A stretch of 64,000 bases of DNA. Origin: Hymenobacter rigui. Lineage in GTDB: Bacteria > Bacteroidota > Bacteroidia > Cytophagales > Hymenobacteraceae. Below, piece after piece: positions 1 to 64,000 of the stretch (positions are counted from its first letter, which is position 1; each line of letters begins with the position of its first letter). A model generated the notes under the pieces. That model did not search any database. It saw nothing but the letters and a program-made list of their open reading frames with translations, and was not told where the DNA came from. Both the position numbers and the translations under genes were made by a program. The stretch lies in contig NZ_RWIT01000008.1 in assembly GCF_003944715.1 (NCBI RefSeq), positions 1-64,000 on the forward strand, read 5' to 3'.

Positions 1-71
1 GCCTGCCGGGCTCCGGGCTCAGTCAGCGCCTGCGCCACGCGCTGGCGCAAATCCATCGAATACGCTTGCAT
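1..71 (-). CDS. IS630-family transposase, N-terminus only (runs off window)
   Basis: Reading leftward from an ATG at 71-69 gives MQAYSMDLRQRVAQALTEPG and then continues open to the window edge. The pattern M-x-A-Y-S-x-D-L-R-x-R-V is the usual start of IS630/Tc1-type transposases, which carry an N-terminal HTH and a DDE/DDD catalytic domain; only about 23 codons are visible here. Whether the element is complete cannot be judged. It would place a mobile element directly left of the MBL gene. The call rests on a short match, so confidence is moderate. Confidence 0.55.
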   Translation of the reverse strand, partial: MQAYSMDLRQRVAQALTEPGARQ

Positions 72-215
72 ATACCTGCTTACGTACGCTAGGCGACGGC
101 AGCTACACCGTTCATGAATCCGCTATAGCCCGAAGAGTCAACTAATTTCTGATTTACATATAATTTAAGTAATATAAATAGTGGGTAGGCAGTTGCCCCG
201 GCTCTCTTAGAGCAG

Positions 216-1586
216 GTGGTTTTGGACGGCAGCCCACGCGCTGCTGCTTTGTCCACCTATACTGTTATTCATCCCATGCCTGATCATCTTTACGTTGGAA
301 CCAATGAAGCCCGGTTTTATGCTGCTGATGAAGCCACCGGTGCTCGCCTGAGTCGCATAATTAATCGCCTATTGATGGGCTCTTATTTGCGACTGCTGCA
401 CCCGGATGCGGTGGACGGCTATTATCATGTACGCTCGATGGGTAAATCGGGGTGGATGAAAGTAGAGGATACCACCGATCGGATGGGTTTGAAAATGTAC
501 TTTCTGGATGTGGGGCAAGGCGATGGGAGCCTACTGGAAGTGGGGCGCTACCGCTTCTTGATTGATGCCGGACCAGATGCCCACCTGAAATCCTATCTGG
601 TCAAGTGGCAATACAAGCATCTGCTCAACGCCGGCCATTCCGTGCATTTGGACGGCCTGTTCGTCAGTCATTTTGATGAAGATCACTACAATGGTTTTAC
701 GGACCTGCTAGCCGACTCCCGCTTCACGTTCGGTACCGTCTACCATAACGGGATTGGGAAATGTGCGAAGCGCAACAATGCCTACCAGCCGCCTTACAAC
801 TCGGGGTTGGGTGAAACCTACCAGGCCGGTGATGGGGTGACGTACCTCAAGACTAACTTTGACACTCTGGATGATCTGCTGGCGCTGCGCGCTGCTGGCG
901 GGCTGCAGGCGATGTTCGTGCGCTTCATTACCGCGCTGGAAAAGGCGCATCAAGAGAGGCGGCTGGAGGCCGTGAAGCGGCTACGGTTCGACAATACTGA
1001 GCTATTGAGTGAGCAGATCGATGGCCAGCCTTTCCGGCTTCGTGTACTCGGGCCGGTCTGCACGGAAAACCACGGGCGATGGGAGCACCCATGGCTGGAA
1101 GACGAATCCCACACGGTGAACGGCCACAGCGTAGTGCTCCGGGTGGAGTTCGGAGACTGCTCCCTGCTGCTCGGGGGCGATCTCAATACCCAGGCGGAGC
1201 GGCACCTAATGGGACATTTCAGCAATGAGAATCCCTTTCAGGTGGATGTAGCCAAAAGCTGCCATCACGGTTCCTCTGAGTTTACGGAAGACTTTATGGC
1301 CCTGATGAACCCTTTGGCCACCGTGATCTCCTCGGGCGATAACGAGTCCTATGCCCACCCGCGGGCGGACGCTATTGGCTGCGCGGGTAAATACAGCCGC
1401 AGCAAGCGCCCGCTGGTGTTTTCCACGGAACTGGCGCGTTCGACCAATCTGGAATCCCAGAAGCTACTTTATGGTATGATCAATTTGCGGTGCGATGGTC
1501 AGCGCCTGTACATCGCGCAGATGAAGGAAGCTCGGGCCAATGCGGATATCTGGGACTCCTATCAGGTGAAGCCGGAGCCGGTCTAG
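216..1586 (+). CDS. ComEC/Rec2-like metallo-beta-lactamase fold hydrolase
   Basis: A 456-residue protein with no obvious signal peptide. Residues 92-120 (FLDVGQGDGSLLE, then LIDAGP) and the metal-binding motif SHFDEDH at 151-157 (H152, D154, D156, H157) are those of the ComEC-type MBL hydrolase domain. A later CHHGSSEF supplies another metal-ligand histidine pair. Family members hydrolyse phosphoesters or nucleic acids; the substrate here is unknown. The first 85 residues, ending in GKSGWMKVED, look like an SH3-type module. The reading frame opens with GTG at 216; an ATG at 276 is an equally plausible start. No transmembrane channel segments accompany it, so it is not a full ComEC. It lies just outside the palindrome that precedes the recombinase, and could be a separate effector nuclease. 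Confidence 0.75.
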   Translation: MVLDGSPRAAALSTYTVIHPMPDHLYVGTNEARFYAADEATGARLSRIINRLLMGSYLRLLHPDAVDGYYHVRSMGKSGWMKVEDTTDRMGLKMYFLDVGQGDGSLLEVGRYRFLIDAGPDAHLKSYLVKWQYKHLLNAGHSVHLDGLFVSHFDEDHYNGFTDLLADSRFTFGTVYHNGIGKCAKRNNAYQPPYNSGLGETYQAGDGVTYLKTNFDTLDDLLALRAAGGLQAMFVRFITALEKAHQERRLEAVKRLRFDNTELLSEQIDGQPFRLRVLGPVCTENHGRWEHPWLEDESHTVNGHSVVLRVEFGDCSLLLGGDLNTQAERHLMGHFSNENPFQVDVAKSCHHGSSEFTEDFMALMNPLATVISSGDNESYAHPRADAIGCAGKYSRSKRPLVFSTELARSTNLESQKLLYGMINLRCDGQRLYIAQMKEARANADIWDSYQVKPEPV

Positions 1587-1644
1587 GAATTAAGCTCCGA
1601 GCCGCTGCCAGAAAAAGACGACGTCAGTCCATCCATGCGACGGC

Positions 1645-1685
1645 CAACTTAGTACCGATAATACTTACTTATCGGTACTAAGTTG
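1645..1685. repeat. Perfect inverted repeat, candidate recombinase site A
   Basis: Two perfect 17-bp arms (CAACTTAGTACCGATAA at 1645-1661 and its complement at 1669-1685) flank a 7-bp spacer, TACTTAC. It lies 55 bp before the tyrosine recombinase start. No T-run follows, which argues against a simple terminator of the MBL gene. The inner core CCGATAA-N7-TTATCGG recurs exactly at 17076-17096. Geometry and neighbour fit a tyrosine recombinase crossover site; that function is inferred. Confidence 0.6.
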
Positions 1686-1739
1686 AAAAGTGTTATTTTC
1701 GGGGTGAAAACTCGTCGGCACTCCTTATTTATATAGCGC

Positions 1740-2720
1740 ATGGAAAAGTCAGCTCAACTCGCGGTGGTCGTGCCCACCCGGAATCACGCCTTGGTGGAGC
1801 TGCCGCCCTCGGTGGCCAAGTACGTCGAGGCAGGCTTACACGGCGCGGAGAATACCAAGCGCGGGTACGCGGCCGACTTACGTAGCTTCCAGGATTTTTG
1901 CGAGCACCACAACTTGGTGCATTTGCCGGCGGATGTGACGACGGTTGCAGCGTACGTTTCGCAGTTAGCTGATCGCGGCTTGAAGTTGGCGACCATTCGC
2001 AGGCATGTCGCAGCTATAAGCAAACTTCATCAACTCGCGGGCCAGCCTTCCCCTACCAATCATGAGGCACTGAGCGTGGTTCTGGATGGCGTTGCACGGG
2101 TGGTTGGTAAGCGTCAACGACAAGCGCCAGCTTTTACGGTGGCAGAGTTGAAGCAAGCAATCCGGGCGATGGATATAACAACACCTACTGGGCTCCGAGA
2201 TCGTGCTCTATTATTACTTGGTTTTGCTGGAGCGTTTCGCCGGTCGGAGCTTGTAGCACTAAACGTTGAGGATATAGAGTTGACACGGCAAGCATTGGTG
2301 ATTCATTTGCGACGTAGCAAAACGAACCAATATGGCTATGAGGAAGATAAGGCCGTATTCTACGCTCCTAGTGCTGATTATTGTCCAGTAAGAGCTGTTC
2401 AGGAATGGATGGAATGCTTGGATCGCACTAGTGGGCCATTGTTTACTAGAATGAGCCGGGGTAATACGCAACGTCCAGCTCAACCTGGAAAAGCTCGATT
2501 AAGTGATCAAAGTGTCAATGATCTTGTGCAGCTTCATTTAGGACCAGCTTATACAGCTCACTCCTTGCGAGCTTCCTTCGTGACAGTGGCAGTTGAAGCA
2601 GGTCAATCCAACAAGGCTATTAAGAATCAAACCAAGCAAAAGACAGATGCAATGATTGAGCGTTATGCACGACTAGATGATGTGAAGCGCTTCAATGCAG
2701 CACAAAATCTAGGGTTGTAA
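1740..2720 (+). CDS. Tyrosine recombinase / integrase (XerC/D-like)
   Basis: A 326-residue phage-integrase-family protein. The N-terminal SAM-like core-binding domain (about 25-110) is followed by the catalytic domain. Catalytic residues visible are R167 in FRRSEL, K194 in RRSKTNQ, H274 and R277 in AHSLRASF, and the nucleophile Y309 in IERYAR. The family cuts and rejoins DNA through a 3'-phosphotyrosine intermediate at sites made of two inverted arms and a 6-8 bp spacer. Such a site lies 55 bp upstream. The protein is of normal length and looks intact. Base composition changes inside the gene: the first 400 bp are GC-rich like the backbone, and from about 2150 onward it becomes AT-richer like the following operon. 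It probably mobilises the island to its right. Confidence 0.9.
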   Translation: MEKSAQLAVVVPTRNHALVELPPSVAKYVEAGLHGAENTKRGYAADLRSFQDFCEHHNLVHLPADVTTVAAYVSQLADRGLKLATIRRHVAAISKLHQLAGQPSPTNHEALSVVLDGVARVVGKRQRQAPAFTVAELKQAIRAMDITTPTGLRDRALLLLGFAGAFRRSELVALNVEDIELTRQALVIHLRRSKTNQYGYEEDKAVFYAPSADYCPVRAVQEWMECLDRTSGPLFTRMSRGNTQRPAQPGKARLSDQSVNDLVQLHLGPAYTAHSLRASFVTVAVEAGQSNKAIKNQTKQKTDAMIERYARLDDVKRFNAAQNLGL

Positions 2721-2722
2721 TT

Positions 2723-3772
2723 TTAACTCAATACCTTTTCTAGATTATAATCTATGTTATTTTTGAAGCTGATATTTTTATCAAGCTGAGGCAATTGTAT
2801 TTTGTTTGTATCTTTAACAGCGTCCATTTGGGCACTATTTATTAAAGAATTTATATCAAAATGATACATGGCCCCCCTTGCGCCTTTGAAAACGCAGTTA
2901 TAGGCACTGAGCGTTTGTCCAAATTTTAGAGCTTTTTTTATTATATCGATGCTAAATTGATGCTTCGCAGACATATTCATCTTATGTAGATAAAATAAAA
3001 GCCCAGCAGAGCACCAGTCTCCGGCACCAGCTGTGTCTACAACATGATCAATACTTAGTGCTTCGCTTAATATCCAATCGCTATTTTCTCGTGTTCTGAA
3101 TAATAAACCACCTTCTCCTAAAGTCTTGATTTCTATACAAGATACAGGTTGAGGGTATAAAGATTCAAACTCTGGTATTCTATCTTGTGAGAATTTAATA
3201 ATATCTGCTAATTCAACAGATTCTTTGAATAACTTAATATCTTTAGCGCTAGAGGGTTCGAAGAATACCAATGCACCCTTCGACTTATAGAACTTTGCTA
3301 GATTGATTGATGCTCTGTTATAACGATCAAAATAGAATACATCACATGTTTCTCTCTTAGTAACCACACTTTCAACTGCGTTGGCTAGAAACGGTTTATA
3401 TGAAGGCAAATAACCGCCGTTGTAAGGATTTTTGAATTCAAACTTATGCTTTGGGCGGCCCGACTTATCTGTTAAAATCCGGTGTATTATAATCGGGGTA
3501 CTGCCATCTTTAGTAGTAGAAATAAGTTCATCATTGACTTTAAATATTCTTATGTCTTCAAGTAGTATATCAGTCGCGGTGCTTGTGGAAAGCCGAGCTA
3601 TTGGGAAAGTATTCCACCCTAAAAAAGAAAGGATGGTTAGAACATTACCACAAGATCCACCTGCGTAGTAAGCAGGTGGTGTAATAGGGTTGCCATTTAG
3701 CACTATATCAAGTGCGACAAGCCCTGTGCCAATGCATACAGGCTGCTTAATGTTTTCCAATTGTTTGCTCAT
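2723..3772 (-). CDS. PfkB-family sugar/nucleoside kinase
   Basis: A 349-residue ribokinase-like protein. PfkB signature 1 is seen at about 37-53 (YYAGGSCGNVLTILSFLGW), and signature 2 at 246-256 (DTAGAGDWCSA), with D252 the expected catalytic base. The family phosphorylates sugars, nucleosides or similar alcohols with ATP. The specific substrate cannot be read from sequence. It is the last gene of a five-gene leftward operon, and its ATG lies inside the end of the preceding gene (26-bp overlap), so translation is probably coupled. It converges with the recombinase, with only 2 bp between stop codons. AT-rich composition and codon use match the operon, not the GC-rich backbone. In a conflict system it could make or inactivate a phosphorylated sugar or nucleoside (inference). 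Confidence 0.85.
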   Translation of the reverse strand: MSKQLENIKQPVCIGTGLVALDIVLNGNPITPPAYYAGGSCGNVLTILSFLGWNTFPIARLSTSTATDILLEDIRIFKVNDELISTTKDGSTPIIIHRILTDKSGRPKHKFEFKNPYNGGYLPSYKPFLANAVESVVTKRETCDVFYFDRYNRASINLAKFYKSKGALVFFEPSSAKDIKLFKESVELADIIKFSQDRIPEFESLYPQPVSCIEIKTLGEGGLLFRTRENSDWILSEALSIDHVVDTAGAGDWCSAGLLFYLHKMNMSAKHQFSIDIIKKALKFGQTLSAYNCVFKGARGAMYHFDINSLINSAQMDAVKDTNKIQLPQLDKNISFKNNIDYNLEKVLS

Positions 3773-4919
3773 CCTCTTCGTAAGGCTCTCCAGTGAGCCA
3801 AATTACAAAAAGTTCAGATGACAGACTGGTCTGCTCAAAGTTAAATCCCTTCTCTAGACTATAGCCTTGAGAATCAACAGTTGTAAGCCCGACCCTTACG
3901 TCACCTTCTACATTGTTGATTTGATATGCAGCTAGCAAAGTTCCAATTGAAAGTAGCTTACTTGAAAAAGCGGAAATTGCAACTCTGCAACCATTTAACT
4001 CTTTAAGCGACTTGCTGTAATTTTTTATGGTATTCACTAATATTTTATAGACCTCAAAAGGGTTGCGCTCTGGAGCGTACATAATATTCTGGGGTTCAAT
4101 TCTCAATTCATCAAACAGAAGCTTGTTGTAATCGATAAGGAGTTTGTCTGGTCTGTGGGATACTTTCGAAGGATAGGGAAATATTGGGCAGATCTCATCT
4201 GGCACTAAACCTTCGCTTGCAATTTGCATATGGCTCTTCTTGCCTTCCCCTAGCAATGGCAGCCATATTAACGGCTCAGTCCGTTCAGCAGGTGAGGGTT
4301 TGATACCACCCATAAAGCCCATCAAGAAACTAACATCTTTATCTAAACCCTCATCGTTGATATTGGAATCAATAGATGGATTTTCTGCTACGCAAACAAT
4401 TAGATTAGGGGCATTTGACTCAACTGGCCTATTGTCGATAATTGACAAAACCTTGCCAATTAACGAAAAATATATGCTGCGGGGAAGTGCGCTTATATCT
4501 ATTATTATGTCTGTATATCCCGCTAGCTCATGAAAGTCCTTTATTAGATATGCCGCATCTCTGTCGCCTACTCGTCGTCTTCTATTTCCTTCTTCTTTCC
4601 AAATATTGATATTTTTTTCGCGAATATTAGATTCAGGAACAAGCCTTCTTAGCTCTTCGATGTTCGAATCTACGTATTGTTTGTGCTTAGAATCTTCTAA
4701 ATCTGAGCCATCGTTGAAACAAATAAGCAAGCAATCCAAGTTTATATCTGCAGGCAACTCTTTGATTTTATTTAATACATAATTCATGCGTACGTCAAAT
4801 CCTTTTCCCAGAATCAAAAGGAGCTTGCGGTGTTCAGTTCCGCCGAAGTGTAAAGAAAGAGTATGAGTTGCTTTATCTCCGGAGAGAAGTAAATACGGGC
4901 TCCAGCGAAGATTGCTCAT
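3747..4919 (-). CDS. Uncharacterised protein of the PRTase/ORC-like operon
   Basis: About 390 residues and not assigned to a family by me. The ATG at 4919 overlaps the TAA of the ATPase gene as TAATG, typical of coupled translation; an ATG 12 bp earlier (4931) is also in frame. Visible features are LLLILGKGFDVRMNYVL near residue 35, DCLLICFNDGSD near 60, a strongly hydrophobic strand ending in DISALPRSIYF at about 140, and a conserved-looking region LIWLPLLGEGK near 220. The alternating hydrophobic strands ending in D or DxS suggest a Rossmann-like alpha/beta fold. No signal peptide, membrane segment or nuclease motif is obvious. Its place between ATPase and kinase suggests an enzyme or sensor of the same system. 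Confidence 0.75.
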   Translation of the reverse strand: MSNLRWSPYLLLSGDKATHTLSLHFGGTEHRKLLLILGKGFDVRMNYVLNKIKELPADINLDCLLICFNDGSDLEDSKHKQYVDSNIEELRRLVPESNIREKNINIWKEEGNRRRRVGDRDAAYLIKDFHELAGYTDIIIDISALPRSIYFSLIGKVLSIIDNRPVESNAPNLIVCVAENPSIDSNINDEGLDKDVSFLMGFMGGIKPSPAERTEPLIWLPLLGEGKKSHMQIASEGLVPDEICPIFPYPSKVSHRPDKLLIDYNKLLFDELRIEPQNIMYAPERNPFEVYKILVNTIKNYSKSLKELNGCRVAISAFSSKLLSIGTLLAAYQINNVEGDVRVGLTTVDSQGYSLEKGFNFEQTSLSSELFVIWLTGEPYEEDEQTIGKH

Positions 4920-6829
4920 TATTTTGTCCACTTAAGAAGTTCGTCAGATTTGATATGGCGCCACCCCCCATATCCTAATGGAAGCTTGAAGTACATGCAG
5001 AGCCATCTATTGAGGTAGAACACGTCCACTGCTTCAGCACCTCTCTTACCTTGTTTTATTGTTCTTTTTTCTAATAGGTTGTAAGATAAACACGTTGAAA
5101 GTACGTTTATCAGTCCTGAGAAGCGTTCGTTTTCTAACCAGTGCTCATCGGGTATTAACCTAGTGTTATTTGGCGCTTTGATAGCAAAGCCTGTTACACC
5201 TGGCGCATACGGAACAGTAGTCCGGTTCGTCTCTTTGAAGGCAAATTCCTGGACTTTAGTTAAAAATTTTTTTACAGGTTCTGCATAAGGAATGAGGATA
5301 TTTAGCTCCTTCCATCTTTGATTTACGACCCTGCGTATGATTTTTTCCTGCTCCGATGTTGTTAGTGTTATTGATTTCGCAGCAATTTTATTAGAGAGCA
5401 TTGACTTGGAAAGCATAGATTCATAAAGGTCAGCGCTTAGTTGCAAGAACTGATCGATGTTAAACGACGAGAGTTTTACTAATCGTTCGAACCCATAATA
5501 ATAAGGTATATTGTTTTCATGTGAAATTAGGTACTCGCTAGCATTTTTGATGTCAGAAGCTATCAAAGATTTTAGCTCGTTAACTGTAAAAGGTACATCA
5601 AGTGATAACTGTCTGTTATCAACATGGCGTCGCACGACAATCTCGGTGGACCTAGCCATCCATGCTCTCTCAAGTTTCGTTCCTTCAAATTCTTCTAAAT
5701 AGGTTATCCAATTATCAAATTTATGCGTCTGATTAAATGAGGCTATTTTATGAATCGTTCCAATGCTTTTAGCGTAAGCTGCTTCGTAATTCTCATCGTA
5801 AGCTTCTTCATTATTATATTCTTCTAAATGTTCTTCAAAAGAATTTATGTCCTCGGATGAAGCTTCTGCTCTTCTAGAAGCTACGTTTGAAACAATATTT
5901 CTAAATTTGCTTTCCTTGTTCTGCCATATTTCTTCTAGGTTTATCTCTTCATAATCCCTTTTAAGATATGAGCGCAAGTTCTCTTTTGGGCTAAGTGCTT
6001 CTAGTCGTTCGGAAATCCAAATAGTATGCTCTCTTCTTTGTTCAATTATATAAGTAATCAATACCTTTCTCTGTTTTACTGACAGTTTGTGAGTGTCATC
6101 AAACATGAACAAAATTCTTTCACTTATTAGGTTCCCTGAGTAAAAAATATTGTCTGAGCTGAATGCATTAAAAGCAAATAACTCTTCATGTCCTTCAGGC
6201 TGAATTTTTTCAATTGGTAAAAAACTATCCAATGCTGCATAAACTTTAGCCTCTATATCCTCAGCCCATTTGTATAGTATTTGGCCATTACATGGAAACT
6301 GTAAGCCTCTAAAGTATCCATGCTCGTTTTTGTAATTGATAGTTATTTTTTCGAGGTCATTAGGAAATGATTTTTGTTGAAGGGTAATAATGCCTCGTAA
6401 AGTAGCAGTGACTATGCGGGCATTTAATAATGCGAAAAATAGCCTCTTTTTTTGAACGTCATTAATAGGAAGATCTTCAAGAATTTCATAGTTCCTTGTG
6501 CATTGCAAGCTTATGCCTAACAACTTGATTGAATCATTGTCGAGAACGCCTAGCTTTCTTAGGTACTCTTTTAGGTCCTTTAGTTTAGCTTGAGATCTAT
6601 TGTTGAATAGAGCTACTAAAGTATTGGGCTCAAAAATTCTCAATAGCGATGTTTTACCTGCACCAGGTGAGCTACGGATGAAAAGTACATTGTTCCATAA
6701 CTTCTCTTCTCTCTGCTTTTCTATCAGAGTATCAAGAATACTTGGGCTATAGATGCGTAAGAAGCTCACATCAGAATCTATCTTTTCTGATGTTCTTACC
6801 TTGAAAGGATTTCTAAGCCTTGTCGTCAT
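4919..6829 (-). CDS. ORC/CDC6-like AAA ATPase
   Basis: A 636-residue protein starting MTTRLRNPFKVRTSEKIDSD, with a P-loop SSPGAGKTS at 53-61, a Walker B strand ILFMFDDTHKL at 239-249 and a sensor-1-like TIWISERLEAL near 269. The opening NPF-x-x-R-x-S-E-x-I-x-S-D-x-x-FL, followed by a P-loop near 55, matches what I remember of the bacterial ORC-CDC6 family AAA ATPases that accompany PRTase-CE proteins; this is recognition from memory, not a search. The remaining about 350 residues are helical and uncharacterised. Such ATPases usually act as nucleotide-dependent switches or invader sensors. The gene starts 17 bp inside the end of the PRTase gene and its stop overlaps the next start. Cytoplasmic. 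Confidence 0.75.
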   Translation of the reverse strand: MTTRLRNPFKVRTSEKIDSDVSFLRIYSPSILDTLIEKQREEKLWNNVLFIRSSPGAGKTSLLRIFEPNTLVALFNNRSQAKLKDLKEYLRKLGVLDNDSIKLLGISLQCTRNYEILEDLPINDVQKKRLFFALLNARIVTATLRGIITLQQKSFPNDLEKITINYKNEHGYFRGLQFPCNGQILYKWAEDIEAKVYAALDSFLPIEKIQPEGHEELFAFNAFSSDNIFYSGNLISERILFMFDDTHKLSVKQRKVLITYIIEQRREHTIWISERLEALSPKENLRSYLKRDYEEINLEEIWQNKESKFRNIVSNVASRRAEASSEDINSFEEHLEEYNNEEAYDENYEAAYAKSIGTIHKIASFNQTHKFDNWITYLEEFEGTKLERAWMARSTEIVVRRHVDNRQLSLDVPFTVNELKSLIASDIKNASEYLISHENNIPYYYGFERLVKLSSFNIDQFLQLSADLYESMLSKSMLSNKIAAKSITLTTSEQEKIIRRVVNQRWKELNILIPYAEPVKKFLTKVQEFAFKETNRTTVPYAPGVTGFAIKAPNNTRLIPDEHWLENERFSGLINVLSTCLSYNLLEKRTIKQGKRGAEAVDVFYLNRWLCMYFKLPLGYGGWRHIKSDELLKWTK

Positions 6830-7931
6830 CTTTGTGTCTGGTTACTCGCGGAAACAAGCCAACGAAGTCTTTATCGTTGGGAAGCCATAGGATAGGTAAA
6901 CTATTGTTAGGGGTATTGTGACTCAACACAAGTGGAAGCCCACATTCATCAAATCCCAGATATGGTTTAGAATGCTTTCCTTTCTTAAAGTGACCGTCAA
7001 CTATAGAGGCATCAAAATACTTAGGGTTCTTTAACAATTCTACGAATTGGTGTTCCTTGCTTAAGTCTATTGAGTCAGTATCCTCTATGATTTGAACTGC
7101 TTTTACAGAATGCTCAAAGGAAAGAGAATGTTTTGCTTTCCATTCACTGATCGAGTCATTGAGATAATCCAATGCACGCCTTCTTGCTATATAAAAAACA
7201 AGATGGAGGTCCAATTCATCGGTATTAATTAGCTCATTAAGGTTTCTCCCTGTTTGTGGTACTAATGCATCGATTGAGAATAGGCGCTTAAGAAATTTAA
7301 GAACCTTGCCCTTTTCCTCTGCAGCACGAAAGTAGCTTAAGCCGCTGGCAGTAAAATCATCTACTAGAAAAACTGATGTAAATTTAGGCTCGTCCTTGTA
7401 CTTTTCACTAAGTTCTTTGATCATTTCTTCCTGTTTGTCAGCAGAAATATGATAAGATGAAAATATTTGCTCGTTATCTAAGTGGTTAAATCTTCTTAAT
7501 TGATCAATTTTAGCGCCGTCGCTAAGGCCAAGAAATAGAGCCTTTCTTTTTACTTCTGCATACGTAGCGCTTTTCTTAATTTTTGAAATTAAATAGCTTG
7601 GTACACATAAAGACCGAGCAGCTTTCTCAGTGAGAACCGGATCAATAATTTCTGGAAAACATATATTTATTAAATGGGATACTTGTGCATGTGAAATAAA
7701 AATCAAGTTTTCCTTGATGAAGTTGTATGCAACATTTCTTTCAGCGGGTGAGTCAAATTGATTTAACCAGTTTACCAAACTCGCAGTAAATCGCATCCCA
7801 GACGAATACTGTTGGTACTCGTCATATTTTAAGCTCGCTAGCGCTTGAATTAGAGGCCTCTCCGTATTTATTTGCTCAGGCTCCCAATTCATTATTTTCA
7901 CCAAAAGCCTTTCGGCCAATATATTATTCAT
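6813..7931 (-). CDS. Phosphoribosyltransferase-like protein (PRTase-CE type)
   Basis: A 372-residue protein. The start chosen is the ATG at 7931, which leaves 2 bp after the upstream stop; a longer reading would overlap that gene by 60 bp. At residues 187-200 is SVFLVDDFTASGLS, the PRPP-binding motif of type I phosphoribosyltransferases (two acidic residues followed by a T/S-x-S/T-G turn). A helical region of about 180 residues precedes it, unlike metabolic PRTases. I associate this layout with the PRTase-CE family, a partner of ORC/CDC6-like ATPases in predicted conflict systems (from memory). It could transfer or remove a phosphoribosyl group on a nucleotide, RNA or protein, or bind a PRPP-like signal; the sequence does not decide. 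Coupled to the ATPase by overlap. Confidence 0.72.
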   Translation of the reverse strand: MNNILAERLLVKIMNWEPEQINTERPLIQALASLKYDEYQQYSSGMRFTASLVNWLNQFDSPAERNVAYNFIKENLIFISHAQVSHLINICFPEIIDPVLTEKAARSLCVPSYLISKIKKSATYAEVKRKALFLGLSDGAKIDQLRRFNHLDNEQIFSSYHISADKQEEMIKELSEKYKDEPKFTSVFLVDDFTASGLSYFRAAEEKGKVLKFLKRLFSIDALVPQTGRNLNELINTDELDLHLVFYIARRRALDYLNDSISEWKAKHSLSFEHSVKAVQIIEDTDSIDLSKEHQFVELLKNPKYFDASIVDGHFKKGKHSKPYLGFDECGLPLVLSHNTPNNSLPILWLPNDKDFVGLFPRVTRHKDDDKA

Positions 7932-7933
7932 GG

Positions 7934-9835
7934 TTACTGCAAATTGAATTTCATTTCTTTTGGTGCAATATGCAAAGCTTGTAGATAGTACAGGCAAGCA
8001 TCAGAATCTCTAACGGAAGGGGGTGCGAGATTCCAACACGTTTCCGGGTCACTAGTTACATCATTGACACTTAGCGAAAAAGGCGTAGATAGTAATTCAA
8101 AGTCATTTCCAGGCCAACTACCTTTATCCCCAACTGTTAGGCAATTTTCTGATAAACCTTTTGCTCGCAATAATTCTTGAACAAATGGCACTATGTTCAA
8201 TTTTGATACATCAGGTCTTTTTATTATATCAATCGATCGAGAAGACTCGGTAACAAGAAAATTAGCATTTCTAACTTTGAAAGCAATGTTATTCACAGCA
8301 TCTTTGATCATGGGCCAATTAGCTTCAGACTTTGCTTCTATTGTAAGCTGCATATTCCGCAGGCTTTGTTCTACTTTATCAGCTATATAGCTGCCATGTA
8401 TTTTAGATGAGATTTCTGAAAGTACATCCGTTCCATTATTATTAATAATTGGCAGTTCTTCGTCTAAAAGCGAAGTAATGTATGCTCCATTATAATAACC
8501 AATAATGACCGATTCCCATATGCTTTTATCGGGGATCAATTTTCTCAAATCGTTTTTTACGGACTTGCCGCGACCAGTGATTATCCCAACAATAAAACCT
8601 TTATTAATTATTCTTTCAATCTGAGTGATAATCTGTATGTCTGGCCCTATTAACCTGTTTTTATGTGAGCACAAAGTTTTGTCATAATCAAGTAAAACTG
8701 CTCCATAGGAGGTTTTGTGCAGCCTCACGTAGAACTGACTTTGTTTGTCATCCCAATACTTTTTACTTTTAACATCAAGTGTGCTTAAAATCTGAGGATA
8801 TATTTTTCTCTGTATAAATAAATTTGTCAAACTATCCGAATTTTCTCTTTGCTTTAGTAGCGAAGCATAGCTCATATTGTAAAGCTTACTTCCAAAATCT
8901 GGCACTCCCGGTTTTCCAGGGTCAATGCCTACCAATTTTCCTACAGCTTGTACAAAATAGAAGCTCTTGATGAGCAAATCTATTGTTCCTAATGGGCCAA
9001 TATGTTCTGTTTCTATTTTATACACAGAAACAGTATCAGGTAGAAGGCCAATTGTTTTTTCAGCTATAAGTCTATTTTGCGGAGTAATTAGAGCAATTAC
9101 ACAAGTGCTTTCTTCATGTTTTGCCAACCAGTGATGTCTTCCATGGCCGAAATTTCTGTAATCTGTGATCAATACGTTCCCTAACGCAGCCTCAGTAAAT
9201 TTTGATTCAATGTCAATAGCGACTGGCTTAGCCCAATCGCTACTCAAGACCTTGAATGTGCTATATTTATTTAATATGTTGAGTGCGCTGATTTGTTGTT
9301 CAAATTCTGCGATTTTAAAATCAATATGTTTAGTCGAGTATCCATAAGTATTGGCTAGTAATAAAAAGAATGCAATTAGAGAGTTTGTTGCAAGAAATCC
9401 GTCCTTTCCAGCCGGAAGTGGAAATTCAAAAATACTGGTTATGGAGTTTTTCTCAGATCTGTTAGCCAATGGTGTTTTAAGTGATGTGCAAATACCAACC
9501 ATATAGTTAGGTTCGTTTTTGACTAATACATCAAAGGCAATTAAGATATCTTTGTTTTTTCCGCTTGCGCTCACTATGAGCGCATTAGTATTTCTTATTA
9601 TGTTACCTGAATTGTAGAGCTCCAGTGGAGTACAGGCTTTCGCAAAATGGCCTACTTCTTGGTGAAGAATTTCAGCAAAATAACATGCGCTCAGGGAACC
9701 ACCTGAGCCGACTGCTAGAAGCGATCCACTCATCATGGGCTTGAATTCATGTATCAGATTTGATAGATCAAGAGAGTTGATATGTTCAATTGTGCTAGGT
9801 AGCTTGTCAAGCTCGCTACGGAATGGTTTGCCCAT
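7934..9835 (-). CDS. Bifunctional SIS sugar-isomerase domain + HAD-IIB phosphatase
   Basis: A 633-residue two-domain protein and first gene of the leftward operon. Residues 35-310 form a double-SIS module: AVGSGGSLSACYFAE at 41-55, LIVSASGKNKD at 86-96, and FTEAALGNVLITDYRNFGHG at about 213-232. SIS domains isomerise or bind phosphosugars. Residues 378-600 form a Cof-like HAD phosphatase: nucleophile and acid D383 and D385 (LLDYDKTL), motif II T420 (IITGRGKS), motif III lysine in VSKLNIV (K545), and motif IV VGDKGSWPGND with D570 and D578. All HAD catalytic residues are present, so a phosphosugar or nucleotide phosphatase is likely. Fusing isomerase to phosphatase suggests it makes a dephosphorylated sugar or nucleoside from a phosphosugar. 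It lies 2 bp before the PRTase gene. Confidence 0.83.
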   Translation of the reverse strand: MGKPFRSELDKLPSTIEHINSLDLSNLIHEFKPMMSGSLLAVGSGGSLSACYFAEILHQEVGHFAKACTPLELYNSGNIIRNTNALIVSASGKNKDILIAFDVLVKNEPNYMVGICTSLKTPLANRSEKNSITSIFEFPLPAGKDGFLATNSLIAFFLLLANTYGYSTKHIDFKIAEFEQQISALNILNKYSTFKVLSSDWAKPVAIDIESKFTEAALGNVLITDYRNFGHGRHHWLAKHEESTCVIALITPQNRLIAEKTIGLLPDTVSVYKIETEHIGPLGTIDLLIKSFYFVQAVGKLVGIDPGKPGVPDFGSKLYNMSYASLLKQRENSDSLTNLFIQRKIYPQILSTLDVKSKKYWDDKQSQFYVRLHKTSYGAVLLDYDKTLCSHKNRLIGPDIQIITQIERIINKGFIVGIITGRGKSVKNDLRKLIPDKSIWESVIIGYYNGAYITSLLDEELPIINNNGTDVLSEISSKIHGSYIADKVEQSLRNMQLTIEAKSEANWPMIKDAVNNIAFKVRNANFLVTESSRSIDIIKRPDVSKLNIVPFVQELLRAKGLSENCLTVGDKGSWPGNDFELLSTPFSLSVNDVTSDPETCWNLAPPSVRDSDACLYYLQALHIAPKEMKFNLQ

Positions 9836-10564
9836 ACTTTAGTGTTTTTAGCTGAGGATTAATGGAGAATCCAACCGTGGTTTAGGGAAACAATCTACTG
9901 GGTTTTAAGGTCAGTACTTGTTCTGCCAGCCATGTTAGGCAAATATAGGAGGAGCTTTAAAGGGCTTCTAATTCTATTAGTAAATTAACTTTAATGCATT
10001 GATGGAAAGACGATTACATTGTTTGTGCCTTTCGGTATAATTGTTCGAGCTCTTCTATATGGCCTAGATTTTAACCCCGCCTTACTTGTCCCCTAACCTG
10101 CCTGGGCACAAGCCTTGGCGCAAGCTTCAACTGAGAGGCTAACCCAAGCCTACAAGACGTTGATGAAAGAATCGTAAGAGCAGTAAAGTACGATCCCCAG
10201 AAGCATTACACTACTTGTAGGAGTCCAAATCATGGTCTTAGAAGTGAAAGGAACTTTCTGCAAATGTTGAGGAGTGTTCCATCTTACCTCAGTCAGTAAG
10301 CATAGTGAGCTACGCACAGATCTATTGTTAAAAAATACATCATCAGTTATTTAGCTATGCATATAGGTATTCCTGTCACGTCTGATAAGAGCCAATGGCA
10401 ATGACTGCTAAGTAAACATTTTATCAGTCCTTACTATCTAAGCTTGATAACTTGTCTTACGTTGGAAGTTATCACACCTTAATATTAGGTTAGATAAGAT
10501 TGTCGTGGGATGTGGCGCAGAGAACCCTTACATTGTGACGCTTCTTTATTTACTTTAATTCTCC
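9836..10564. other. Intergenic region without a recognisable gene
   Basis: Divergent spacer between the leftward SIS-HAD operon and the rightward lipoprotein gene. AT-rich and full of stops in all frames. It holds the -7 box described separately and a 9-bp inverted repeat (TGATAACTT at 10445-10453, complement at 10466-10474) about 90 bp before the lipoprotein start, which could be an operator. No tRNA or convincing ORF is seen. Confidence 0.5.
9940..9947 (-). promoter_or_regulatory. Candidate -7 promoter element of the five-gene operon
   Basis: On the minus strand this reads TATATTTG, an exact match to the Bacteroidota primary-sigma -7 box TAnnTTTG, about 105 bp before the SIS-HAD start. I see no clear TTG-type -33 box at the expected distance, so the call is tentative. 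Confidence 0.3.
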
Positions 10565-11047
10565 GTGCGTCCACTCACACTTTCTCCACTGCTGGCTGCT
10601 ACACGGCGGCAGGTAGCAGTCTGTCTGCCTTTATTGTTACTCAGCTTGAGCAGTTGTACTCAAACCGATTCATATTCGGGAGCTCCATATATGGAACTCC
10701 AAGATAGACCTAAGTCTGCGGCTGAGTTACGAGCCGAACTACTCGCCTTGGAGCAGAGCGCACCCAGCGATTACTTGGAAGTAAGAGGAGCTCATCGGCG
10801 TAATCTAATCAATCAGCTGGTTTTGGAGGGTGACATAAGTAACCGCGCAACGCTCGCTCGTTTCAAAGACCCAGTGGTCATGGTGGAATGGTATTCCAAA
10901 ACCAACACCCTGCTAGCTAATAAATCTTATCCTGTATATGAGTTGTTACCGGCCCAAGGTACGGTACACTTCAAATTAAAAACGCAAGCGCCCAGCGAAG
11001 TCAAAAGCGTTGGAATGACCATTGCCGATGCCACCGCCGTGGACTGA
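10565..11047 (+). CDS. Small predicted lipoprotein
   Basis: A 160-residue protein. An N-terminal basic stretch is followed by the hydrophobic run VCLPLLLLSLSSC; the lipobox L-S-S-C places the lipidated cysteine near residue 31. The mature part is soluble and contains PKSAAELRAELLALEQ, a short helix resembling the opening of small periplasmic domains in Bacteroidota, followed by beta-rich sequence. The function is unknown. It is isolated, transcribed away from the SIS-HAD operon and converging on the HNH gene, with 18 bp between the stops. Nothing links it clearly to the defence genes; it may be cargo. Confidence 0.7.
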   Translation: MRPLTLSPLLAATRRQVAVCLPLLLLSLSSCTQTDSYSGAPYMELQDRPKSAAELRAELLALEQSAPSDYLEVRGAHRRNLINQLVLEGDISNRATLARFKDPVVMVEWYSKTNTLLANKSYPVYELLPAQGTVHFKLKTQAPSEVKSVGMTIADATAVD

Positions 11048-11065
11048 TCCACGCTGACTGCTGGA

Positions 11066-12229
11066 TTAAAACCGCTGAGCAAATCGAGCCGTCGCGACTT
11101 CTTCAATAAAGCGAACTGCGCGCCTAGCCAATTGCGCTTCAAAGTCTATCATCTCCAGTCCATTAAAGCGTAGCAGTGCATCCTCCTGCACCGCGCTGTG
11201 TAGCGTAGCTAGCTTCCGGTAATTAGCGTAAGCTTTCGTCAACCACGGCTCGGCGGCTGCTAGTTTAGGTGCATCGGGTATACGGTCGCGCTTGGTATGC
11301 TGATTGTATTGTCGATCAACGGGCAATAAATTCCACAGCTCGTTGATGGGGTAAATGGTAAGCGGCAGTAAGTGATCGAGATCGTACTGTTGGGGGCTGG
11401 AAAGGACCTTTTGCGTCCAAGGGCACGTGAACTGGACATTTTCGTGTAGCAAAATGTCAATTTGGTTGCGTTCCCAGGACAACGGACGACGGTTATCGGG
11501 ACGAGCCGTAAGTATCGTGTAAACTTCACCCCGGGTAACATTGCGTCCTGGATCTTGCGTTACCCCTTCGGTGAACAAACACCATTCGTGGATGCACAGG
11601 GCCTCGACGTAAAGTGAAAGCCGGTGAAACGCGGCCCACAATTCGCCTGGTACGACCAGGCAGAGTTCATTCAACTGGGTACCGGGCAGAGCGCGAACGG
11701 AGCTCGGAAGTTGATCACAGCGGATAGGCTGAGCGAAGATGGACCAGTGCCCCGGCCCGGCAAACTTGATGGGCATGAGCAAGGCTTTGCCCACGGCGGC
11801 AACTGCTGTATCGTAGGCGGATTGAAGCGATTGGCTGTAGGATTTTCTCCGACGCGGAGTACGCATCTCGGCCTGCAAAAAGAATCCATCGCCTGCTTGA
11901 ACACTTAACTGCACCGTGCGTTTCCACTCAAGCTGCAATGCGGCAAGGGCTGGACGGAACGCCAGATCATTGCGCAAACTGCCGGAAACAACAGCGCGAG
12001 CTCCTTGGTAAATTGGAGCGAACTCATCCGCGAAAGGCCAATAATAGGCCACCCACAATTCTGCTAACCGACGTAATGGGATAGCTACAGCCAAGTCACC
12101 ACGCGCCATATCAGGGTACATTAGCACCACATCGTTGATAGAGCGAAGGAGCGCTATTTTGTAGCTGGTCGTCTTGCTATCGTGCTTGAGGATAGCGGCG
12201 ATAACTTGCTCTCCGTGATACGCTGTCAT
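11066..12229 (-). CDS. HNH endonuclease-domain protein
   Basis: A 387-residue protein with a helical N-terminal two-thirds of unknown fold and a C-terminal HNH nuclease module at about 265-320. It reads FTCPWTQKVL, then YDLDHLLPLTIYPINELWNLLP (D285-H286, N296/N300) and QYNQHTKR (H311). The pattern DxDH...N...H is that of HNH enzymes that nick or cut DNA with one metal ion. It is the third gene of a leftward operon, 21 bp after the MazG-like gene. In that context it is probably a restriction-type effector. The N-terminal part may read the target or a partner protein; it has a positively charged patch (RTPRRRKSYSQS) near residue 123. Confidence 0.75.
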   Translation of the reverse strand: MTAYHGEQVIAAILKHDSKTTSYKIALLRSINDVVLMYPDMARGDLAVAIPLRRLAELWVAYYWPFADEFAPIYQGARAVVSGSLRNDLAFRPALAALQLEWKRTVQLSVQAGDGFFLQAEMRTPRRRKSYSQSLQSAYDTAVAAVGKALLMPIKFAGPGHWSIFAQPIRCDQLPSSVRALPGTQLNELCLVVPGELWAAFHRLSLYVEALCIHEWCLFTEGVTQDPGRNVTRGEVYTILTARPDNRRPLSWERNQIDILLHENVQFTCPWTQKVLSSPQQYDLDHLLPLTIYPINELWNLLPVDRQYNQHTKRDRIPDAPKLAAAEPWLTKAYANYRKLATLHSAVQEDALLRFNGLEMIDFEAQLARRAVRFIEEVATARFAQRF

Positions 12230-12250
12230 GCTAGCACTGCGCTTGCTAGA

Positions 12251-12592
12251 TTACTCTGCGTCAAACTCATCATGCTTTTTAGCCGTGCCCCGGGCCTTGG
12301 CAACCGGGTATTTTTCGCCGTTGCGCTTCATTTTCTCTTGCATAAGCTTAATCACGTCCCAGTTGTATTTATCCGCTAGTTGAAAAGCATAAAGCAGCAC
12401 ATCCGCCAGCTCCTCCCGGACCTTGGCCTGATCGGCTTCTTCCGGCTTTTTCCACAGGAACTGCTCATTTAATTCGGCGGCCTCGATGCTCAACGCGAGC
12501 GCCAGATCTTTCGGGTTGTGAAATTGGGCCCAATCGCGTTCATCCCGAAACCGGCGCAGTTGCTGAAGCAGCTCCCGAATTGAATTGTCCAT
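12251..12592 (-). CDS. MazG-like nucleotide pyrophosphohydrolase
   Basis: A 113-residue protein starting at the ATG at 12592, 10 bp after the helicase stop; longer readings run back into the helicase gene. It has the all-alpha NTP-PPase pattern: ALSIEAAELNEQFLWKK (the E-x-x-E half-site near residues 31-36) and REELADVLLYAFQLADKY (E-x-x-D half-site near 58-65), which together bind Mg. Length fits single-domain MazG-like enzymes such as RS21-C6/dCTPase. These enzymes convert (d)NTPs to NMP and pyrophosphate. In a nuclease operon it could deplete or sanitise nucleotides during phage infection, or remove a nucleotide signal (inference). Confidence 0.85.
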   Translation of the reverse strand: MDNSIRELLQQLRRFRDERDWAQFHNPKDLALALSIEAAELNEQFLWKKPEEADQAKVREELADVLLYAFQLADKYNWDVIKLMQEKMKRNGEKYPVAKARGTAKKHDEFDAE

Positions 12593-12602
12593 TAGTTGAT
12601 AC

Positions 12603-14465
12603 TTATAGAGTCCAAGATGGGTGAGAAATCCGGTGGCGCAAGTAAGCGGCGGTTTCTTTGTCGGTGCAATACACATAGCATCCCTTCATGGCCCGAGTCA
12701 TTAGCGTACGGTAGGTATTTTTGATTACTAGATCAAGCAAGGCTCGTCCTTCCGCGGTTTTCAATAACTGCTTGCGCCCGTGTACCGTTTTATCTGCACT
12801 CGCCCTAGCGCCGGCATTGGTAATGACATTCCCGTTACGCACTACTAGGTCCGGGCCAATGATTACGCCTATGTAATCGACCTCCAGCCCCTGACAGGTA
12901 TGAATACACCCAATTTCCTGCACGGAATCCTCCTTCATAATCCAGAGAAACCCATCGTCTGTCAGGTTCCACTGGTGGCGAAAGCCCGCGCTTAATCGAA
13001 TGTCAAAGGCCTTCCGGTCCCGCTTGCTTTCCCAGTCCCAGCAGTAACCCGCTACCATGCGCGCGCGGTTGCGCTCTTGGTTCTTTTCTAAAATGAGCTG
13101 CTGCAATTCATCGGGTGTCTCAACCACTCGGAAATCGTAGTCCGTACCGTCCAGCGTGGGGTTTGCTGTCTCGCGTACTTCCAGAACGTGATCCAACCAG
13201 GCCATATAGGCATCGGACCCGTTGCAGCGGAACTGGGAAACCAACTCCAGCTTGTGGACTTGAGCGCCTAGCTTGTGGGCCCACTTTTCAATCTCCTGCT
13301 CGCTACCAATGTCTTTGACAGTTACCCGCTGGTCTTCGTCGAGGAAGAAAATGGTAAAGCGAGCCGATTGGATGATCTCTTTGACTTGGTTTTCGCCTTT
13401 GCTGAATAAACCGGACTTTTCGTTTAGCCGATGGGCTTCGTCTACAATGAGGGCGTCAAAGGTGTTGGAAGCAGTGGAGGTAAAGGTACCGGAGCCCACG
13501 AAAAGCGAATCAAAATGCGACTTTCGCATGGAGCCGATCAATTTGCTTTTGTACACGTCCCGGGGGGCCGCCGCTTTGGTCACGTACTTGGCAACGAGCC
13601 CCTGCTTGGTAAGGTCTACTAAAAGGTTGATGGCCACCACCGTTTTTCCGGTGCCAGGGCCACCTCGAACTATGAGCACATGCTTGCGTTCATCTGCAGA
13701 CTTTGCCGCAAGCTTTCGGGCCGTTTCAAACACTACCTTTTGCTCATCCAGTAAGATGAATTCGCGATTGCCTTTCATCATGGAGACCAGCGAGTCCGCG
13801 AGCTGCTTGCTGGGCCGAATACGACCGCCCTCGATTCGGTACATGACGCGGTTGCGGTCCCCCTGCTTTACGTGCTGCCGTATAAAGTCCTGCAATTTGG
13901 CCGCGTCACTCTTCAGAAATAGAGGAGCCTTGGCTACATAATCGGCGTAATGGCCGGTGGTTAGCACTCCGTCGTCGGGGTGATTATGAAGATACGCGCA
14001 TGGCAACAACTGAATCGCCTCGTTGTAAACGGTCTCATTGAATCCTTCCAGGTAAGCGGCGTACGACCAGGCTTGGTAAGAAGGGTGATTGACTTCCCGC
14101 GTGCCTTTACCTAAAAAGGTTGAAACGATACCATCCTTGTCGGTGGCCGCCGCCTCTGACCATTGCTTTAATTCGATAATGATGGCTTTATCGGTGCCAA
14201 CTTCGTCTTGGCCCGTAATTAAGAAATCAATGCGCATGCCGGAATACGGCAGTTGGTACTCGATGCTGATCCCACTATCGTCGGGTATTTGCGCATCGCT
14301 AAGTACGCGATCCATGTATTGCATGGAATTGCGCCAGGAATTGATTTCCGATTGCCCCGTCTTGTGGCCCAGCTTTTTAAGAACGGCCTGTTGGATTACC
14401 GTTTCAATATCGTTGCTAAATACGTCGCTGCGGAATTCAGCTTTAGATTTTTGGTAGACAATCAT
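12603..14465 (-). CDS. PD-(D/E)XK nuclease fused to DUF2075 superfamily 1 helicase
   Basis: A 620-residue protein. Residues 65-105 carry a PD-(D/E)XK nuclease core: D80 in MRIDFLITG and E98-L-K100 in AIIIELKQW. Residues about 260-600 are a DUF2075 (schlafen-type) helicase: Walker A RGGPGTGKT at 267-275, Walker B LIVDEAHRL at 339-347, and a motif V/VI-like CIHTCQGLEVDYIG. The family couples ATP-driven DNA or RNA translocation to cleavage and is common in defence islands. It is the first gene of the leftward helicase-MazG-HNH operon. All key residues are present, so it is probably active. A promoter should lie in 14466-14685, where I could not find a convincing box. Confidence 0.85.
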   Translation of the reverse strand: MIVYQKSKAEFRSDVFSNDIETVIQQAVLKKLGHKTGQSEINSWRNSMQYMDRVLSDAQIPDDSGISIEYQLPYSGMRIDFLITGQDEVGTDKAIIIELKQWSEAAATDKDGIVSTFLGKGTREVNHPSYQAWSYAAYLEGFNETVYNEAIQLLPCAYLHNHPDDGVLTTGHYADYVAKAPLFLKSDAAKLQDFIRQHVKQGDRNRVMYRIEGGRIRPSKQLADSLVSMMKGNREFILLDEQKVVFETARKLAAKSADERKHVLIVRGGPGTGKTVVAINLLVDLTKQGLVAKYVTKAAAPRDVYKSKLIGSMRKSHFDSLFVGSGTFTSTASNTFDALIVDEAHRLNEKSGLFSKGENQVKEIIQSARFTIFFLDEDQRVTVKDIGSEQEIEKWAHKLGAQVHKLELVSQFRCNGSDAYMAWLDHVLEVRETANPTLDGTDYDFRVVETPDELQQLILEKNQERNRARMVAGYCWDWESKRDRKAFDIRLSAGFRHQWNLTDDGFLWIMKEDSVQEIGCIHTCQGLEVDYIGVIIGPDLVVRNGNVITNAGARASADKTVHGRKQLLKTAEGRALLDLVIKNTYRTLMTRAMKGCYVYCTDKETAAYLRHRISHPSWTL

Positions 14466-14685
14466 TTAGGCTAAAATGTGAGGATGTTTAGCTGATTCTG
14501 GTGTTGGGATCTGAGAATATCTTGACAAGATAGATGAGTATCGTCTGAGCACCGACCTGAGCTAACCTGTTTTCTACGTGCAATAGATTAGTGTATGCCC
14601 ACCAATTCAATTACACTAGCTCTGTGCTCGAACAAGAAAAAGCTTAACCGATAAAGTTCTGCCAGTAACTTGTTCAAAAAAATGC

Positions 14686-15651
14686 ATGCTGCCAGACTTT
14701 GTAATGTCCGCGAATACGTGGGTTGAGATAACCAGTTCAAACCATGGTCACGGTGGTCCGGGGTGGGAATTTGGAACTTGTCTGTGGAGTCCTCGAGTGG
14801 ATGAAAGCGGCGCAAAGCGATATGAGGTAATGCTCCTTCCCGAGGTAGGTGATTTGGTATTGCACTTCTATAAGCACAACTGGGACGGGGGCGCTGCGCA
14901 TACACAACTGTGCGGGTTTTCCCGAGTTAAGTCCAGCTGCCGCGTCATCGATACCCCACCCCCTAGCCCCGGTAGATGGGTTGCTCCGGAATATTACCGC
15001 ATTGATTTATCAGATTACCAAGCATTTGAAAAGCGCTTAGTTCCCGAAAATCTAAACAAGCACCCAGAGTATCTGGCACGCATCCGTAGCGAGATGACAC
15101 CCATCCGCCCTGGCCGTTATCCTTTTGCTTCTTATGGTACTGGTATTAGAATTACTCAGGGACAATATCTAACTCGCTGCACAGCGTTGCTATACGACGT
15201 ATTTCTGGATGCCCTAGGTCTTGAAGTCAGGGCTACAACAGCCAGCGATATCGAGCGCAAGGGGCAAGAGTTTCAAGAAGGAAAAAGACGGTTGCGAGAA
15301 GCCTATTTCTTCACTCGAAACCCTCGGCTTGCGTCGGAGGCCAAGCGGCTGCGTAACTATACCTGCGAAGTGTGCAGCTTTGATTTTCGGCACCATTACG
15401 GGGAATTAGGTAACGGCTATGCCGAGTGCCATCACAAGAACCCCTTGTCGGAACGGCCTGAAGAGTTGTGGACTGATGGGGTAATGACATCAGTGGAAGA
15501 TGTGGCCGTGCTGTGTGCCAATTGTCACCGGATGATCCATAGCAAGCGCCCCGCATTGAGCGTTGAACAGCTTAAACAAATTTGGCAGGCTGCCGCCCTG
15601 GAACACTTAACAGGAGTTAATGGGGAATTTAAAGAATCGAACCTTAACTAA
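14686..15651 (+). CDS. EVE-like domain fused to HNH endonuclease (modified-base restriction)
   Basis: A 321-residue protein. The N-terminal 110 residues (NTWVEITSSNHGHGGPGWEFG, then EVGDLVLHFYKHNWDG) look like an EVE/PUA-type module. Such modules read 5-methylcytosine or other modified bases. The C-terminal domain is a zinc-bearing McrA-type HNH: C227 and C230, the CHHKNPLSE histidines H249 and H250, and CANCH with C277, C280 and H281. EVE-HNH fusions are known or predicted type IV-like restriction enzymes that cut modified phage DNA. The starts at 14686 or 14704 (residue 7) are both possible. It is a single gene, divergent from the nuclease-helicase operon, which supports a cluster of independent defence modules. 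Confidence 0.75.
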   Translation: MLPDFVMSANTWVEITSSNHGHGGPGWEFGTCLWSPRVDESGAKRYEVMLLPEVGDLVLHFYKHNWDGGAAHTQLCGFSRVKSSCRVIDTPPPSPGRWVAPEYYRIDLSDYQAFEKRLVPENLNKHPEYLARIRSEMTPIRPGRYPFASYGTGIRITQGQYLTRCTALLYDVFLDALGLEVRATTASDIERKGQEFQEGKRRLREAYFFTRNPRLASEAKRLRNYTCEVCSFDFRHHYGELGNGYAECHHKNPLSERPEELWTDGVMTSVEDVAVLCANCHRMIHSKRPALSVEQLKQIWQAAALEHLTGVNGEFKESNLN

Positions 15652-15842
15652 ATATCACCTTATTGCTGTCCATTATTTCTTATCTCCCGATGCGCTTAAT
15701 TCCGGTCCTAGTGTCAGTCTATTGGGACTACCAGATAAACCTTATAGTTTTTGCTTTGTGCTTGTAAGCGTATTCCTCGAGCAAGAACGCTTGTATCACC
15801 TATGATAAGAAAACCCTCAGTTATTTTATATAGGTCACAATC

Positions 15843-15875
15843 CTATGTAAAGAAAAATCAAGTTTCTTTACATAG
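15843..15875. promoter_or_regulatory. Perfect inverted repeat before fic, candidate operator
   Basis: Two perfect 13-bp arms (CTATGTAAAGAAA at 15843-15855, complement at 15863-15875) with a 7-bp spacer AATCAAG end 37 bp before the Fic start. The Fic protein has a C-terminal winged helix, so autoregulation at this site is plausible. The rest of 15652-15912 shows no gene. Confidence 0.45.
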
Positions 15876-15912
15876 CTAGCTTACATATCTTCCTGGCTAG
15901 TTCTCACCCAAC

Positions 15913-16977
15913 GTGCAGACAAACTGGCAACCATCGGCTCTTCCGCCTGCAATAGAACTGGAAACACGAGCTGTACTAAAAAAACTACCGGCTGCTCATC
16001 GCGCTTTGGCAGAGCTCAAGGGCTTAGTCGCCGCAATTCCCAATGAGAGCATACTACTGGATACACTGCCGTTGCAAGAAGCAAAGGACAGTTCAGCTAT
16101 TGAAAATATCGTCACTACGCACGATGAGCTCTTTAATGCTGAGCTTAATTTAGGAGTGTCCCAGGCCGCCAAAGAGGTGCAACGCTACGCGGCGGCTTTA
16201 CGCCTGGGCACACGCTTAGTACAGCAGTTTGGGTTTCTGAGTGCTAATCACATTGCCCAAATACAGGAGGAATTGAAGCGTGATAACGGGGGCTACCGCA
16301 AACTACCTGGTACGACACTCAAAAATCAACGTGGGGAGGTAGTGTATACTCCACCACAAGACTCCATAACCATCCTGGACCTGATGGGGAATTTAGAGCA
16401 GTATCTAAACGATGATTCATTACACGACGTCGACCCATTAATAAAGATGGCCGTGCTGCATTTTCAGTTTGAGAGCATCCACCCGTTTTATGATGGAAAC
16501 GGGCGCACCGGGCGCATTATCAATATTCTATACCTGGTGCTTAAAGGACTGCTGGATATTCCAGTGCTTTACCTGAGTCGGTTCATCACGCATAACAAAG
16601 CTGATTACTACCACTATCTACAGGCGGTGCGCGATACCGGTGCCTGGGAACCATGGCTGCTCTATATGCTCGAGGGCATTGAGCAGACAGCTCGCGAGAG
16701 TATCATACTGATCACTGAAATGCGCAGTCTCATGCAGCAAACCAAACAACAACTGCGCACCTACAAATTCTATAGCCAGGACCTTCTCAATAATCTATAC
16801 CGACACCCCTATACCCGCATCGAATTCTTACAGCAAGAACTCAATGTGAGCCGCCCTACTGCCGCCAGCTACTTAAATAAACTAGCGGAAGACGGCATCT
16901 TGGTTAAGCACAAGCAGGTAAACTCGAATTACTACGTAAATCAGCCGCTGTTTGAACTCCTCGCACGACTAGGCTAA
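15913..16977 (+). CDS. Class II Fic family AMPylase with C-terminal winged helix
   Basis: A 354-residue Fic protein starting with GTG. The catalytic motif is complete: HPFYDGNGRTGR at 190-201 with H190 as the general base. The autoinhibitory helix motif [S/T]xxxE[G/N] is present near the N-terminus as SSAIEN (S60, E64, N65). This defines a class II Fic enzyme, held inactive until E64 is displaced. The C-terminal part from about 290, including FLQQELNVSRPTAASYLNKL, is a winged helix-turn-helix domain. The enzymes transfer AMP from ATP to hydroxyl groups of target proteins. No separate antitoxin gene is seen, as expected for class II. An inverted repeat sits directly upstream. Confidence 0.9.
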   Translation: MQTNWQPSALPPAIELETRAVLKKLPAAHRALAELKGLVAAIPNESILLDTLPLQEAKDSSAIENIVTTHDELFNAELNLGVSQAAKEVQRYAAALRLGTRLVQQFGFLSANHIAQIQEELKRDNGGYRKLPGTTLKNQRGEVVYTPPQDSITILDLMGNLEQYLNDDSLHDVDPLIKMAVLHFQFESIHPFYDGNGRTGRIINILYLVLKGLLDIPVLYLSRFITHNKADYYHYLQAVRDTGAWEPWLLYMLEGIEQTARESIILITEMRSLMQQTKQQLRTYKFYSQDLLNNLYRHPYTRIEFLQQELNVSRPTAASYLNKLAEDGILVKHKQVNSNYYVNQPLFELLARLG

Positions 16978-17069
16978 GCCCTCGGTTCATAGTCGAGCTG
17001 ACTAGGTGAGATCAGGCCAGGGTAAAACTTGAAAAGCCTGACACTGCCGTAGGAAGCATTGAAATTGAG

Positions 17070-17102
17070 TAGGTTCCGATAATTAAAAGTTATCGGAACC
17101 TA
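17070..17102. repeat. Perfect inverted repeat, candidate recombinase site B
   Basis: Arms of 13 bp (TAGGTTCCGATAA at 17070-17082 and complement at 17090-17102) with a 7-bp spacer, TTAAAAG. The core CCGATAA-N7-TTATCGG is identical in arms and spacing to site A at 1645-1685, though the spacer and outer arm bases differ. It lies 93 bp after the Fic stop and marks the change from intact defence genes to decayed genes. No T-run follows. Confidence 0.55.
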
Positions 17103-17235
17103 TTAGGGCGGATACAGCAGCCTGACAGGTTCCAAGTGCGGGACAACTGCTCGCCGAGTAAGTAAAGAAGGATTTACCCAGACCGGCTCGTTCCGTGGTT
17201 TATCACCGTCGGGCGCTGGAAGCAAGTCGTACTAC

Positions 17236-17835
17236 TCATGACCGCTCCGCTACCAGTTGCTGCAGAGTCTGGGCATTGACAAACGCGGCACCCATGGTAT
17301 TGTTGAAATAGGCATATACGTCTTTGCCCTCTTGGATGTAATCGTGTATCTGCTCGGCTTGGTCGTGCAGAAAGTCGCGCTCGTAGGACTAGCGGTAGTT
17401 GCCCTGCGGGCCGTGGAAGCGCAGGTACACAACGCCGTAAGCCACCACCTTGAGCCGAGCTTTGCGGGCGGGGCCTTTATCGTGCAGCACCAGGCTGGCG
17501 CCATATTGATTCAGCAGGTCAAATGCCTCATTGTCGTACTAGCTGGGGTGGCGAAACTCCACCGCCTGGCGCCACTCGCGCGCGGGGTCGGCCGCCGCCA
17601 GCGCCTGCAACAGGGCACGAACTGCGTGGAGTTGGCGAATGGTGGTGCTGGGCGAGAACTGAATGAGCAGTCATCCCTTTTTGGTGCACAGCTCCCGGGC
17701 AGCCTCCAGAAAGCGAACAATACCGGAGAGGTCATAGGCCAGCGGCTTGGCGTGCGCAATATCGCGCCACAGCTTGAGGGTAAAGGTAAACTCAGGGCCG
17801 GCAGCTGGAAGGCCCTGCACACGGACTACACCCAT
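17236..17835 (-). pseudogene. DUF72 (YecE-like) protein, broken by three in-frame stops
   Basis: One minus-strand frame gives a clear DUF72 protein interrupted three times. In order it reads EFTFTLKLWRDIAHAKPL, then KKG-stop-LLIQFSPSTTIRQL, then EWRQAVEFRHPS-stop-YDNEAFDLL, then VVYLRFHGPQGNYR-stop-SYERDF and finally GKDVYAYFNNTMGAAFVNAQ. The stops are TGA, TAG and TAG. At the second, DUF72 proteins normally have W (EFRHPSWY), a one-base change to TAG. The N-terminal 60 or so residues (usual start with WYP and YF) are also missing. The frame is otherwise unbroken over 200 codons, so decay is recent, or the stops are read through. Function of the family is unknown. Confidence 0.8.
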
Positions 17836-17938
17836 TCTCTCTGAAATTTCACACCTAGGCCGCAGGTCGGTTGGCTATCTGCTACTGCTGGGAGTCACAG
17901 CTCGTCCGGCTTGTACCAAACTTCCCGTATTTTGGGTC

Positions 17939-18478
17939 GTGCGCACCCGCTGGTTCCTGTTTCCACTGCTGCTGTTGTCAGGGCTCCTGCCGGGAATCCA
18001 AGCTTCGGCGCAGCGCGCATCCTGGCCCCGGCAGGCGGGTACCGACCGCATTGAGTTCCGCGGGGTGCTGCCCTGGCCAACGCCCCTGCTAACAATGGCT
18101 CAACGGCAAGCCCTGGTGCGGCAATGGTACGCAACCAAACTCACGGATCAATTACCGACCCCACTGAAGCGCTGGAGTTCCGGAAAAACCACGTATGCCG
18201 GGTTGCCGCGTGAGGCGTCCCTCGACTCCGTTGTATATGTATCCGACCAGTCCGGTAGGGTTGACTCCGTATATGACCGAACTATCTGGCGGTTGGAGTT
18301 TCAGGTTGACTTGGTGCCCACCCCAGTTGGATTGGCTTACCGGCTTTTCGATTTTCAGAGCATCGTGTCGCAATACGATAATGCCACCTCCGAAACCCTG
18401 GAAAATATGCTTCCCCGGTATGAAGCTGAACATGCCGTGTTCTGCCGGCGCCTGCAGCGGGTGCTGACCGGCTGGTGA
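17939..18478 (+). CDS. Exported hypothetical protein
   Basis: About 179 residues, taken from a GTG at 17939 because the sequence VRTRWFLFPLLLLSGLLPG, then ASAQ, is a convincing Sec signal peptide with cleavage after ASA. The upstream in-frame stretch lies antisense over the DUF72 pseudogene and is probably not coding. The mature part contains EFRGVLPWP, MAQRQALVRQWYATKL and a C-terminal helix; it resembles DUF4468-type periplasmic proteins of Bacteroidota, but this is a weak impression. An 11-bp tandem repeat spans the stop codon (18468-18495). Isolated gene, function unknown. Confidence 0.6.
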   Translation: MRTRWFLFPLLLLSGLLPGIQASAQRASWPRQAGTDRIEFRGVLPWPTPLLTMAQRQALVRQWYATKLTDQLPTPLKRWSSGKTTYAGLPREASLDSVVYVSDQSGRVDSVYDRTIWRLEFQVDLVPTPVGLAYRLFDFQSIVSQYDNATSETLENMLPRYEAEHAVFCRRLQRVLTGW

Positions 18479-18811
18479 CCGGCTGGTGACCGGCAGAGGA
18501 AATTTTAGAAGAATGGCTCTCCTGTCAAGGATGGGAGAATGCTCCCCCACCCTTGGTTCCCCCAAGCTGATCTGCAGGGGGCCGGGCCTGTTTATAACGG
18601 GCGTGATAACCCCGTACTGAAACCCAGCTATCTGCCGGACAACGTCGCCAGGAGGTTTTCCAGGTTACGCAGGGACATCTTCATTCCCGCAGTGAAGCCT
18701 TCTAGGATGCTCTCCATTCTCTCCAGGGATTCGCAAGCACCTGCTGGCCACGATAAATTAAGGCTAGCCATAAAGGCGAGTAAGTCAGGAGGCGTTTTAA
18801 ACGTTCAGCCG

Positions 18812-19220
18812 CTAAATCATGCTCAGCGCCATCGCCAGCTTCTCATAGTTTTGTGGCGAGTAACGGAAATCCGGCGCGGCGGATGCCGGTTTTTTGAGAA
18901 TGCTTTTGTAGTGCGAAAACTCCCGGAAACCGGCCTCGCCGTGGTAGTTGCCAATGCCGCTGTCGCCGACCCCGCCGAAGGGCAGCGCCCCGTTGGCCAG
19001 GTACAGAATCGCTTCGTTGATGGCCCCGCCGCCGAACGATACTTCCGACAGCACTTGTTGCTGGGCCGCCTCGTCGGCGGTGAACAGGTACAGAGCCAGT
19101 GGCTTGGGCCGCGCCTTGATAGCCGCGATAATCCCGCCCCCGATGGCAAAGGCTTTCCGGTCGAGTTTGAGGAGTTCACGGTGACGCCCGTGCCGCCCGC
19201 CGCCCGCAAGTAGCGGCCCA
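18812..19220 (-). pseudogene. Aldehyde dehydrogenase C-terminal fragment
   Basis: The frame AAIKARPKPLALYLFTADEA, followed by SFGGGAINEAILYLANGALPFGGVGDSGIGNYHGEAGFREFSHYKSILKKP, is the last 110 residues of a class 3-type aldehyde dehydrogenase. Everything upstream, including the catalytic cysteine region, is missing. Before about 19141 the frame turns into unrelated sequence, with a degraded copy of the preceding segment in another frame. It sits directly after the SDR gene on the same strand, so a deletion probably removed the body of a gene that once belonged to the TetR-SDR unit. Confidence 0.8.
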
Positions 19221-19230
19221 GCGAGCAACC

Positions 19231-19971
19231 CTAGCGCTGATTCAGCATTTCGAAAGCCTGCTGGGGGGCCGACAGAAAAAACGCCCGGAACCCAGCCGTC
19301 TGGCCGATGGGAATTTCCCATTCGTCGTGCTCGATGCCGGCCACCAGGGCCTCGGCTACCTCGGCGGCGGGCATGCCGTGCGCGCCGCCGATTTCCTGTG
19401 AAAACGCGGTATTCACCAGCGACGGCAGGGCCTCAAATACCTTCACGTTGGTCTCCTGGGCCAGGGTATGGCGCAGCGCCAGCGTGTACGAATGCACCGC
19501 CGCCTTGCTGTCGGAGTACGAGGGCGCGGCCACCGATGGCGCGTAGGCCACAATGGACGACACGTTGACCACGGCCGCCTCGGGCTGGGTTTTGAGCAGC
19601 GGCAAAAAGCCCTCGGTGATACGCAGCAGGGCAAAATAGTTGGTAGCAAACTCCTCGTGGGCCTTTTCGGCGGCCCCCGCGCCCGCGCCGTGGCGGTAGC
19701 TGAACGCCCGGCCGGCGTTGTTGATGAGCACACTCAGCGTGGGGTAATCGGCCGTCACCTGGGCCACGAGCTGTTGCACCTGGGCCGGGTCGGTAACGTC
19801 GCAGCGGATGGCCACAGCCCCCGGCAGCTCGGCCGCCGCCGCTTGCAGATTGTGCATGGTGCGGCCCACCAGAATAACGGTGTTGCCGCGGGCGCTCAGT
19901 AGCCGGGCCGTTTCCAGCCCGATGCCGGTGCCGCCCCCGGTGATGAGGACGGTTTTGTGTGAGATGTTCAT
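19231..19971 (-). CDS. Short-chain dehydrogenase/reductase (DltE-like SDR)
   Basis: A 246-residue classical SDR starting at the ATG at 19971. NAD(P) motif TGGGTGIG at 11-18, NNAG at 84-87, catalytic S139 in NVSSIV and Y152-x-x-x-K156 in SYSDSKAAV are all present. The enzyme family oxidises or reduces alcohols and carbonyls in the cytoplasm. A perfect palindrome (20020-20043) lies 49 bp before the start, between this gene and the TetR gene, and matches a second copy in front of tetR. This indicates direct control by the TetR protein. Downstream it runs into the aldehyde dehydrogenase remnant. Confidence 0.85.
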   Translation of the reverse strand: MNISHKTVLITGGGTGIGLETARLLSARGNTVILVGRTMHNLQAAAAELPGAVAIRCDVTDPAQVQQLVAQVTADYPTLSVLINNAGRAFSYRHGAGAGAAEKAHEEFATNYFALLRITEGFLPLLKTQPEAAVVNVSSIVAYAPSVAAPSYSDSKAAVHSYTLALRHTLAQETNVKVFEALPSLVNTAFSQEIGGAHGMPAAEVAEALVAGIEHDEWEIPIGQTAGFRAFFLSAPQQAFEMLNQR

Positions 19972-20019
19972 GAGAAGTAGTGGAAATGCCCACTCAGGGC
20001 GTTGAAATACAGGCGAAAT

Positions 20020-20043
20020 AAATTGTAGCACTCGCTACAATTT
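20020..20043. promoter_or_regulatory. TetR operator O1, before the SDR gene
   Basis: Perfect palindrome: AAATTGTAGC, 4-bp spacer ACTC, GCTACAATTT. The core TGTAGC-N4-GCTACA is repeated before the tetR gene at 20654-20669. Position between tetR stop and SDR start fits an operator controlling SDR transcription. Confidence 0.7.
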
Positions 20044-20056
20044 GGGGCAAAAAAAA

Positions 20057-20635
20057 TCACTCGAACAGCCGCAACTGAAAATCGATGAGCTGCCGGAGTC
20101 GAGCCGGGTCGTGCTCAAGCAGGCGGGTGGCGTTCAGGCCAGTCCAGAGGGTGGTGAAGTACACCGGCCACAGCTCGGGAGCCAGGCGGGCCAGGCTAGC
20201 GGCAGCGTTGGGAGCCCGCAGCAGGGCCAGGGTAAAGGCGTCGGCCACTTGCCGGATGTAGTGCCGGGCGGCGGTTTTCAGGCACTCGTCTTCGGTTTGG
20301 GTTAACGTATTGGCATAGTAGCAGCCGAACCGGTGAAACGGCCCCTGCGCATCGGCCAGCGCGTAGTAGTACTGCCGAATGATGTCGAGCGGGGCCGCGC
20401 TGGTACGCAGTGCGTCGAGCAGCGGCCGGGGGTGCAAGACAAAAAAGCGCTCCATCGATTTGAGAAACAGCTCCTGCTTGCCGTCCTTAAATGCCAGGTA
20501 GAAGCTGCCCTTGCCAATGCCCATCGCGGCTTGCAAGTCGCGCGACGAGGCGTGCTCGTAGCCCTTTTCCCAGAACACATCGATGGCACGGTCTAGGGCC
20601 TGCTGCTCATCGTACTGCTTTTGTCGGCCAGCCAT
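20057..20635 (-). CDS. TetR/AcrR family transcriptional repressor
   Basis: A 192-residue regulator starting at the ATG at 20635 (MAGRQKQYDEQQALDRAIDV). The N-terminal HTH is seen in YEHASSRDLQAAMGIGKGSFYLAFKDGKQELF, residues about 24-55, the standard TetR DNA-recognition pattern. The C-terminal part is helical, with the TetR_C ligand-binding type expected. Two palindromes with the core TGTAGC-N4-GCTACA, one before this gene and one before the SDR gene, are its likely operators, so it probably represses itself and the SDR. The inducer is unknown; an aldehyde or related electrophile would fit the SDR and aldehyde dehydrogenase neighbours (inference). Confidence 0.88.
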   Translation of the reverse strand: MAGRQKQYDEQQALDRAIDVFWEKGYEHASSRDLQAAMGIGKGSFYLAFKDGKQELFLKSMERFFVLHPRPLLDALRTSAAPLDIIRQYYYALADAQGPFHRFGCYYANTLTQTEDECLKTAARHYIRQVADAFTLALLRAPNAAASLARLAPELWPVYFTTLWTGLNATRLLEHDPARLRQLIDFQLRLFE

Positions 20636-20653
20636 GCGGCAAAGGTAACATAG

Positions 20654-20669
20654 TGTAGCGCATGCTACA
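20654..20669. promoter_or_regulatory. TetR operator O2, before tetR
   Basis: TGTAGC, spacer GCAT, GCTACA, 18 bp upstream of the tetR ATG. Same core and spacing as O1 at 20020-20043, so autoregulation is likely. Confidence 0.65.
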
Positions 20670-20886
20670 AAATAAATTTTATGTGGAAATGGCTGTTTTA
20701 GTTCATCAAAATCCCTTTCCACAGCCAAGCTAGTCGAGCATATTGCTCGCCGGTTGTAAACGTGCGCGTTTCGACTAAATGACCCAATGAGAGTTGTCTA
20801 ATCGTGTTAAAATTCTTACTAACAAGCAATTAGGCACCGAAGTCCCTAACAGTAATTTTATATCCCTGTTACTATAAGAAGGCCTA

Positions 20887-23800
20887 TTAATTCACCATGA
20901 TGCGTTTTAATACGCGGCCACGGGTGGTTTCAATAAGGAGTATATATAAGCCCGTCCGGCCCGGGGGGAAGTACAACGGCATGCTGGTGGAGGAGGCTTG
21001 ACGTAACTCCTGGCTGGTTACGAGGCTGCCCAGGGCATTGTACACGCGTACCTGCTCCACACTAAAGTCCGCCCGCTGCCAGTCCAGTACCACCCTTTCC
21101 CGGGCGGGGTTGGGATACACCGTGATGGACTCGTCCGCCTCCAACGCCAGCAGCGTAAAGGGAGTGGCACTGCTGGCGCGGCCACCGGCTCCCCCAATAG
21201 TGAGGGGGCCCGACCGGGCACCCGGGGGTACCCGTACCGTGGCCGTGGTAGCCGTGGCTGCCAGTACTGCTGCCCGCACCCCGCCAAAGGAGATAGTGTC
21301 AGGTAACCCATCAACTAGGAAGTTTGCCCCGGAAAGTGTCACCTCTTCCCCTACGCTGGCCTGCGCAGGAACCAGCGACGTGATGAGCGGAGCGGGCAGG
21401 AAAGTAAACGAACGGGAGGAAACCGTAGCACCCCCTGGAGTCTGGACCCGGATAGGCCCGGTTTGCGCAGTGGGTGGTACGCGCACCTGCAGGCTAGTAG
21501 TGCCGGCCGCGACCAGCACAGGCGCCGCGCCCGAGCCAAAGGTTACCACATTGCGGGCGGCCGGGCCAAAGTTGCCGCCGGTAATGGTGACCACGTCACC
21601 GGCCTTGCCCTTTGCGGGGGTGAAGTCCAAGACCGTAGGCGGGTACCACACGGTGAAGTCCTGCAGGCTTTCTACTTGCCCGCCCAGCGTGTGAAGCCGG
21701 ATTTTACCGGTGGTAGCGCCGGCAGGCACCGCTACCTGCAGCGTAGTGGCGGAGGCCTGTCCGACCACCGCCGGGGTCGTATTAAACCACACGGTGTCCT
21801 GCGCGGCCAGGGGGGCAAAGTTTGCCCCGGTCAGCGTGACGAGGCTTCCAGGTACGCCTTCTGCGGGCGTTACAGCCGTTACGGTAGGGGGCTGGTACAC
21901 GGTGAAGGCACTGGGACTGCGGCTGGTGCCGTCCGTCGTGCTCACGACAACGGAGCCAGTGGTTGCAGTGGCCGGCACTCGCACTGTCAGCGTCGTGGCC
22001 GTGGCACTGAGCACGGGTGCCGGCACGCCATTAAAACGCACCGTATTGGTGGCAGCCGTCGCCCCGAACCGCTGCCCCGTCAGGGTGACGAGCGTGCCAG
22101 CGCGTCCCTGGGCGGGGGTGAGCCAGGTAAGTGTGGGGGAGGCCAGTATGGCCGGGTAGCTCAGGGCCACGGCGGGAGTTACAACCACCGGCAGGTCGTA
22201 TATCCGGTTCACCGTTGCGTTGGTGCGGATGGGGGGATTGTAGTCAAAAAAGATATCCGCTTCGTTTGCAATCAGGGCTCGGGGGGCCAGGCCTGCTTTG
22301 GGTTGGAGCGTGAAGTAAACGAACCCGTTGCTGCCCGCCGCGTCACGCGACATCGGCGGCAGGTTGATGTTTTCGAACGTGAAGGTGAGCACGGGGCGGC
22401 CGTGGCCCGTCACGCTGAGCCGGTAGGGATGGGAAGCCGCCCCTACCCGCAGGGTGCGCAGGTCCAGGTCGGCGCTCAGCGTGTCCACAAGCTCCACCCG
22501 GTAGGCGTCGTCCGTTCCCGTGTTCTGGAACCGCACCTGGTAGCGCAACGGTACGCCGGTGGGGGTGTAGTGCTGAGCGGTGACGCCGTTGGGTACGACC
22601 AGCTTATCGTTTGGGTCGTACGAATCCAGAATAGGCTGGCAGTCCTCGGCGGTTTCCGGGCCGGGAACATTAGCCGGCATCGCCAGCATATTCGGGTTTG
22701 CCTGACCAGGGGTGCCCAGGCCCGGTACCTCCACTGTGCGGCTGGCGGTCTGCTGCGTGGGGTGGCCCGTGGGCTGATCGGCCTCGAGGCGCAGCACGGG
22801 GCGGGTGGCCGGCACCCGGAGCACCAGACTGTCCCCGCCCGCCAGCTGGTAGCGGTGCCGCAGGGCAAGCTCGCTGTTTTGGTAGAGACGCAGCGCCAGG
22901 CTATCGGTCATAGCGGCAGTGGCCGTGTTGCGCAGCACGAACCGGACCTGGTTGCCCGGCTGCAGCGTGCCTTTCACTGCGACGGTGGCCCCGTTCCAGA
23001 CCGGAAGGGGCGGATAGCTGTTGAGCGGCGTGATGGTGGCCTGGGTGCAGACCGTACGGCCGCGCAGGTCCGGGTTGCCGCATACCACCGAATCCTGAAG
23101 CACGAAGGTGCCGGCCGCGCCGGCCGGCAGCGTGCCGACCGCGAACAAGTAGCGTCCGTCGGGGGCGCGGGTATAGGGCGCATTGGCGGACACCAGTACC
23201 ACCTCCGGGGGCAGGGCCACCGCCACGGCCACGTTAGCCGCCGCGGCGAATCCATCGTTGCCGTAGTGCACGGTAGTGACGTTGCGAAAGCAGCGGCGGC
23301 GGCGGTTGGATGACACACTTACCCGCAGGAATGGACTGGTGCTGGCGTGAAAGCCAAAGTCCAGGTTGTCCAGCACGTTGTTATAGCCCCGCAGGTTAAC
23401 AACGGCGCCGGGCACGCACGTGAGCTGCAGGCGGCGACCCACTTCCTCCGGAGCGGGAAGCGGGGTTATCTGGTAGCTGCCGGTGTCCACGGCCAGCACG
23501 TAGCTCCCGTTTTCATCCGACATCCCGAAGTAGTCGCCGGGCTTCGCCACTACCGGGATATTACGAAGCAACGGTTCGTTGCTGTCGCGCTGACAGTTCT
23601 GGTTGACATCATCGTAGAGCTGTCCGCTGATCAGATTTACCGGCTGCTGCTGCTTGGGTACGTAGCAGCGCACCACGTCGCTGCCGCTGCTCAGGCTAAG
23701 CAGGCGCGTGCCCCGGCGGTTCACGGAGACGGCCGTCCCATAGCTAGGCATGGGGGTCTGAACGCTGCCGTCGGCGGAGTACACCCTCCCCAGGTGCGTG

Positions 23801-25311
23801 TAGCTGGCCACGTACACGTTGCCCCGCCCGTCCACGTCCAGGTCCACCGGGCCCACCGAGATGGAGCTATACTGCGGCGAGGGACCAAACTGCCGGATGA
23901 CCTGCCCGGCAGGGTTGAATTTCTGTACCCGCTCGCCGTTGAAATCAGCCACGTACACGTTACCGGCCACGTCAACGGCCACCGCCCGAGGCTGCAGAAA
24001 CTGGCCGGAACCCATACCTGGTGAACCAATCGTTCCCAGCAATGCCCCTTGCGGACTGAGCTTGCGGATACGGTGCCCATACTTGTCGGACAGGTAGAGA
24101 ATACCCGTGGGGCCCACGTCCATACCGTTGAAGTACTGGTAGTTCTGCGGAAAGCCAAACGAGGTGAGGCGCTGCAGTACCTGTCCCTGGGCGTTATACT
24201 TAACTAGTTCGGAGGCTGTATCACTGGTACTCAGCACGTAGATGTTGCCGAGTGCGTCCACGGCAAATCCGCCCACGTAGCCATTCGAAATGCCTACGGC
24301 AAAGGCCAGGATAGCCTGCCCCGCGGCGTTGTACTTACGCACCGTTACCCCATCGTAGGTGTACGTATTGCCCGCCTCATCCTGCCGCACGTAATGCAGG
24401 AAGTTCAGGTTGCCCCAGCGCTGGCGCAAGGTGCCCACGCCCGAGAACTTGTAGAGGTGGTTGGAAAATTGCTGGTGGGTGAAATCCGTGGCGTACAGGT
24501 TACCGGCGTGGTCAAAGGCCATGGCCGTATGGGTACTGCTCGAAAAGTCACGGTTTACCGTTCCCAGCAGTGTTCCGGTAGGGCTGTAACGCGAGATGCT
24601 GCCCTGTGAAACGGAAACGAGCATATTGCCTGCTGCATCCAGCAGCAGCACCTCAGCTCGAGGGTAGTTGTTTCCTCCCGCTGCACTACCCAGCGGAATG
24701 CGAGCCAGTAGCTGCCCGCTGGGACTGAGCTTGCTCACCATGAGGTTTTCATAGAGCAGATACAGGTTGCCAGCGGTGTCCACGTCGACATCCTCCAAGT
24801 CGATACCGTTGGCAGCTGGCAGAGGTATTTCCGGCAGCGCTATTCCCTGAGAGTCGAACCGGCACAGCTGCCGGTTAGAATCCACCACGTAGAGAATGCC
24901 CGTGGGGCCCACGCACAAACCCGATACCATACCGAGTTGCCCGGGCCCGCTGCCGTTAGTACCGAAGTGTAGCAGCAACTGCCCATCCGGACTATACTTG
25001 CGGATCACGTCGCCCGGCGCACTGTTACCGACACAGCCCACATACAGATTGCCGGCGTCATCCAGCGCCAATGCTTCCGCGCTGGCAGTCGACGGAAGCT
25101 GGAAGCTTGTGATAAACCGCCCGGTCGAATCAAGCTTATTCACCGCGCCATCGGCCAGGTAGATAGTGCCCCGTTGGTCGACGGCCACGTCGCGGGGCCC
25201 CCACACGGGCGTCCCCATCATCTTATCTAACCGGTAGCTGGCAAATGTGGATTGCGCCCACCCCGCATGGGCACTAAGCAGCAAACAGAAGGCGAGTAGT
25301 AGTCTGGTCAT
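20887..25311 (-). CDS. Large secreted NHL/IPT-TIG protein with type IX sorting domain
   Basis: 1474 residues. Signal peptide MTRLLLAFCLLLSAHAGWAQ. Residues about 25-550 form NHL-type beta-propeller repeats, with recurring G-N-x-Y-V-A-D and D-x-x-G-N units. Next comes a SdrD B-like segment (QLYDDVNQNCQRDSNEP near 570), then a DUF7619/DUF11-like segment (YDPNDKLVVPNGV, VELVDTLSADLDL). Four IPT/TIG immunoglobulin-like repeats follow (each with a P-x-x-G-x-x-V-T-x-x-G-x-x-F pattern). The last 80 residues, ITVYPNPARERVVLDW to VLKRIMVN, are a type A T9SS C-terminal domain. It is therefore exported by Sec, moved across the outer membrane by T9SS and anchored or released at the surface. Adhesion or environmental contact is likely; no enzyme motif is seen. 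Confidence 0.88.
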   Translation of the reverse strand: MTRLLLAFCLLLSAHAGWAQSTFASYRLDKMMGTPVWGPRDVAVDQRGTIYLADGAVNKLDSTGRFITSFQLPSTASAEALALDDAGNLYVGCVGNSAPGDVIRKYSPDGQLLLHFGTNGSGPGQLGMVSGLCVGPTGILYVVDSNRQLCRFDSQGIALPEIPLPAANGIDLEDVDVDTAGNLYLLYENLMVSKLSPSGQLLARIPLGSAAGGNNYPRAEVLLLDAAGNMLVSVSQGSISRYSPTGTLLGTVNRDFSSSTHTAMAFDHAGNLYATDFTHQQFSNHLYKFSGVGTLRQRWGNLNFLHYVRQDEAGNTYTYDGVTVRKYNAAGQAILAFAVGISNGYVGGFAVDALGNIYVLSTSDTASELVKYNAQGQVLQRLTSFGFPQNYQYFNGMDVGPTGILYLSDKYGHRIRKLSPQGALLGTIGSPGMGSGQFLQPRAVAVDVAGNVYVADFNGERVQKFNPAGQVIRQFGPSPQYSSISVGPVDLDVDGRGNVYVASYTHLGRVYSADGSVQTPMPSYGTAVSVNRRGTRLLSLSSGSDVVRCYVPKQQQPVNLISGQLYDDVNQNCQRDSNEPLLRNIPVVAKPGDYFGMSDENGSYVLAVDTGSYQITPLPAPEEVGRRLQLTCVPGAVVNLRGYNNVLDNLDFGFHASTSPFLRVSVSSNRRRRCFRNVTTVHYGNDGFAAAANVAVAVALPPEVVLVSANAPYTRAPDGRYLFAVGTLPAGAAGTFVLQDSVVCGNPDLRGRTVCTQATITPLNSYPPLPVWNGATVAVKGTLQPGNQVRFVLRNTATAAMTDSLALRLYQNSELALRHRYQLAGGDSLVLRVPATRPVLRLEADQPTGHPTQQTASRTVEVPGLGTPGQANPNMLAMPANVPGPETAEDCQPILDSYDPNDKLVVPNGVTAQHYTPTGVPLRYQVRFQNTGTDDAYRVELVDTLSADLDLRTLRVGAASHPYRLSVTGHGRPVLTFTFENINLPPMSRDAAGSNGFVYFTLQPKAGLAPRALIANEADIFFDYNPPIRTNATVNRIYDLPVVVTPAVALSYPAILASPTLTWLTPAQGRAGTLVTLTGQRFGATAATNTVRFNGVPAPVLSATATTLTVRVPATATTGSVVVSTTDGTSRSPSAFTVYQPPTVTAVTPAEGVPGSLVTLTGANFAPLAAQDTVWFNTTPAVVGQASATTLQVAVPAGATTGKIRLHTLGGQVESLQDFTVWYPPTVLDFTPAKGKAGDVVTITGGNFGPAARNVVTFGSGAAPVLVAAGTTSLQVRVPPTAQTGPIRVQTPGGATVSSRSFTFLPAPLITSLVPAQASVGEEVTLSGANFLVDGLPDTISFGGVRAAVLAATATTATVRVPPGARSGPLTIGGAGGRASSATPFTLLALEADESITVYPNPARERVVLDWQRADFSVEQVRVYNALGSLVTSQELRQASSTSMPLYFPPGRTGLYILLIETTRGRVLKRIMVN

Positions 25312-25380
25312 AGATACTGGTAGAAGGACGGATAGGTATTCGCAGGGAAGCAGGAATAGATAGGTAAAGGTATGAATGGG

Positions 25381-26249
25381 TGAGGTGGTCTAGGCAAGGC
25401 GGACAGAAGCAGGACGTATATTTCTTCTGTCATGGCAACAAAATCCAACGGGGCGTCGCCCGACCAACGGCGTAAATACGACGAGGCGTTCAAGGCCGAG
25501 GCCCTGCGCCTGGACAGCGAGAGCCGCAGCATCCAGGCCGCGCCGCTGGCAGCAAGCGCAGCTCGTAGCCGAAGTGGGCAGTAAGGAAGTGGCGCGCGAC
25601 CCGGAGGTGCACGCGGTGCGCGCCCACCTCAAGCGGGCCGAGCAGGAGCTCGATATGTAAAAAAAAGCCTTGATCATCTTCGGCCAACCGCCTGCTGGGC
25701 CAATCGCCGCCCGCGGCCCTGAACCGGGTCTGGGTGAGCGACATCACGTACCTGCCCCGCCAGGGCGGGGGCTGGCTGTACCTGGCCGTGCGGCTGAACC
25801 GCTGCTCGCGTAAAGTCGGGGGCTGGGACGTGCGCTCTCGCCATGCCCGAGGACCTGATCAGCGAAGCGCTGCGCCGGGCCCTCGGGCATGGCGACGCCC
25901 CGCGGCCGGGCTCGTCGTGCACTCCGACCAGGGCAGCCCGTACACCGCCACCCGATTCAAGAACGTACTGACCCGGCACGGGGCCGTGCAGAGCATGAGT
26001 CGACGCGGCAACTGCTACGACAACGCCCACACCGAGTCGGTTTGGAGCCGTTTCAAAGCCGAACTGCTCGATGGCTCGATGGCGGCAGCTTCCCCGGCCT
26101 GGCCGAAGCCAAGCTCGAAATTAGCCACCACGCCGCCTACCACAATGCCGAAAGACGCCACTCCACCCTTGGTTATCTTGCCCCCAACCACTTCGAAACC
26201 CATCTGCAAACAACGTCCCAATTCTGTCCGGCTTAGCTAGACCACCTCA
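25381..26249 (+). mobile_element. Decayed IS3-family insertion sequence
   Basis: Imperfect terminal inverted repeats mark the ends: TGAGGTGGTCTAGGCAAGGC at 25381 and, read inward from 26249, TGAGGTGGTCTAGCTAAGCC. Inside, orfA begins at 25432 (MATKSNGASPDQRRKYDEAF) but is frameshifted after about 50 codons. The orfB part keeps VWVSDITYLPRQGGGWLYLAV, VVHSDQGSPYTATRFKNVL and SRRGNCYDNAHTE, the DDE core of IS3 transposases, in several frames. The middle of the element is deleted, so it is shorter than usual for IS3. No matching target duplication is visible at the ends. It cut off the 3' end of the neighbouring lipoprotein gene. Confidence 0.85.
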
Positions 26250-26975
26250 GTATCGTGGTGGATTGCCCACAGTAAATGTCTTGCTCGTTGACCCGATAGT
26301 ACAGTTTGTCCCCTCGCACGTTAAAACCGGCGCGCATGATGCCATTTCTTGCCCGACTGGCCAGAACGACCACGTAAATGAACCGGGTTGCCTTCGGCTG
26401 GACGGTCAGTTGGAAGGAGGATGAATGCCGACGTTTATGGCCCACAACAGCCGACACATCTTTTAGCCCGTAATTCATCAAAGGTGCCTTTTCCTCGGTC
26501 ATTTCCTCGGCGGGGAAAATGATTTTGAAGTAGTTGTCCGGTGCCGGCAGACCCTTACCTGTCGAAACCGGAGCGGTAGTCGGCAACGCAACGGAAGTAG
26601 CGGGCTCGTCGGCTAGTTTGAAGGAATCCACCGGGACGGCAACTGATAAGCGGATAGGCGCCGCGGTCTTATTGACGATGCGCGTCCAGAAAATAACATA
26701 AACATAGGCTTTGCCCACAGGGGTCGTATACGTGAGCCCCCCCTTGGGGAGACTGTTTTCGATGACTAACGGCTGGCCGTTTGCATCCGCGTATTCGTAC
26801 CGGGTGTCCGTGTACCTGTCGTGGGGTAGCGCGCTACTACTGGGCCTTTCCACGCCGCCCGTGGCGTTGGCCACTTCTCTGCCCTTCGCACTTCTTTCGG
26901 GGGGGACTGATGTTCTGGTCCACAGGCAAAAAGCAAGGCGGGTAATGCAAACAAAATCAAGGCGCTTTTTCTCAT
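26233..26975 (-). pseudogene. Lipoprotein gene with poly-C frameshift, 3' end replaced by IS
   Basis: The ATG at 26975 opens MRKSALILFALPALLFACGP, a lipoprotein signal with lipobox L-F-A-C. This frame leads into a run of seven C (seven G on the plus strand at 26899-26905), after which the sense frame shifts. The rest of the protein (HDRYTDTRYEYADANGQPL, then VIFWTRIVNKTAAPIRLSV) continues in another frame to the right inverted repeat of the IS. The last residues and the stop codon come from the IS end. The frameshift could be real, slippage-controlled or a sequencing error at the homopolymer. Function unknown. Confidence 0.7.
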
Positions 26976-27030
26976 GTCTTCAGCGTGTGCACTGTCGTGT
27001 TCACGAAACTGGTCCCAATTACAGGCACAA

Positions 27031-27402
27031 TCAGGTAAAATGGTGGAAGGTATTGAACTCCTCCTGCCCAGCGTTCTGCCCATACACAGAGTTTTCGCTG
27101 AATACGAACCCTTCTACTTCCGCCCCTTCGAACCGAGTGCTTTCAACCGTACAGCCCGTAATAGTTGCTTGCTGCAAATTGGTGTTGCGGAAGTCGGCTG
27201 TCTTCAAGTTGCATTCCAGAAACCTACAGCCCGATAGATTAGCCTGGACAAATGCCAGGTTGAAGCAACAGTGCTTGAACGTAGCCTCGCTGAGGTCAAC
27301 ACTGCTCAGGTCCGCCGAGTCAGTTAGTTCAATGTCTTCGAATGTGCGTTGTCCTTCGCCATAAGCTTCGAGTAGCAACTGCTTGGTTGTGATTTCAGTC
27401 AT
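27031..27402 (-). CDS. Pentapeptide-repeat protein
   Basis: About 123 residues; the start may be ATG 27402 or ATG 27414, four codons apart. From residue 25 on it shows the A(D/N)LxX pattern: DSADLSSVDLSEATFKHCCF, then QANLSGCRFLECNLKTADF and NTNLQQATITGC. Such repeats fold into a right-handed quadrilateral beta-helix. Short proteins of this kind act as scaffolds or bind DNA gyrase, but nothing here fixes the role. No signal peptide, so probably cytoplasmic. It lies upstream of and on the same strand as the broken lipoprotein gene. Confidence 0.75.
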   Translation of the reverse strand: MTEITTKQLLLEAYGEGQRTFEDIELTDSADLSSVDLSEATFKHCCFNLAFVQANLSGCRFLECNLKTADFRNTNLQQATITGCTVESTRFEGAEVEGFVFSENSVYGQNAGQEEFNTFHHFT

Positions 27403-27588
27403 GTAGTGGTCCATATTCAGGCTGCCTTTCTAACAGTTCCAACTAAGGGAATCTCTTTTTATTGATATCGGGCGCAGAGGATCCCGAATAGTCCAGTAAA
27501 ACGGTCGTATAAGTGCTTTTATGTAATGAAAAATCGAAATGCTTCTCGTATCGGTACCCATATGACTCAAGGCTAGGTCGTTTAACTT

Positions 27589-27955
27589 TTGTACCAAGCT
27601 TTTAACCAAGGCCAGAACTACGACTTTCTATGCCGCATCGGGGTGCCGCTGCGCGAGATGAACCTACCGAAGATGACGCGCTTCACCGTCTCCTCCCCTA
27701 CCGGGGTGGCCTTGCACCACCCCCTGGATATCGGCGGCATCGGCATCACGCGCTACGAGCTTGATTTGCCGGCTGGCCGCGGCGCACGGGGCCAGCATTC
27801 AGGAGGGCACCAAAGTGACGGATGTCGTCTTCGTAGAGGATGCGTTTACCCTCATCACGGCCGCAGGCGCGACGGTCCGGGCCCGCACGGCTTGCGGCGC
27901 CTGAGGCAAGCACGCCAACCTCGACGGCAAGCTGCGCCGCCCGTTTCTCGCATAA
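27589..27955 (+). pseudogene. FAD-dependent oxidoreductase fragment
   Basis: The first frame reads FLCRIGVPLREMNLPKMTRF, then SSPTGVALHHPLDIGGIGITRYELD, and shifts near 27770 into ICRLAAAHGASIQEGTKVTDVVFVEDAFTLITAAGATVRAR. A TGA follows, then GKHANLDGKLRRPFLA and a stop. This is the second quarter of a geranylgeranyl reductase-like flavoprotein; the N-terminal dinucleotide-binding motif and the C-terminal half are absent. One frameshift and one in-frame TGA confirm decay. No functional product is expected. Confidence 0.65.
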
Positions 27956-28304
27956 TTACCGACCAAGTATTAAAGATGATGCATGGAAAAAGCTATTGAT
28001 TCAGTACTTCAAGAAGTAGCACAAGAGCAGGAACCGAAAGTATGGGCAGTGAGAAGCTGGGCGGGCGGCTGTCCCATAAGGCCGTTTTGGCGACCCATCT
28101 GCTCCACCTTTCTGCTTGGCCGAGAAGGTGCCAAAGATTGCCTCATTTGCTGCCTTCAGGAATCAGTGACCCACTATCTTCGCCCTGGTTGACTTCTTGC
28201 GAAAAACGACGGTGATTTCCGGCTATGCCCTCGTAAGTACTACCGGCCAGCACCCGCAGACCAATGCCTTGCGGACTTACACCTTATTCTGCCGCTCTCT
28301 CCCG
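27956..28304. other. No gene seen
   Basis: Mixed-composition spacer between the oxidoreductase remnant and the next membrane protein. Short open frames exist but none shows a motif, signal peptide or composition that I would support as coding. Confidence 0.4.
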
Positions 28305-28943
28305 ATGCTGTTACTGGATGAATCGAATGTTTTACGAGGAATCGGAGCCATCGGTGCTGCACTTAAATACCTTGGCTACGCGCTGCTGGCTGCAGTAACC
28401 TACCTGGGGCTACGATTGCTCTGGCGACCGGTCCGCCGCTCCGACGGGTCGCTAGAGTGGGGAACGAATGTTGGTCGTTGGCTGAGCGGCCTGCTACTGC
28501 TGACGCCGGCTACGTTGCTACTGACTGGATGGCTCTGGCCGGAGTGGTATTCACGGCGTGCCGACAAGGCTTATTCTGCCAGGCAACGAGCGCAACAACT
28601 ACGGCTGGTGGGCGACTATGCATTGGATCCGACTATGAGTGACTCCTGCCTGCGCCGTGCTACTTTTACCCTCTCATTGTATGCCGACAGCACGTTTCGT
28701 GCGCAGGCCGATTTGCCGGAATTTGCATCTGATTCGCTCATCAGCGGGCGTTGGAGCCTGAACACGGACCACTCACCCCGGCTCATCGTTACGTTGGAGC
28801 CCTCGTGGAGTAACGTTAGGGCCTATCCATTGTACACCGATGCTATAGCTACTATTCCTTATCTGGAGGCCTCTACGGACCTGCCAGGAAAGCCCTCTAG
28901 CTATCGTCTTCGCTTGGCCAAGCGGCATGCTACTGATCGGTAG
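28305..28943 (+). CDS. Membrane protein with two TM helices, unknown function
   Basis: About 212 residues from ATG 28305 (MLLLDESNVLRGIGAIGAAL); an earlier in-frame ATG exists at 28197, but the intervening sequence looks non-coding. Two hydrophobic helices (LKYLGYALLAAVTYLGLRLL and WLSGLLLLTPATLLLTGWLW) are followed by a soluble domain, probably periplasmic, containing LRLVGDYALDPTMSD and FTLSLYADSTFRAQADLP. That domain resembles lipocalin-like strands, a weak impression. The opening LLLDES recurs in other small membrane proteins in this window. It precedes another small membrane protein on the same strand. Confidence 0.6.
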   Translation: MLLLDESNVLRGIGAIGAALKYLGYALLAAVTYLGLRLLWRPVRRSDGSLEWGTNVGRWLSGLLLLTPATLLLTGWLWPEWYSRRADKAYSARQRAQQLRLVGDYALDPTMSDSCLRRATFTLSLYADSTFRAQADLPEFASDSLISGRWSLNTDHSPRLIVTLEPSWSNVRAYPLYTDAIATIPYLEASTDLPGKPSSYRLRLAKRHATDR

Positions 28944-29020
28944 GATCCCCGGCTCAGCAAGGACGTTATCAGAGCATTTACATTGCCTTTAATAGATCGT
29001 GGCCCCTATACTCCCTAGGA

Positions 29021-29623
29021 ATGGAAGGCTTATTTTTCGTCTTATGCTGGTTTTTAGCCTTTCTCTTTATCGTGACGCTGGGTCTGATGAAGTTTGTGGT
29101 CATTCCCTGGGGACTGCTCCGCGCTTTTTTTCACAGCGACTGGATTCCACCAGTGGTCAAGCAAGTGGTGGCCTGGACCGTAGGAATCCTTGTGCTCCTG
29201 CTCTTTGGGTTCCTGAGTTGGAGTTGGTATCGGCAGTGGCAGGTGAGGCAGACGGCGGCAGTTGAGCGTTACTTGCCACCAATTCGCCTCACAGCCCACC
29301 AACCCGGCCTGCTGCCGTTCCCGCTGGGCCGAGGCCGTATCGAGGTAGCCCGCTATACCCAGGACCCGTTGCTGGTTGTATCCGGTGACTTAGTCGTCGA
29401 GGGCCGGCTACGCGCCTACTTCACCGCTAGCCCGGGCTTAAAGTTTCTTAACGAGACCAACACCGTGCGGGTAAGTACTGAACAGGGAGACGCCACCCAG
29501 GCCACAGGACGGTCGGTGTATGACCCCGGTAGCCGAACCGTAAGCGGATCACTTCGCTGTGTGCTGCCTTCGGGCAAGCCGCTTTCCGTTACTTTCTCGT
29601 CCACCCCGATTACCAGACCATAA
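29021..29623 (+). CDS. Membrane protein with two TM helices, unknown function
   Basis: A 200-residue protein. Helix 1 is LFFVLCWFLAFLFIVTLGLM, helix 2 is VAWTVGILVLLLFGFLSW. A beta-rich soluble domain of about 110 residues follows (IEVARYTQDPLLVVSGDLVV, then SVYDPGSRTVSGSLRCVL), which ends near the stop. It has the same two-helix plus soluble-domain layout as the preceding gene and may be functionally related, but I see no clear sequence identity. Function unknown. Confidence 0.6.
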   Translation: MEGLFFVLCWFLAFLFIVTLGLMKFVVIPWGLLRAFFHSDWIPPVVKQVVAWTVGILVLLLFGFLSWSWYRQWQVRQTAAVERYLPPIRLTAHQPGLLPFPLGRGRIEVARYTQDPLLVVSGDLVVEGRLRAYFTASPGLKFLNETNTVRVSTEQGDATQATGRSVYDPGSRTVSGSLRCVLPSGKPLSVTFSSTPITRP

Positions 29624-29953
29624 CCCCCGTTGTGTTTCGGTAGACCTTTTCCTGCCTGTTGCACTCACGATGACCTGGACAGTACGTGCAGTGTTCTGTT
29701 GTTCTGGTGTTCAGAAGCTCATGCCATTGCGACAAAACGGGAATACTTTATCCAGAAGTCCACGTTGCGCCACTAACGTGGACTTGGCTGTCTTTACGCC
29801 GCCCCCGCGTGAGGAGAACCAAACTACCACCAGGGCATTGGAGCCGGCAATTACCACCTTAGGGGTACATTCAACCGCTTTTGATTAGCCTATTTATTTT
29901 TTTTCAATCCTTACGGTTCGAGGACCACACATCTCACTTACTACCTTACCCCA
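29624..29953. other. No gene seen
   Basis: Spacer between two rightward membrane-protein genes. A short open frame within it has no recognisable features. A T-rich run near 29893-29903 may be part of a terminator, but no clear stem precedes it. Confidence 0.35.
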
Positions 29954-30796
29954 TTGATGCCGCCTCGTATGCTTATTCCAGTCGACTCACTACCCGCCCG
30001 CTCCTCGGGCATGAGTAGCCTGCTCCTGTTCGCGCTTTGCCTGGTGGGGAGTTGCGCTGTCGTGGGGGGCGTGATCTTAATCGAGTTCATGTCCTTCTCC
30101 AGAGGCCAGGACGACTTCCAGGAGGGCTCTTACCTGCTGATTTTCTTTAGTCTGTCCCTGGGTTTCTGCGGGCTGGTTGCCGGATGCTTCTCCCGCAAAT
30201 TCGGCCACGTGCTAGCCATCCTACTGGGCCTGGCCCCGGTGGGGGTGCTGGCTTTCTTTATCTACGAAGTGAGTGGCCATAGTACCCGTGCAGTATCGCC
30301 TGCCGATCAGCAGGCCGCCGAGGAGCAAGAGCAAGCGCGGATAAAGGCCCGGCGAGCAGCCCTCACCCGCGCTGCATTGGCTCAACGACAGGCCATTGCC
30401 CGCGCGCATCCTTACGCGGGCCGGGATTCCACCCAGCCGTATTATACAGCCGATCAGATGCCCAGCCTCACCGGCAAACCGGAGTTCCGACCTGAGCAGC
30501 GCGAGTCGTACCGCGAGCTGGCCCACTTACTCAGCCGCTCGGCAACACCCCATTTGGATCCTACGGAATTACAGCCAGATACCATTCCAGTCGGCTTCAT
30601 CGTTGGCCCCTACGGAGGTATTTTCCAGGCTCAGATTCAATACGGAGAGATACCCGAGACTGGCGCTCACACGCGGGCAGAGGCAGCAGTGCTGCAAGCC
30701 GTGGAAGAGTTGCCGCTACTACATCCCGGCCGCATGAACGGTCAGCCCGTGTCGGTACGCATCCTGGTTCTAGTACCCGTACCAGCTTCTCACTAA
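29954..30796 (+). CDS. Membrane protein with TonB-like C-terminal domain
   Basis: A 280-residue protein. Three hydrophobic segments lie in the first 120 residues (LLLFALCLVGSCAVVGGVIL, LLIFFSLSLGFCGLVAGCF, VLAILLGLAPVGVLAFFIY). They are followed by a charged helix rich in E, Q and A (QQAAEEQEQARIKARRAALT). The last 80 residues, including VGFIVGPYGGIFQAQI and EELPLLHPGRMNGQPVSVRI, follow the TonB C-terminal pattern (G-x-I/V strand, P-G-R-x-N-G-x-P-V). Such domains usually link inner membrane to TonB-dependent receptors. The three-helix N-terminus is unlike classical single-helix TonB and closer to regulatory or energy-transducer variants. Partner unknown. Confidence 0.6.
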   Translation: MMPPRMLIPVDSLPARSSGMSSLLLFALCLVGSCAVVGGVILIEFMSFSRGQDDFQEGSYLLIFFSLSLGFCGLVAGCFSRKFGHVLAILLGLAPVGVLAFFIYEVSGHSTRAVSPADQQAAEEQEQARIKARRAALTRAALAQRQAIARAHPYAGRDSTQPYYTADQMPSLTGKPEFRPEQRESYRELAHLLSRSATPHLDPTELQPDTIPVGFIVGPYGGIFQAQIQYGEIPETGAHTRAEAAVLQAVEELPLLHPGRMNGQPVSVRILVLVPVPASH

Positions 30797-30946
30797 AGGC
30801 GCCTTCCAATACCAAGGTGGGCTAGACAGCACATGTGTTGCCTAAACGCTACGTATTATGGCCGCAACGGTAGTGTGTGTCAGCGGTAAACGAGTTACTG
30901 GATTGGATGGGCGAGACAGGAGAATCAAAGCTGGAAACGAGTCGTT

Positions 30947-31240
30947 TTAGCGCAGCGGCTGCTTCTCTCCGGCTGTGGTGCGCGATAAATTGAACACGAC
31001 TAATCCAAACGGGATACACGAAAATAACATGACTCCTGCTCCAAGGTCATCACTTAGCGCGTTGCCTAACCAAATCAGAAGCAAGGCCAGCACCAGGGCA
31101 GTGGTCTTAGCCGCCGTTGATGCTTTCGCTCGAGCCAGCCAGAAAAGGGGGTAACTTAGAACAAGTATCAGGAGGGCTAACAGCAAGAAGCCAGCCAGCG
31201 AGATGGAGGTAGTCTCTGATAGAAGTAGGGTTAAGACCAT
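30947..31240 (-). CDS. Small integral membrane protein
   Basis: 97 residues with three hydrophobic helices: ISLAGFLLLALLILVLSYPLF, TTALVLALLLIWLGNAL and GAGVMLFSCIPFGLVVFNL. It begins MVLTLLLSETTS. The gene at 37367 has the same length, opening (MLLTLFLSENTA), helix spacing and W-L-G-x-x-x-x-D motif, so the two are probable paralogues. Function unknown. A hairpin lies 45 bp upstream of the start. Confidence 0.6.
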   Translation of the reverse strand: MVLTLLLSETTSISLAGFLLLALLILVLSYPLFWLARAKASTAAKTTALVLALLLIWLGNALSDDLGAGVMLFSCIPFGLVVFNLSRTTAGEKQPLR

Positions 31241-31284
31241 TGGCAGTAGGAAGCAATAAGGATCAGCGTAAGCAATGTAAAGTT

Positions 31285-31319
31285 AATCACGCAGCCTGGG
31301 CCGTTAGGGCTGCGTGATT
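31285..31319. terminator. Hairpin, possible bidirectional terminator
   Basis: Perfect 12-bp stem (AATCACGCAGCC at 31285-31296, complement at 31308-31319) with an 11-nt loop. On the plus strand it is followed by TTTCTTC. No plus-strand gene ends nearby, so it could instead be an attenuator or a remnant. The rest of 31241-31538 shows no gene. Confidence 0.4.
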
Positions 31320-31538
31320 TCTTCATGTGTACTGCACAGATTGAAGGTACGGCACCTTCTTTCGTGTTACGGCTGCCAATACTCTCAACGCACATTTTTT
31401 AAATAAGGCGGAGATGATGGGAAGCAGCCGGTTATCGGGGGGGTAGGTATAAGCAGTTATTACCCACCAAGCGCAGTGTGTTACGGTGTGGGATAAGTAG
31501 TTTGCAGGAACTCCCCGCTATCAACTACCATCTTCTAC

Positions 31539-33608
31539 ATGTATTCTCTCGCTCTTCCACGGCTGGCCAGCTGGCTGGCTATGTTTATTCTGCTCACGAC
31601 TGCGCTGCCAATTACAGCCCAAAAAGGTACTGAGCCAGCAAATGCCGGTCGGATGAGCACGCTGGCCGGCGTGCCCCCAAACGGTAGCCCCGGCAGCACC
31701 GATGGGCCCGCCTTGCAGGCGCGGTTTAACTGGCCCCGGGGATTGGCCCTGGGGGCCGACGGCACCCTCTACGTGGCCGACACGAAGAATGAAACCATCC
31801 GTGCCATCAGCCCCCAGGGCATCGTCCGCACCCTGGCGGGGCAGACCGGCCGGCCAGGATTTGCGCAGGGCAGCGGACCACAGGCCCGGTTTAACCGGCC
31901 GGTGGGGGTGGTCGTGGATGCGACCGGCACACTGTACGTAGTGGATCAGGGCAATCAGGCGGTGCGCAAGATCACCCCCGACGGCACGGTGAGCACCGTG
32001 GTAGGCCACCCAACCAGCCCGTCTTCTTCCTTTCAGAACTCTGCTTCCCTGCAACTGGTCAAGCCAACGGCCATTGCGTGGGGACCGGGCGGCGACCTGT
32101 ACGTGAGCGATGAAAACCAGGGCAGTATTTACCGCATCAACCCGGCAACGGGGGCGGTGCGCACCTGGCTCAGCACTGAGCAGTACCTGGCCGTGGCCAG
32201 CCAGGCACCCCGGTTCCGGGGCATGGAGCTGGTGAGCCTGGCATTCGACCCCACCGGCACGGGCTACGTGGGCGATGGGCAGGGCGTCATCCGCAAAATC
32301 TCCCCGCAAGGGGTGCTACGCGACTGGGTGGGCACTGCGGGCAGAGGCGGCTTCGAGGATGGTACTGGCCCCGACGGTCAGCTCGGCAACCCCACCGGCC
32401 TAGCCCTGGGCCCCGACGGGACGCTCTACGTGGCCGATAAGCGCTACGCCGTAATCCGGCGGGTGTCGCCGGCCGGGCAGGTCACCACCCTGGCCGGCCA
32501 GGGCGACCAAACGGGCTCCCGGAACGGGCCGGTGGCAACGGCGCGCTTCCTGCTACCGCACGGCCTAGCCCGGGCAGCCGACGGCACCCTCTTCATTGCC
32601 GACGAGCTGGGCAGCTGCATTCGGCGGATTTCGCCCCAGGGGCAGGTGAGCACCTGGGCCGGGGCACCCGTACGCCTGGGCGGCGACGACGGGCCCGGCG
32701 CCACGGCGCAGTTTCAAGCCCCTGAGGCCGTGGCCGTCGATGCGGGTGGAAGCGTGTACGTGGCCGAAGGCGGCGGTATGGCCGTGCGTAAGATTGCCCC
32801 CGATGGGCAGGTCAGTACCTTGTACGGGGGGCAGGAACGCTCCAGCGCCCCGGCCCGGTCTGTGTACCTGCACCATCCCACGGGAGTAGCAGTAGCGCCC
32901 TCCGGCATCGTGTATGTCTCGGAGGCCAGCAGTAATGTCATCTACCAGATTACGCCCCAGGGCAGCATCAGCCTGCTGGCGGGCCGCCCCGGCAGCGACG
33001 GGGGTGCTGTGGACGGGAAAGCAACGGAAGCCCGGTTCAGTCACCCCTCCCACCTGGCAGTGGGCCCGGGCGGCACGGTCTACGTTGTAGACGAATCTAA
33101 TGCTTTGGTGCGTACCATCAGTCCCCAGGGCCAGGTGAGTACGCTGGTTGGGAAGCTGCCCACCTACATGGGGCCGCGGGATCCGCTGCTGGGCACGCCC
33201 ACGGGCCTGGCCGTCGATGCGGCCGGCACCGTGTACGTGAGTGATGGCTCGGGCCACGTGATTCGCCGCATTACTGCGGCCGGCGTGGTAAGCGTTTGGG
33301 CGGGGCAGCCCGGGCAGGCGGGCCACGCGGACGGGCTGGCACGCAGTGCGCGCTTTCAGCATCCAGCGGGACTGAGCCTGGACCGCCAGGGCAATCTATA
33401 CGTGGCTGATCAGCTCAACAGCACGGTGCGGCGGGTGTCACCTGCTGGGGTGGTCACCACGCTGGTGGGCGAGGCGGGCCAGCCGGGCAGCACGGACGGT
33501 CAGGGAGCTGCCGGCCGCTTAAGCCAGCCCTGGAGTGTGGCGGTGGGCCCGGATGGCGCAGTCTACGTTGCCGACTCAGGTAACGCAACGATTCGCGTGG
33601 TGCGCTGA
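31539..33608 (+). CDS. Secreted NHL-repeat beta-propeller protein
   Basis: 689 residues. The signal peptide is ALPRLASWLAMFILLTTALP with ITAQ before the mature start. The rest consists of about ten NHL-type units of about 60 residues. Each contains G-L-A-L/V-x-x-D/G-G-T-x-Y-V-A/S-D, then I-R-R/K-I-S-P-x-G-x-V-S-T-x-A-G. No catalytic motif, sorting domain or membrane anchor is visible. Such propellers usually bind proteins or carbohydrates in the periplasm or at the surface. It shares the NHL fold with the T9SS protein at 20887 but lacks the type IX tail, so it probably stays in the periplasm. Confidence 0.8.
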   Translation: MYSLALPRLASWLAMFILLTTALPITAQKGTEPANAGRMSTLAGVPPNGSPGSTDGPALQARFNWPRGLALGADGTLYVADTKNETIRAISPQGIVRTLAGQTGRPGFAQGSGPQARFNRPVGVVVDATGTLYVVDQGNQAVRKITPDGTVSTVVGHPTSPSSSFQNSASLQLVKPTAIAWGPGGDLYVSDENQGSIYRINPATGAVRTWLSTEQYLAVASQAPRFRGMELVSLAFDPTGTGYVGDGQGVIRKISPQGVLRDWVGTAGRGGFEDGTGPDGQLGNPTGLALGPDGTLYVADKRYAVIRRVSPAGQVTTLAGQGDQTGSRNGPVATARFLLPHGLARAADGTLFIADELGSCIRRISPQGQVSTWAGAPVRLGGDDGPGATAQFQAPEAVAVDAGGSVYVAEGGGMAVRKIAPDGQVSTLYGGQERSSAPARSVYLHHPTGVAVAPSGIVYVSEASSNVIYQITPQGSISLLAGRPGSDGGAVDGKATEARFSHPSHLAVGPGGTVYVVDESNALVRTISPQGQVSTLVGKLPTYMGPRDPLLGTPTGLAVDAAGTVYVSDGSGHVIRRITAAGVVSVWAGQPGQAGHADGLARSARFQHPAGLSLDRQGNLYVADQLNSTVRRVSPAGVVTTLVGEAGQPGSTDGQGAAGRLSQPWSVAVGPDGAVYVADSGNATIRVVR

Positions 33609-33873
33609 AGCCCCTACTTGTCTGCTTTTCTGCAGCACCAGGGTTGGGGCGGGTAGCTGTTAACCCGTTGCGCAGCCTTCGGGTATTCTATCTGCCCCGG
33701 TACTACGTCAATGCCGAGCACTGGCGCTTCCGGAATGGCAAGTGGCAAGTGGAGGGAGCGTAGGCTGTTGTCAGCCAGCAACTGGCTGTGTACCTTCGAA
33801 GCACTCCTCACTTCCCTATTTGCCGTATCCAGCGCCTTCATCTTCTATAAGGTAGGCCGACGCAGTATCGTTT

Positions 33874-35886
33874 ATGCCCTCTTCCCAACGCACCCAGCTG
33901 CCCGCCCTGCTCAGCGGCGTATTCATTTCATTCCTGAGCCTCTCTGCCCGGGCGCAGCCCTTGCCCAGGCCGGTTACCCACGAGCAGCGCGTCACGGCCT
34001 CAAGCATTCCCTTCCGGCGCGGGGCCGCCTGGGGCCTGATGAGCCCGCAGGGCAGGGTATTGGTTGAACCCCGCTACGCTAAGCCCATCAAGCGCTATTT
34101 CCGCGCGCCCCATCTCTGGTACACGAATCAGGCGGGACCTTTACCGGTTGTGCTGCTCAACGAGCAGGGTCAGGAACTCGGCCACTTTAAAACCTTCACG
34201 CAGGCCCCCAATGGGATGGTGGTCGCCACCGGCCGGCGCACCATTACCCTCTTTGATTCTGTTGGTCACCTGCTGCGCGCTACTCCCTACGCCTCCATTC
34301 AGGAGCAGTGGCATCAGGGCCTGGCCATCGTGAAGCTACCCGACTCGGTACGGACCAGCAAGCCCGCCTCCGGGCCCTACACTACGCAGGACGATAAGTA
34401 CATACTACCGGGCCTAGTGGGCCTGATGGACGCGCAGCTGCGGGAAGTGGTGCCCCCCACCTTTCACCACATCGATGGGTACTGGCAGGGCTATGCGCCC
34501 GTCTCCATGATCGACCGGCGCAAGGGCGCCATCGACCGGGCGGGGCGGGTGACTTGGCTTAGCCGGGCCCACGCCGACACGATTGCCCGCGCGTATTTCG
34601 GTGGGTTTTGGGCGGGCTGGTCGAATGAGCGGCAGAGTGCGGCGGCCGTGGACGTGCACGACCGGGTGGTCGTGCCCTTCGGTAAGTACAAAGAGATTAC
34701 GCGCGGTCAGTCGGACCCCTACATTGCCGTCATGCGGCGCGTCCGGCTGGGGGCGGCGCCCAACGGGAAATGGGTGGAGCGCTGGGGCCTGCTCGATACC
34801 ACGTTCCGCGAAATCACGCCCCCGCTCTACGAACGGCTCGAGCAACACGGACGCTGGACAGTGGTAGAGGATGCCCCACTGGGTCCCCAGCAGGTACCGC
34901 AGCGCGGCGCCCTCTACCAGGGCCGGCTGGTTATTCCGGCCCGTAGTCCGCAGGTGTACCCGACCGGGGATCAGCGCTACGCCCTGGCGCTGGAGGCCCG
35001 CCGCGACTCGGCCACGCATACAACTGTCTTTCGCTACGTCTGCTACGGGCCGCAGGGTCCTACCGGTATGGCCGTTGTATCCCTGCAAGCGCCCGCCTAC
35101 CTAGGCCATGGTATCTTCTCCTACCAGAGCTCCTACGAGACCCGGCCGCAGTTGATCCTGGCCAGTGGGCAGAAACCCTTCGACGAGGAGATTACCGGGG
35201 TGTCCACGGCCTACGGGGGGCGCTACTACCAGGTGCGCACGGCCACCAAAGCCGGTTTGTTGGACACGACCGGTCGCTGGGCCGTGCCGCCCAATGCCGC
35301 CTATGACGAGGTGCTGCCCCACCAGCCTGATTCGCTGTTTCTGGTCCGAAAGAATAAACTCGAGGGCCTCGTTACAGCTACGGGCCAGGTAGTAGTACCA
35401 CTAGCCTACACTCGCATTTACAATGGCCCAGGTCGAACCTTTATTGGTAGCAAACCGGATGGTCAGTTGGTGTTGGGCCGCACTGGTCGCGTACTAACGA
35501 CTCTGCCTGATTATAAGGCGGAGGGCAAGAAAGTGTTTAAGCTTGAAATCCTGGCGCCGGGCCTGTCGCTGTTGCACTGGCTCAGTGAGCCAGCCACCTT
35601 GCCTGCTTCTGCTGGCTCAGTGACGGGCTACGGGCGGGGGTTGCTGCTCGTTAATGAGCAGGGCCGGCAGATTTTGCCGGCAGAGGTAACGCAGGTAGGG
35701 CCCGCCAGCAACGGGGTCATCTGGGTGTCCAACGGCTCGGCCTATGCGGTGCTCGACTACCAGGGCAAGCTGCTCACGCCCTTCAAGTATACCAACGTGC
35801 AGCCTTTTTCTCAGGGCATTACCCTGGCCACCACCGGGGGGCAGGAAGTATGGCTGGACTGCTTCGGGAAGGAATATGCGCAGTAA
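33874..35886 (+). CDS. Exported WG-repeat protein
   Basis: 670 residues. Signal peptide LPALLSGVFISFLSLSARAQ. WG-type repeats are visible throughout: RRGAAWGLMSPQGRVLVEPRY near 49, VERWGLLDTTFREITPPLYE near 300, TKAGLLDTTGRWAVPPNAAYDEVLPH near 450, and a last unit YAVLDYQGKLLTPFKYTNVQPF near the C-terminus. Each unit is a short beta element with W/L-G-L-x-D/N-x-x-G. The function of WG repeats is poorly known; surface or periplasmic binding is assumed. The next gene starts 11 bp inside this one, so the two are translationally coupled. Confidence 0.75.
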   Translation: MPSSQRTQLPALLSGVFISFLSLSARAQPLPRPVTHEQRVTASSIPFRRGAAWGLMSPQGRVLVEPRYAKPIKRYFRAPHLWYTNQAGPLPVVLLNEQGQELGHFKTFTQAPNGMVVATGRRTITLFDSVGHLLRATPYASIQEQWHQGLAIVKLPDSVRTSKPASGPYTTQDDKYILPGLVGLMDAQLREVVPPTFHHIDGYWQGYAPVSMIDRRKGAIDRAGRVTWLSRAHADTIARAYFGGFWAGWSNERQSAAAVDVHDRVVVPFGKYKEITRGQSDPYIAVMRRVRLGAAPNGKWVERWGLLDTTFREITPPLYERLEQHGRWTVVEDAPLGPQQVPQRGALYQGRLVIPARSPQVYPTGDQRYALALEARRDSATHTTVFRYVCYGPQGPTGMAVVSLQAPAYLGHGIFSYQSSYETRPQLILASGQKPFDEEITGVSTAYGGRYYQVRTATKAGLLDTTGRWAVPPNAAYDEVLPHQPDSLFLVRKNKLEGLVTATGQVVVPLAYTRIYNGPGRTFIGSKPDGQLVLGRTGRVLTTLPDYKAEGKKVFKLEILAPGLSLLHWLSEPATLPASAGSVTGYGRGLLLVNEQGRQILPAEVTQVGPASNGVIWVSNGSAYAVLDYQGKLLTPFKYTNVQPFSQGITLATTGGQEVWLDCFGKEYAQ

Positions 35887-36880
35887 ACAGCCATTTTTCT
35901 CCAGCAGGTGGGTAACCCGAGTTCTTTTTCTGCTGCTAGCAGGGCTACTGGCCTGCAACCCATCCCAGACGGAAAAGCGCCCCCCACTCCCCGTGCCGCC
36001 CGGCCCAGCGCAGCCGGCCCTATCCCCCGCCAACGCTGCCTTGCCGGCCCGGTTTGTTTCGTTTACTCCGGTCATCGACCGGCGCATTGAGAATGCATCC
36101 GAGCGGGCCCAACCCATCATTGATTCGTTGGCCCGTTTACAGCCCGACTATGAGGCCGCGCGGTACTGCGACTTGGGTGAAACCCTCAATGAGCTGCTCG
36201 GCGCGGATGCCGAGCGGGTAGACCAGGTAGGGCCGTACGTGTTCAACCAGTGGAGTCCCTGGCTGACGAATTACTGCCTGCTGCACGCGTTTCTGGCCGA
36301 CTCCGCCTCCGTTCTGTCGACCACATCCGCGGGAGAACGACCGCGCGGGTATCCGCGGCCGGTACACCTGCCCACCCGCAGCGCCCGAAAACTGTATCTG
36401 GTCGGGGAGCAGCAGGTAGCGCTGCTGGAATTCCGGCCCGATGGTGCGTTTCGGTGTATGATGCTGGGCCACGCTAACCCGTTCGGGGGCGTCGAACACC
36501 AGCTGTATGCCCACGCCGACGCCGAACTGCTGGTGCTCACCACCGTGCACGGTAACATGGGAGCCGGTCGCTGCGCCAGCGGCGAATCGGCTACCTACCT
36601 GCAGGTGTACGACCTGCTCCACGACCAATGGCTGCTCAACGAGCGGGTGGGGCGTAGCGAAACCATGCTAGGTGGCTGCGAAGACGAAAACGGCGCGGAA
36701 GTCGGCAGCCAGGAACTGGAGGTTACCCGCAGCTACCGCGTGCGCGACCAGGGACGCACCCTGCATTTGGGCGGCTATACCGTAAGCGGTGACGCCACCG
36801 ATACCGATACCACGTCGACGGAACTGGCGGAAGGCACCTACCGCCTGCGTCAAGGCCGCTACCAGCGCGTGGGCAATTAA
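35876..36880 (+). CDS. Predicted lipoprotein, coupled to the WG-repeat gene
   Basis: 334 residues from the ATG at 35876, whose codons overlap the stop of the WG gene; longer readings lie inside that gene. Signal VTRVLFLLLAGLLAC has the lipobox G-L-L-A-C. A proline-rich linker (RPPLPVPPGPAQPALSP) leads to a soluble domain with KLYLVGEQQVALLEFRPDG and LTTVHGNMGAGRCASGESATY. No known family is recognised. The coupling suggests it works with the WG-repeat protein, perhaps as its outer-membrane-anchored partner (inference). Confidence 0.65.
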   Translation: MRSKQPFFSSRWVTRVLFLLLAGLLACNPSQTEKRPPLPVPPGPAQPALSPANAALPARFVSFTPVIDRRIENASERAQPIIDSLARLQPDYEAARYCDLGETLNELLGADAERVDQVGPYVFNQWSPWLTNYCLLHAFLADSASVLSTTSAGERPRGYPRPVHLPTRSARKLYLVGEQQVALLEFRPDGAFRCMMLGHANPFGGVEHQLYAHADAELLVLTTVHGNMGAGRCASGESATYLQVYDLLHDQWLLNERVGRSETMLGGCEDENGAEVGSQELEVTRSYRVRDQGRTLHLGGYTVSGDATDTDTTSTELAEGTYRLRQGRYQRVGN

Positions 36881-36947
36881 GGGCGACAACTCGCCTGTTT
36901 GCTCGCTGCTCACAAACGGTCTACTAAGCGCATATTCTAGCCCCACT

Positions 36948-37283
36948 ATGCCAATGCCTTACGCCCTGCTGCTCCTCGATGAAGGCTCTGCTATTACGCT
37001 GGCCGTGGGAATAATGAGAGCAGTGCCCGTGGTCGTGCTCTACGGCGTTTCTTTCTATTTTCTGCTGCACAACCGGCGCACGTCCGAGCAGAAGCCCTTA
37101 GGTCTGCTGCTCGCCCTGGTGCTAGCTGGGATAGGCGTGTATGTGTGGCCGGAGCGCATGCTCTACGAGGAGTATAGCTACTCCACCCGCTTCATGGTGT
37201 GACTCTTGTTTTTAGCGCTGCTCGTGGCAGTACTCGTACTTACTCCTGCCGCCAAGGAGAGCAAAGAATATATCTTCCTGTAG
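36948..37283 (+). pseudogene. Small membrane protein gene split by in-frame TGA
   Basis: The frame opens MPMPYALLLLDEGSAITLAV and runs to a TGA at 37200-37202 after YSYSTRFMV. In the same frame it then continues with LLFLALLVAVLVLTPAAKES to a TAG at 37281-37283. The second part is a clear transmembrane helix, so the TGA probably replaced a W codon (TGG). The full product would have four hydrophobic helices. Without the last helix the shortened product of 84 residues could still be made. Function unknown. Confidence 0.5.
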
Positions 37284-37366
37284 CTTTCTGTTTCACTAGG
37301 AAGTACCCCCGAAAAAGAAGCCGCGACCTAGCCCTTCTATCACGTACCATATAACCATTTACAACA

Positions 37367-37660
37367 ATGCTGTTAACCCTGTTCTTGTCAGAAAACACAG
37401 CCAGTAGCATGTTTTATTCCATGTTGTCGGTGTTGTTTGCCCTGGCCCTGCTGCTTCCCGTCTTATTCCTCTCGCGGCCGACCGCCTCTCCTCCCGCGAA
37501 GGTCGTGGCCGTGGCGCTAGCGGTGCTGCCGGCCTGGCTTGGCCACGGGGTCAACGGAGATTTCGCCTACATGTCGTACGCCTGGCTGGTACCATTCTGC
37601 TCGTATCTGCCCCTCGCTGGGGTGTTGTTAAATCTAGCCCGCAGTGCTGCCAAAGCGTAA
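37367..37660 (+). CDS. Small integral membrane protein
   Basis: 97 residues with three helices (MFYSMLSVLFALALLLPVLF, VVAVALAVLPAWLGHGV, WLVPFCSYLPLAGVLLNL). Opening MLLTLFLSENTA and central W-L-G-H-G-V-N-G-D correspond to MVLTLLLSETTS and W-L-G-N-A-L-S-D-D in the 97-residue protein at 30947-31240. I take them as paralogues. Function unknown. Confidence 0.6.
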   Translation: MLLTLFLSENTASSMFYSMLSVLFALALLLPVLFLSRPTASPPAKVVAVALAVLPAWLGHGVNGDFAYMSYAWLVPFCSYLPLAGVLLNLARSAAKA

Positions 37661-37850
37661 GTCCGAAATCATGGCGCCGGGCTGAAACGCATCCAGTAGC
37701 AAAGAGAAGTGAACGATAGGCAGTTCGGTCCGTTATTGTCAGCCTGTAACGGGCGGGCAACTAGGGCCGATCAAGGAGCAACTATCCCTGATAAATAGCT
37801 TCCATTACTTCCTTGCTCCCACAGCATAGCTACTTTATAAGCAGCCTATC

Positions 37851-38255
37851 ATGCTCCCCATTTTCGGCTCCCTGTTGCTGTCTTCTACCTCGGCAAGCTG
37901 GGTAACCTGGCTCGTGGTGCTTCTGTGGTGGATCCTGCTGTTAAAGTTGATTGTTCCCGCAGTGGCGCTGCTTGTTGGATTGGTGTGGGGTATAATACGT
38001 TATCGGATACTCTGGGCATTCATCTGGGTGCCCTACTATATGATAGGAAACGGTATTTATGAAATATCGAGGCACGCTGATTGGAATTCCGAGGCCTTAT
38101 TATCACTTTCCGATGAGCCAGGGTTGCTGGTACAGTATGCTCCCTTATTCTTAACAGTGCCGTTTTTGATATGCCTACACATATGGTTGTATAAGCGTTT
38201 CACCAGAAAACCGAGTAGTTCGGCGCACAGGTTTGAGAAGGATGGCACGAGCTAA
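37851..38255 (+). CDS. Small membrane protein
   Basis: 134 residues. Opening MLPIFGSLLLSSTSASW is followed by WLVVLLWWILLLKLIVPAVA, then LLVGLVWGIIRY, an amphipathic stretch with YYMIGNGIYEISRHADWNSE, and a last helix LFLTVPFLICLHIWLYKRF with a basic tail. Positive charges after the last helix suggest a cytoplasmic C-terminus. No family recognised. It is more AT-rich than its neighbours, which suggests separate acquisition. Confidence 0.55.
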   Translation: MLPIFGSLLLSSTSASWVTWLVVLLWWILLLKLIVPAVALLVGLVWGIIRYRILWAFIWVPYYMIGNGIYEISRHADWNSEALLSLSDEPGLLVQYAPLFLTVPFLICLHIWLYKRFTRKPSSSAHRFEKDGTS

Positions 38256-38486
38256 AACTTGCTGCGGGAATATGTACTGCGTGACGAATACTCTTCGGTC
38301 AAGATGAGGTGTTTTCGCCTTCATGCTAGCACGTAAGGCCATAACGCCTCGTCCCCGCGGGCTGATCATGAGCCCGGCGTACCGGCACGGCAAGCTATAA
38401 GTAGACTCCGCTCCGGAAATTTTTCTCGCTTACAACCGAAAGCCGTTCTTTCACCTACCGACATGCAGGGAAGGAATAGCATCTAA

Positions 38487-38909
38487 TCAGTTTAGGGCCT
38501 GGGCCACCAAGTAAGTGTCCGCGTTCTGCCCGATAGGGGCCGTGTAATACTTGTAGGATACGTTGTCGGAGGTGCGAAACATCGGACCAAAGTTCTTTTT
38601 AACTTCAGCTGCGATGAATGCCTCGGCTTGCGCGAGCCCATTAGCCGGGATATGCGTCATTACGGTCGAGCATTCGCCCTGCTCGAAGAGGTAGCCAAGT
38701 AGGCGGCCGTCCGTAGTTTTGACCAAAAACACACCTTGCTCTTGCCCCACGAAGGTTTGCTTATTGGCAGTAATTGCCTGCTGTACAAATTCCTTTGGCT
38801 TATTCAGGCACTGTAGCTGCTGGTTAGTAATGACGGGCGCGAGCTCCGTGACAGTCGAGCAGCTGGTCCCCAGCGTGAGGGTAATAGCAAGGGTAACAAT
38901 AGATTTCAT
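38487..38909 (-). CDS. Small predicted lipoprotein
   Basis: 140 residues from ATG 38909: MKSIVTLAITLTLGTSC with the lipobox L-G-T-S-C placing the lipidated cysteine at residue 17. The mature part has AQAEAFIAAEVKKNFG and a C-terminal YKYYTAPIGQNADTYLVAQA. An in-frame ATG lies further upstream (38984), but the shorter start gives a textbook signal. Function unknown. Confidence 0.65.
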   Translation of the reverse strand: MKSIVTLAITLTLGTSCSTVTELAPVITNQQLQCLNKPKEFVQQAITANKQTFVGQEQGVFLVKTTDGRLLGYLFEQGECSTVMTHIPANGLAQAEAFIAAEVKKNFGPMFRTSDNVSYKYYTAPIGQNADTYLVAQALN

Positions 38910-39141
38910 AGCACTATTTGATAAGAGGCAGGAGTTTGGAGGAACAAGATAATGACGAAGGTAAAACTGCGTGATGAAATTCATAGACTGGGGTTCACCG
39001 ATTCTTGATCCCCGGAATCCTTTTTGAGCATAACTTCAGGTATACCTACCACTTTGAAATCGTGGTGACTTTGGTTGCGCGGAATGGGCGGCGACGAGTA
39101 TGGTACTATTAGAATGACAAGCCGCACTTTTTTCTGCTCAT

Positions 39142-39453
39142 TTAGTTAGGGCCGGCTGCCATGCCAGCAACGGCAAACAAAAAATGATACCCTAACACAA
39201 CTAGCACGTCAATTCCCAATAGCAGAGCCAGCCCGATTGACCGACCCCACCGCCGCTGCCACAGCCGCCACCCCAAGAGCCCTACTACCCAGAAAAGCAG
39301 CATCAGGGTCAATAATTCCCAGGCCCAGAACAAGATAATTGGCAAATTTCCATCCCCTCCCTGGTACATCAGGAATGCAAATACTGCCGGTAATAGGAAC
39401 GCTATCAAAAGGTGGGCGGCCCAAAACAGGCAGATGAAGAGTCGATTGGACAT
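39142..39453 (-). CDS. Small membrane protein
   Basis: 103 residues with three or four hydrophobic helices: LFICLFWAAHLLIAFLLPAV, IILFWAWELLTLMLLFWVVG and IGLALLLGIDVLVVLGYHFL, separated by a short basic loop (RLWQRRWGR). The positive-inside rule puts that loop in the cytoplasm. No family recognised. Confidence 0.55.
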   Translation of the reverse strand: MSNRLFICLFWAAHLLIAFLLPAVFAFLMYQGGDGNLPIILFWAWELLTLMLLFWVVGLLGWRLWQRRWGRSIGLALLLGIDVLVVLGYHFLFAVAGMAAGPN

Positions 39454-39595
39454 GAGCGCATTATTTTTAACACAAGAAGTCGGAGAGCATCAAAACGTGG
39501 GGGACATTAGGTGTCAACAAGCTCCTGACCACTGTCAGCTAAGCCCCGGCAATAACTGCTTAGTCTCATTGCCCCATACTTTTTGATGCTCTTCA

Positions 39596-40039
39596 ATGTC
39601 TCATCAGTCTGTTCTCGTTTATCAGAAGCCAGGCTTTCTGCTCTTGGAAGTACATGCCTGCACTACCCAACGCATGTTCGTGGTAGACTTGGCGACACCC
39701 GTACAGCAATTCCTGTGTCCTGTGGAGCCCTCTGAACTGGGCAATTCTTTGCGGCAGCTAGTGCTCCACGCCCGAACTGGGGTGGCTCACCCCACCGACT
39801 GGAAACAATGGGAGCAGCAATGGCTGGTGCATTTGGGTACCCGTTCCAGGCGTGCTTTTTTCAAGGACTGTACCGTATGCGCGATCGACCATTCCAACGG
39901 TCAGTTTGAACTGTGGGCTACCCAGACTAACGCCGTGGGCTCTTCTATGAACATCGGTCAGCCGTTGGTGGTATCCGCGGAGGATGCCAGTGCTCTTGGC
40001 CGAGGGGTACTAAGCATGCTTGCACAAGCACAACGATAA
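39596..40039 (+). CDS. Hypothetical cytoplasmic protein
   Basis: 147 residues with no signal or membrane segment. It reads SVLVYQKPGFLLLEVHACTT, RAFFKDCTVCAIDHSNGQFE and DASALGRGVLSMLAQAQR. Its size, acidic residues and solitary position resemble immunity-type proteins, but no family match is claimed. It might be an orphan immunity gene (speculative). Confidence 0.5.
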   Translation: MSHQSVLVYQKPGFLLLEVHACTTQRMFVVDLATPVQQFLCPVEPSELGNSLRQLVLHARTGVAHPTDWKQWEQQWLVHLGTRSRRAFFKDCTVCAIDHSNGQFELWATQTNAVGSSMNIGQPLVVSAEDASALGRGVLSMLAQAQR

Positions 40040-40135
40040 GCTTTGATGTCAGGTTTAGTGTAAACTGTCAGACTGGCAAAACGCGGTTTAACGGTTACAG
40101 CACTTACCATAACTGAGCAGACTAACTGGTGGGTA

Positions 40136-40615
40136 TCAGTTGAAGCGCTTGAGTATTTTACCCTTCGTTGAGTACACTTCGCTGATATCGAAATACGGAA
40201 TGTCATCACATTGATACAGCATTCCTCGTTCTCCTACCCCAATGTCGTAGCCAAAACGGCCGCGTACCACCACGGTATCAACCTTTCCGTGCCGGACGCG
40301 GTGCTGGTAGTAGCGGTAAAAAGCAGTCGTATCGCCGGCCTTACCACGCGGGTAGGGTACGAGCAGGGAGGTACCGAAAAAGAGGCGACGCACTGCGCTG
40401 GTGGGGTACTCGATTTTCACCACCCGATAGGCTTCTTGGAACTCGTCGCAGCCCCACTCACTGGGCCAGGTAACGGTTACCCGGGTAGGAGGCAGAAACC
40501 GGTGTTGAAGATCATCCACGAGCCCACCGCCTGCGCGATACAGCCACAGGCTCAGCAACAGCAGGACAGGAATAGCTAGTACACCGGCCACGGTTAAGAA
40601 AATCGGCTTCCACAT
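40136..40615 (-). CDS. Membrane-anchored hypothetical protein
   Basis: About 159 residues from ATG 40615 (MWKPIFLTVAGVLAIPVLLL), one N-terminal transmembrane helix followed by a soluble domain with VTVTWPSEWGCDEFQEAYRV, FGTSLLVPYPRGKAGDT and VVVRGRFGYDIGVGERGML. An upstream in-frame ATG (40672) adds 19 residues without a clear role. The domain is probably periplasmic and beta-rich. Function unknown. Confidence 0.55.
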   Translation of the reverse strand: MWKPIFLTVAGVLAIPVLLLLSLWLYRAGGGLVDDLQHRFLPPTRVTVTWPSEWGCDEFQEAYRVVKIEYPTSAVRRLFFGTSLLVPYPRGKAGDTTAFYRYYQHRVRHGKVDTVVVRGRFGYDIGVGERGMLYQCDDIPYFDISEVYSTKGKILKRFN

Positions 40616-40754
40616 GTAGCAAGTTATGGCCGTCAGGAATTCTGACAAGGTAATGGACAATGCATCAGCCATTGGAGCAAGTCCCTAGCTCGCCTTTCCC
40701 GAAGCGGCCACGGTGGTGCCTGGCAATCGGGTGACTCGCCAGGACCCTGGAGCA

Positions 40755-41255
40755 TTATATCCAATAGGGCAGGTTGTCGGGGGAAAAGTACGCCGCCAGC
40801 TCATCAAAATCACCGGCGGCCTGGCACCGCTGTAAGTAGTCCACGGCCGCGGCCGCGTCGGGGTCGGGCACAGACTGCAAGTAGTCCAAGGTCTGTTCAA
40901 TGCCGGCAAAGGCGACGAGTTGAATGTCGAACTCGCAGGCCGTGTCAAAGCTCAGCTGTTTGGTGCGCCAGAGCAGCAGGGCGTCGCGCACGTCCCCGTG
41001 CAGGGCGATAAGGTAGCCGGCCAGGCGCAGCCCTTCCGTCGTGGCCCCACCGCCCTGGGTGTAAGCCTGCACGTAGCGGGCACTCAGGGTGGTGAGCAGG
41101 GCGCGGGCAAACGTGATATTAGGGCGTTGCCGGTAGCAGTGATAGAGGCGCAGGCCCGCCTCCGACTCGTCTTCCTCGTCCGTTAACACTGCAAGAGCTT
41201 GTTCGTTTAGCTGTCCGGTTCTTTCGTAGGTGGTCAGCAGATCACACGTGGTCAT
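40755..41255 (-). CDS. Hypothetical helical protein
   Basis: 166 residues, acidic, mostly helical: LTTYERTGQLNEQALAVLTD, LRLAGYLIALHGDVRDALLL and TACEFDIQLVAFAGIEQTLDYL. No signal or membrane helix. The repeating short helices suggest a TPR/HEAT-like fold. Small acidic all-helical proteins of this type in Bacteroidota accessory regions are often annotated as hypothetical or immunity proteins; I cannot choose. Confidence 0.55.
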   Translation of the reverse strand: MTTCDLLTTYERTGQLNEQALAVLTDEEDESEAGLRLYHCYRQRPNITFARALLTTLSARYVQAYTQGGGATTEGLRLAGYLIALHGDVRDALLLWRTKQLSFDTACEFDIQLVAFAGIEQTLDYLQSVPDPDAAAAVDYLQRCQAAGDFDELAAYFSPDNLPYWI

Positions 41256-41407
41256 GGAAAGTTATTGAGCAGAGGGAAGGGATAAAAATAGGCAGCGAAT
41301 GAGGCCATGCAAAGAAAGCAGAAGCCGTTGCTATCTTTCCCCGATTCATCAAGAAGATGCGCACACATCCTTCAGCAAAAGCTAAGCAGCAGATTCCGCG
41401 GCCGGCC

Positions 41408-41941
41408 ATGAGAAAATGGCGTCTACTCTTGTCCAGCTGGCTGCTACTGCTACCGTTTGCCGGGCAGGCACAACAGGCAGGCGTAGCCGAAACTGCCAGT
41501 TCTGTGCGCACGTTCGTGCAGGCCTTTTACGGCTGGTACCTTCCCAAAGCCTCGACGGGCGGCGCTGGCAGAACCTGGCAGACGGCCCTTGAGAAGAAGG
41601 CGAATTGCTTCAGCCCGGAGTTGCGCCGCCGGCTCCGCGCCGATGCTGCCGCCCAGGCCAAGGTAGCGCATGACCTAGTCGGCCTCGACTTTGATCCGTT
41701 CCTCAACAGCCAGGACCCAGACCCCTATTACCGCGTAGGGAAAGTAGTTCGCAAGGGCCAGACGTACATGGTCGAGATTCGCCGCGTGGTTCCCGGCACC
41801 GCGGGCCAGCGGGCCGTGCTGGCAGAGGTTGGCGGCACGGCACGGCAGTGGTACTTTGTTAACTTTCGCTACCCGGAAGGCCCCGACCTGCTTACCTTAC
41901 TCAAAACGCTGGAGAAAAGCCGCACGACCAGTTTCCGCTAA
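41408..41941 (+). CDS. DUF3828-like periplasmic protein
   Basis: About 177 residues from ATG 41408: RKWRLLLSSWLLLLPFAGQA is a signal peptide; the in-frame ATG at 41357 lies before a poorly hydrophobic segment. The mature part carries the DUF3828-type signature: VRTFVQAFYGWYLPK, then CFSPELRRRL and LDFDPFLNSQDPD. It ends with strands around YRVGKVVRKGQTYMVEI. These domains have a cystatin-like fold and are periplasmic; their role is unknown. Confidence 0.68.
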   Translation: MRKWRLLLSSWLLLLPFAGQAQQAGVAETASSVRTFVQAFYGWYLPKASTGGAGRTWQTALEKKANCFSPELRRRLRADAAAQAKVAHDLVGLDFDPFLNSQDPDPYYRVGKVVRKGQTYMVEIRRVVPGTAGQRAVLAEVGGTARQWYFVNFRYPEGPDLLTLLKTLEKSRTTSFR

Positions 41942-42023
41942 CGTGACGGTATCTTTCATCGGATCATATACCCCACCGCCACCAAATAGACTGGAGCAGT
42001 AATCAATAGGCGTATCCCCCATC

Positions 42024-43187
42024 ATGTCTCTACCCCTATCCGGCCGGTATGTCGGCCTGTTGCTGCTGCCGCTGTTGGTGGCCTGTCAGCCTGATAAGCC
42101 AATCCAACAACCGTCCGCATCACCAACCGCCCGGCAACTCCCCGCAGAAAAGCCGGCTTCGGCTCCTTTCCGCGGGTGGCGGCGCTATACCGGGCAGGTA
42201 GGGTCTTATCCGGTGGTAGTTGAGCTAACCTTCGAGGATACCGCCACGGTCGGCTCATACTACTATGCGCGCCATGGCGGGCTAGTGCCGTTGCGGGCGC
42301 AGTCTCCGGGGCCAGGACAGGCACTGCGGCTGCGCGAAGGAACCGCTGCAACCAGCAGCGGCACCTGGGAGGCGGTGCAACCCGCCGGCCCGGTGCTCAG
42401 CGGCACTTGGCGCAGCCCCGATGGCCGACGGCAGTTGCCGTTTTCGCTGCGGTAGGAGTATGCCGGGGCCGTGCGCTACGAGCAGGTCGGCTTCAGCCGC
42501 GAAGGCCAGCTGCCCGCCGACTCTGCCGTGTGCGGTATTCCGGGCCGGGCCGTGAAATTTTCGCTGCAAGGAGTGCAGTTGCTCGATACCGGGAGCAGCC
42601 CCGCCCTCCAACGGATCCAGCAGCAGCTGTTGCCGGTGCCCCCCGCCCAGCTGGAGGCCTACGTGGCCCGGCAGGTGGCCGACAACGTGGGCGACTGCAC
42701 CGAAACCGAGAAATCGGCCTGGGTAAGCTACAATGCCGACCACCTGCTGTCCGTGACTTCGCTGGAAGTGGTGTTTGCCTTCGGCGCCCCACACCCCACC
42801 CACCACTTCACCTCGATGACCTTTGACCTGCGGACGGGTAGCCAGCTGCGCCTAGCCGATTTGCTGCGCCCCGGCTATGAGCAGCCGCTGCGGCAGCTAC
42901 TAACGAACCGGCTATTGGCCGATCCCAGCTACGGCGACTTTTACCGGGGGGAGCAGGAGGAGGGCCAGCAGCGGTGGCTGGACGAGGCCGGGCGGCCGCA
43001 ACAGCTGGTGCCGTTGCCGGCAGAGGGGTTTGTGCTGACTCCCGCCGGGCTGGAGTTCACCTGGAACGAGTACACTATAGCCCCGTACGTGATGGGCCCG
43101 CAATCCGTGGAACTCAGCTACGCCGACCTGCGCCGGCTGGTTCGGCCCTCAGGGCCCCTGGCAGCGGTAGTTGCACGACATAAGTGA
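42024..43187 (+). pseudogene. DUF3298 (RsiV-like) lipoprotein split by in-frame TAG
   Basis: The first part is a lipoprotein (RYVGLLLLPLLVAC lipobox) with a beta-rich domain ending GRRQLPFSLR. A TAG at 42453-42455 follows, and the same frame continues EYAGAVRYEQVGFSREGQLP to the DUF3298 domain: LTSLEVV-type strand, HHFTSMTFDLRTGSQLRLADLL, and LEFTWNEYTIAPYVMGPQSV near the end. There is no frameshift and no good start codon immediately after the TAG (the next ATG-free stretch starts GTGCGCTAC). A single base change (for example CAG to TAG) explains it. Alternatively the two halves are made separately. DUF3298 proteins include periplasmic sensors or anti-sigma factors such as RsiV. Confidence 0.65.
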
Positions 43188-43249
43188 CAAGGAAATCCAG
43201 CAGATTAACTTACTTCGGTCGTCGCACATGCACTCTCTATTCGGATGCA

Positions 43250-43404
43250 CTAGGCTGTGTCTGAAAACTCCAAAACAGTGATGCTGAGCTTACCGAAGCA
43301 TCTCTACCGCTTCGGGTGAACCGTCTGATAAAGCGGTAGAGATACTTTGGCAAGCTCAGTATGACGTTCAGCGAGTTGCAAATGACTTTTCAGACACAGC
43401 CTAG
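43250..43404. mobile_element. MITE, 155 bp with perfect 18-bp terminal inverted repeats
   Basis: Ends are CTAGGCTGTGTCTGAAAA (43250-43267) and its exact complement (43387-43404). The outer CTAG on both sides may be the target-site duplication. Inside, two imperfect inverted copies of a segment with the words GCTGAGCTT and ATCTCTACCGCTT make the element fold into one long hairpin. No ORF is present, so it must be moved by a transposase from elsewhere. Its ends resemble those of IS5-type elements (from memory). Confidence 0.8.
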
Positions 43405-43667
43405 TAAAAAGCAGAGAAACGTGGGTATTGAGAAGGCAATACCCACGTTTACAAGAGCTTGAAGTATACACGTCATTGGCTTTTGCGGCAGGAATCATTT
43501 CCAGCACTGTGCGTCGCATCTCAGCCGGTTCCGGAGGAATTTGACGGGTTTCGGGGGAAAGATCTCCGGCTCCTCAGGATAAATTATAGAGTAGACGTGG
43601 GGCTGGGTAATGAGCATGGGCTGAGTAGCCGGCGCATTTCCACCGCTGACTATATAAGGAGCAGCAA

Positions 43668-43752
43668 GTAGGCGTCAACGAAATTGCGCAACGCCAAAGT
43701 CACGCTCCATAAATACCTGCGTCACCAAGGCGTCGTCATCCACAGTCACTGA
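43668..43752 (+). pseudogene. Serine recombinase/resolvase C-terminal HTH fragment
   Basis: GVNEIAQR is followed, after a one-base frame change, by LRNAKVTLHKYLRHQGVVIH and a stop. This is the C-terminal helix-turn-helix of resolvase/invertase-type recombinases, where the usual text is I-A-x-x-L-G-V-S-K-x-T-L-Y-K-Y-L. The catalytic domain is gone. The identification is from a short pattern. Confidence 0.4.
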
Positions 43753-44054
43753 AAAGCGGCAGTAGCTAAGGTAACCGAATGATTTTTGTGCCTATTCGTA
43801 GGTCAAATTCCTTAACGTGCTATTTATTTCGTTTTCTGAGAGGTCCCCAGATTGTACTAGCAGGGCTGGGGCCAGCAGTGATTATTAACGATGATACTGC
43901 TTGAGCATAGCAACCTGCTATAATGACTGCGACAAGCGGCTGGCTGGAGCCTAATGCAGCACAATGCCTTACCTGTCCGGCGCAGTAGGGCCCCGCAGCC
44001 CAACTTTATCGGGCGCCTGGCCCCGGGGCTGCGCTAACTATCATTGACAATCGA
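43753..44054. other. No gene seen
   Basis: About 300 bp between the recombinase fragment and the LytTR regulator stop. Stops occur in all frames. No hairpin with a T-run was found that would clearly end the regulator transcript. Confidence 0.35.
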
Positions 44055-44804
44055 CTACAGCAGATTGCAGGCCCGGATCTGCTGCATGAGCGCGTCCCGG
44101 TACGTTTCGCCTATAGGCAACAGGCGCCCCCCGATCTGCACCTTGTTGCGCTCCAGGTGCTCGACGCGGTCCAGCGCCACCAAAAAGGATTTATGGATGC
44201 GCACAAACCGCTGGGCCGGCAGCACCTCCTCTACCCGTTTAAACGACTGCAGGGTCAGAATTTTGCCCCCGTCTGCCGTGTATAGCATCAGGTACTCCTT
44301 CATGCCCTCGATGTAGAGGATGTCGTCGAAGGCCACGCGCTGCAGGCGCTGCTCGTTTTTCACAAACATGGCTTCCGCCGCCCGCTCTCCGGCCTGCGCG
44401 GCGGCTGACGCGGCCGGAGCCGGGGCCAGCATGCTCTGCGCACGCGTGACGGCCTGCACAAACCGCGGAAACCCGATAGGCTTGAGCAAATAGTCAATCA
44501 CGCCCAGCTCGTAGCTCTGCAGAGCATACTGGTCGTAGGCCGTGGTCAGGATCAGGCGGGGGCCGGGGGGCAGCACCCGCGCCAGCTGCAGGCCGGTGAG
44601 GCCGGGCATCTCAATATCGAGAAACACCAGGTCAACGAGCGTGGTCTGCAGAAAGGCCAGCGCGGCCAGCGCATCGTGGAACACGCCCGCCAGCTGCAGG
44701 CCCGGCATCTGGGCGCAGTAGCGCTGCAGCATGGCCGTGGCCAGCGGCTCATCATCCACGATAAGGCAGGTGAGCCCGCAGGCGGCAGACAGAGAGCTAT
44801 CCAT
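44055..44804 (-). CDS. LytTR-family response regulator
   Basis: 249 residues from ATG 44804 (MDSSLSAACGLTCLIVDDEP). Receiver domain residues 12-125: acidic pair D17/D18, phospho-acceptor D63 in LVFLDIEMPG, then the conserved lysine in DYLLKPIGFPRFV. C-terminal LytTR DNA-binding domain from about 150: ILYIEGMKEYLMLYTADGGK, then RVEEVLPAQRFVRIHKSFLV and IGGRLLPIGETYRDAL. It binds DNA as a dimer. It follows the LytS-like kinase gene by about 130 bp on the same strand, so the two form a two-component system. Confidence 0.92.
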   Translation of the reverse strand: MDSSLSAACGLTCLIVDDEPLATAMLQRYCAQMPGLQLAGVFHDALAALAFLQTTLVDLVFLDIEMPGLTGLQLARVLPPGPRLILTTAYDQYALQSYELGVIDYLLKPIGFPRFVQAVTRAQSMLAPAPAASAAAQAGERAAEAMFVKNEQRLQRVAFDDILYIEGMKEYLMLYTADGGKILTLQSFKRVEEVLPAQRFVRIHKSFLVALDRVEHLERNKVQIGGRLLPIGETYRDALMQQIRACNLL

Positions 44805-44934
44805 AGCGCGGATCCGGTGGGAAGTATACGGTAGAAGGCCGAAGGTAGTGAGTAGGCGCGGAAAGGACGACACCGGGAAACAACGACAGGCCGCCCATTC
44901 CCGGTTAAGGCCCGGCGGCGTCAGGCCACTGCCC

Positions 44935-46203
44935 TCAGCCGGGCAAAAAGGCCCGGTGGGAGGCCGTGTGACCGGACTGAGTGGGCGCAGCGTAGGCGCT
45001 GGCCGCTTCCAGGGTAAGGGTGATGTGGTAGTGCCCATTGGCTTCGGCCACGTGCAGGTGGTGCCGGTCCGGGTACAGGAGCTGCAGGCGGCGGCGCAGG
45101 TTGACCAGGCCGACCCCGCCGCCGGGCTTGCCGGGCGAAGTCTCGGCGGTGCGGCGCACGTCGTTGCGCACGGCAAACGTGAGCCGGTCGGCGGCCAGCG
45201 TCAGGCGCAGATCCACGGCGTGGGGGCGGGCGCGCAGGTCGCCGTGCTTAAAGGCATTTTCCACCAGCGGCAGCAGCAGCATGGGTGCCACCGGAAACCG
45301 GGCCGCCTCGGGCGCCTGGATGTCGAAGCGCAGACACCCGGCTGCGGCCGACGGCAGCCGCAGCCGCTGCAAGCTCAGAAAGCTCTGGATGTGCGAAATC
45401 TCCTTTTCCAGCGGCACGTGGTCGGCCGCCGATTCGTAGAGCTGGTAGCGCATCAGCTCAGCCAGCTGCAGCACCGCCACGGCCGCCGGCGCCTCCGCCG
45501 ACTCCTCGCTGGTGAGCGAGTAGATGTTGTTGAGCGTGTTGAACAGAAAGTGCGGGTTGATCTGGGCCTTGAGCAAACTCAGCTCGGCCGCCAGGTGCTG
45601 CTTTTCCAATGCCTCGCGGCGCTGGTTTTCCTGCTGGCGACGGGTTTGCTCGTGCTGGTAGTCGGCCGTCAGCCGCAGGTAAAAGCTCAGCAGCAGCACC
45701 AGCAGCGAGGTAATGGCCACCCCACCGCCCGCGTCATTCATGTTAACGCCCAGCATAAATCCCACACGCCCGCTGGGCGTCATCGTGGCCACCTGACGGA
45801 CAATTTTTTCACTGAGTGGGCGGGTCCGGACATTCAGCACCGTGCAGCTGGCAATCCGCACCGCAAACGTGAGGGACAGCGCCAGCAGCAGTACCCCCAG
45901 AAACCGGGTCAGCGAGGTGCGGGACAGGTACCGGGGAATGATGACGTACCAGTTGCCGTAAAACAGCGCCGCGTAAGCCCCGCAGGTCAGCGCCACGTCA
46001 GCGGCCGCCAAAGGCCACGACCAGGACTGGCGGCGCATGGCCACCCCCCAGAACAGGGTGTTGCACAGCAGCATCAATCCCCACAGCAGCAGGTGCACTG
46101 ATGCCGGAATAGGTTGCGCTGCTTCGGCCCGGGGCAGCAGCGGCTGCTCCGACGAGGGCGGCCGGAAACGCGGTATGGGCAGAACATCAGGCAAAAAAGG
46201 CAT
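44935..46203 (-). CDS. LytS-type sensor histidine kinase
   Basis: 422 residues. Four to five hydrophobic segments lie in the first 175 residues (HLLLWGLMLLCNTLFWGVAM, LTRFLGVLLLALSLTFAV, AITSLLVLLLSFYLRL). A coiled coil rich in Q, E and R follows (YQHEQTRRQQENQRREALEK). The kinase core is the His_kinase (LytS/YehU) type: QINPHFLFNTLNNIYSL with phospho-acceptor H218, and the HATPase region LLPLVENAFKHG plus GVGLVNLRRRLQLLY. No extracellular sensor domain is present beyond the helices. It signals to the LytTR regulator downstream. Stimulus unknown. Confidence 0.92.
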   Translation of the reverse strand: MPFLPDVLPIPRFRPPSSEQPLLPRAEAAQPIPASVHLLLWGLMLLCNTLFWGVAMRRQSWSWPLAAADVALTCGAYAALFYGNWYVIIPRYLSRTSLTRFLGVLLLALSLTFAVRIASCTVLNVRTRPLSEKIVRQVATMTPSGRVGFMLGVNMNDAGGGVAITSLLVLLLSFYLRLTADYQHEQTRRQQENQRREALEKQHLAAELSLLKAQINPHFLFNTLNNIYSLTSEESAEAPAAVAVLQLAELMRYQLYESAADHVPLEKEISHIQSFLSLQRLRLPSAAAGCLRFDIQAPEAARFPVAPMLLLPLVENAFKHGDLRARPHAVDLRLTLAADRLTFAVRNDVRRTAETSPGKPGGGVGLVNLRRRLQLLYPDRHHLHVAEANGHYHITLTLEAASAYAAPTQSGHTASHRAFLPG

Positions 46204-46467
46204 CCGGAAGCGGAGAAGGGGCCGCAGCGGGCGGCCAGTGAAGCGCTAAAAGTAACAAGCCCGGCGGCCAGGGTCAGATTTTTCAACCAATTGGCTTCAA
46301 CCGGCTACCAAGCTGCCCGCATCGGCAACCAATGCGGCTTCGCCCCGCCGCCTTCCGGGTGGTAAGCTCAACCGGTGTGTTGCCCATTATCCAGCCCGTA
46401 TTCGTTGAAAAAACCGGACGGGGCCACGGTCGGCGCAATAGGTTTGAGCCTCTCTAACCTGTTGCCT

Positions 46468-49098
46468 ATGTCCTCTATCGTACGCGTTGTTCTGTTAATA
46501 ACCGTTTTTGCCTGGGTCTTCAGCCTGCCCGCCCGCGCCGGCCTGGCGCGGGGCCACGTGCGCGACCAGGCCGGGGCCGGCCTGGGCTTTGCCGCCGTCG
46601 CCGTGCGCGGCACGGCTCTGAGCACCGCCACCAACGAGCAGGGTGCTTATCAGTTACGCCTGCCCGCCGGCCGCCACGAGCTGGTATTCCAATACGTGGG
46701 ATACCAGACGCAGACTGCTTCGGTGCGCGTGCCAGCCGGCGACTCAGTGGCCGTGCTCGACGTGGCCCTGATCCAGCTCAGCGTGCAGCTTGGGGAAGTG
46801 GTGGTGCGCTCCACCGACCGTGACCCGGCCTACGCCCTAGTGCAGCAGGCCATACGCTGGCGCCCCTACCACCAGCGCGAGGTGGCCGCCTACCGGGCCC
46901 GCACCTACCTCAAAAGCGTGTTCGGCCTGCGCGAAATTCCCGGCAAGCTGCTGGGTATGCGGCTGCCCGCCCCCGAGCCGGGCACCGACCCCAAAGTGCT
47001 GCGCCTGGAGGAAACCGTTACCGAGCTTGGCTTCCGCCAGCCCGGGCCGGTGCAGGAGCGGGTGCTGTCAACCCGCGTGAGCGGCCGCAGCCAGGAGTTT
47101 GGCCGTGGCCGGGCCAGCAACCAGTTCTCCATCTACCAGAACCAGCAGCGCGTCAACATTGCCGCCCAGGCCCTGGTGTCGCCCATCGCCGACGGGGCCC
47201 TGCACTACTATACCTACGAGCTGATAGGCACCACCCGCCAGGATGGCCTGACGCTGCATCAGATCCGGGTAGCGCCCCGCCGGCCCCAGACCCCGGCCTA
47301 CAGCGGGATGATCTACCTCGTCGACGGCACCTGGCGCCTGCACAGCGTACAGCTGACGGTCAGTCCGCAGCTGCTCAAGGATGGGTTTGAAAGCCTACGC
47401 GTAGAGCAGCAGTATATGCCCGCCCCCGGCAGCCCCGACGTGTGGGTGCTACAGTCGCAGAAATTCCAGTTCAGCTTCTCCTTTCTGGGCATAAAGGGGG
47501 GTGGCACCAGCCAGCTGGTGTACCTGAACTACCGCCAGGTCGTGCCCACCTTCGCCCGCCGGCCCGCTGATGAGATGACGGCCCCGGTCGCTACCCAATC
47601 GGCCGCGAATAGCATCCAGCCACAGGCCCCTCTGCCCGGGCCCGCCTTGCGCGGGCTGGCCCGCCGGGCCCGGCAGCAGGTCCGGCGGGCGGCCCTGCCG
47701 GCCGATAGCCTGGACCTGCGCCCCGGCGAAGTGCAGCGCGTGGAGGCCGGGGCCAACACCCGCAGCGCCGCCTACTGGGACCAGATCCGGCCCGTGCCCC
47801 TGACCCTGGACGAGCAGCGCGACTACCGGCTGCGCGACAGTCTGGAAGCCCATCGCAGCTCCCGGGCCTACCAGGACTCGGTGGACCGCCGCCAGAACCG
47901 GATTCATATAAGCCGGCTGCTGCTGACCGGTTACACCTGGAACAACTCCTTCCGGCAGCGCCGCTTGCAGGTAGCCCCCCTGGGCGAGTGCCTGGCCTAC
48001 AACACGGTGGAAGGCGGCGTAATCCACGCCCTGGGCACCTACCAGCAGCAGCTCAGTGGCGGGCGCGTGCTGCAGCTGCGGCCGGCCCTGCGCTACGGGG
48101 CGGCGGCCCGCCTGCTGAGCCCCTATCTGGCCGTCTCCTACGAGTACCAGCCCCAGCGGCGGGCCGTGGTGGAAGTGGGCGGAGGCCGCCGCATCGTCGA
48201 TTTCAACGACCGGACCCAGCTTACCCCGCTCGTCAACACCCACTACACGCTCTACCGCAGCCGCAACCTGGCTAAGCTCTACCAGTTGCAGGATATATCC
48301 CTTGGGTACGGCCGCGACCTGACGGCGGGCCTGCGCCTGTACACCCAGGTGGCCTGGGCCGACCGCCTGCGCCTGCAGAACCATAGCGCGGCCCGCATCA
48401 TCGACGTGCCCGGCCGGGAGTTTACTTCCAACGAGCCCGTGAGCCAGGAATCCGGCCCCGCCGCCTCCCGCAGCCAGGCCCTCACGCTGGCCCTGGAGCT
48501 GAGCTGGAAACCCGGCCAGCAGTACATCAGCCAGCCCGACAAAACCATCATGCTCGGCTCGCGCTTTCCGCTGCTGCGCCTGCGCGCGGTGCAGGCCCTG
48601 GGCGGGATACTAGGGGCAGATGTGCGCTACACGCAGGTCCTGGCCGGGCTCGACCACACCCAGGCCCTGGGCCGATTGGGGGTAGGGCAGCTTTCGGTTA
48701 CGGGCGGCGGCTTTCTGGGCTCGCCCCGCCTGGAGTTCATGGACTACCGCCACTTTGCTGGCAACCAGACGATACTGCCCACCAACTTCGGCCGCTTCCA
48801 GCTGCTCGACTACTACGCTTTCAGCACCCGCCGGCAGTTTTTGGAAGGCCACTACCAGCAGTTTTTCCGGGGCGTACTGCTGAACCGGGTGCCGCTGCTG
48901 CGCACCCTTAAGCTGCAGGAAGTCGGCTCGGTCCACTACCTGCACACCGCCGCGCTGGGCCATTACCTGGAAGTAGGCGGCGGCCTGCAGCGCGACCTGC
49001 TGAGCCTGCACCTGCGTGCCGACGTGGTGACAACTGTACTACCCGGCCAGGCCCCGCGCGCCACCGGGCCGCGCCTGCGCGTGTGGCGTGATCTGTAG
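46468..49098 (+). CDS. DUF5686 outer-membrane protein with carboxypeptidase-like domain
   Basis: About 876 residues from ATG 46468 (SSIVRVVLLITVFAWVFSLP signal); an ATG at 46375 would add 31 non-signal residues. Residues 25-110 form a CarboxypepD_reg-like domain (GHVRDQAGAGLGFAAVAVRG, YQLRLPAGRHELVFQYVGYQ). The rest fits DUF5686: EVVVRSTDRDPAYALVQQAI, then a middle region and a C-terminal beta-barrel with repeated alternating strands such as RLYTQVAWADRLRL and HYLEVGGGLQRDLLSLHL. Such proteins sit in the outer membrane of Bacteroidota, with unknown cargo. Gene is divergent from the two-component system, whose control of it is plausible. Confidence 0.82.
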   Translation: MSSIVRVVLLITVFAWVFSLPARAGLARGHVRDQAGAGLGFAAVAVRGTALSTATNEQGAYQLRLPAGRHELVFQYVGYQTQTASVRVPAGDSVAVLDVALIQLSVQLGEVVVRSTDRDPAYALVQQAIRWRPYHQREVAAYRARTYLKSVFGLREIPGKLLGMRLPAPEPGTDPKVLRLEETVTELGFRQPGPVQERVLSTRVSGRSQEFGRGRASNQFSIYQNQQRVNIAAQALVSPIADGALHYYTYELIGTTRQDGLTLHQIRVAPRRPQTPAYSGMIYLVDGTWRLHSVQLTVSPQLLKDGFESLRVEQQYMPAPGSPDVWVLQSQKFQFSFSFLGIKGGGTSQLVYLNYRQVVPTFARRPADEMTAPVATQSAANSIQPQAPLPGPALRGLARRARQQVRRAALPADSLDLRPGEVQRVEAGANTRSAAYWDQIRPVPLTLDEQRDYRLRDSLEAHRSSRAYQDSVDRRQNRIHISRLLLTGYTWNNSFRQRRLQVAPLGECLAYNTVEGGVIHALGTYQQQLSGGRVLQLRPALRYGAAARLLSPYLAVSYEYQPQRRAVVEVGGGRRIVDFNDRTQLTPLVNTHYTLYRSRNLAKLYQLQDISLGYGRDLTAGLRLYTQVAWADRLRLQNHSAARIIDVPGREFTSNEPVSQESGPAASRSQALTLALELSWKPGQQYISQPDKTIMLGSRFPLLRLRAVQALGGILGADVRYTQVLAGLDHTQALGRLGVGQLSVTGGGFLGSPRLEFMDYRHFAGNQTILPTNFGRFQLLDYYAFSTRRQFLEGHYQQFFRGVLLNRVPLLRTLKLQEVGSVHYLHTAALGHYLEVGGGLQRDLLSLHLRADVVTTVLPGQAPRATGPRLRVWRDL

Positions 49099-49157
49099 CA
49101 GAGAACAGCCAGGCTGCTTGATGCCTTGGACGGACCGGCGACAGAGCAACAGGTTAT

Positions 49158-49735
49158 GTGGTGGTCTAGCTAAACTAAGCAGAGCTATACCGTTGTTTGA
49201 ATTCTGGTTTATAAGTGGTTATTAGACAGATAACCGATTGATGAATGGACCGTTAGGCATTGTAGCAGGCGTTGTAGTGACTGATTCCGAGCTTGGCTTC
49301 CGGCCAAGCCGCGAGAAATGCCGCCGTTGGGCCACCCGGCTTTGAAACGGCTCCAAAAGAATTCGGCGTGGGCGTTGTCGTAGCAGTTGCCGCACCGGCT
49401 CATGCTTTGCACGGTCCTATAGCGGGCCAGCAAGTCCTTGAATCGGGTGGTCATGTACGGGCTGCCCAAGATGACGCCGCAGCGTCACTTAAGGCGGAAT
49501 GCACGATGAGACCCGCCGGGGGCCTACATACCACCAGGGCCCGGCGCAGCGCTTCGCTCACCATGTATGCCGGCATCGTGTCGCCCACGTCCAACGAGTT
49601 GCCGCGGCAGCACCCAAACCGGCGATTTTGCGCGAACAACGGGCCAGCCACACAGCCAAGTAGAGCCAGCCGCCGCTCTGGCGCGGCAGGTAGGTGATGT
49701 CGCCCATCTGACCCGGTGCGGAGCCACAGGATCCG
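49158..49735 (-). mobile_element. IS3-family remnant, transposase orfB 3' part
   Basis: The minus strand keeps the DDE end of an IS3 transposase: GSPYMTTRFKDLLARYRTVQ, then SMSRCGNCYDNAHAEFFWSR. Further upstream, in another frame, is DITYLPRQ-type sequence. The left boundary has GTGGTCTAGCTAA near 49163, the same end as the element at 25381-26249, so they belong to one IS type. The 5' part of the element and its other inverted repeat are missing; the remnant fuses at about 49735 to a primase-like gene start. Frameshifted and inactive. Confidence 0.75.
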
Positions 49736-49739
49736 GCTG

Positions 49740-49894
49740 GCCGAGTATGCGGCTAGGGTATCGTTACCCTCGAATACGAGTATCTTATCCCGGCCCAGAT
49801 CCTCTCCCTTTTTGAGGGTGTAGCCACAGTGGCTCAGCAGCTCGGGCAGTTCCACCTGCTCCTTAATTTTCTGAAAGGTCAGCTCGTGTTCCAT
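49740..49894 (-). pseudogene. Plasmid primase/toprim-type protein, first 50 codons only
   Basis: MEHELTFQKIKEQVELPELL, then SHCGYTLKKGEDLGRDKILV and FEGNDTLAAYS. This is how many Bacteroidota plasmid toprim/primase-like proteins begin (short helix, L-x-x-x-G-Y-x-L, then a strand with V-x-x-G/N). After about 50 residues the frame runs into the IS3 remnant, so the catalytic part is lost. It lies downstream of the Rep1 gene, a usual place for such a gene. Identification is from pattern memory. Confidence 0.45.
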
Positions 49895-49998
49895 GGCTTA
49901 GGGATGGATTAGGCCGGAAAATGCCCGGAAAAACGAAGCGAGGAAACGAGCTTCCGGGCTCGGGGGCAGATAGGATTGGTATGCAAGAAGCTAGCCCG

Positions 49999-50324
49999 CT
50001 AGCGGCGCGGACCCCGCGGTTTCGCCTGCGCGGTTTGCGCTTTGGCCGGAGTGGGCTCCACTGTCTTGGTAGCGGCCGATACGGTTTGCTCCGTCTTCGG
50101 TGCCTGGCGCTGGGCCAGCTCGTGCACGGCCGGACGATGCCCACAGCCAAGCCCGCTTCCGATAGATTCCGCAAGAAATCCGGCACGTGTACCCTCTCCA
50201 CCGCCAGCCGCGGATCAGCCCATGACGCACCGTGCACGTCCCTCGCCGCTATCCGTAGCCGGGGACCGGGCATCCGGGTTACCAGCTACCCATCCAATGG
50301 CCCACTGACGCGGACAGTAAACAT
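49999..50324 (-). pseudogene. Small plasmid gene with amber stop and frameshift
   Basis: Starting at an ATG at 50324, 23 bp after the rep1 stop, the frame gives MFTVRVSGPLDG, a TAG, then LVTRMPGPRLRIAARDVHGA, SWADPRLAVERVHVPDFLRN and LSEAGLAVGI. A one-base shift then leads to VHELAQRQAPKTEQTVSAAT, KTVEPTPAKAQTAQAKPRGP and a stop at 49999. The proline/alanine/lysine-rich tail is plausible only in this joined frame. The whole would be about 110 residues. I do not recognise the family; it may be a small rep-linked plasmid protein. Confidence 0.45.
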
Positions 50325-50347
50325 GCCATCATGGGCAGACACTGCAG

Positions 50348-51577
50348 CTAGCCCGGGTTTTTGACCAGCCACTGGCCCTGCCCGGCATCCTCTACCAACT
50401 TGAAGCCCTGGCTGAGGTACACCTGCTGCAAGTGCGCGTCGAAGGAGCAGCCCTTGTGCAGGTTTTTAGCCACCAGGGTCCGGTACATGGATTCTACTTC
50501 CTCCAGCCGGAACCGCACTGCCTCCTGCGCGGCGTTTTTGGCTTTGGCAGCCGGCGGCCGGGCTGGGGTAGCCCGGCGGGTAAACTCCTCAAACTCTCCC
50601 AGCAGATGTCCCTTCGTAACGGCCGAGAAGATGGATCCGGCCAGGCTCTTGACCTTGCCCAGACGGTGCTTGTCGCGCTGGGTGCGTACCACAAACCGGA
50701 CGTACTCCGGCATCACCTGCCCCGCCGCTACCAGCTCGGCAATGGCCGTGCGGCTGCTGGCCGCCAGCCCTGCCTGGTGCAATGCGGCCTCCCAGTCGGC
50801 CGCCTCGGCAGAAGCTTCCAGCAGCATCGTATCGGGCTGGCCGGCCACGGGCGGAAAGTTAAACCGGATAACGGACACCGACTTGCCTTCCCGCACCAGC
50901 TCGTAGGTGAACGGCAGGTCCGTTTCGCCCAGCTCCTGCCGGGCCCGGTCCAGCACGCGCAGCCGGAACAGCGGAAACTGCTTGTACTGCCCCTCCAGGC
51001 TGAGCAGGCGCTTGAGCTCCTCCACTTCCACTGCACGGCTGCCAAAGGCGGCGTACTCCTTCAGCAGCCAGTAAATCCGGTACGAATGCGGACTTTTCAG
51101 CTTGAGCAGCTGCACTACCTGGGCTTTGGTGAAGTTCCGCTGCAGCTGCAGCAGATAGGGCATCACCTCATCGTTGAAGCGCACGTACAGTGCCCCTTCC
51201 TCTCCCCGGTACTTGGCGTAGGCCATCAGGGGTATTTTGTCGAAGTCCGGGGAGTTGGTGCGCCGGGTGGTTTTGCGGGCCGTATCGGGCCGCTCAATGT
51301 GCAGAATCCGGCTCACCAGCTGGTCGCACATGCCGGCCACCTGCTGGTAGTCCTTGCCGCTGGGCCGGCGCCCGGACAAGGCCACAATCTCCGTGAGCGG
51401 AATGCGCATCTCCCGGAACTCGCTGTCATTGCGCCCGATGCGGGAAAGCATAGCCATGAATAGGCGCATCTCCACCGTCGATAAATCAAACCGCGCATTT
51501 ACCAGCGCGTTGTGCTGCACAACAATCTTGCTAATCGGCTCTTCCGGCCGGGGCGGGTCAAATAGTGTGGCTTGCAT
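50348..51577 (-). CDS. Rep_3 superfamily replication initiator (Rep1)
   Basis: 409 residues from ATG 51577 (MQATLFDPPRPEEPISKIVV). The upstream in-frame extension is only the iteron DNA read as protein, so this start is preferred. The Rep_3 pattern is clear: VVQHNALVNARFDLSTVEMR, then FMAMLSRIGRND, KAQVVQLLKLKSPHSYRIYW (the winged helix recognition region) and LVREGKSVSVIRFNF. A C-terminal extension of about 130 residues has low complexity plus helices. It binds iterons in front of the gene and starts replication. The gene points away from its origin at 51580-52415. Confidence 0.9.
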   Translation of the reverse strand: MQATLFDPPRPEEPISKIVVQHNALVNARFDLSTVEMRLFMAMLSRIGRNDSEFREMRIPLTEIVALSGRRPSGKDYQQVAGMCDQLVSRILHIERPDTARKTTRRTNSPDFDKIPLMAYAKYRGEEGALYVRFNDEVMPYLLQLQRNFTKAQVVQLLKLKSPHSYRIYWLLKEYAAFGSRAVEVEELKRLLSLEGQYKQFPLFRLRVLDRARQELGETDLPFTYELVREGKSVSVIRFNFPPVAGQPDTMLLEASAEAADWEAALHQAGLAASSRTAIAELVAAGQVMPEYVRFVVRTQRDKHRLGKVKSLAGSIFSAVTKGHLLGEFEEFTRRATPARPPAAKAKNAAQEAVRFRLEEVESMYRTLVAKNLHKGCSFDAHLQQVYLSQGFKLVEDAGQGQWLVKNPG

Positions 51578-51698
51578 AGTGAATAGCGGCGGTGGGGAAA
51601 GTAAAGATGGGGCTTCCCCGGTTCTATTACAAGCCTGAGGAGTTGTAATAGATGCGCGGGCTCCCGCCGACCCGCTACTGCGGACACTTTGCCCCCCG

Positions 51699-51859
51699 CG
51701 TGGTTTTTGTAATAGGTCGTCGTGCTTTTGTAATAGGCTTGCGTGGTTTTTGTAATAGATGCCGGCCGTTTCTGCGTGGTTTTTGTAATAGATCCTTCGT
51801 GCTTTTGTAATAGGTCCACGTGGTTTTTGTAATAGATGTTCGTGGTTTTTGTAATAGAT
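51699..51859. repeat. Iteron array of Rep1 (seven direct repeats)
   Basis: Seven direct copies of CGTGGTTTTTGTAATAGAT and variants (CGTGCTTTTGTAATAGG) start at 51699, 51721, 51742, 51775, 51798, 51819 and 51841. Starts are 21-23 bp apart with one 33-bp step, so nearly all lie on one helix face. A degenerate copy is at 51641. They lie just before rep1 and are its probable binding sites. The flanking AT-rich stretch at 51880-52000 is a likely opening region. Confidence 0.9.
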
Positions 51860-52051
51860 AACCCTCCGCATAACCTCACTATCAGTTAGTTACACTACCT
51901 ATAAACCTATAAACCTTATAAACAGAGGAAACAACCAGGTTTAAACAGGTCGTTTTTTTGAAAAAGGCTTTTAAAGGGATAATGAAAAACCTCCGGAACC
52001 GGCCCCCACGTGGGATAAGGTGGTAGGCACCGGGGGGCGGGCCGCGGCCGT

Positions 52052-52412
52052 CGTGGTTTTTGTAATAGATGCCGACCCACACCCGCTCCCCACATACTTA
52101 CTTTTCAGCTGTAATCAACTATTCGTAAATATTTGATTACAATATATTTATAAGCATTGCACAAGTGCGCTACCGACCGGATATTCTGGCAGCGGGCTTC
52201 CTGTTTTACGCCCGCTATCTATTACCAAAACCACGCAGCCACTACTACCTCACCGGCCCGCAGCCGGTGGGCACCTATTACCAAAACCACGACAACTCCG
52301 CTGCGTGCTTTCGGTTACCACCTAGCCGGAGCAACAGACGTCTCGCAGCGTGCAGCCCCGGCTGAAGTAAAGCAAACCGGCGGCAGAGGTTGTCGTGGTT
52401 TTTGTAATAGAT
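52052..52412. repeat. Outlying iterons of Rep1, both orientations
   Basis: Four more copies: direct at 52052-52070 and 52394-52412, inverted at 52217-52235 and 52273-52291. The inverted ones carry TTTTGG in place of TTTTTG. They flank AT-rich sequence at 52100-52160. Opposed copies at a distance from the main array are typical of copy-number control sites in iteron plasmids. Confidence 0.75.
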
Positions 52413-52585
52413 AGCGCTGCTCCACTCAGGCCAGGGTAGCATCACTATCGGCACGGATACAAGCGGCTGGACCTTTTCGAGCGCAGCTCCACCAATGACC
52501 ACAGCGTGTGCTGCCCGGCGGCACTGGTGCGGGCTGCCCAAACTGGGTAGCTTTGCCGTATCCACTACATCCGCTCTCGGCCCGG

Positions 52586-52634
52586 TACCCTACCCTACCC
52601 TACCCTACCCTACCCTACCCTACCCTACCCTACC
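52586..52634. repeat. Pentanucleotide tandem repeat (TACCC)9
   Basis: Nine TACCC units plus a partial tenth end 11 bp before the AraC ATG. The frame upstream is open through the repeat from an ATG at 52508. Unit length is not a multiple of three, so gain or loss of units would shift that frame or alter leader spacing. Confidence 0.85.
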
Positions 52635-52645
52635 TGTTATCGTCC

Positions 52646-53659
52646 ATGAAAACGCCCTCAGGTAAACGCCCTGCCGTTCCGGTGCTGTCCGGCCGAGCCT
52701 ACCATCAGCTGTTCTTCCAGGGCGAGGGCCGCTCCCTGGCCCCCGTGCCCAGCGGCAGCACCACCATTGAGCACTTCGAGATTCACCGGCGCGACGATTT
52801 TCGCTACAAGTGCAAGGATACCATTGAAGCCAACCGCCTGGACTTCTACCTGATCTTCATCGTGACGGGTGGAGAGGGCGTGCACACCTTCGGGGCCGAA
52901 ACCCACTACGTGCGCGAAAACATGCTCTGCTTCATCGGGCCCCACACCATCACCAGCTGGCAGACCACCGTACCCGACCACCAGGGCTATTTCTGCGCTT
53001 TTTCGGAAGACTTCTTCAACGTGGACCGCGCCGATAAGGGCCTGCTGCGCAGCCTGCCATTTTTCCGCGTGGGCGGCGGCGCCAGTACCCTACCGCTCAC
53101 GTCCGAGCAGACCCGTTATTTTCTGGATCTGCTGCAGCACATGGAAGCCGATTACCTGGCCGGGCCCGCCGCGCACGCCGCCCTGCTGCGGGCCCAGCTG
53201 CAGCTGCTGCTCCAGCGTGCCTATGCCCTGTATCAGCAAGTCAGCCCCCAGGCGGAGCAGCGCCACTCAGCCGGCGTGGCGCTCACCAACGCGTTTCTGG
53301 CGTTGCTTGACGAGGACCTGGCCCGGCTGCCGGTGCGCCAGACCTCCGTGGCTCACTTCGCCGACCGCCTGCACGTAAGTCCTAACCACCTCAACGACAT
53401 GGTGCGCGCCCACACGGGCCGCTCGGCCGGAGCCGTGGTGCAGGGGCTGCTGCTGCGTACGGCCACCGCCTATCTGGTCGGAACGGCCCTGCCGGTAGCC
53501 GAGGTGGCCCGGCTGCTGGGCTTCGCCAGCGCGGCCTACTTCGCCCGCTTTTTTCGCCGCCACACCGGCCAGAGTCCCTCAGCCGTGCGCGCCAGCGGGC
53601 CGATTGTGGGCGAGCTGCCCTCAAAATCCGTGAAAAGTGCTGGTAGTTCCGTAAAGTAA
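52646..53659 (+). CDS. AraC-family transcriptional regulator
   Basis: About 337 residues from ATG 52646 ([20 protein letters not shown]). The N-terminal cupin-like half has [20 protein letters not shown] and a short [15 protein letters not shown], the usual effector-binding part. The C-terminal HTH_18 domain is clear: [20 protein letters not shown], then the second helix pair [20 protein letters not shown] and [13 protein letters not shown]. It lies about 90 bp before an SDR gene on the same strand and probably regulates it. The TACCC repeat directly in front may alter its expression. Start may be further upstream if the long frame is used. Confidence 0.87.
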
Positions 53660-53750
53660 GCTCAACCGCCAGGCACTCGTTCCGTGTTGTAAAGCCGTTC
53701 AACCATTCCTGCTCCGGCGGGCCGGTCTCACCTCTTTTACCGCTTTACCC

Positions 53751-54542
53751 ATGGACTTGCAGCTCAGCACCCACACAGTTCTCATTACCGCCTCTACCGG
53801 CGGCATCGGCCTGGAAATGGCCCGCACCTTCGCCCGCGAAGGCGCCCGCGTTATTGTGAACGGCCGCACGGCAGCCAGCGTAGAGCAGGCCATCGGGCAG
53901 CTGCAGCAGGAGTTTCCGGCGGCCCGGCTGCTGCCCCTGGTGGCCGACAACGGCACGCTGGAAGGCACCGCGCATACCCGGGCCCAGTACCCCGAGGTAG
54001 ACGTGCTCATCAACAATCTGGGCATCTATGAAGCCACCGACTTCTTCGATACCACCGACGAGGCCTGGCAGCGGCTGTTCGAAGTAAACATCCTGAGCGG
54101 AGTGCGCCTGAGCCGCCACTACCTGCGCGGCATGCTCGGGCGCGGTACCGGCCGGATCCTGTTCATCAGCAGCGAATCGGCTCTGAATCCGGCCCCGGAA
54201 ATGGCGCACTACAGTGCCACTAAGATGATGCAGCTCTCCATTGCCCGCAGCCTGGCCGAGCTGACGAAATGCACAGACGTGACGGTGAATGCGCTGCTGC
54301 CCGGCTCCACCCACACCCCGGGCGTGGCGGAGTTTATCCGCCAGGTGTTCCCGGATGAAGCGGACTACCCGACTGCCGAGCGGCGCTTCATGGCCGAGAA
54401 CCGGCCTACTTCCCTTATCGGCCGCCTTATTCAGCCCCAGGAAATTGCCGATTTCGCCTCCTTCCTGGCCAGTCCGCTGGCGGCGGCCATCAACGGGGCC
54501 AGTCTGCGCGTAGATGGCGGCCTGGTCCGCAGCGCAGTCTGA
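53751..54542 (+). CDS. Short-chain dehydrogenase/reductase (SDR)
   Basis: 263 residues. TASTGGIG at 13-20 binds the cofactor, the NNAG-type motif appears as INNLG at 87-91, S140/S141 in LFISSES and Y154-x-x-x-K158 in [10 protein letters not shown] complete the active site. The C-terminal [20 protein letters not shown] is typical of classical SDRs of 250-260 residues. Substrate unknown. The AraC gene upstream is a likely regulator. It ends 115 bp before a strong hairpin that may terminate it. Confidence 0.88.
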
Positions 54543-54656
54543 TACATCTTCCTGCTACTCCCCTATTCTCTCAAGTGCACGCGACCATGATTCCGCCATA
54601 AATCCGGCTGGCTAACCCGGAATGTTTTCACGTTCAGCGACCCGGTATTGCTCACC

Positions 54657-54712
54657 TAAAAGAGAGTGCAGAAACACGTGTATTTTCACACCTGTTTCTG
54701 CACTCTCTTTTA
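54657..54712. terminator. Perfect 20-bp stem-loop after the SDR gene
   Basis: TAAAAGAGAGTGCAGAAACA (54657-54676) pairs perfectly with 54693-54712 across a 16-nt loop that contains CACACC. A short T-run ends the right arm. It can end SDR transcription and also bounds the centromere-like region, whose CACCT word it carries in the loop. Confidence 0.6.
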
Positions 54713-54779
54713 CATTATGAAAAGGGTGCGTATTTACGTGTGTTTACCTACTGCCTTACTGCCGACTTCAGATGAATAA

Positions 54780-55145
54780 AATAGCACAATATGCACCTAA
54801 AATAACACCTTAAAGCACACCTGTTATTTAACCATAATTTGTACCTTGTAAAACACCTATAACAACACCTTTTATTTAATATAATTCGAGGTGTATAACA
54901 GAACCTATAAAACAACCTTTATCTTAACCTTAATTTGCACCTTAAAAGGCACCTTAAAAGGCACCCAAAAATACAAGTTGTTACACACCTTAATAATAAT
55001 ATATTTTGCACTCGGATAAAGGTTCAGGATGACACCTATATTTGCACTTCGAAGCAGGTACGAATACAGGTTGGTTTTTGCACCTGTAAATAGGTGTATT
55101 TCTCTTTGATTTATACACCTGATAACTCACCTTTTTCAACACCTA
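54780..55145. repeat. Centromere-like CACCT repeat region (candidate parS)
   Basis: In about 365 bp just before parA, the word CACCT (or AGGTG) occurs about 15 times, mostly within A/T-rich text such as AACACCTTA and ACACCTATA. Two copies are in the opposite direction. There are no ORFs. A short direct-repeat cluster upstream of a ParA/RHH operon is the usual centromere and operator of type Ib partition systems. Function is inferred. Confidence 0.6.
55037..55044 (+). promoter_or_regulatory. Candidate -7 element of parA
   Basis: TATATTTG is an exact TAnnTTTG match, overlapping a CACCT repeat 120 bp before parA. Repression by the RHH protein bound to CACCT would be expected. No clear -33 box at the right distance. 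Confidence 0.35.
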
Positions 55146-55163
55146 AATTAAGTTTGTAACTCT

Positions 55164-55805
55164 ATGGTAATCACAGTAGGCGGAATAAAAGGAGGAACCG
55201 GCAAGTCCACCATTTCTACCAATTTAGCAGTATGGCTTTCACGCCAGGGTCATGATGTCTTGTTGGTAGATGCGGATGAGCAGGAGAGCTCTTCGGATTT
55301 TACGGCATGGCGGGGTGAGACGCGTAACGGTGAGCTGGGCTATACTCTGGTACAGTTGACCGGGGCCTTGGTACGCCGGCAGGTGGAACTACTCAAGCCC
55401 AAATACAGCCACATCATCATCGATACAGGCGGACGGGATACTTCCAGCCAACGGGCAGCCTTGTTTGTCTCCGACCGGTATCTGCTACCCTTCGCACCTC
55501 GCTCGTATGAAATCTGGACGCTCTCCAAAGTGCTGTCGCTGCTGGCCGAGGTGCAGGATGTGCGCACCAGCCCGCTGCAGACATTCTCCTTTCTTAACAA
55601 GGCCGATACCCGGGGAGTAGATAACGCTGAAGCAATGGAAGTGCTGCGGGAAAACGAAGAGCTAAACTTCGTGGACTTTCCCATCGTCAGCCGCAAAGCC
55701 TTTGCGACGGCCGCCAGTAAAGGCTTGTCCGTTTTCGAGCACACGCCGGTGGACGAGAAAGCCGTTGCCGAGCTCAATGTTTTATTCAGCCACGTTACCA
55801 AGTAG
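55164..55805 (+). CDS. parA: ParA-family partition ATPase
   Basis: 213 residues. Deviant Walker A KGGTGKST at 9-16 (with K9 and K14), Walker A' VDADEQ at 35-40, and Walker B region IIIDTGGRD at about 91-99. It has no N-terminal HTH, so it is a small type Ib ParA, a nucleoid-bound ATPase. It moves the plasmid along with its partner protein bound at the centromere. The partner gene starts 1 bp after this stop. The CACCT region upstream is the likely centromere. It is located between the two rep genes. Confidence 0.92.
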   Translation: MVITVGGIKGGTGKSTISTNLAVWLSRQGHDVLLVDADEQESSSDFTAWRGETRNGELGYTLVQLTGALVRRQVELLKPKYSHIIIDTGGRDTSSQRAALFVSDRYLLPFAPRSYEIWTLSKVLSLLAEVQDVRTSPLQTFSFLNKADTRGVDNAEAMEVLRENEELNFVDFPIVSRKAFATAASKGLSVFEHTPVDEKAVAELNVLFSHVTK

Positions 55806-55806
55806 T

Positions 55807-56157
55807 ATGGCCATCTCCAAACCCCCCGTTCGTAAAGCTCCCCCGGTAGCACTACCCACACCCGACCTCGACGAGAAGAAGGTAGAGGAGGTTATCAATC
55901 GGGGTAGCTCTTCGCTCACGGCTGCGCCAATTGCCGAAGCCGCCGCGCTACCCATAGCCGCCGTGCCGGCCGCCGCTGACGTCAGGCTCAAAAACTTCAA
56001 CATCAAGCTGCCGGCCGCAACACTGGCAGTCATTGATGAGCTGCGGGCAAAGCGCCCGCGCAAGCCTACCAGCCCTAAATTGGGTATCTCCACCCAGGAC
56101 TGGCTGCTGGAAGCCATTGAAGAGAAAATTCAGCGGGAGCAGAAGAAATACAGATAA
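55807..56157 (+). CDS. Small partition partner, ribbon-helix-helix-like
   Basis: 116 residues from ATG 55807, 1 bp after the parA stop; longer readings lie inside parA. The N-terminal half is P/A/K-rich and disordered (PVRKAPPVALPTPD, then AAALPIAAVPAAADV). The C-terminal half, FNIKLPAATLAVIDELRAKR followed by TSPKLGISTQDWLLEAIEEK, has the strand-helix-helix layout of RHH DNA-binding proteins (ParG/ParR-like). It should bind the CACCT repeats and stimulate ParA through its flexible tail. A strong terminator follows. Confidence 0.75.
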   Translation: MAISKPPVRKAPPVALPTPDLDEKKVEEVINRGSSSLTAAPIAEAAALPIAAVPAAADVRLKNFNIKLPAATLAVIDELRAKRPRKPTSPKLGISTQDWLLEAIEEKIQREQKKYR

Positions 56158-56175
56158 ATTGCTTGCCAGTCACAG

Positions 56176-56229
56176 AAAAAAAGGTGTGGATTTACACTCT
56201 TTAACGAGTGTAAATCCACACCTTTTTTT
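56176..56229 (+). terminator. Perfect 24-bp stem terminator after the par operon
   Basis: Arms 56176-56199 and 56206-56229 pair perfectly across a 6-nt loop (TTTAAC). The stem holds GGTGTGGATTTACACTC and ends in seven T, a strong bidirectional terminator. The GGTGT word in it matches the centromere repeats. Confidence 0.85.
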
Positions 56230-56544
56230 ACACCTTTTTATAGCTTTTAAAACAAGTCTAACTGGTCTGGTTAATCACTCGCAGTAAGTCAGGCTTAACG
56301 TATCTGGGAAGCTGTTCATGGTGAATACTGCGGTGTTGGAAAAACAGGAGGCAACTGCCGTGGTGCCCGCACTGCCTGAACCAGCGTTCCGGAACGAGGA
56401 TACGGAACTTCCATTGCGGGGACCGGAACCGTAGGACCTTGCCAGCCGGGTAAACCTCCGGGTCTATGCCTGTGTACTCAACCGCCGGCCACACCAACGC
56501 AGGAGGGAAAATACGCTGGCTAAGCAGATGGCAACAGCTTCCGG

Positions 56545-56634
56545 GTGCCATTTTTCACGTAGATGGCAAGTCGCTGATTCCAAAGCAATGCCGTGCGAAG
56601 GCCGGGTAGGAGAGGGGTGCCATTTTTCACGCAG
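56545..56634. repeat. Two inverted iterons of Rep2
   Basis: GTGCCATTTTTCACGTAG at 56545-56562 and GTGCCATTTTTCACGCAG at 56617-56634 are reverse complements of the direct iterons at 56854-57056. They lie about 220-300 bp from the main array, as seen in control iterons. Confidence 0.75.
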
Positions 56635-56726
56635 GTGCCCGGAGAGATTTTACTCCCGTGGAATAGGCACATGGTTTGCATTTTCGCCCAAAAACTAGCT
56701 TGGTTGCCTTGAAACAGGCTTTTTTT

Positions 56727-56764
56727 GCTTTTTTTTGGTTTTAGAAAAACAACCAAAAAAAAGC
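56727..56764. repeat. AT-rich inverted repeat in origin 2
   Basis: GCTTTTTTTTGGTT pairs perfectly with its complement at 56751-56764 across a 10-nt loop. It lies in the AT-rich part between inverted and direct iterons, a likely DNA-opening region or a terminator for the region to the left. The rest of 56230-56853 contains no gene. Confidence 0.5.
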
Positions 56765-56853
56765 AGAGCCTCTTCTGTATTCTTAAGCTATTCTTTCTAT
56801 TCTATATTCAGGGTGCTGTAACTGATTGAAATATAATATTTTAAGTCGAATAT

Positions 56854-57056
56854 CTGCGTGAAAAATGGCACTCTGCTGCGTGAAAAACGGCACCCATCTA
56901 CGTGAAAAATGGCACCATCTGCGTGAAAAACGGCACTCTGCTGCGTGAGAAATGGCACCACTACGTGAAAAACGGCACTCCCGGGCAGCACCGAAAGTAT
57001 CTGCGTGAAAAATGGCACCAGCCGGCCGGCGGCGGCAACTGCGTGAAAAACGGCAC
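56854..57056. repeat. Iteron array of Rep2 (eight direct repeats)
   Basis: Eight direct copies of CTGCGTGAAAAATGGCAC or CTACGTGAAAAACGGCAC start at 56854, 56876, 56898, 56919, 56941, 56961, 57001 and 57039. The first six are 20-22 bp apart, the last two about 40 bp. A partial copy is at 57067. It lies directly before rep2. It shares only the GCGTG/CGTG word with the Rep1 iterons and is otherwise unrelated. Confidence 0.9.
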
Positions 57057-57140
57057 CCTGTAGCTGTTGCGTGAACAGCTGTAGGATTTCACGCTGATTA
57101 ATTTAACTTCGTGGGTTAGCCCGCCGTATCCGCTTAGCCT

Positions 57141-58175
57141 ATGCATGCTGTCACCCTTCCCGTGCTTTACCCCCGGGCCTACCAGGCCAACGCGCTGGTG
57201 CGGGCCCCGCTAAAGCTTACGCACGTGGAAGCGCGGATTTTTGCGCTGGCGCTGGGCTGCATTCATCAGGACCAGACGGAACTGCCCGGTATTTCGATTC
57301 CCATCAACCGGGTAATGACCCAGAAGAAGGGCGGCAGCGTGTACGAAACCATTCGGGATGCGTGTAAAAGCCTCATGTCCAAAGTAGTCAGCATTGAGTC
57401 GCAGACGGGCAACAAGAAGCGTTTTACGGCTTATTCAATCATCAGCTACCTGGATTTGAACGAGGGTACGGGGTTGCTGACGGGCAATTTCGCCCCGGAA
57501 ATCAAGCCGTTTCTGCTCCAGCTCGCCGAGCAGTACACGCACGTGGAACTGGAGTCGCTACTCACGCTCAAATCCGCCCACGCCCACCGGCTGTACTGGC
57601 TGCTTAAATCGTGGGACGATGTGGGCCTGTGGGAGGTGGAGTTTGAAGCGCTGCGCAAGCAGGTGCTCGGGGATGATAACGACGTGACCTACACGCTGTT
57701 TTATGACTTCAAGCGCTACGTGCTGGAGCCGGCCATGCGCGAATTGCACTCCCTGGGCTGGGTGGTGAACTACGAACCCATCAAGGACGGCAAAAAGGTT
57801 AAATCGGTACGCTTTCTGATTCCCAAGCCGCAGGTGCAGCTGGCAGATCCGGCGCAGGACGATGGTGCGCCCAAACCGGCTGGTTCGGGCCGGCCGCTGG
57901 AAAAGCAGATGACGCTGGCCCTGCAGGCGGAGCTGCCGACCCTACAGCAGCGCATCATCACCCGTCTGCAAAAGCTGAAGATGACCCCGACCCAGATCCA
58001 GCACGTGCTGAATTTCATGGGGGACGATGAGGTCCGGATTGCCCGGCTGATGAAAGTATCGCACCCGCTGCTGCGCGACTTTGAGGCGGGGAATAAGGTA
58101 TTTGACAATCTGGGCGGTACCACCATAAACCTGCTGAAAACGGAGTTTCCGGGGCTGTATGCCAGTCTGAAGTAA
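57141..58175 (+). CDS. Rep_3 superfamily replication initiator (Rep2)
   Basis: 344 residues. Rep_3 pattern: LVRAPLKLTHVEARIFALAL, then SIPINRVMTQKKGGSVYETI, HVELESLLTLKSAHAHRLYW (winged helix recognition), and YVLEPAMRELHSLGWVVNYE with a second winged helix. It is the same family as Rep1 but low in similarity and shorter, with its own iterons immediately upstream. The C-terminal 80 residues are helical (LQAELPTLQQRIITRLQKLK). It is placed after the par operon, pointing away from Rep1. The presence of two initiators suggests a fused plasmid. Confidence 0.9.
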   Translation: MHAVTLPVLYPRAYQANALVRAPLKLTHVEARIFALALGCIHQDQTELPGISIPINRVMTQKKGGSVYETIRDACKSLMSKVVSIESQTGNKKRFTAYSIISYLDLNEGTGLLTGNFAPEIKPFLLQLAEQYTHVELESLLTLKSAHAHRLYWLLKSWDDVGLWEVEFEALRKQVLGDDNDVTYTLFYDFKRYVLEPAMRELHSLGWVVNYEPIKDGKKVKSVRFLIPKPQVQLADPAQDDGAPKPAGSGRPLEKQMTLALQAELPTLQQRIITRLQKLKMTPTQIQHVLNFMGDDEVRIARLMKVSHPLLRDFEAGNKVFDNLGGTTINLLKTEFPGLYASLK

Positions 58176-59274
58176 ATCAAGCCCGCCGCCACCTGTTACC
58201 TGCCGCCGTGGGGCGGCAACACTGCGCCTTGGTGGGCAATGAAGAAGCCAGATGGTAGTCTTGGATTAGTGGCTGTTCCGTACCGGACGCAAGTGATGGG
58301 GGAGGGGGGCGACGCAAGCGGAAGGCTTCTCGCTGGGTTCATGGTACGCGTACGAAGTGACTGCGTTACTCCGGGAAACTACTCTTCGTCATGGCCGCCT
58401 TTCTGCCCGCCGTTCAGCTCGCGGGGCACCGGGGACGCTAAAAAAAAAGAAGGGAGGCAGAACGTTGCGCAGTCTCGTGGATCTGTAAACCGGCCGGCAA
58501 CGGCTTGCGCTGGCAGGGCGAACCTGCCGGGCAAAGTATCCGGCTCGTCCACGCTATGCCCGGACCATCAGCCCGCAGGAAGGCGGGCACAGCTGACTGG
58601 CGAAACACGAAGAAAGTGCCGGAAACGGCCGCGCTTAGGCGCGGGTGGATGATCGGGGCCGGTGCCAGTGGTAGCTGCCAATTTGGAGGGCGACGGAGCG
58701 CGGCGTGGCCGGGCGGTGGCCGGGCGGCACCACCCCCAGGGCCGCGAAGGGCGTGCAGAACAGGATAATTTCCTGGAATGCCTGCCGATTATCGGACTGC
58801 TGCCTACGCTCCGTCCGTGCAACGATTTTAAGCTCTTTGGCCAGGTGGCACCTGCCGTTGCACTTGAGCTGGGGCGTTGACTTAAGTTGGGACCGGCTAC
58901 GGTTTACGCACAGCTCCCGGGCAATGTAGTCGCGCGGCAGCCGGGCAACTGGCCCCAATGCCCAGCTGCCCGGCGCAATGCCCGAGAGTGAGCAAAGAAG
59001 CCAGAATGGCCACGGCCTGACGCGTGCATCTACCCAGCCGCGGGGTAGGGGTGCGACAATCCGGCCGCAAACGAAAGGTCAGCTGCGCCGGTAACCAAAC
59101 CTGTACGCCGGCTTCGGAGCAACAGGCTGGATTTCGACGGCCTGCGGCAGTACTGGTTTTTCCCGGTTTGTACCTGCCTGGTGCGGCTTTCGGTGTACTA
59201 CTCCATCAAACAGTGCGGCTCCGTATCTTGATGAGCAGTCCGGCGGTGAATACCTGGGCTGAGCTGCTGATGCT
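58176..59274. other. 1.1-kb GC-rich region without a supported gene
   Basis: Several short open frames exist on both strands but none has a recognisable motif, signal or long enough length. Minus-strand text near 58760-58880 (KELKIVARTERRQQSDNRQA) may be a decayed transposase or other fragment, but I cannot place it. It divides the plasmid backbone from the last cargo block. Confidence 0.4.
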
Positions 59275-60435
59275 ATGATTATTCACGTAAGCTGGTGGGT
59301 GGTATTCCTGGCGTTTAGCCTCGTGCAGGGGCTGACCACCGGCGGCTACCTGTTAGCCCGGCGGCGGCTCGGGGCCGGGTGGCTGGGCCTGCTGGTACTG
59401 GGCCTAACGCTGCAGGTATTGGATTACGGGCTGGCCAGCTCGGGCACGTACTTTCGGCACCGGACGCTGTATTTTATGCCCTTGTTCTACTCCTGGTGCT
59501 ACGGGCCCCTGCTGTGGGCGGCCGTGCGGGCCCGCTACGGTGACGGCCGCGCACCCGCAAAGTGGCACTTCGTACCCGGCGCGGTGCAGACTGGCTTTTA
59601 CCTGCTGCTGGCCGCGCAGTCTCTGGACACCAAAGCCTGGTTCTGGCAGCACGTGCACAAGCCCGTTACCCGCTACCTGGAGTATTACGGGGCTGTACTG
59701 TCGGTGAGCTGGTACGCGGCCCAGGCATTACGGCTGGTGCGTAGTCACCCCGCCCGGCCGCGGTGGGCGGAGCAGGGGCTGTGGGGAGTGGTGGGCTTCT
59801 ACGCGCTGGCAGCGCTGGATCCGCTGATTAACGATTCTTACTTACCCGAAGGGGCTCCCAAATTCTACCTGACCAGCTTGCTGCTGCCCGTGCTCACCTA
59901 CGCAGCGGCGCTAGTCGCGTGGCTGAAAGGACCCGATGCGGTGAACGCGCGTCCGCAGCTAACTGCGCCCGCCGAGGTAGCGTTAAGTGAAACTTCGCCG
60001 GCCCCGCTCAGCGCTGGACAACTCCTAGGAGCTGCACCGACGGCAGGTAAAGCCCCGCCCGATCCGGTGCTGCTGGCACGCCTGGTGCAGGTCATGGAAG
60101 GCGAGGCGCTGTACCGGGGCCCGGACCTGTCGTTGGGGACGGTGGCCCAGCACCTGGGGCTGCCGCCCAACACCGTCTCGCACCTGATCAACGCGGGCAT
60201 CGGCCAGACCTTTACCGAGTGGGTGAACAACTGTCGGCTGGCCGAAGTAGAGCGCCGACTCCTCACCCCCGACGCCGCGCGCTACACCCTGCTGGCCCTG
60301 GCCCTGGAAGCGGGCTTCAACTCCAAAAGCACGTTCAACCGCGCGTTCAAGGAACGGAATCAGCTGACGCCCAGTCAGTACCAAAAGAGGTATCAAGCTA
60401 CACTTCGGGACGAATCCGACGCACTGGGAAGCTAG
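59275..60435 (+). CDS. AraC-type regulator with N-terminal membrane domain
   Basis: 386 residues. The first 235 residues contain about seven hydrophobic helices (VVFLAFSLVQGLTTGGYLLA, LLVLGLTLQVLDYGLA, FVPGAVQTGFYLLLAAQ, LYFMPLFYSWCYGPLLWAAV and LTSLLLPVLTYAAALVAWL). A linker rich in A and P follows, then a C-terminal HTH_18 from about 285: LSLGTVAQHLGLPPNTVSHL, then NCRLAEVERRL and LALEAGFNSKSTFNRAFKER. This layout is common in Bacteroidota for membrane-embedded regulators. It probably senses a membrane signal and controls the serine hydrolase 30 bp downstream. Confidence 0.85.
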   Translation: MIIHVSWWVVFLAFSLVQGLTTGGYLLARRRLGAGWLGLLVLGLTLQVLDYGLASSGTYFRHRTLYFMPLFYSWCYGPLLWAAVRARYGDGRAPAKWHFVPGAVQTGFYLLLAAQSLDTKAWFWQHVHKPVTRYLEYYGAVLSVSWYAAQALRLVRSHPARPRWAEQGLWGVVGFYALAALDPLINDSYLPEGAPKFYLTSLLLPVLTYAAALVAWLKGPDAVNARPQLTAPAEVALSETSPAPLSAGQLLGAAPTAGKAPPDPVLLARLVQVMEGEALYRGPDLSLGTVAQHLGLPPNTVSHLINAGIGQTFTEWVNNCRLAEVERRLLTPDAARYTLLALALEAGFNSKSTFNRAFKERNQLTPSQYQKRYQATLRDESDALGS

Positions 60436-60464
60436 GTTTGCCTCTTCACCTTACTCCCGCTGCC

Positions 60465-62306
60465 ATGCATCTGCGTTTCCTGCTCTGCCCCCTGCTGCTC
60501 GTCGCCCTGCTGCCTGCCCGGCTGCGGGCCCAGTCACCTGCTATTGTCCCCGCCACCGTAGCCGCCCGCCGGGCCGCGGTGGAGCAGGGGCTCATGCCTT
60601 ACGTGCCGGTGCAGGGTCTGCCCGGCTGGAGTTTGCTGGAGCGCATGCGCTACTACCGGGTGCCAGGCCTGAGCATTGCCGTCATTCATAACTACCGGGT
60701 GGAATGGGCCCAAGGCTATGGGCTGGCTGACACCACTACCCAACGGCCCGTCACCCCGGCCACGCTGTTCTCGGCCGGCTCCATCTCCAAGCTGGTGACG
60801 GCTATTGCCGCCCTGCAGCTGGTGCAGGAGGGCCGGCTGGCGCTGGATGCGCCCATCAACTCCTACCTGACCTCGTGGCAGCTGGCCGACAACGACTGGA
60901 CCCGCCGCCGGCCCGTGACGCTGCGTCAGCTGCTCAGCCACCAGGGCGGTACCAGCCAGTCGGCGTACTTTGGCTTCGTGCCGGGCCGGGGCCCGCTGCC
61001 CTCGGTAGTGGACGTACTCAGCGGGCAGCCCGCTGCCCAGACGCGGCCGGTAGTGGTGAACCGGGAGCCGGGGACGGGCTTCAACTACTCGGGGGGCGGC
61101 TATATGGTGGCCCAGCTGGCCCTGATGGATGTTACCCACCAGGATTTCGCCACGCTCACCGAGCAGCGGCTGTTTCGGCCACTAAAGCTGCGCAGCCTCA
61201 CCTTCCGCCAGCCGCTGCCGGCCGCCTGGCAGGCGCGGGCGGCCGGGGCCTACTCTGAAAACGCCTGGTTTAAGGGCATGCCTTACGTGTACCCCCAGCA
61301 GGCGGCGGCCGGCCTCTACGCCACCCCCACCGACCTGGCCCGGCTGCTCATCGAGGTACAGCAGGCCTATCGGGGCAAGGGCCGCGTATTGCAGCAGGCC
61401 ACGGCCCGCACCCTGCTTACGCCCCAGGCGGACGTGTCGGCGGGCACTTACCGCGAGCAGATAGCGCTGGGCCCGTTCCTGCTGCAGCGGGCCGACCAGC
61501 AGGGCGAGGCCAGCCGCTACTTCGAGCACACGGGCGTCAACGCCGGCTTTGTGGCCTACGCCATCGGCAGCGTGGTGGGGGGCGAGGGGGTGGTCATCAT
61601 GATGAACCAGGACGGAGGCGCCAGCGAGCTGGGCAAGGAAGTGCGCCGGGCCGTAGCCCGCGTGTATGGCTGGCCGGCCTTTCTGCCGCCAGCTCTGGTG
61701 CCCCGGCCGGCGGCCCCCGGGTGGCTGGCCGCCGTGGCCGGGCGCTACCAGCGCGGGCCGGACGAGGTGCTGGACTTCCGCGTGGAGGGTGAGCACCTAG
61801 TGGAGCGCATCAACGGCGGCCCCGGCATTCTGTGCTACCCCGGCGGCGGCGATACGCTGGCCTTTACCGACTTCCCACTGCGGGCCGTGTTCGAGCGCGC
61901 CCCCGATGGCCGGGTAGCCGGGCTGCGGATGCTGGCGGGCGGCCCAGCTCTGCCCCGACTGCCCAACGACGCGCTGCTGCCCAACGAGCTGCTGCGCCTG
62001 GAGCGCGTGGCCGAAGCCGTAGCAGGCTACCGCAATCTGCAGCTCGGCGAATACCCGCTCACCTACCTGATTTACGAGCTGCTGAACCCACGCCGGCCCG
62101 GCGGGCCCGACGTGGCCGGGGCCCGGGGGCTGCTGGAGCTGGCCCGCCAGCAGTACCCGCAGTCGGGCATCGTGGCCGCCCGCTGGGGCGACTGGTACGC
62201 CCTCACCGGCGACAAGTCCCAGGCCGCCCTGGAGTACCGCCGGGCCCTGCAGGATAACCCCTCGGATCAGGATTTGCTGGACAAGCTGGCAGCCGTAATG
62301 CAATAG
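60465..62306 (+). CDS. Serine hydrolase (beta-lactamase/PBP4-like) with TPR-like tail
   Basis: 613 residues from ATG 60465: signal RFLLCPLLLVALLPARLRAQ. Beta-lactamase fold: S106-I-S-K109 in LFSAGSISKL, Y208-S-G in GTGFNYSGGGY, and the third motif H-T-G in FEHTGVNAGF. These match class C/EstB-type serine hydrolases (nucleophile S106, general base K109). The C-terminal about 100 residues carry TPR-like helices (LLELARQQYPQSGIVAARWG, then DWYALTGDKSQAALEYRRAL). Secreted to the periplasm or surface; acts on peptides or esters. An upstream longer reading lies inside the AraC gene and is rejected. Gene order suggests control by the AraC-type regulator. Confidence 0.85.
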   Translation: MHLRFLLCPLLLVALLPARLRAQSPAIVPATVAARRAAVEQGLMPYVPVQGLPGWSLLERMRYYRVPGLSIAVIHNYRVEWAQGYGLADTTTQRPVTPATLFSAGSISKLVTAIAALQLVQEGRLALDAPINSYLTSWQLADNDWTRRRPVTLRQLLSHQGGTSQSAYFGFVPGRGPLPSVVDVLSGQPAAQTRPVVVNREPGTGFNYSGGGYMVAQLALMDVTHQDFATLTEQRLFRPLKLRSLTFRQPLPAAWQARAAGAYSENAWFKGMPYVYPQQAAAGLYATPTDLARLLIEVQQAYRGKGRVLQQATARTLLTPQADVSAGTYREQIALGPFLLQRADQQGEASRYFEHTGVNAGFVAYAIGSVVGGEGVVIMMNQDGGASELGKEVRRAVARVYGWPAFLPPALVPRPAAPGWLAAVAGRYQRGPDEVLDFRVEGEHLVERINGGPGILCYPGGGDTLAFTDFPLRAVFERAPDGRVAGLRMLAGGPALPRLPNDALLPNELLRLERVAEAVAGYRNLQLGEYPLTYLIYELLNPRRPGGPDVAGARGLLELARQQYPQSGIVAARWGDWYALTGDKSQAALEYRRALQDNPSDQDLLDKLAAVMQ

Positions 62307-62483
62307 GGGCTTCCTGCCCCAGGCAATCTGAAATGATAGGGAATTCTTCCTGATTGCTGAGATACTGCTCAATTCAACTGGCAGTAGAAACCGCGTGTGG
62401 GGTTTCGAAATCTGAATGCACGAACTACTGGCCAAAGTTTCCGCACGGATATACTCCCATCTGACTACCCGTCACGGAGCAGT

Positions 62484-62870
62484 TTATCTCCGAATGGCAT
62501 CAGTGTCCACCGGCGTACAACCCAGCTGTCGGCTCATGTTTAACATTTGGCCTTTGTGATGAAACTCGTGCCTAATGATGTGAGTGAATACATGCAGAGT
62601 AGAAAAAGGTTGTGGTGCCTGTTGATGCAGCACCGCCACTATTTCGGGCACATTCCGATAAATAATTGAACCGGGGGCCTCTGCAACCCCGACTGGCCTA
62701 GCCAGAAATGGTCATATCCGCGACGTGTACCAGCATGTCGCGGATATGACCATGATTGAATGCTGCAATGGGTGCTGCCGGCTGGGCCGGACGAAAGGTA
62801 GCCCAGTACGCCAGTAGCGCCCCACGCACGCTGCAAACCATTTCATACTGGTGTGAGAAATGCGTTTTCC
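62484..62870 (-). pseudogene. DinB-family protein, broken
   Basis: One frame reads HFSHQYEMVCSVRGALLAYW, then PAAPIAAFNHGHIRDMLVHV and ADMTISG before a TAG. Another frame resumes with IIYRNVPEIVAVLHQQAPQP, then VFTHIIRHEFHHKGQMLNMS and RQLGCTPVDTDAIRR, stop at 62484. The H-x-F-H-H-K-G-Q-x-L and L-G-x-T-P-x-D-T-D ends are classic DinB (a four-helix bundle with a His metal site). A stop and a frameshift break it, and part of the middle is lost. A 17-bp perfect inverted repeat (62708-62753) lies in it. Confidence 0.7.
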
Positions 62871-62956
62871 ATGGATGCGCAGAAAAAAACAGCCGCAGAT
62901 CCGAGGCCCTGTAAAGAGTCCAAGAAGCTGCGGCTAGGGTAATGGACCGAAACGGA

Positions 62957-64000
62957 CTAGTTTACCCTGTTCAATAACTGGCCAAGGGTAGTTTGCAGCG
63001 CCTCCCCGCGCAGATTGATGGCCACAATTTTACCCTGTGGATCCAGGAGAAAATTCTGCGGAATAGCCTGTATACCATATTCCTGAGCCACGGCGTTATT
63101 CCAGAATTTCAGGTCCGACACCTGCGTCCATGTTAGCCCATCTTTCTCAATGGCCCGCATCCAGGCTTCGCGCGCACCCTCCCGGTCCAGTGATACGCCG
63201 AGTACAGTGAAACCTTTGTCCTTGAACTGCTGATAGGCCTTTACCACATTAGGATTTTCCTGTCGGCAGGGGCCGCACCAACTGGCCCAGAAATCGATGA
63301 GCACGTATTTACCTCGTAGGCTGGAGAGCGTCACGGGCACGTTGTCGGGGGTATTTTGGGTGAAATCCGGGGCGGTGGCACCTACGGCTACTTTCTGCAG
63401 ACGCTTGATTTGCTCGTCGATGCGCTGACCGCGCGGCGAGTTGCGCACGGTGGTGCTCAGGCCCTGAAACAGCGCGGCGTAGGGCCCCACATCAGGCACC
63501 GATCCGCCAGCATCCTGCAAAACGAACAGGCTGAAGCGCGTGTCCGGGTGCAACTTCACGTAGTTGGTCCGAACCTTTTTCTGCTCGGCCTCAAGGGGGG
63601 CAAGCTTGGCTTCAAGCTGCTGGAGGTAGGCCGCATCTTTGCGCGTGGCCTCAGGCTGGGCCCGGTATTCCCTGATGATGGCTTCATACTGGTCGTCCAA
63701 GGGTCTTAGGGTCACCGTCAGCTTGGCATTTTCGTCGTTGAGGGGAGTACCCCGCACCACCAGACGCTTGGCCGAATCCGGCGTGGTGACGGTGATGGTG
63801 CCTTTTTCCAGGTAGAAAAACTGCCGGGAGGCATCCTTAGATTTCTTAAACGGCGTGCCGTTGTGGGCAAAAGTGAGTGAGGCGCGGCCCGGCTCGGGCA
63901 GCGTGCCCTTGAATTCAAAACGGCCCTTTTTCACCACTGCCGAGTCAGTAGTCCAGACTTTGTTGAGAGAGTAACCCAGGTAAGCCTTTGTGATACCGGC
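62957..64000 (-). CDS. TlpA-type thiol-disulfide oxidoreductase (partial, runs off window)
   Basis: The frame is open from 64000 to a stop at 62957, about 347 residues visible. The N-terminal part (AYLGYSLNKVWTTDSAVVKK, then GRFEFKGTLPEPGRASLTF) is a DUF4369 domain. A helical linker follows (AYLQQLEAKLAPLEAEQKKV). The C-terminal thioredoxin domain has VLIDFWASWCGPCRQENPNV, with the C-G-P-C redox site, and the cis-proline region IQAIPQNFLLDPQGKIV. These proteins reduce disulfides in the periplasm; the real start with signal peptide lies beyond the window. GTG at 63937 is inside the domain and not the start. Confidence 0.9.
   Translation of the reverse strand, partial: AGITKAYLGYSLNKVWTTDSAVVKKGRFEFKGTLPEPGRASLTFAHNGTPFKKSKDASRQFFYLEKGTITVTTPDSAKRLVVRGTPLNDENAKLTVTLRPLDDQYEAIIREYRAQPEATRKDAAYLQQLEAKLAPLEAEQKKVRTNYVKLHPDTRFSLFVLQDAGGSVPDVGPYAALFQGLSTTVRNSPRGQRIDEQIKRLQKVAVGATAPDFTQNTPDNVPVTLSSLRGKYVLIDFWASWCGPCRQENPNVVKAYQQFKDKGFTVLGVSLDREGAREAWMRAIEKDGLTWTQVSDLKFWNNAVAQEYGIQAIPQNFLLDPQGKIVAINLRGEALQTTLGQLLNRVN

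Follow-up and report, generated by a model that had tools for sequence, protein, structure and literature searches.

Five open reading frames, all pointing leftward, lie at positions 2723–9835 of the Hymenobacter rigui contig NZ_RWIT01000008.1, within a stretch of 64,000 nucleotides (the window). In order of transcription, all on the minus strand, they encode SIS-HAD, which joins a SIS part to a HAD-IIB phosphatase (7934–9835; 633 aa; PF08282 and family profiles); PRTase-CE, a phosphoribosyltransferase-fold protein (6813–7931; ~372 aa from its conserved ATG; PF24390); an ORC-CDC6-like AAA+ ATPase (4919–6829; 636 aa; PF24389); CARF6, a stand-alone tandem CARF (Rossmann) sensor according to PADLOC and its predicted fold (3747–4919; ~390 aa); and a PfkB/ribokinase-family sugar or nucleoside kinase (2723–3772; 349 aa; PF00294 and family profile). 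The junctions, read from the sequence, agree with the preliminary description, made from the DNA letters alone, of five coupled genes with overlaps or 2-bp gaps. A gap of 2 bp separates SIS-HAD from PRTase when the latter is taken to start at its conserved ATG, at 7931 (the automatic call is a TTG at 7997); the PRTase and ORC genes overlap, as do CARF6 and PfkB; and ORC and CARF6 share a TAATG junction, on account of which we place the CARF6 start at 4919 (automatic call, a GTG at 4931). Also as described earlier, the operon is AT-rich in GC-rich surroundings: its genes have 36.7–39.6% G+C, versus 56.1% for the window. Convergent with the operon and ending 2 bp from it is a XerD-like tyrosine recombinase (1740–2720, plus strand; PF00589, E = 7.8e-11) that may be the mobility gene of an island. 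The left island border is out of view, since the window begins at base 1 of the contig; the stretch upstream of the operon is 729 bases. A hidden RNA component was considered and set aside, a scan of window positions 1–20000 having returned no Rfam match.

The PRTase matches PF24390 with 84.6 bits against a curated cut-off of 27 (E = 1.3e-23), and the ORC protein matches PF24389 with 87.1 bits against a cut-off of 27 (E = 1.5e-24). In the 65-row PRTase alignment (here, as in all our family alignments, near-copies and incomplete rows are excluded, and residues are numbered by the first row) D191-D192…S196-G197 of the PRPP motif, VDDFTASG, and an HN.PN motif are invariant. The AlphaFold2 model (pLDDT 93.9) finds its best solved counterparts among uracil, orotate and hypoxanthine PRTases (UPRT/OPRT/HPRT), with moderate Z-scores of up to 9.3; Foldseek by itself gives E = 0.009 at best, and the family profile finds 6igs in the PDB, weakly (E = 0.47). 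This likeness is moderate, and the protein may be a binding protein rather than an enzyme. PADLOC identifies it as PRTase_III-A (E = 5e-15), a label that we at one point considered as CRISPR type III-A and rejected: it denotes a retron type. In the ORC protein, Walker A residues G52, G54 and K55 and Walker B D240 are invariant, and T56 and D241 nearly so (61 rows). Profile matches to the PDB cover little beyond the AAA+ P-loop (best E = 0.0086), and the predicted ORC identity rests on Pfam.

The fourth gene, 'unknown' in the preliminary description, is a tandem CARF sensor, judging by its PADLOC profile and modeled fold. It matches PADLOC CARF6 (PDLC01910) over residues 9–385 with E = 5.8e-104, and its AlphaFold2 model (pLDDT 93.5) aligns best with the CRISPR effector Can1 (6sce; Z 15.1, rmsd 3.2 over 234 residues), followed by Csm6, Can2, Cam1 and Card1. 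A new fold, once a candidate, is rejected on the strength of the profile match and the fold of the model. The likeness emerged only in a second look, with VIA-align; the 50 matches listed by plain Foldseek included no CARF and were low-TM-score alignments to KaiC, transporter, stress-protein and other domains. A 16-row CARF6 profile found nothing credible among PDB sequences (best 2qpq, E = 0.36), and no Pfam family recurs consistently across the 63 members, in whose alignment G37, D39, R41, D138, S140 and K318 are invariant. No match to models of Csm1, Cmr2 or the SMODS cyclase (TIGR02578, TIGR02577, PF18144) was found in the H. rigui genome.

The two remaining proteins resemble sugar enzymes. 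The HAD part of SIS-HAD matches PF08282 with 23.7 bits against a cut-off of 20.9, a match shared by 57 of 60 family members; the Pfam SIS domain is found in 19 of the 60, and not in the window's own protein. Searched singly, the protein gives a weak match (E = 0.075); as family profiles, the SIS part finds 2aml, 8eol, 3hba and, weakly, 3eua, and the HAD part 4qjb and 1ymq. The SIS part is thus predicted to be of the phosphosugar isomerase/deglycase type; G43-G46, E210, E215 and H231 are invariant in 18 rows. The HAD pattern DxD/K/GD..ND is invariant or nearly so, D383, D385, S425, K545, D570 and D578 being unchanged in all 60 rows, at what we take to be the HAD motif positions. PfkB scores 25.7 bits with PF00294, just below the cut-off of 25.8, and its family profile finds fructokinase 5ey7 (9.7e-18), PH1459, ketohexokinase and many other PfkB structures; D235, G238, G240 and D241 of DTAGAGD (DxxGxGD) are invariant in 57 rows. 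Together, SIS-HAD and PfkB might be a repair pair like FrlB/FrlD (deglycase plus PfkB kinase), an idea with which the weak 3eua match is in keeping. Catalytic motifs had been described as intact from the one sequence, and this extends to the families: across alignments of 57–65 rows they are invariant or nearly so.

The operon is real and conserved. Among the genome loci of the best 80 of 323 PRTase relatives, 62 have all five genes together, an arrangement far beyond chance; of the 18 that do not, 15 run into the end of a contig or break off within an insert. PRTase, ORC and CARF6 occur together in 76 of the 80. Evolutionary distances, compared over 50 loci by Mantel correlation uncorrected for shared ancestry, correlate at r = 0.87–0.94 within PRTase-ORC-CARF6 and at 0.86 between SIS-HAD and PfkB, versus 0.58–0.73 between these groups; hence the operon consists of two modules, the trio and the sugar-enzyme pair (module 2). 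Two loci, L004 and L013, carry two divergent trios beside one SIS-HAD/PfkB/NADAR set, the paired ORC copies being 27–28% identical and one PRTase of L013 split. In a distant branch (L127) the trio occurs with neither SIS-HAD nor PfkB, and module 2 therefore cannot serve PRTase-CE as an antidote everywhere. Within the five-gene branch, the only places without SIS-HAD are those where a contig ends and the surroundings of a lone PRTase (L019).

NADAR proteins—ribosyl N-glycosidases and antitoxins (PMC11543638, PMC11125620)—join 19 of 99 loci, too few to be a universal part of the operon, an idea that we therefore rejected. Six loci lack PfkB, as judged at the locus only (at one, L084, just 143 bases remain after CARF6). 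All six have NADAR within 57 bases of SIS-HAD and form one clade of a tree built by a quick method, so this state reflects one event: NADAR stands in for the kinase in that clade. The H. rigui genome has one NADAR match (G000:C37:144703), on a contig other than the window's; its operon has none.

Related loci occur in 14 or more phyla, including two of archaea. The PRTase is found in 19 plasmid records, SIS-HAD in 18 and ORC in 17, and 17 records are common to all three. Against 50,697 phage records neither the PRTase nor SIS-HAD gave a match, and we set phage cargo aside on that ground; the PRTase is present on three possibly viral IMG/VR contigs, next to a type I methylase (L101), a Mu-type transposase (L102) and a D5-like primase (L103). 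Neighboring genes are rich in defence functions: 151 PADLOC families in 143 proteins versus 8 in 139 control proteins, counting families rather than proteins, with several models per family, among the best 25 matches listed. The neighbors, from many phyla, comprise at most one ORF of at least 134 aa per flank, no more than 3.5 kb away and trimmed to 500 aa, with 16 loci and the window excluded; the controls come from 12 hand-placed stretches in six Bacteroidota genomes. CARF6 occurs in one of 291 genomes of the order—H. rigui itself—and, for E of 1e-20 or lower, SIS-HAD in one of 395 of the phylum, and on these counts a known housekeeping pathway is rejected. The preliminary description would have been undone by five genes that do not travel together, or by a housekeeping pathway with no link to mobile elements. 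Neither is the case, since the families co-occur and the plasmid records and neighbors point to a mobile, defence-rich setting. Its pairing of PRTase-CE with ORC stands too, both families exceeding their Pfam cut-offs in the window and occurring together in related loci; what it missed were the CARF sensor, the division into two modules, the exchange of kinase for NADAR and the kinship of the PRTase with retron III-A. The operon is a mobile system of many bacterial groups and some archaea, with a probable role in defence by way of nucleotide-type chemistry under sensor control.

The single families are already catalogued, and known systems resemble the operon in part. Burroughs and Aravind (2020) reportedly described PRTase-CE/ORC-CDC6-like predicted conflict systems; both families exceed their cut-offs here, and the trio with CARF6 recurs in L127, but the operon adds a separately evolving SIS-HAD and PfkB, with NADAR in a minority of loci. 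With type III-A retrons, whose typical effector is a PRTase (PMC12548924), it shares an output enzyme of the same family—in the window's phylum, L136 and L138 have PRTase_III-A beside RT_III-A—but it has ORC and CARF in place of RT-DNA. A scan of ten window proteins, the five of the operon and five neighbors, shows no reverse transcriptase family, and the retron-linked PRTases examined lack the pattern HNTPNN. Type III CRISPR CARF effectors (Can1, Csm6, Can2, Card1, Chp) share the CARF fold, Can1 most closely, and Chp likewise brings a CARF together with a HAD phosphatase (PMC12715507); unlike them, CARF6 stands alone with no fused effector, and the genome lacks a Csm1 or Cmr2 match. The DprA-PRTase system, reported to protect against T7 and lambda (PMC9122126), likewise couples a PRTase to a DNA-binding-type partner, but with two genes rather than five, and no DprA match was found among the ten proteins. 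DarT-NADAR places NADAR beside a ribosyl-transferring enzyme, as 19 of the 99 loci do with a putative one, but the operon's enzyme is a PRTase, not an ADP-ribosyltransferase, and the genome's only NADAR lies elsewhere. The Ter stress system has PRTases and HAD enzymes, proposed to make nucleoside-like signals (PMC7824862); our operon has CARF and ORC instead, and the ten proteins include no Ter family match. For the five-gene set we found no description among the matches listed in literature on PRTase, CARF, NADAR, retron and anti-phage themes, a comparison outside of which lie Makarova 2020 (CARF), Burroughs and Aravind 2020 and one NADAR paper. PRTase-CE or CARF6 by name brought up nothing relevant, and passages of PMC9503650 and PMC13092281 do not describe the set.

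The families, conserved motifs, co-inheritance, two-module evolution, NADAR substitution and mobile, defence-rich setting are supported directly, and the CARF and PRTase folds by models. The best explanation, which we favor tentatively and at somewhat short of even odds, is a horizontally moving, two-module defence operon with a PRTase output gated by ORC and CARF and a second module that processes the product. The tandem CARF protein would act as a ligand-gated switch and the ORC/CDC6-like ATPase as another switch or as a sensor, perhaps of DNA-bound type; together they would hold, and then release, the PRTase-fold output enzyme. Once triggered, this might use PRPP or a similar donor for (phospho)ribosyl transfer, to give a product that is toxic or depleting. 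SIS-HAD and PfkB, helped or replaced by the NADAR N-glycosidase, would process the ribosyl-phosphate product, most likely clearing and recycling it, which would let the uninfected cell withstand leakage. We infer the trigger, the gating, the reaction that the PRTase catalyzes, the way in which module 2 runs and an abortive outcome. The earlier suggestion that the ATPase controls a molecule of the ribose-phosphate or nucleotide type is compatible with the findings, and is favored by the recurrence of NADAR, a ribosyl N-glycosidase family.

Module 2 might run in the other direction, instead. SIS-HAD and PfkB could prepare an unusual sugar phosphate to which the PRTase couples a base; CARF6 would read the resulting nucleotide-like signal or antimetabolite and NADAR erase it. 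The role of effector would then fall to the antimetabolite or to an unlinked target. Nucleotides are the ligands of CARF proteins, and the genome lacks a match to the Csm1, Cmr2 and SMODS cyclase models. The near-strict presence of SIS-HAD in the five-gene branch would be compatible, too, with an obligatory role in synthesis, which speaks against clearance. A Streptomyces cluster (L009) sets a distant PRTase and CARF6-like pair, with the same HNTPN motif, among a PRPP synthetase, a phosphatase and a phosphoglucose isomerase, and the Ter proposal is of the same kind. But the L127 trio, and PRTase-CE beside retron reverse transcriptases, do without module 2, and an N-glycosidase in place of a kinase suits clearance better than synthesis; we regard such a messenger as rather unlikely. 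Its bolder form, to which we give about one chance in five, is that the ligand of CARF6 is a novel nucleotide that the operon itself derives from PRPP, and not cyclic oligoadenylate: SIS-HAD and PfkB would shape the unusual sugar phosphate, the PRTase join the base, CARF6 and ORC set the threshold and NADAR erase the signal.

Improbable, in our estimation, is that PRTase-CE, under the control of ORC and CARF6, does no more than deplete PRPP or nucleotides, with module 2 restoring or protecting sugar-phosphate pools, and no dedicated messenger or adduct. The conserved PRPP motif agrees with this, as does depletion of ATP and IMP by the CARF-HAD effector Chp in type III-A CRISPR (PMC12715507), but it leaves the recruitment of NADAR and the strict linkage of SIS-HAD to the PRTase branch unexplained. 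Less probable still is a niche metabolic or plasmid-maintenance pathway found in mobile DNA by chance: SIS, HAD and PfkB are sugar enzymes, and a distant SIS-HAD sits in a sugar ABC-transporter locus (L144), but the CARF sensor, ORC-type ATPase, retron relatives, defence-rich neighbors and scatter over many phyla all count against it.

If the gated two-module operon that we favor is real, PRTase effectors, here and in III-A retrons, would answer to two unrelated kinds of control: RT-DNA in the retrons and an ORC-CARF switch in the operon. CARF sensors would have a likely source of ligand outside CRISPR and CBASS, and NADAR and the SIS/PfkB sugar enzymes would be safety or signal-clearing parts of a bacterial and archaeal immune system. 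The NADAR-for-kinase swap makes the metabolite directly testable, as the expected substrate of both branches. And should CARF6 bind a PRPP-derived ligand, this would be a CARF signaling pathway with a non-polymerase messenger chemistry of its own.

Five genes fill positions 2723–9835 of the window (minus strand): those for SIS-HAD, PRTase (PRTase-CE, PF24390), ORC (an ORC-CDC6-like AAA+ protein, PF24389), CARF6 and a PfkB kinase. They are packed as the preliminary description read them from the sequence—SIS-HAD and PRTase 2 bp apart, PRTase overlapping ORC, CARF6 overlapping PfkB, and ORC and CARF6 meeting at TAATG—and they are AT-rich, as it also held (36.7–39.6% G+C versus 56.1% for the window). 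Conserved start points place the start of PRTase at 7931 and that of CARF6 at 4919.

The gene formerly called 'unknown' has proved recognizable: it matches the PADLOC CARF6 models (best, 5.8e-104). The best structural alignment of its AlphaFold2 model, built with 63 sequences (pLDDT 93.5), is to Can1, a type III CRISPR nuclease with tandem CARF domains (6sce; Z 15.1, 234 residues, rmsd 3.2), and Csm6, Can2, Cam1 and Card1 come next; plain Foldseek gave no CARF likeness among the 50 matches listed. PRTase and ORC score far above their Pfam cut-offs, the HAD part of SIS-HAD scores above its own, and the PfkB kinase falls 0.1 bit below. The PRTase model (AlphaFold2, pLDDT 93.9) aligns to uracil, orotate and hypoxanthine PRTases with Z up to 9.3; Foldseek alone reaches E 0.009 at best. 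The SIS part is seen through family members (Pfam SIS in 19 of 60) and through profiles, which match 2aml, 8eol and 3hba in the PDB and, weakly, the putative deglycase 3eua, and the kinase profile matches fructokinases, PH1459 and ketohexokinases. In the PDB, matches to the ORC profile are confined to P-loop stretches of AAA+ proteins, and so the name ORC rests on Pfam. Family alignments of 57 to 65 rows, with near-copies and incomplete rows left out, bear out the catalytic motifs first judged intact, which are invariant or nearly so in the enzymes; CARF6 has ten such columns.

Whether the five families travel together had been left to a survey, and they do. In the best 80 of 323 relatives found by a single scan of a genome collection with PRTase, all five occur at 62 loci, and PRTase, ORC and CARF6 together at 76. 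Fifteen of the remaining 18 loci end at a contig end or inside an insert between CARF6 and PfkB; in the other three (L090, L096 and L098) the sequence continues and PfkB is absent. The insert is carried by Bacteroidales relatives. At 12 loci, nearly all from Bacteroidales, there is an AbiEii toxin-family gene (one representative identified; L085, 7095–7901, and similar ORFs); wherever CARF6 and PfkB are both visible, it lies between them. In 72,556 plasmids, tblastn searches run independently found PRTase in 19 records, SIS-HAD in 18 and ORC in 17, with 17 common to all three. Of the PRTase records, 17 of which were fetched, two break the linkage: L019, where PRTase stands alone, and L009, with a distant PRTase from Streptomyces. 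The one extra SIS-HAD record (L144, 8257–9951) holds a distant homologue that lies among sugar ABC-transporter genes, a possible hint at a metabolic origin of the SIS-HAD/PfkB pair. On a Rhizobium plasmid (L018, 8992–15990) PRTase, CARF6 and SIS-HAD are fragmented, a locus in decay. A search of 395 genomes of the phylum for SIS-HAD (E up to 1e-20) gave the window's genome only; CARF6 occurs in one of 291 genomes of the order, with no match in the genus's 20 other genomes.

Distance matrices from the 50 loci with all five alignments correlate at 0.87–0.94 among PRTase, ORC and CARF6 and at 0.86 between SIS-HAD and PfkB, versus 0.58–0.73 between these sets, common ancestry being included in all values; for every gene pair, none of 999 permutations reached the observed correlation. 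The contrast points to an operon of two modules, the PRTase/ORC/CARF6 trio and the SIS-HAD/PfkB pair, that have been partly exchanged. Relative L093 displays this directly, since its SIS-HAD (44.5% identity) and PfkB (53.8%) are closer to those of the window than is its ORC (32.3%). Fifty-eight loci keep the window's gene order on one strand; elsewhere the pair precedes, follows or diverges from the trio. In L004 and L013, two divergent trios adjoin a single SIS-HAD/PfkB/NADAR set (in L004 the second CARF6 is truncated by the edge of the sequence fetched; in L013 the second PRTase is split). An ORC tree (97 rows, quick method) intermingles at least 14 phyla, of which two are archaeal, and its well-supported clades unite different phyla; single contigs from draft bins might be misassigned.

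NADAR, an N-glycosidase, is the commonest neighbour. Of the 99 loci with both PRTase and ORC, 19 have it: 13 also have PfkB, and six lack PfkB at the locus (L011, L084, L090, L096, L098 and L101; in L084 this status is limited by the mere 143 bases that remain past CARF6). In all six, NADAR lies within 57 bases of SIS-HAD. These six, from four named phyla, a plasmid and an IMG/VR contig, form one fully supported clade in the ORC tree, so the substitution happened once and transfer has spread it. Another ten loci, with neither PfkB nor NADAR, are cut at contig ends or stop inside the insert. Recruitment of an N-glycosidase suggests a role for a ribosyl N-linked compound in the system. Close to NADAR at seven loci is a small protein (e.g. 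L089, 9529–9921; L013, 9542–9889; L012, 8480–8869). The L012 and L013 annotations call it an HTH regulator, and a Pfam search with the protein of L089 found no match; perhaps it is a regulator of the SIS-HAD/PfkB module.

PF24390 occurs in 24 of the 395 genomes of the phylum. Among 16 flanks fetched, one (L127) has the trio without SIS-HAD and PfkB, and eight have a nearby ORF with an RT-type YxDD motif, two of which were confirmed as retron RT_III-A with PRTase_III-A; PRTase is described as the typical effector of type III-A retrons (PMC12548924). The five-gene branch, L127 and L009, each with a CARF6-like partner, share an HNTP(N/D) motif close to the C-terminus of PRTase; a simple pattern search of the eight RT-linked PRTases did not find it. 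Protection against T7 and lambda has been reported for a DprA–PRTase pair (PMC9122126).

The operon's surroundings are rich in mobility and defence genes. Pfam families of the neighbours include NADAR (11), phage integrase (4), transposases, relaxases and conjugation proteins, and the window has a tyrosine recombinase gene whose end is 2 bp away from the operon. At E up to 1e-10, 143 immediate-neighbour proteins (from loci other than the window, with 16 omitted as near-copies or lone genes) match 151 PADLOC families, versus 8 families for 139 control proteins from 12 stretches that we placed in six Bacteroidota genomes; Gabija, BREX, type I restriction, AbiE and Fic are among the neighbours' top families. 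Within ~7 kb of the operon lie a MazG-like protein that overlaps a Schlafen group 3 helicase bearing an additional N-terminal part (12251–14465; PADLOC matches PDC-S41, AbiO and Nhi), probably another defence pair of the same island, and two HNH proteins and a SoFic-type Fic protein (11066–12229, 14686–15651 and 15913–16977). On the recombinase's other side is a metallo-beta-lactamase-fold protein (216–1586) similar to ComEC, Avs1a, LmuA, RTasMBL and 6A-MBL. One window protein has a Por secretion tail domain, and this and the closest homologues suggest that the host is a Bacteroidota.

All five families are already catalogued, and others had earlier given PRTase-CE, ORC-CDC6-like and CARF6 their names; among the open-licence papers listed in searches, none was seen to describe the five-gene set. 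How might it work? We favour a gated PRTase: ORC and CARF6 would restrain it until a trigger arrives, whereupon it would transfer a (phospho)ribosyl group or drain the donor of that group, and SIS-HAD, with PfkB or NADAR, would process the product. Less likely, SIS-HAD with PfkB or NADAR would make the product. SIS-HAD is constantly present in the five-gene branch, and a CARF sensor is present though searches of the window's genome for Csm1, Cmr2 and SMODS gave no matches, both of which would suit synthesis. So would the Streptomyces plasmid cluster (L009, 1–15004), in which a distant PRTase-CE with HNTPND and a CARF6-like protein accompany PRPP synthetase, inositol monophosphatase, phosphoglucose isomerase, PhyH dioxygenases and PEP mutase; this gene set resembles a biosynthetic cluster of nucleoside or phosphonate type. 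The CARF-HAD effector Chp, described as depleting ATP and IMP (PMC12715507), shows that phosphatase chemistry can come under CARF control. Clearance of the product by the SIS-HAD/PfkB module is nevertheless the more likely role, because NADAR can replace the kinase, because two trios can share one such module, and because NADARs act as antitoxins in other systems.
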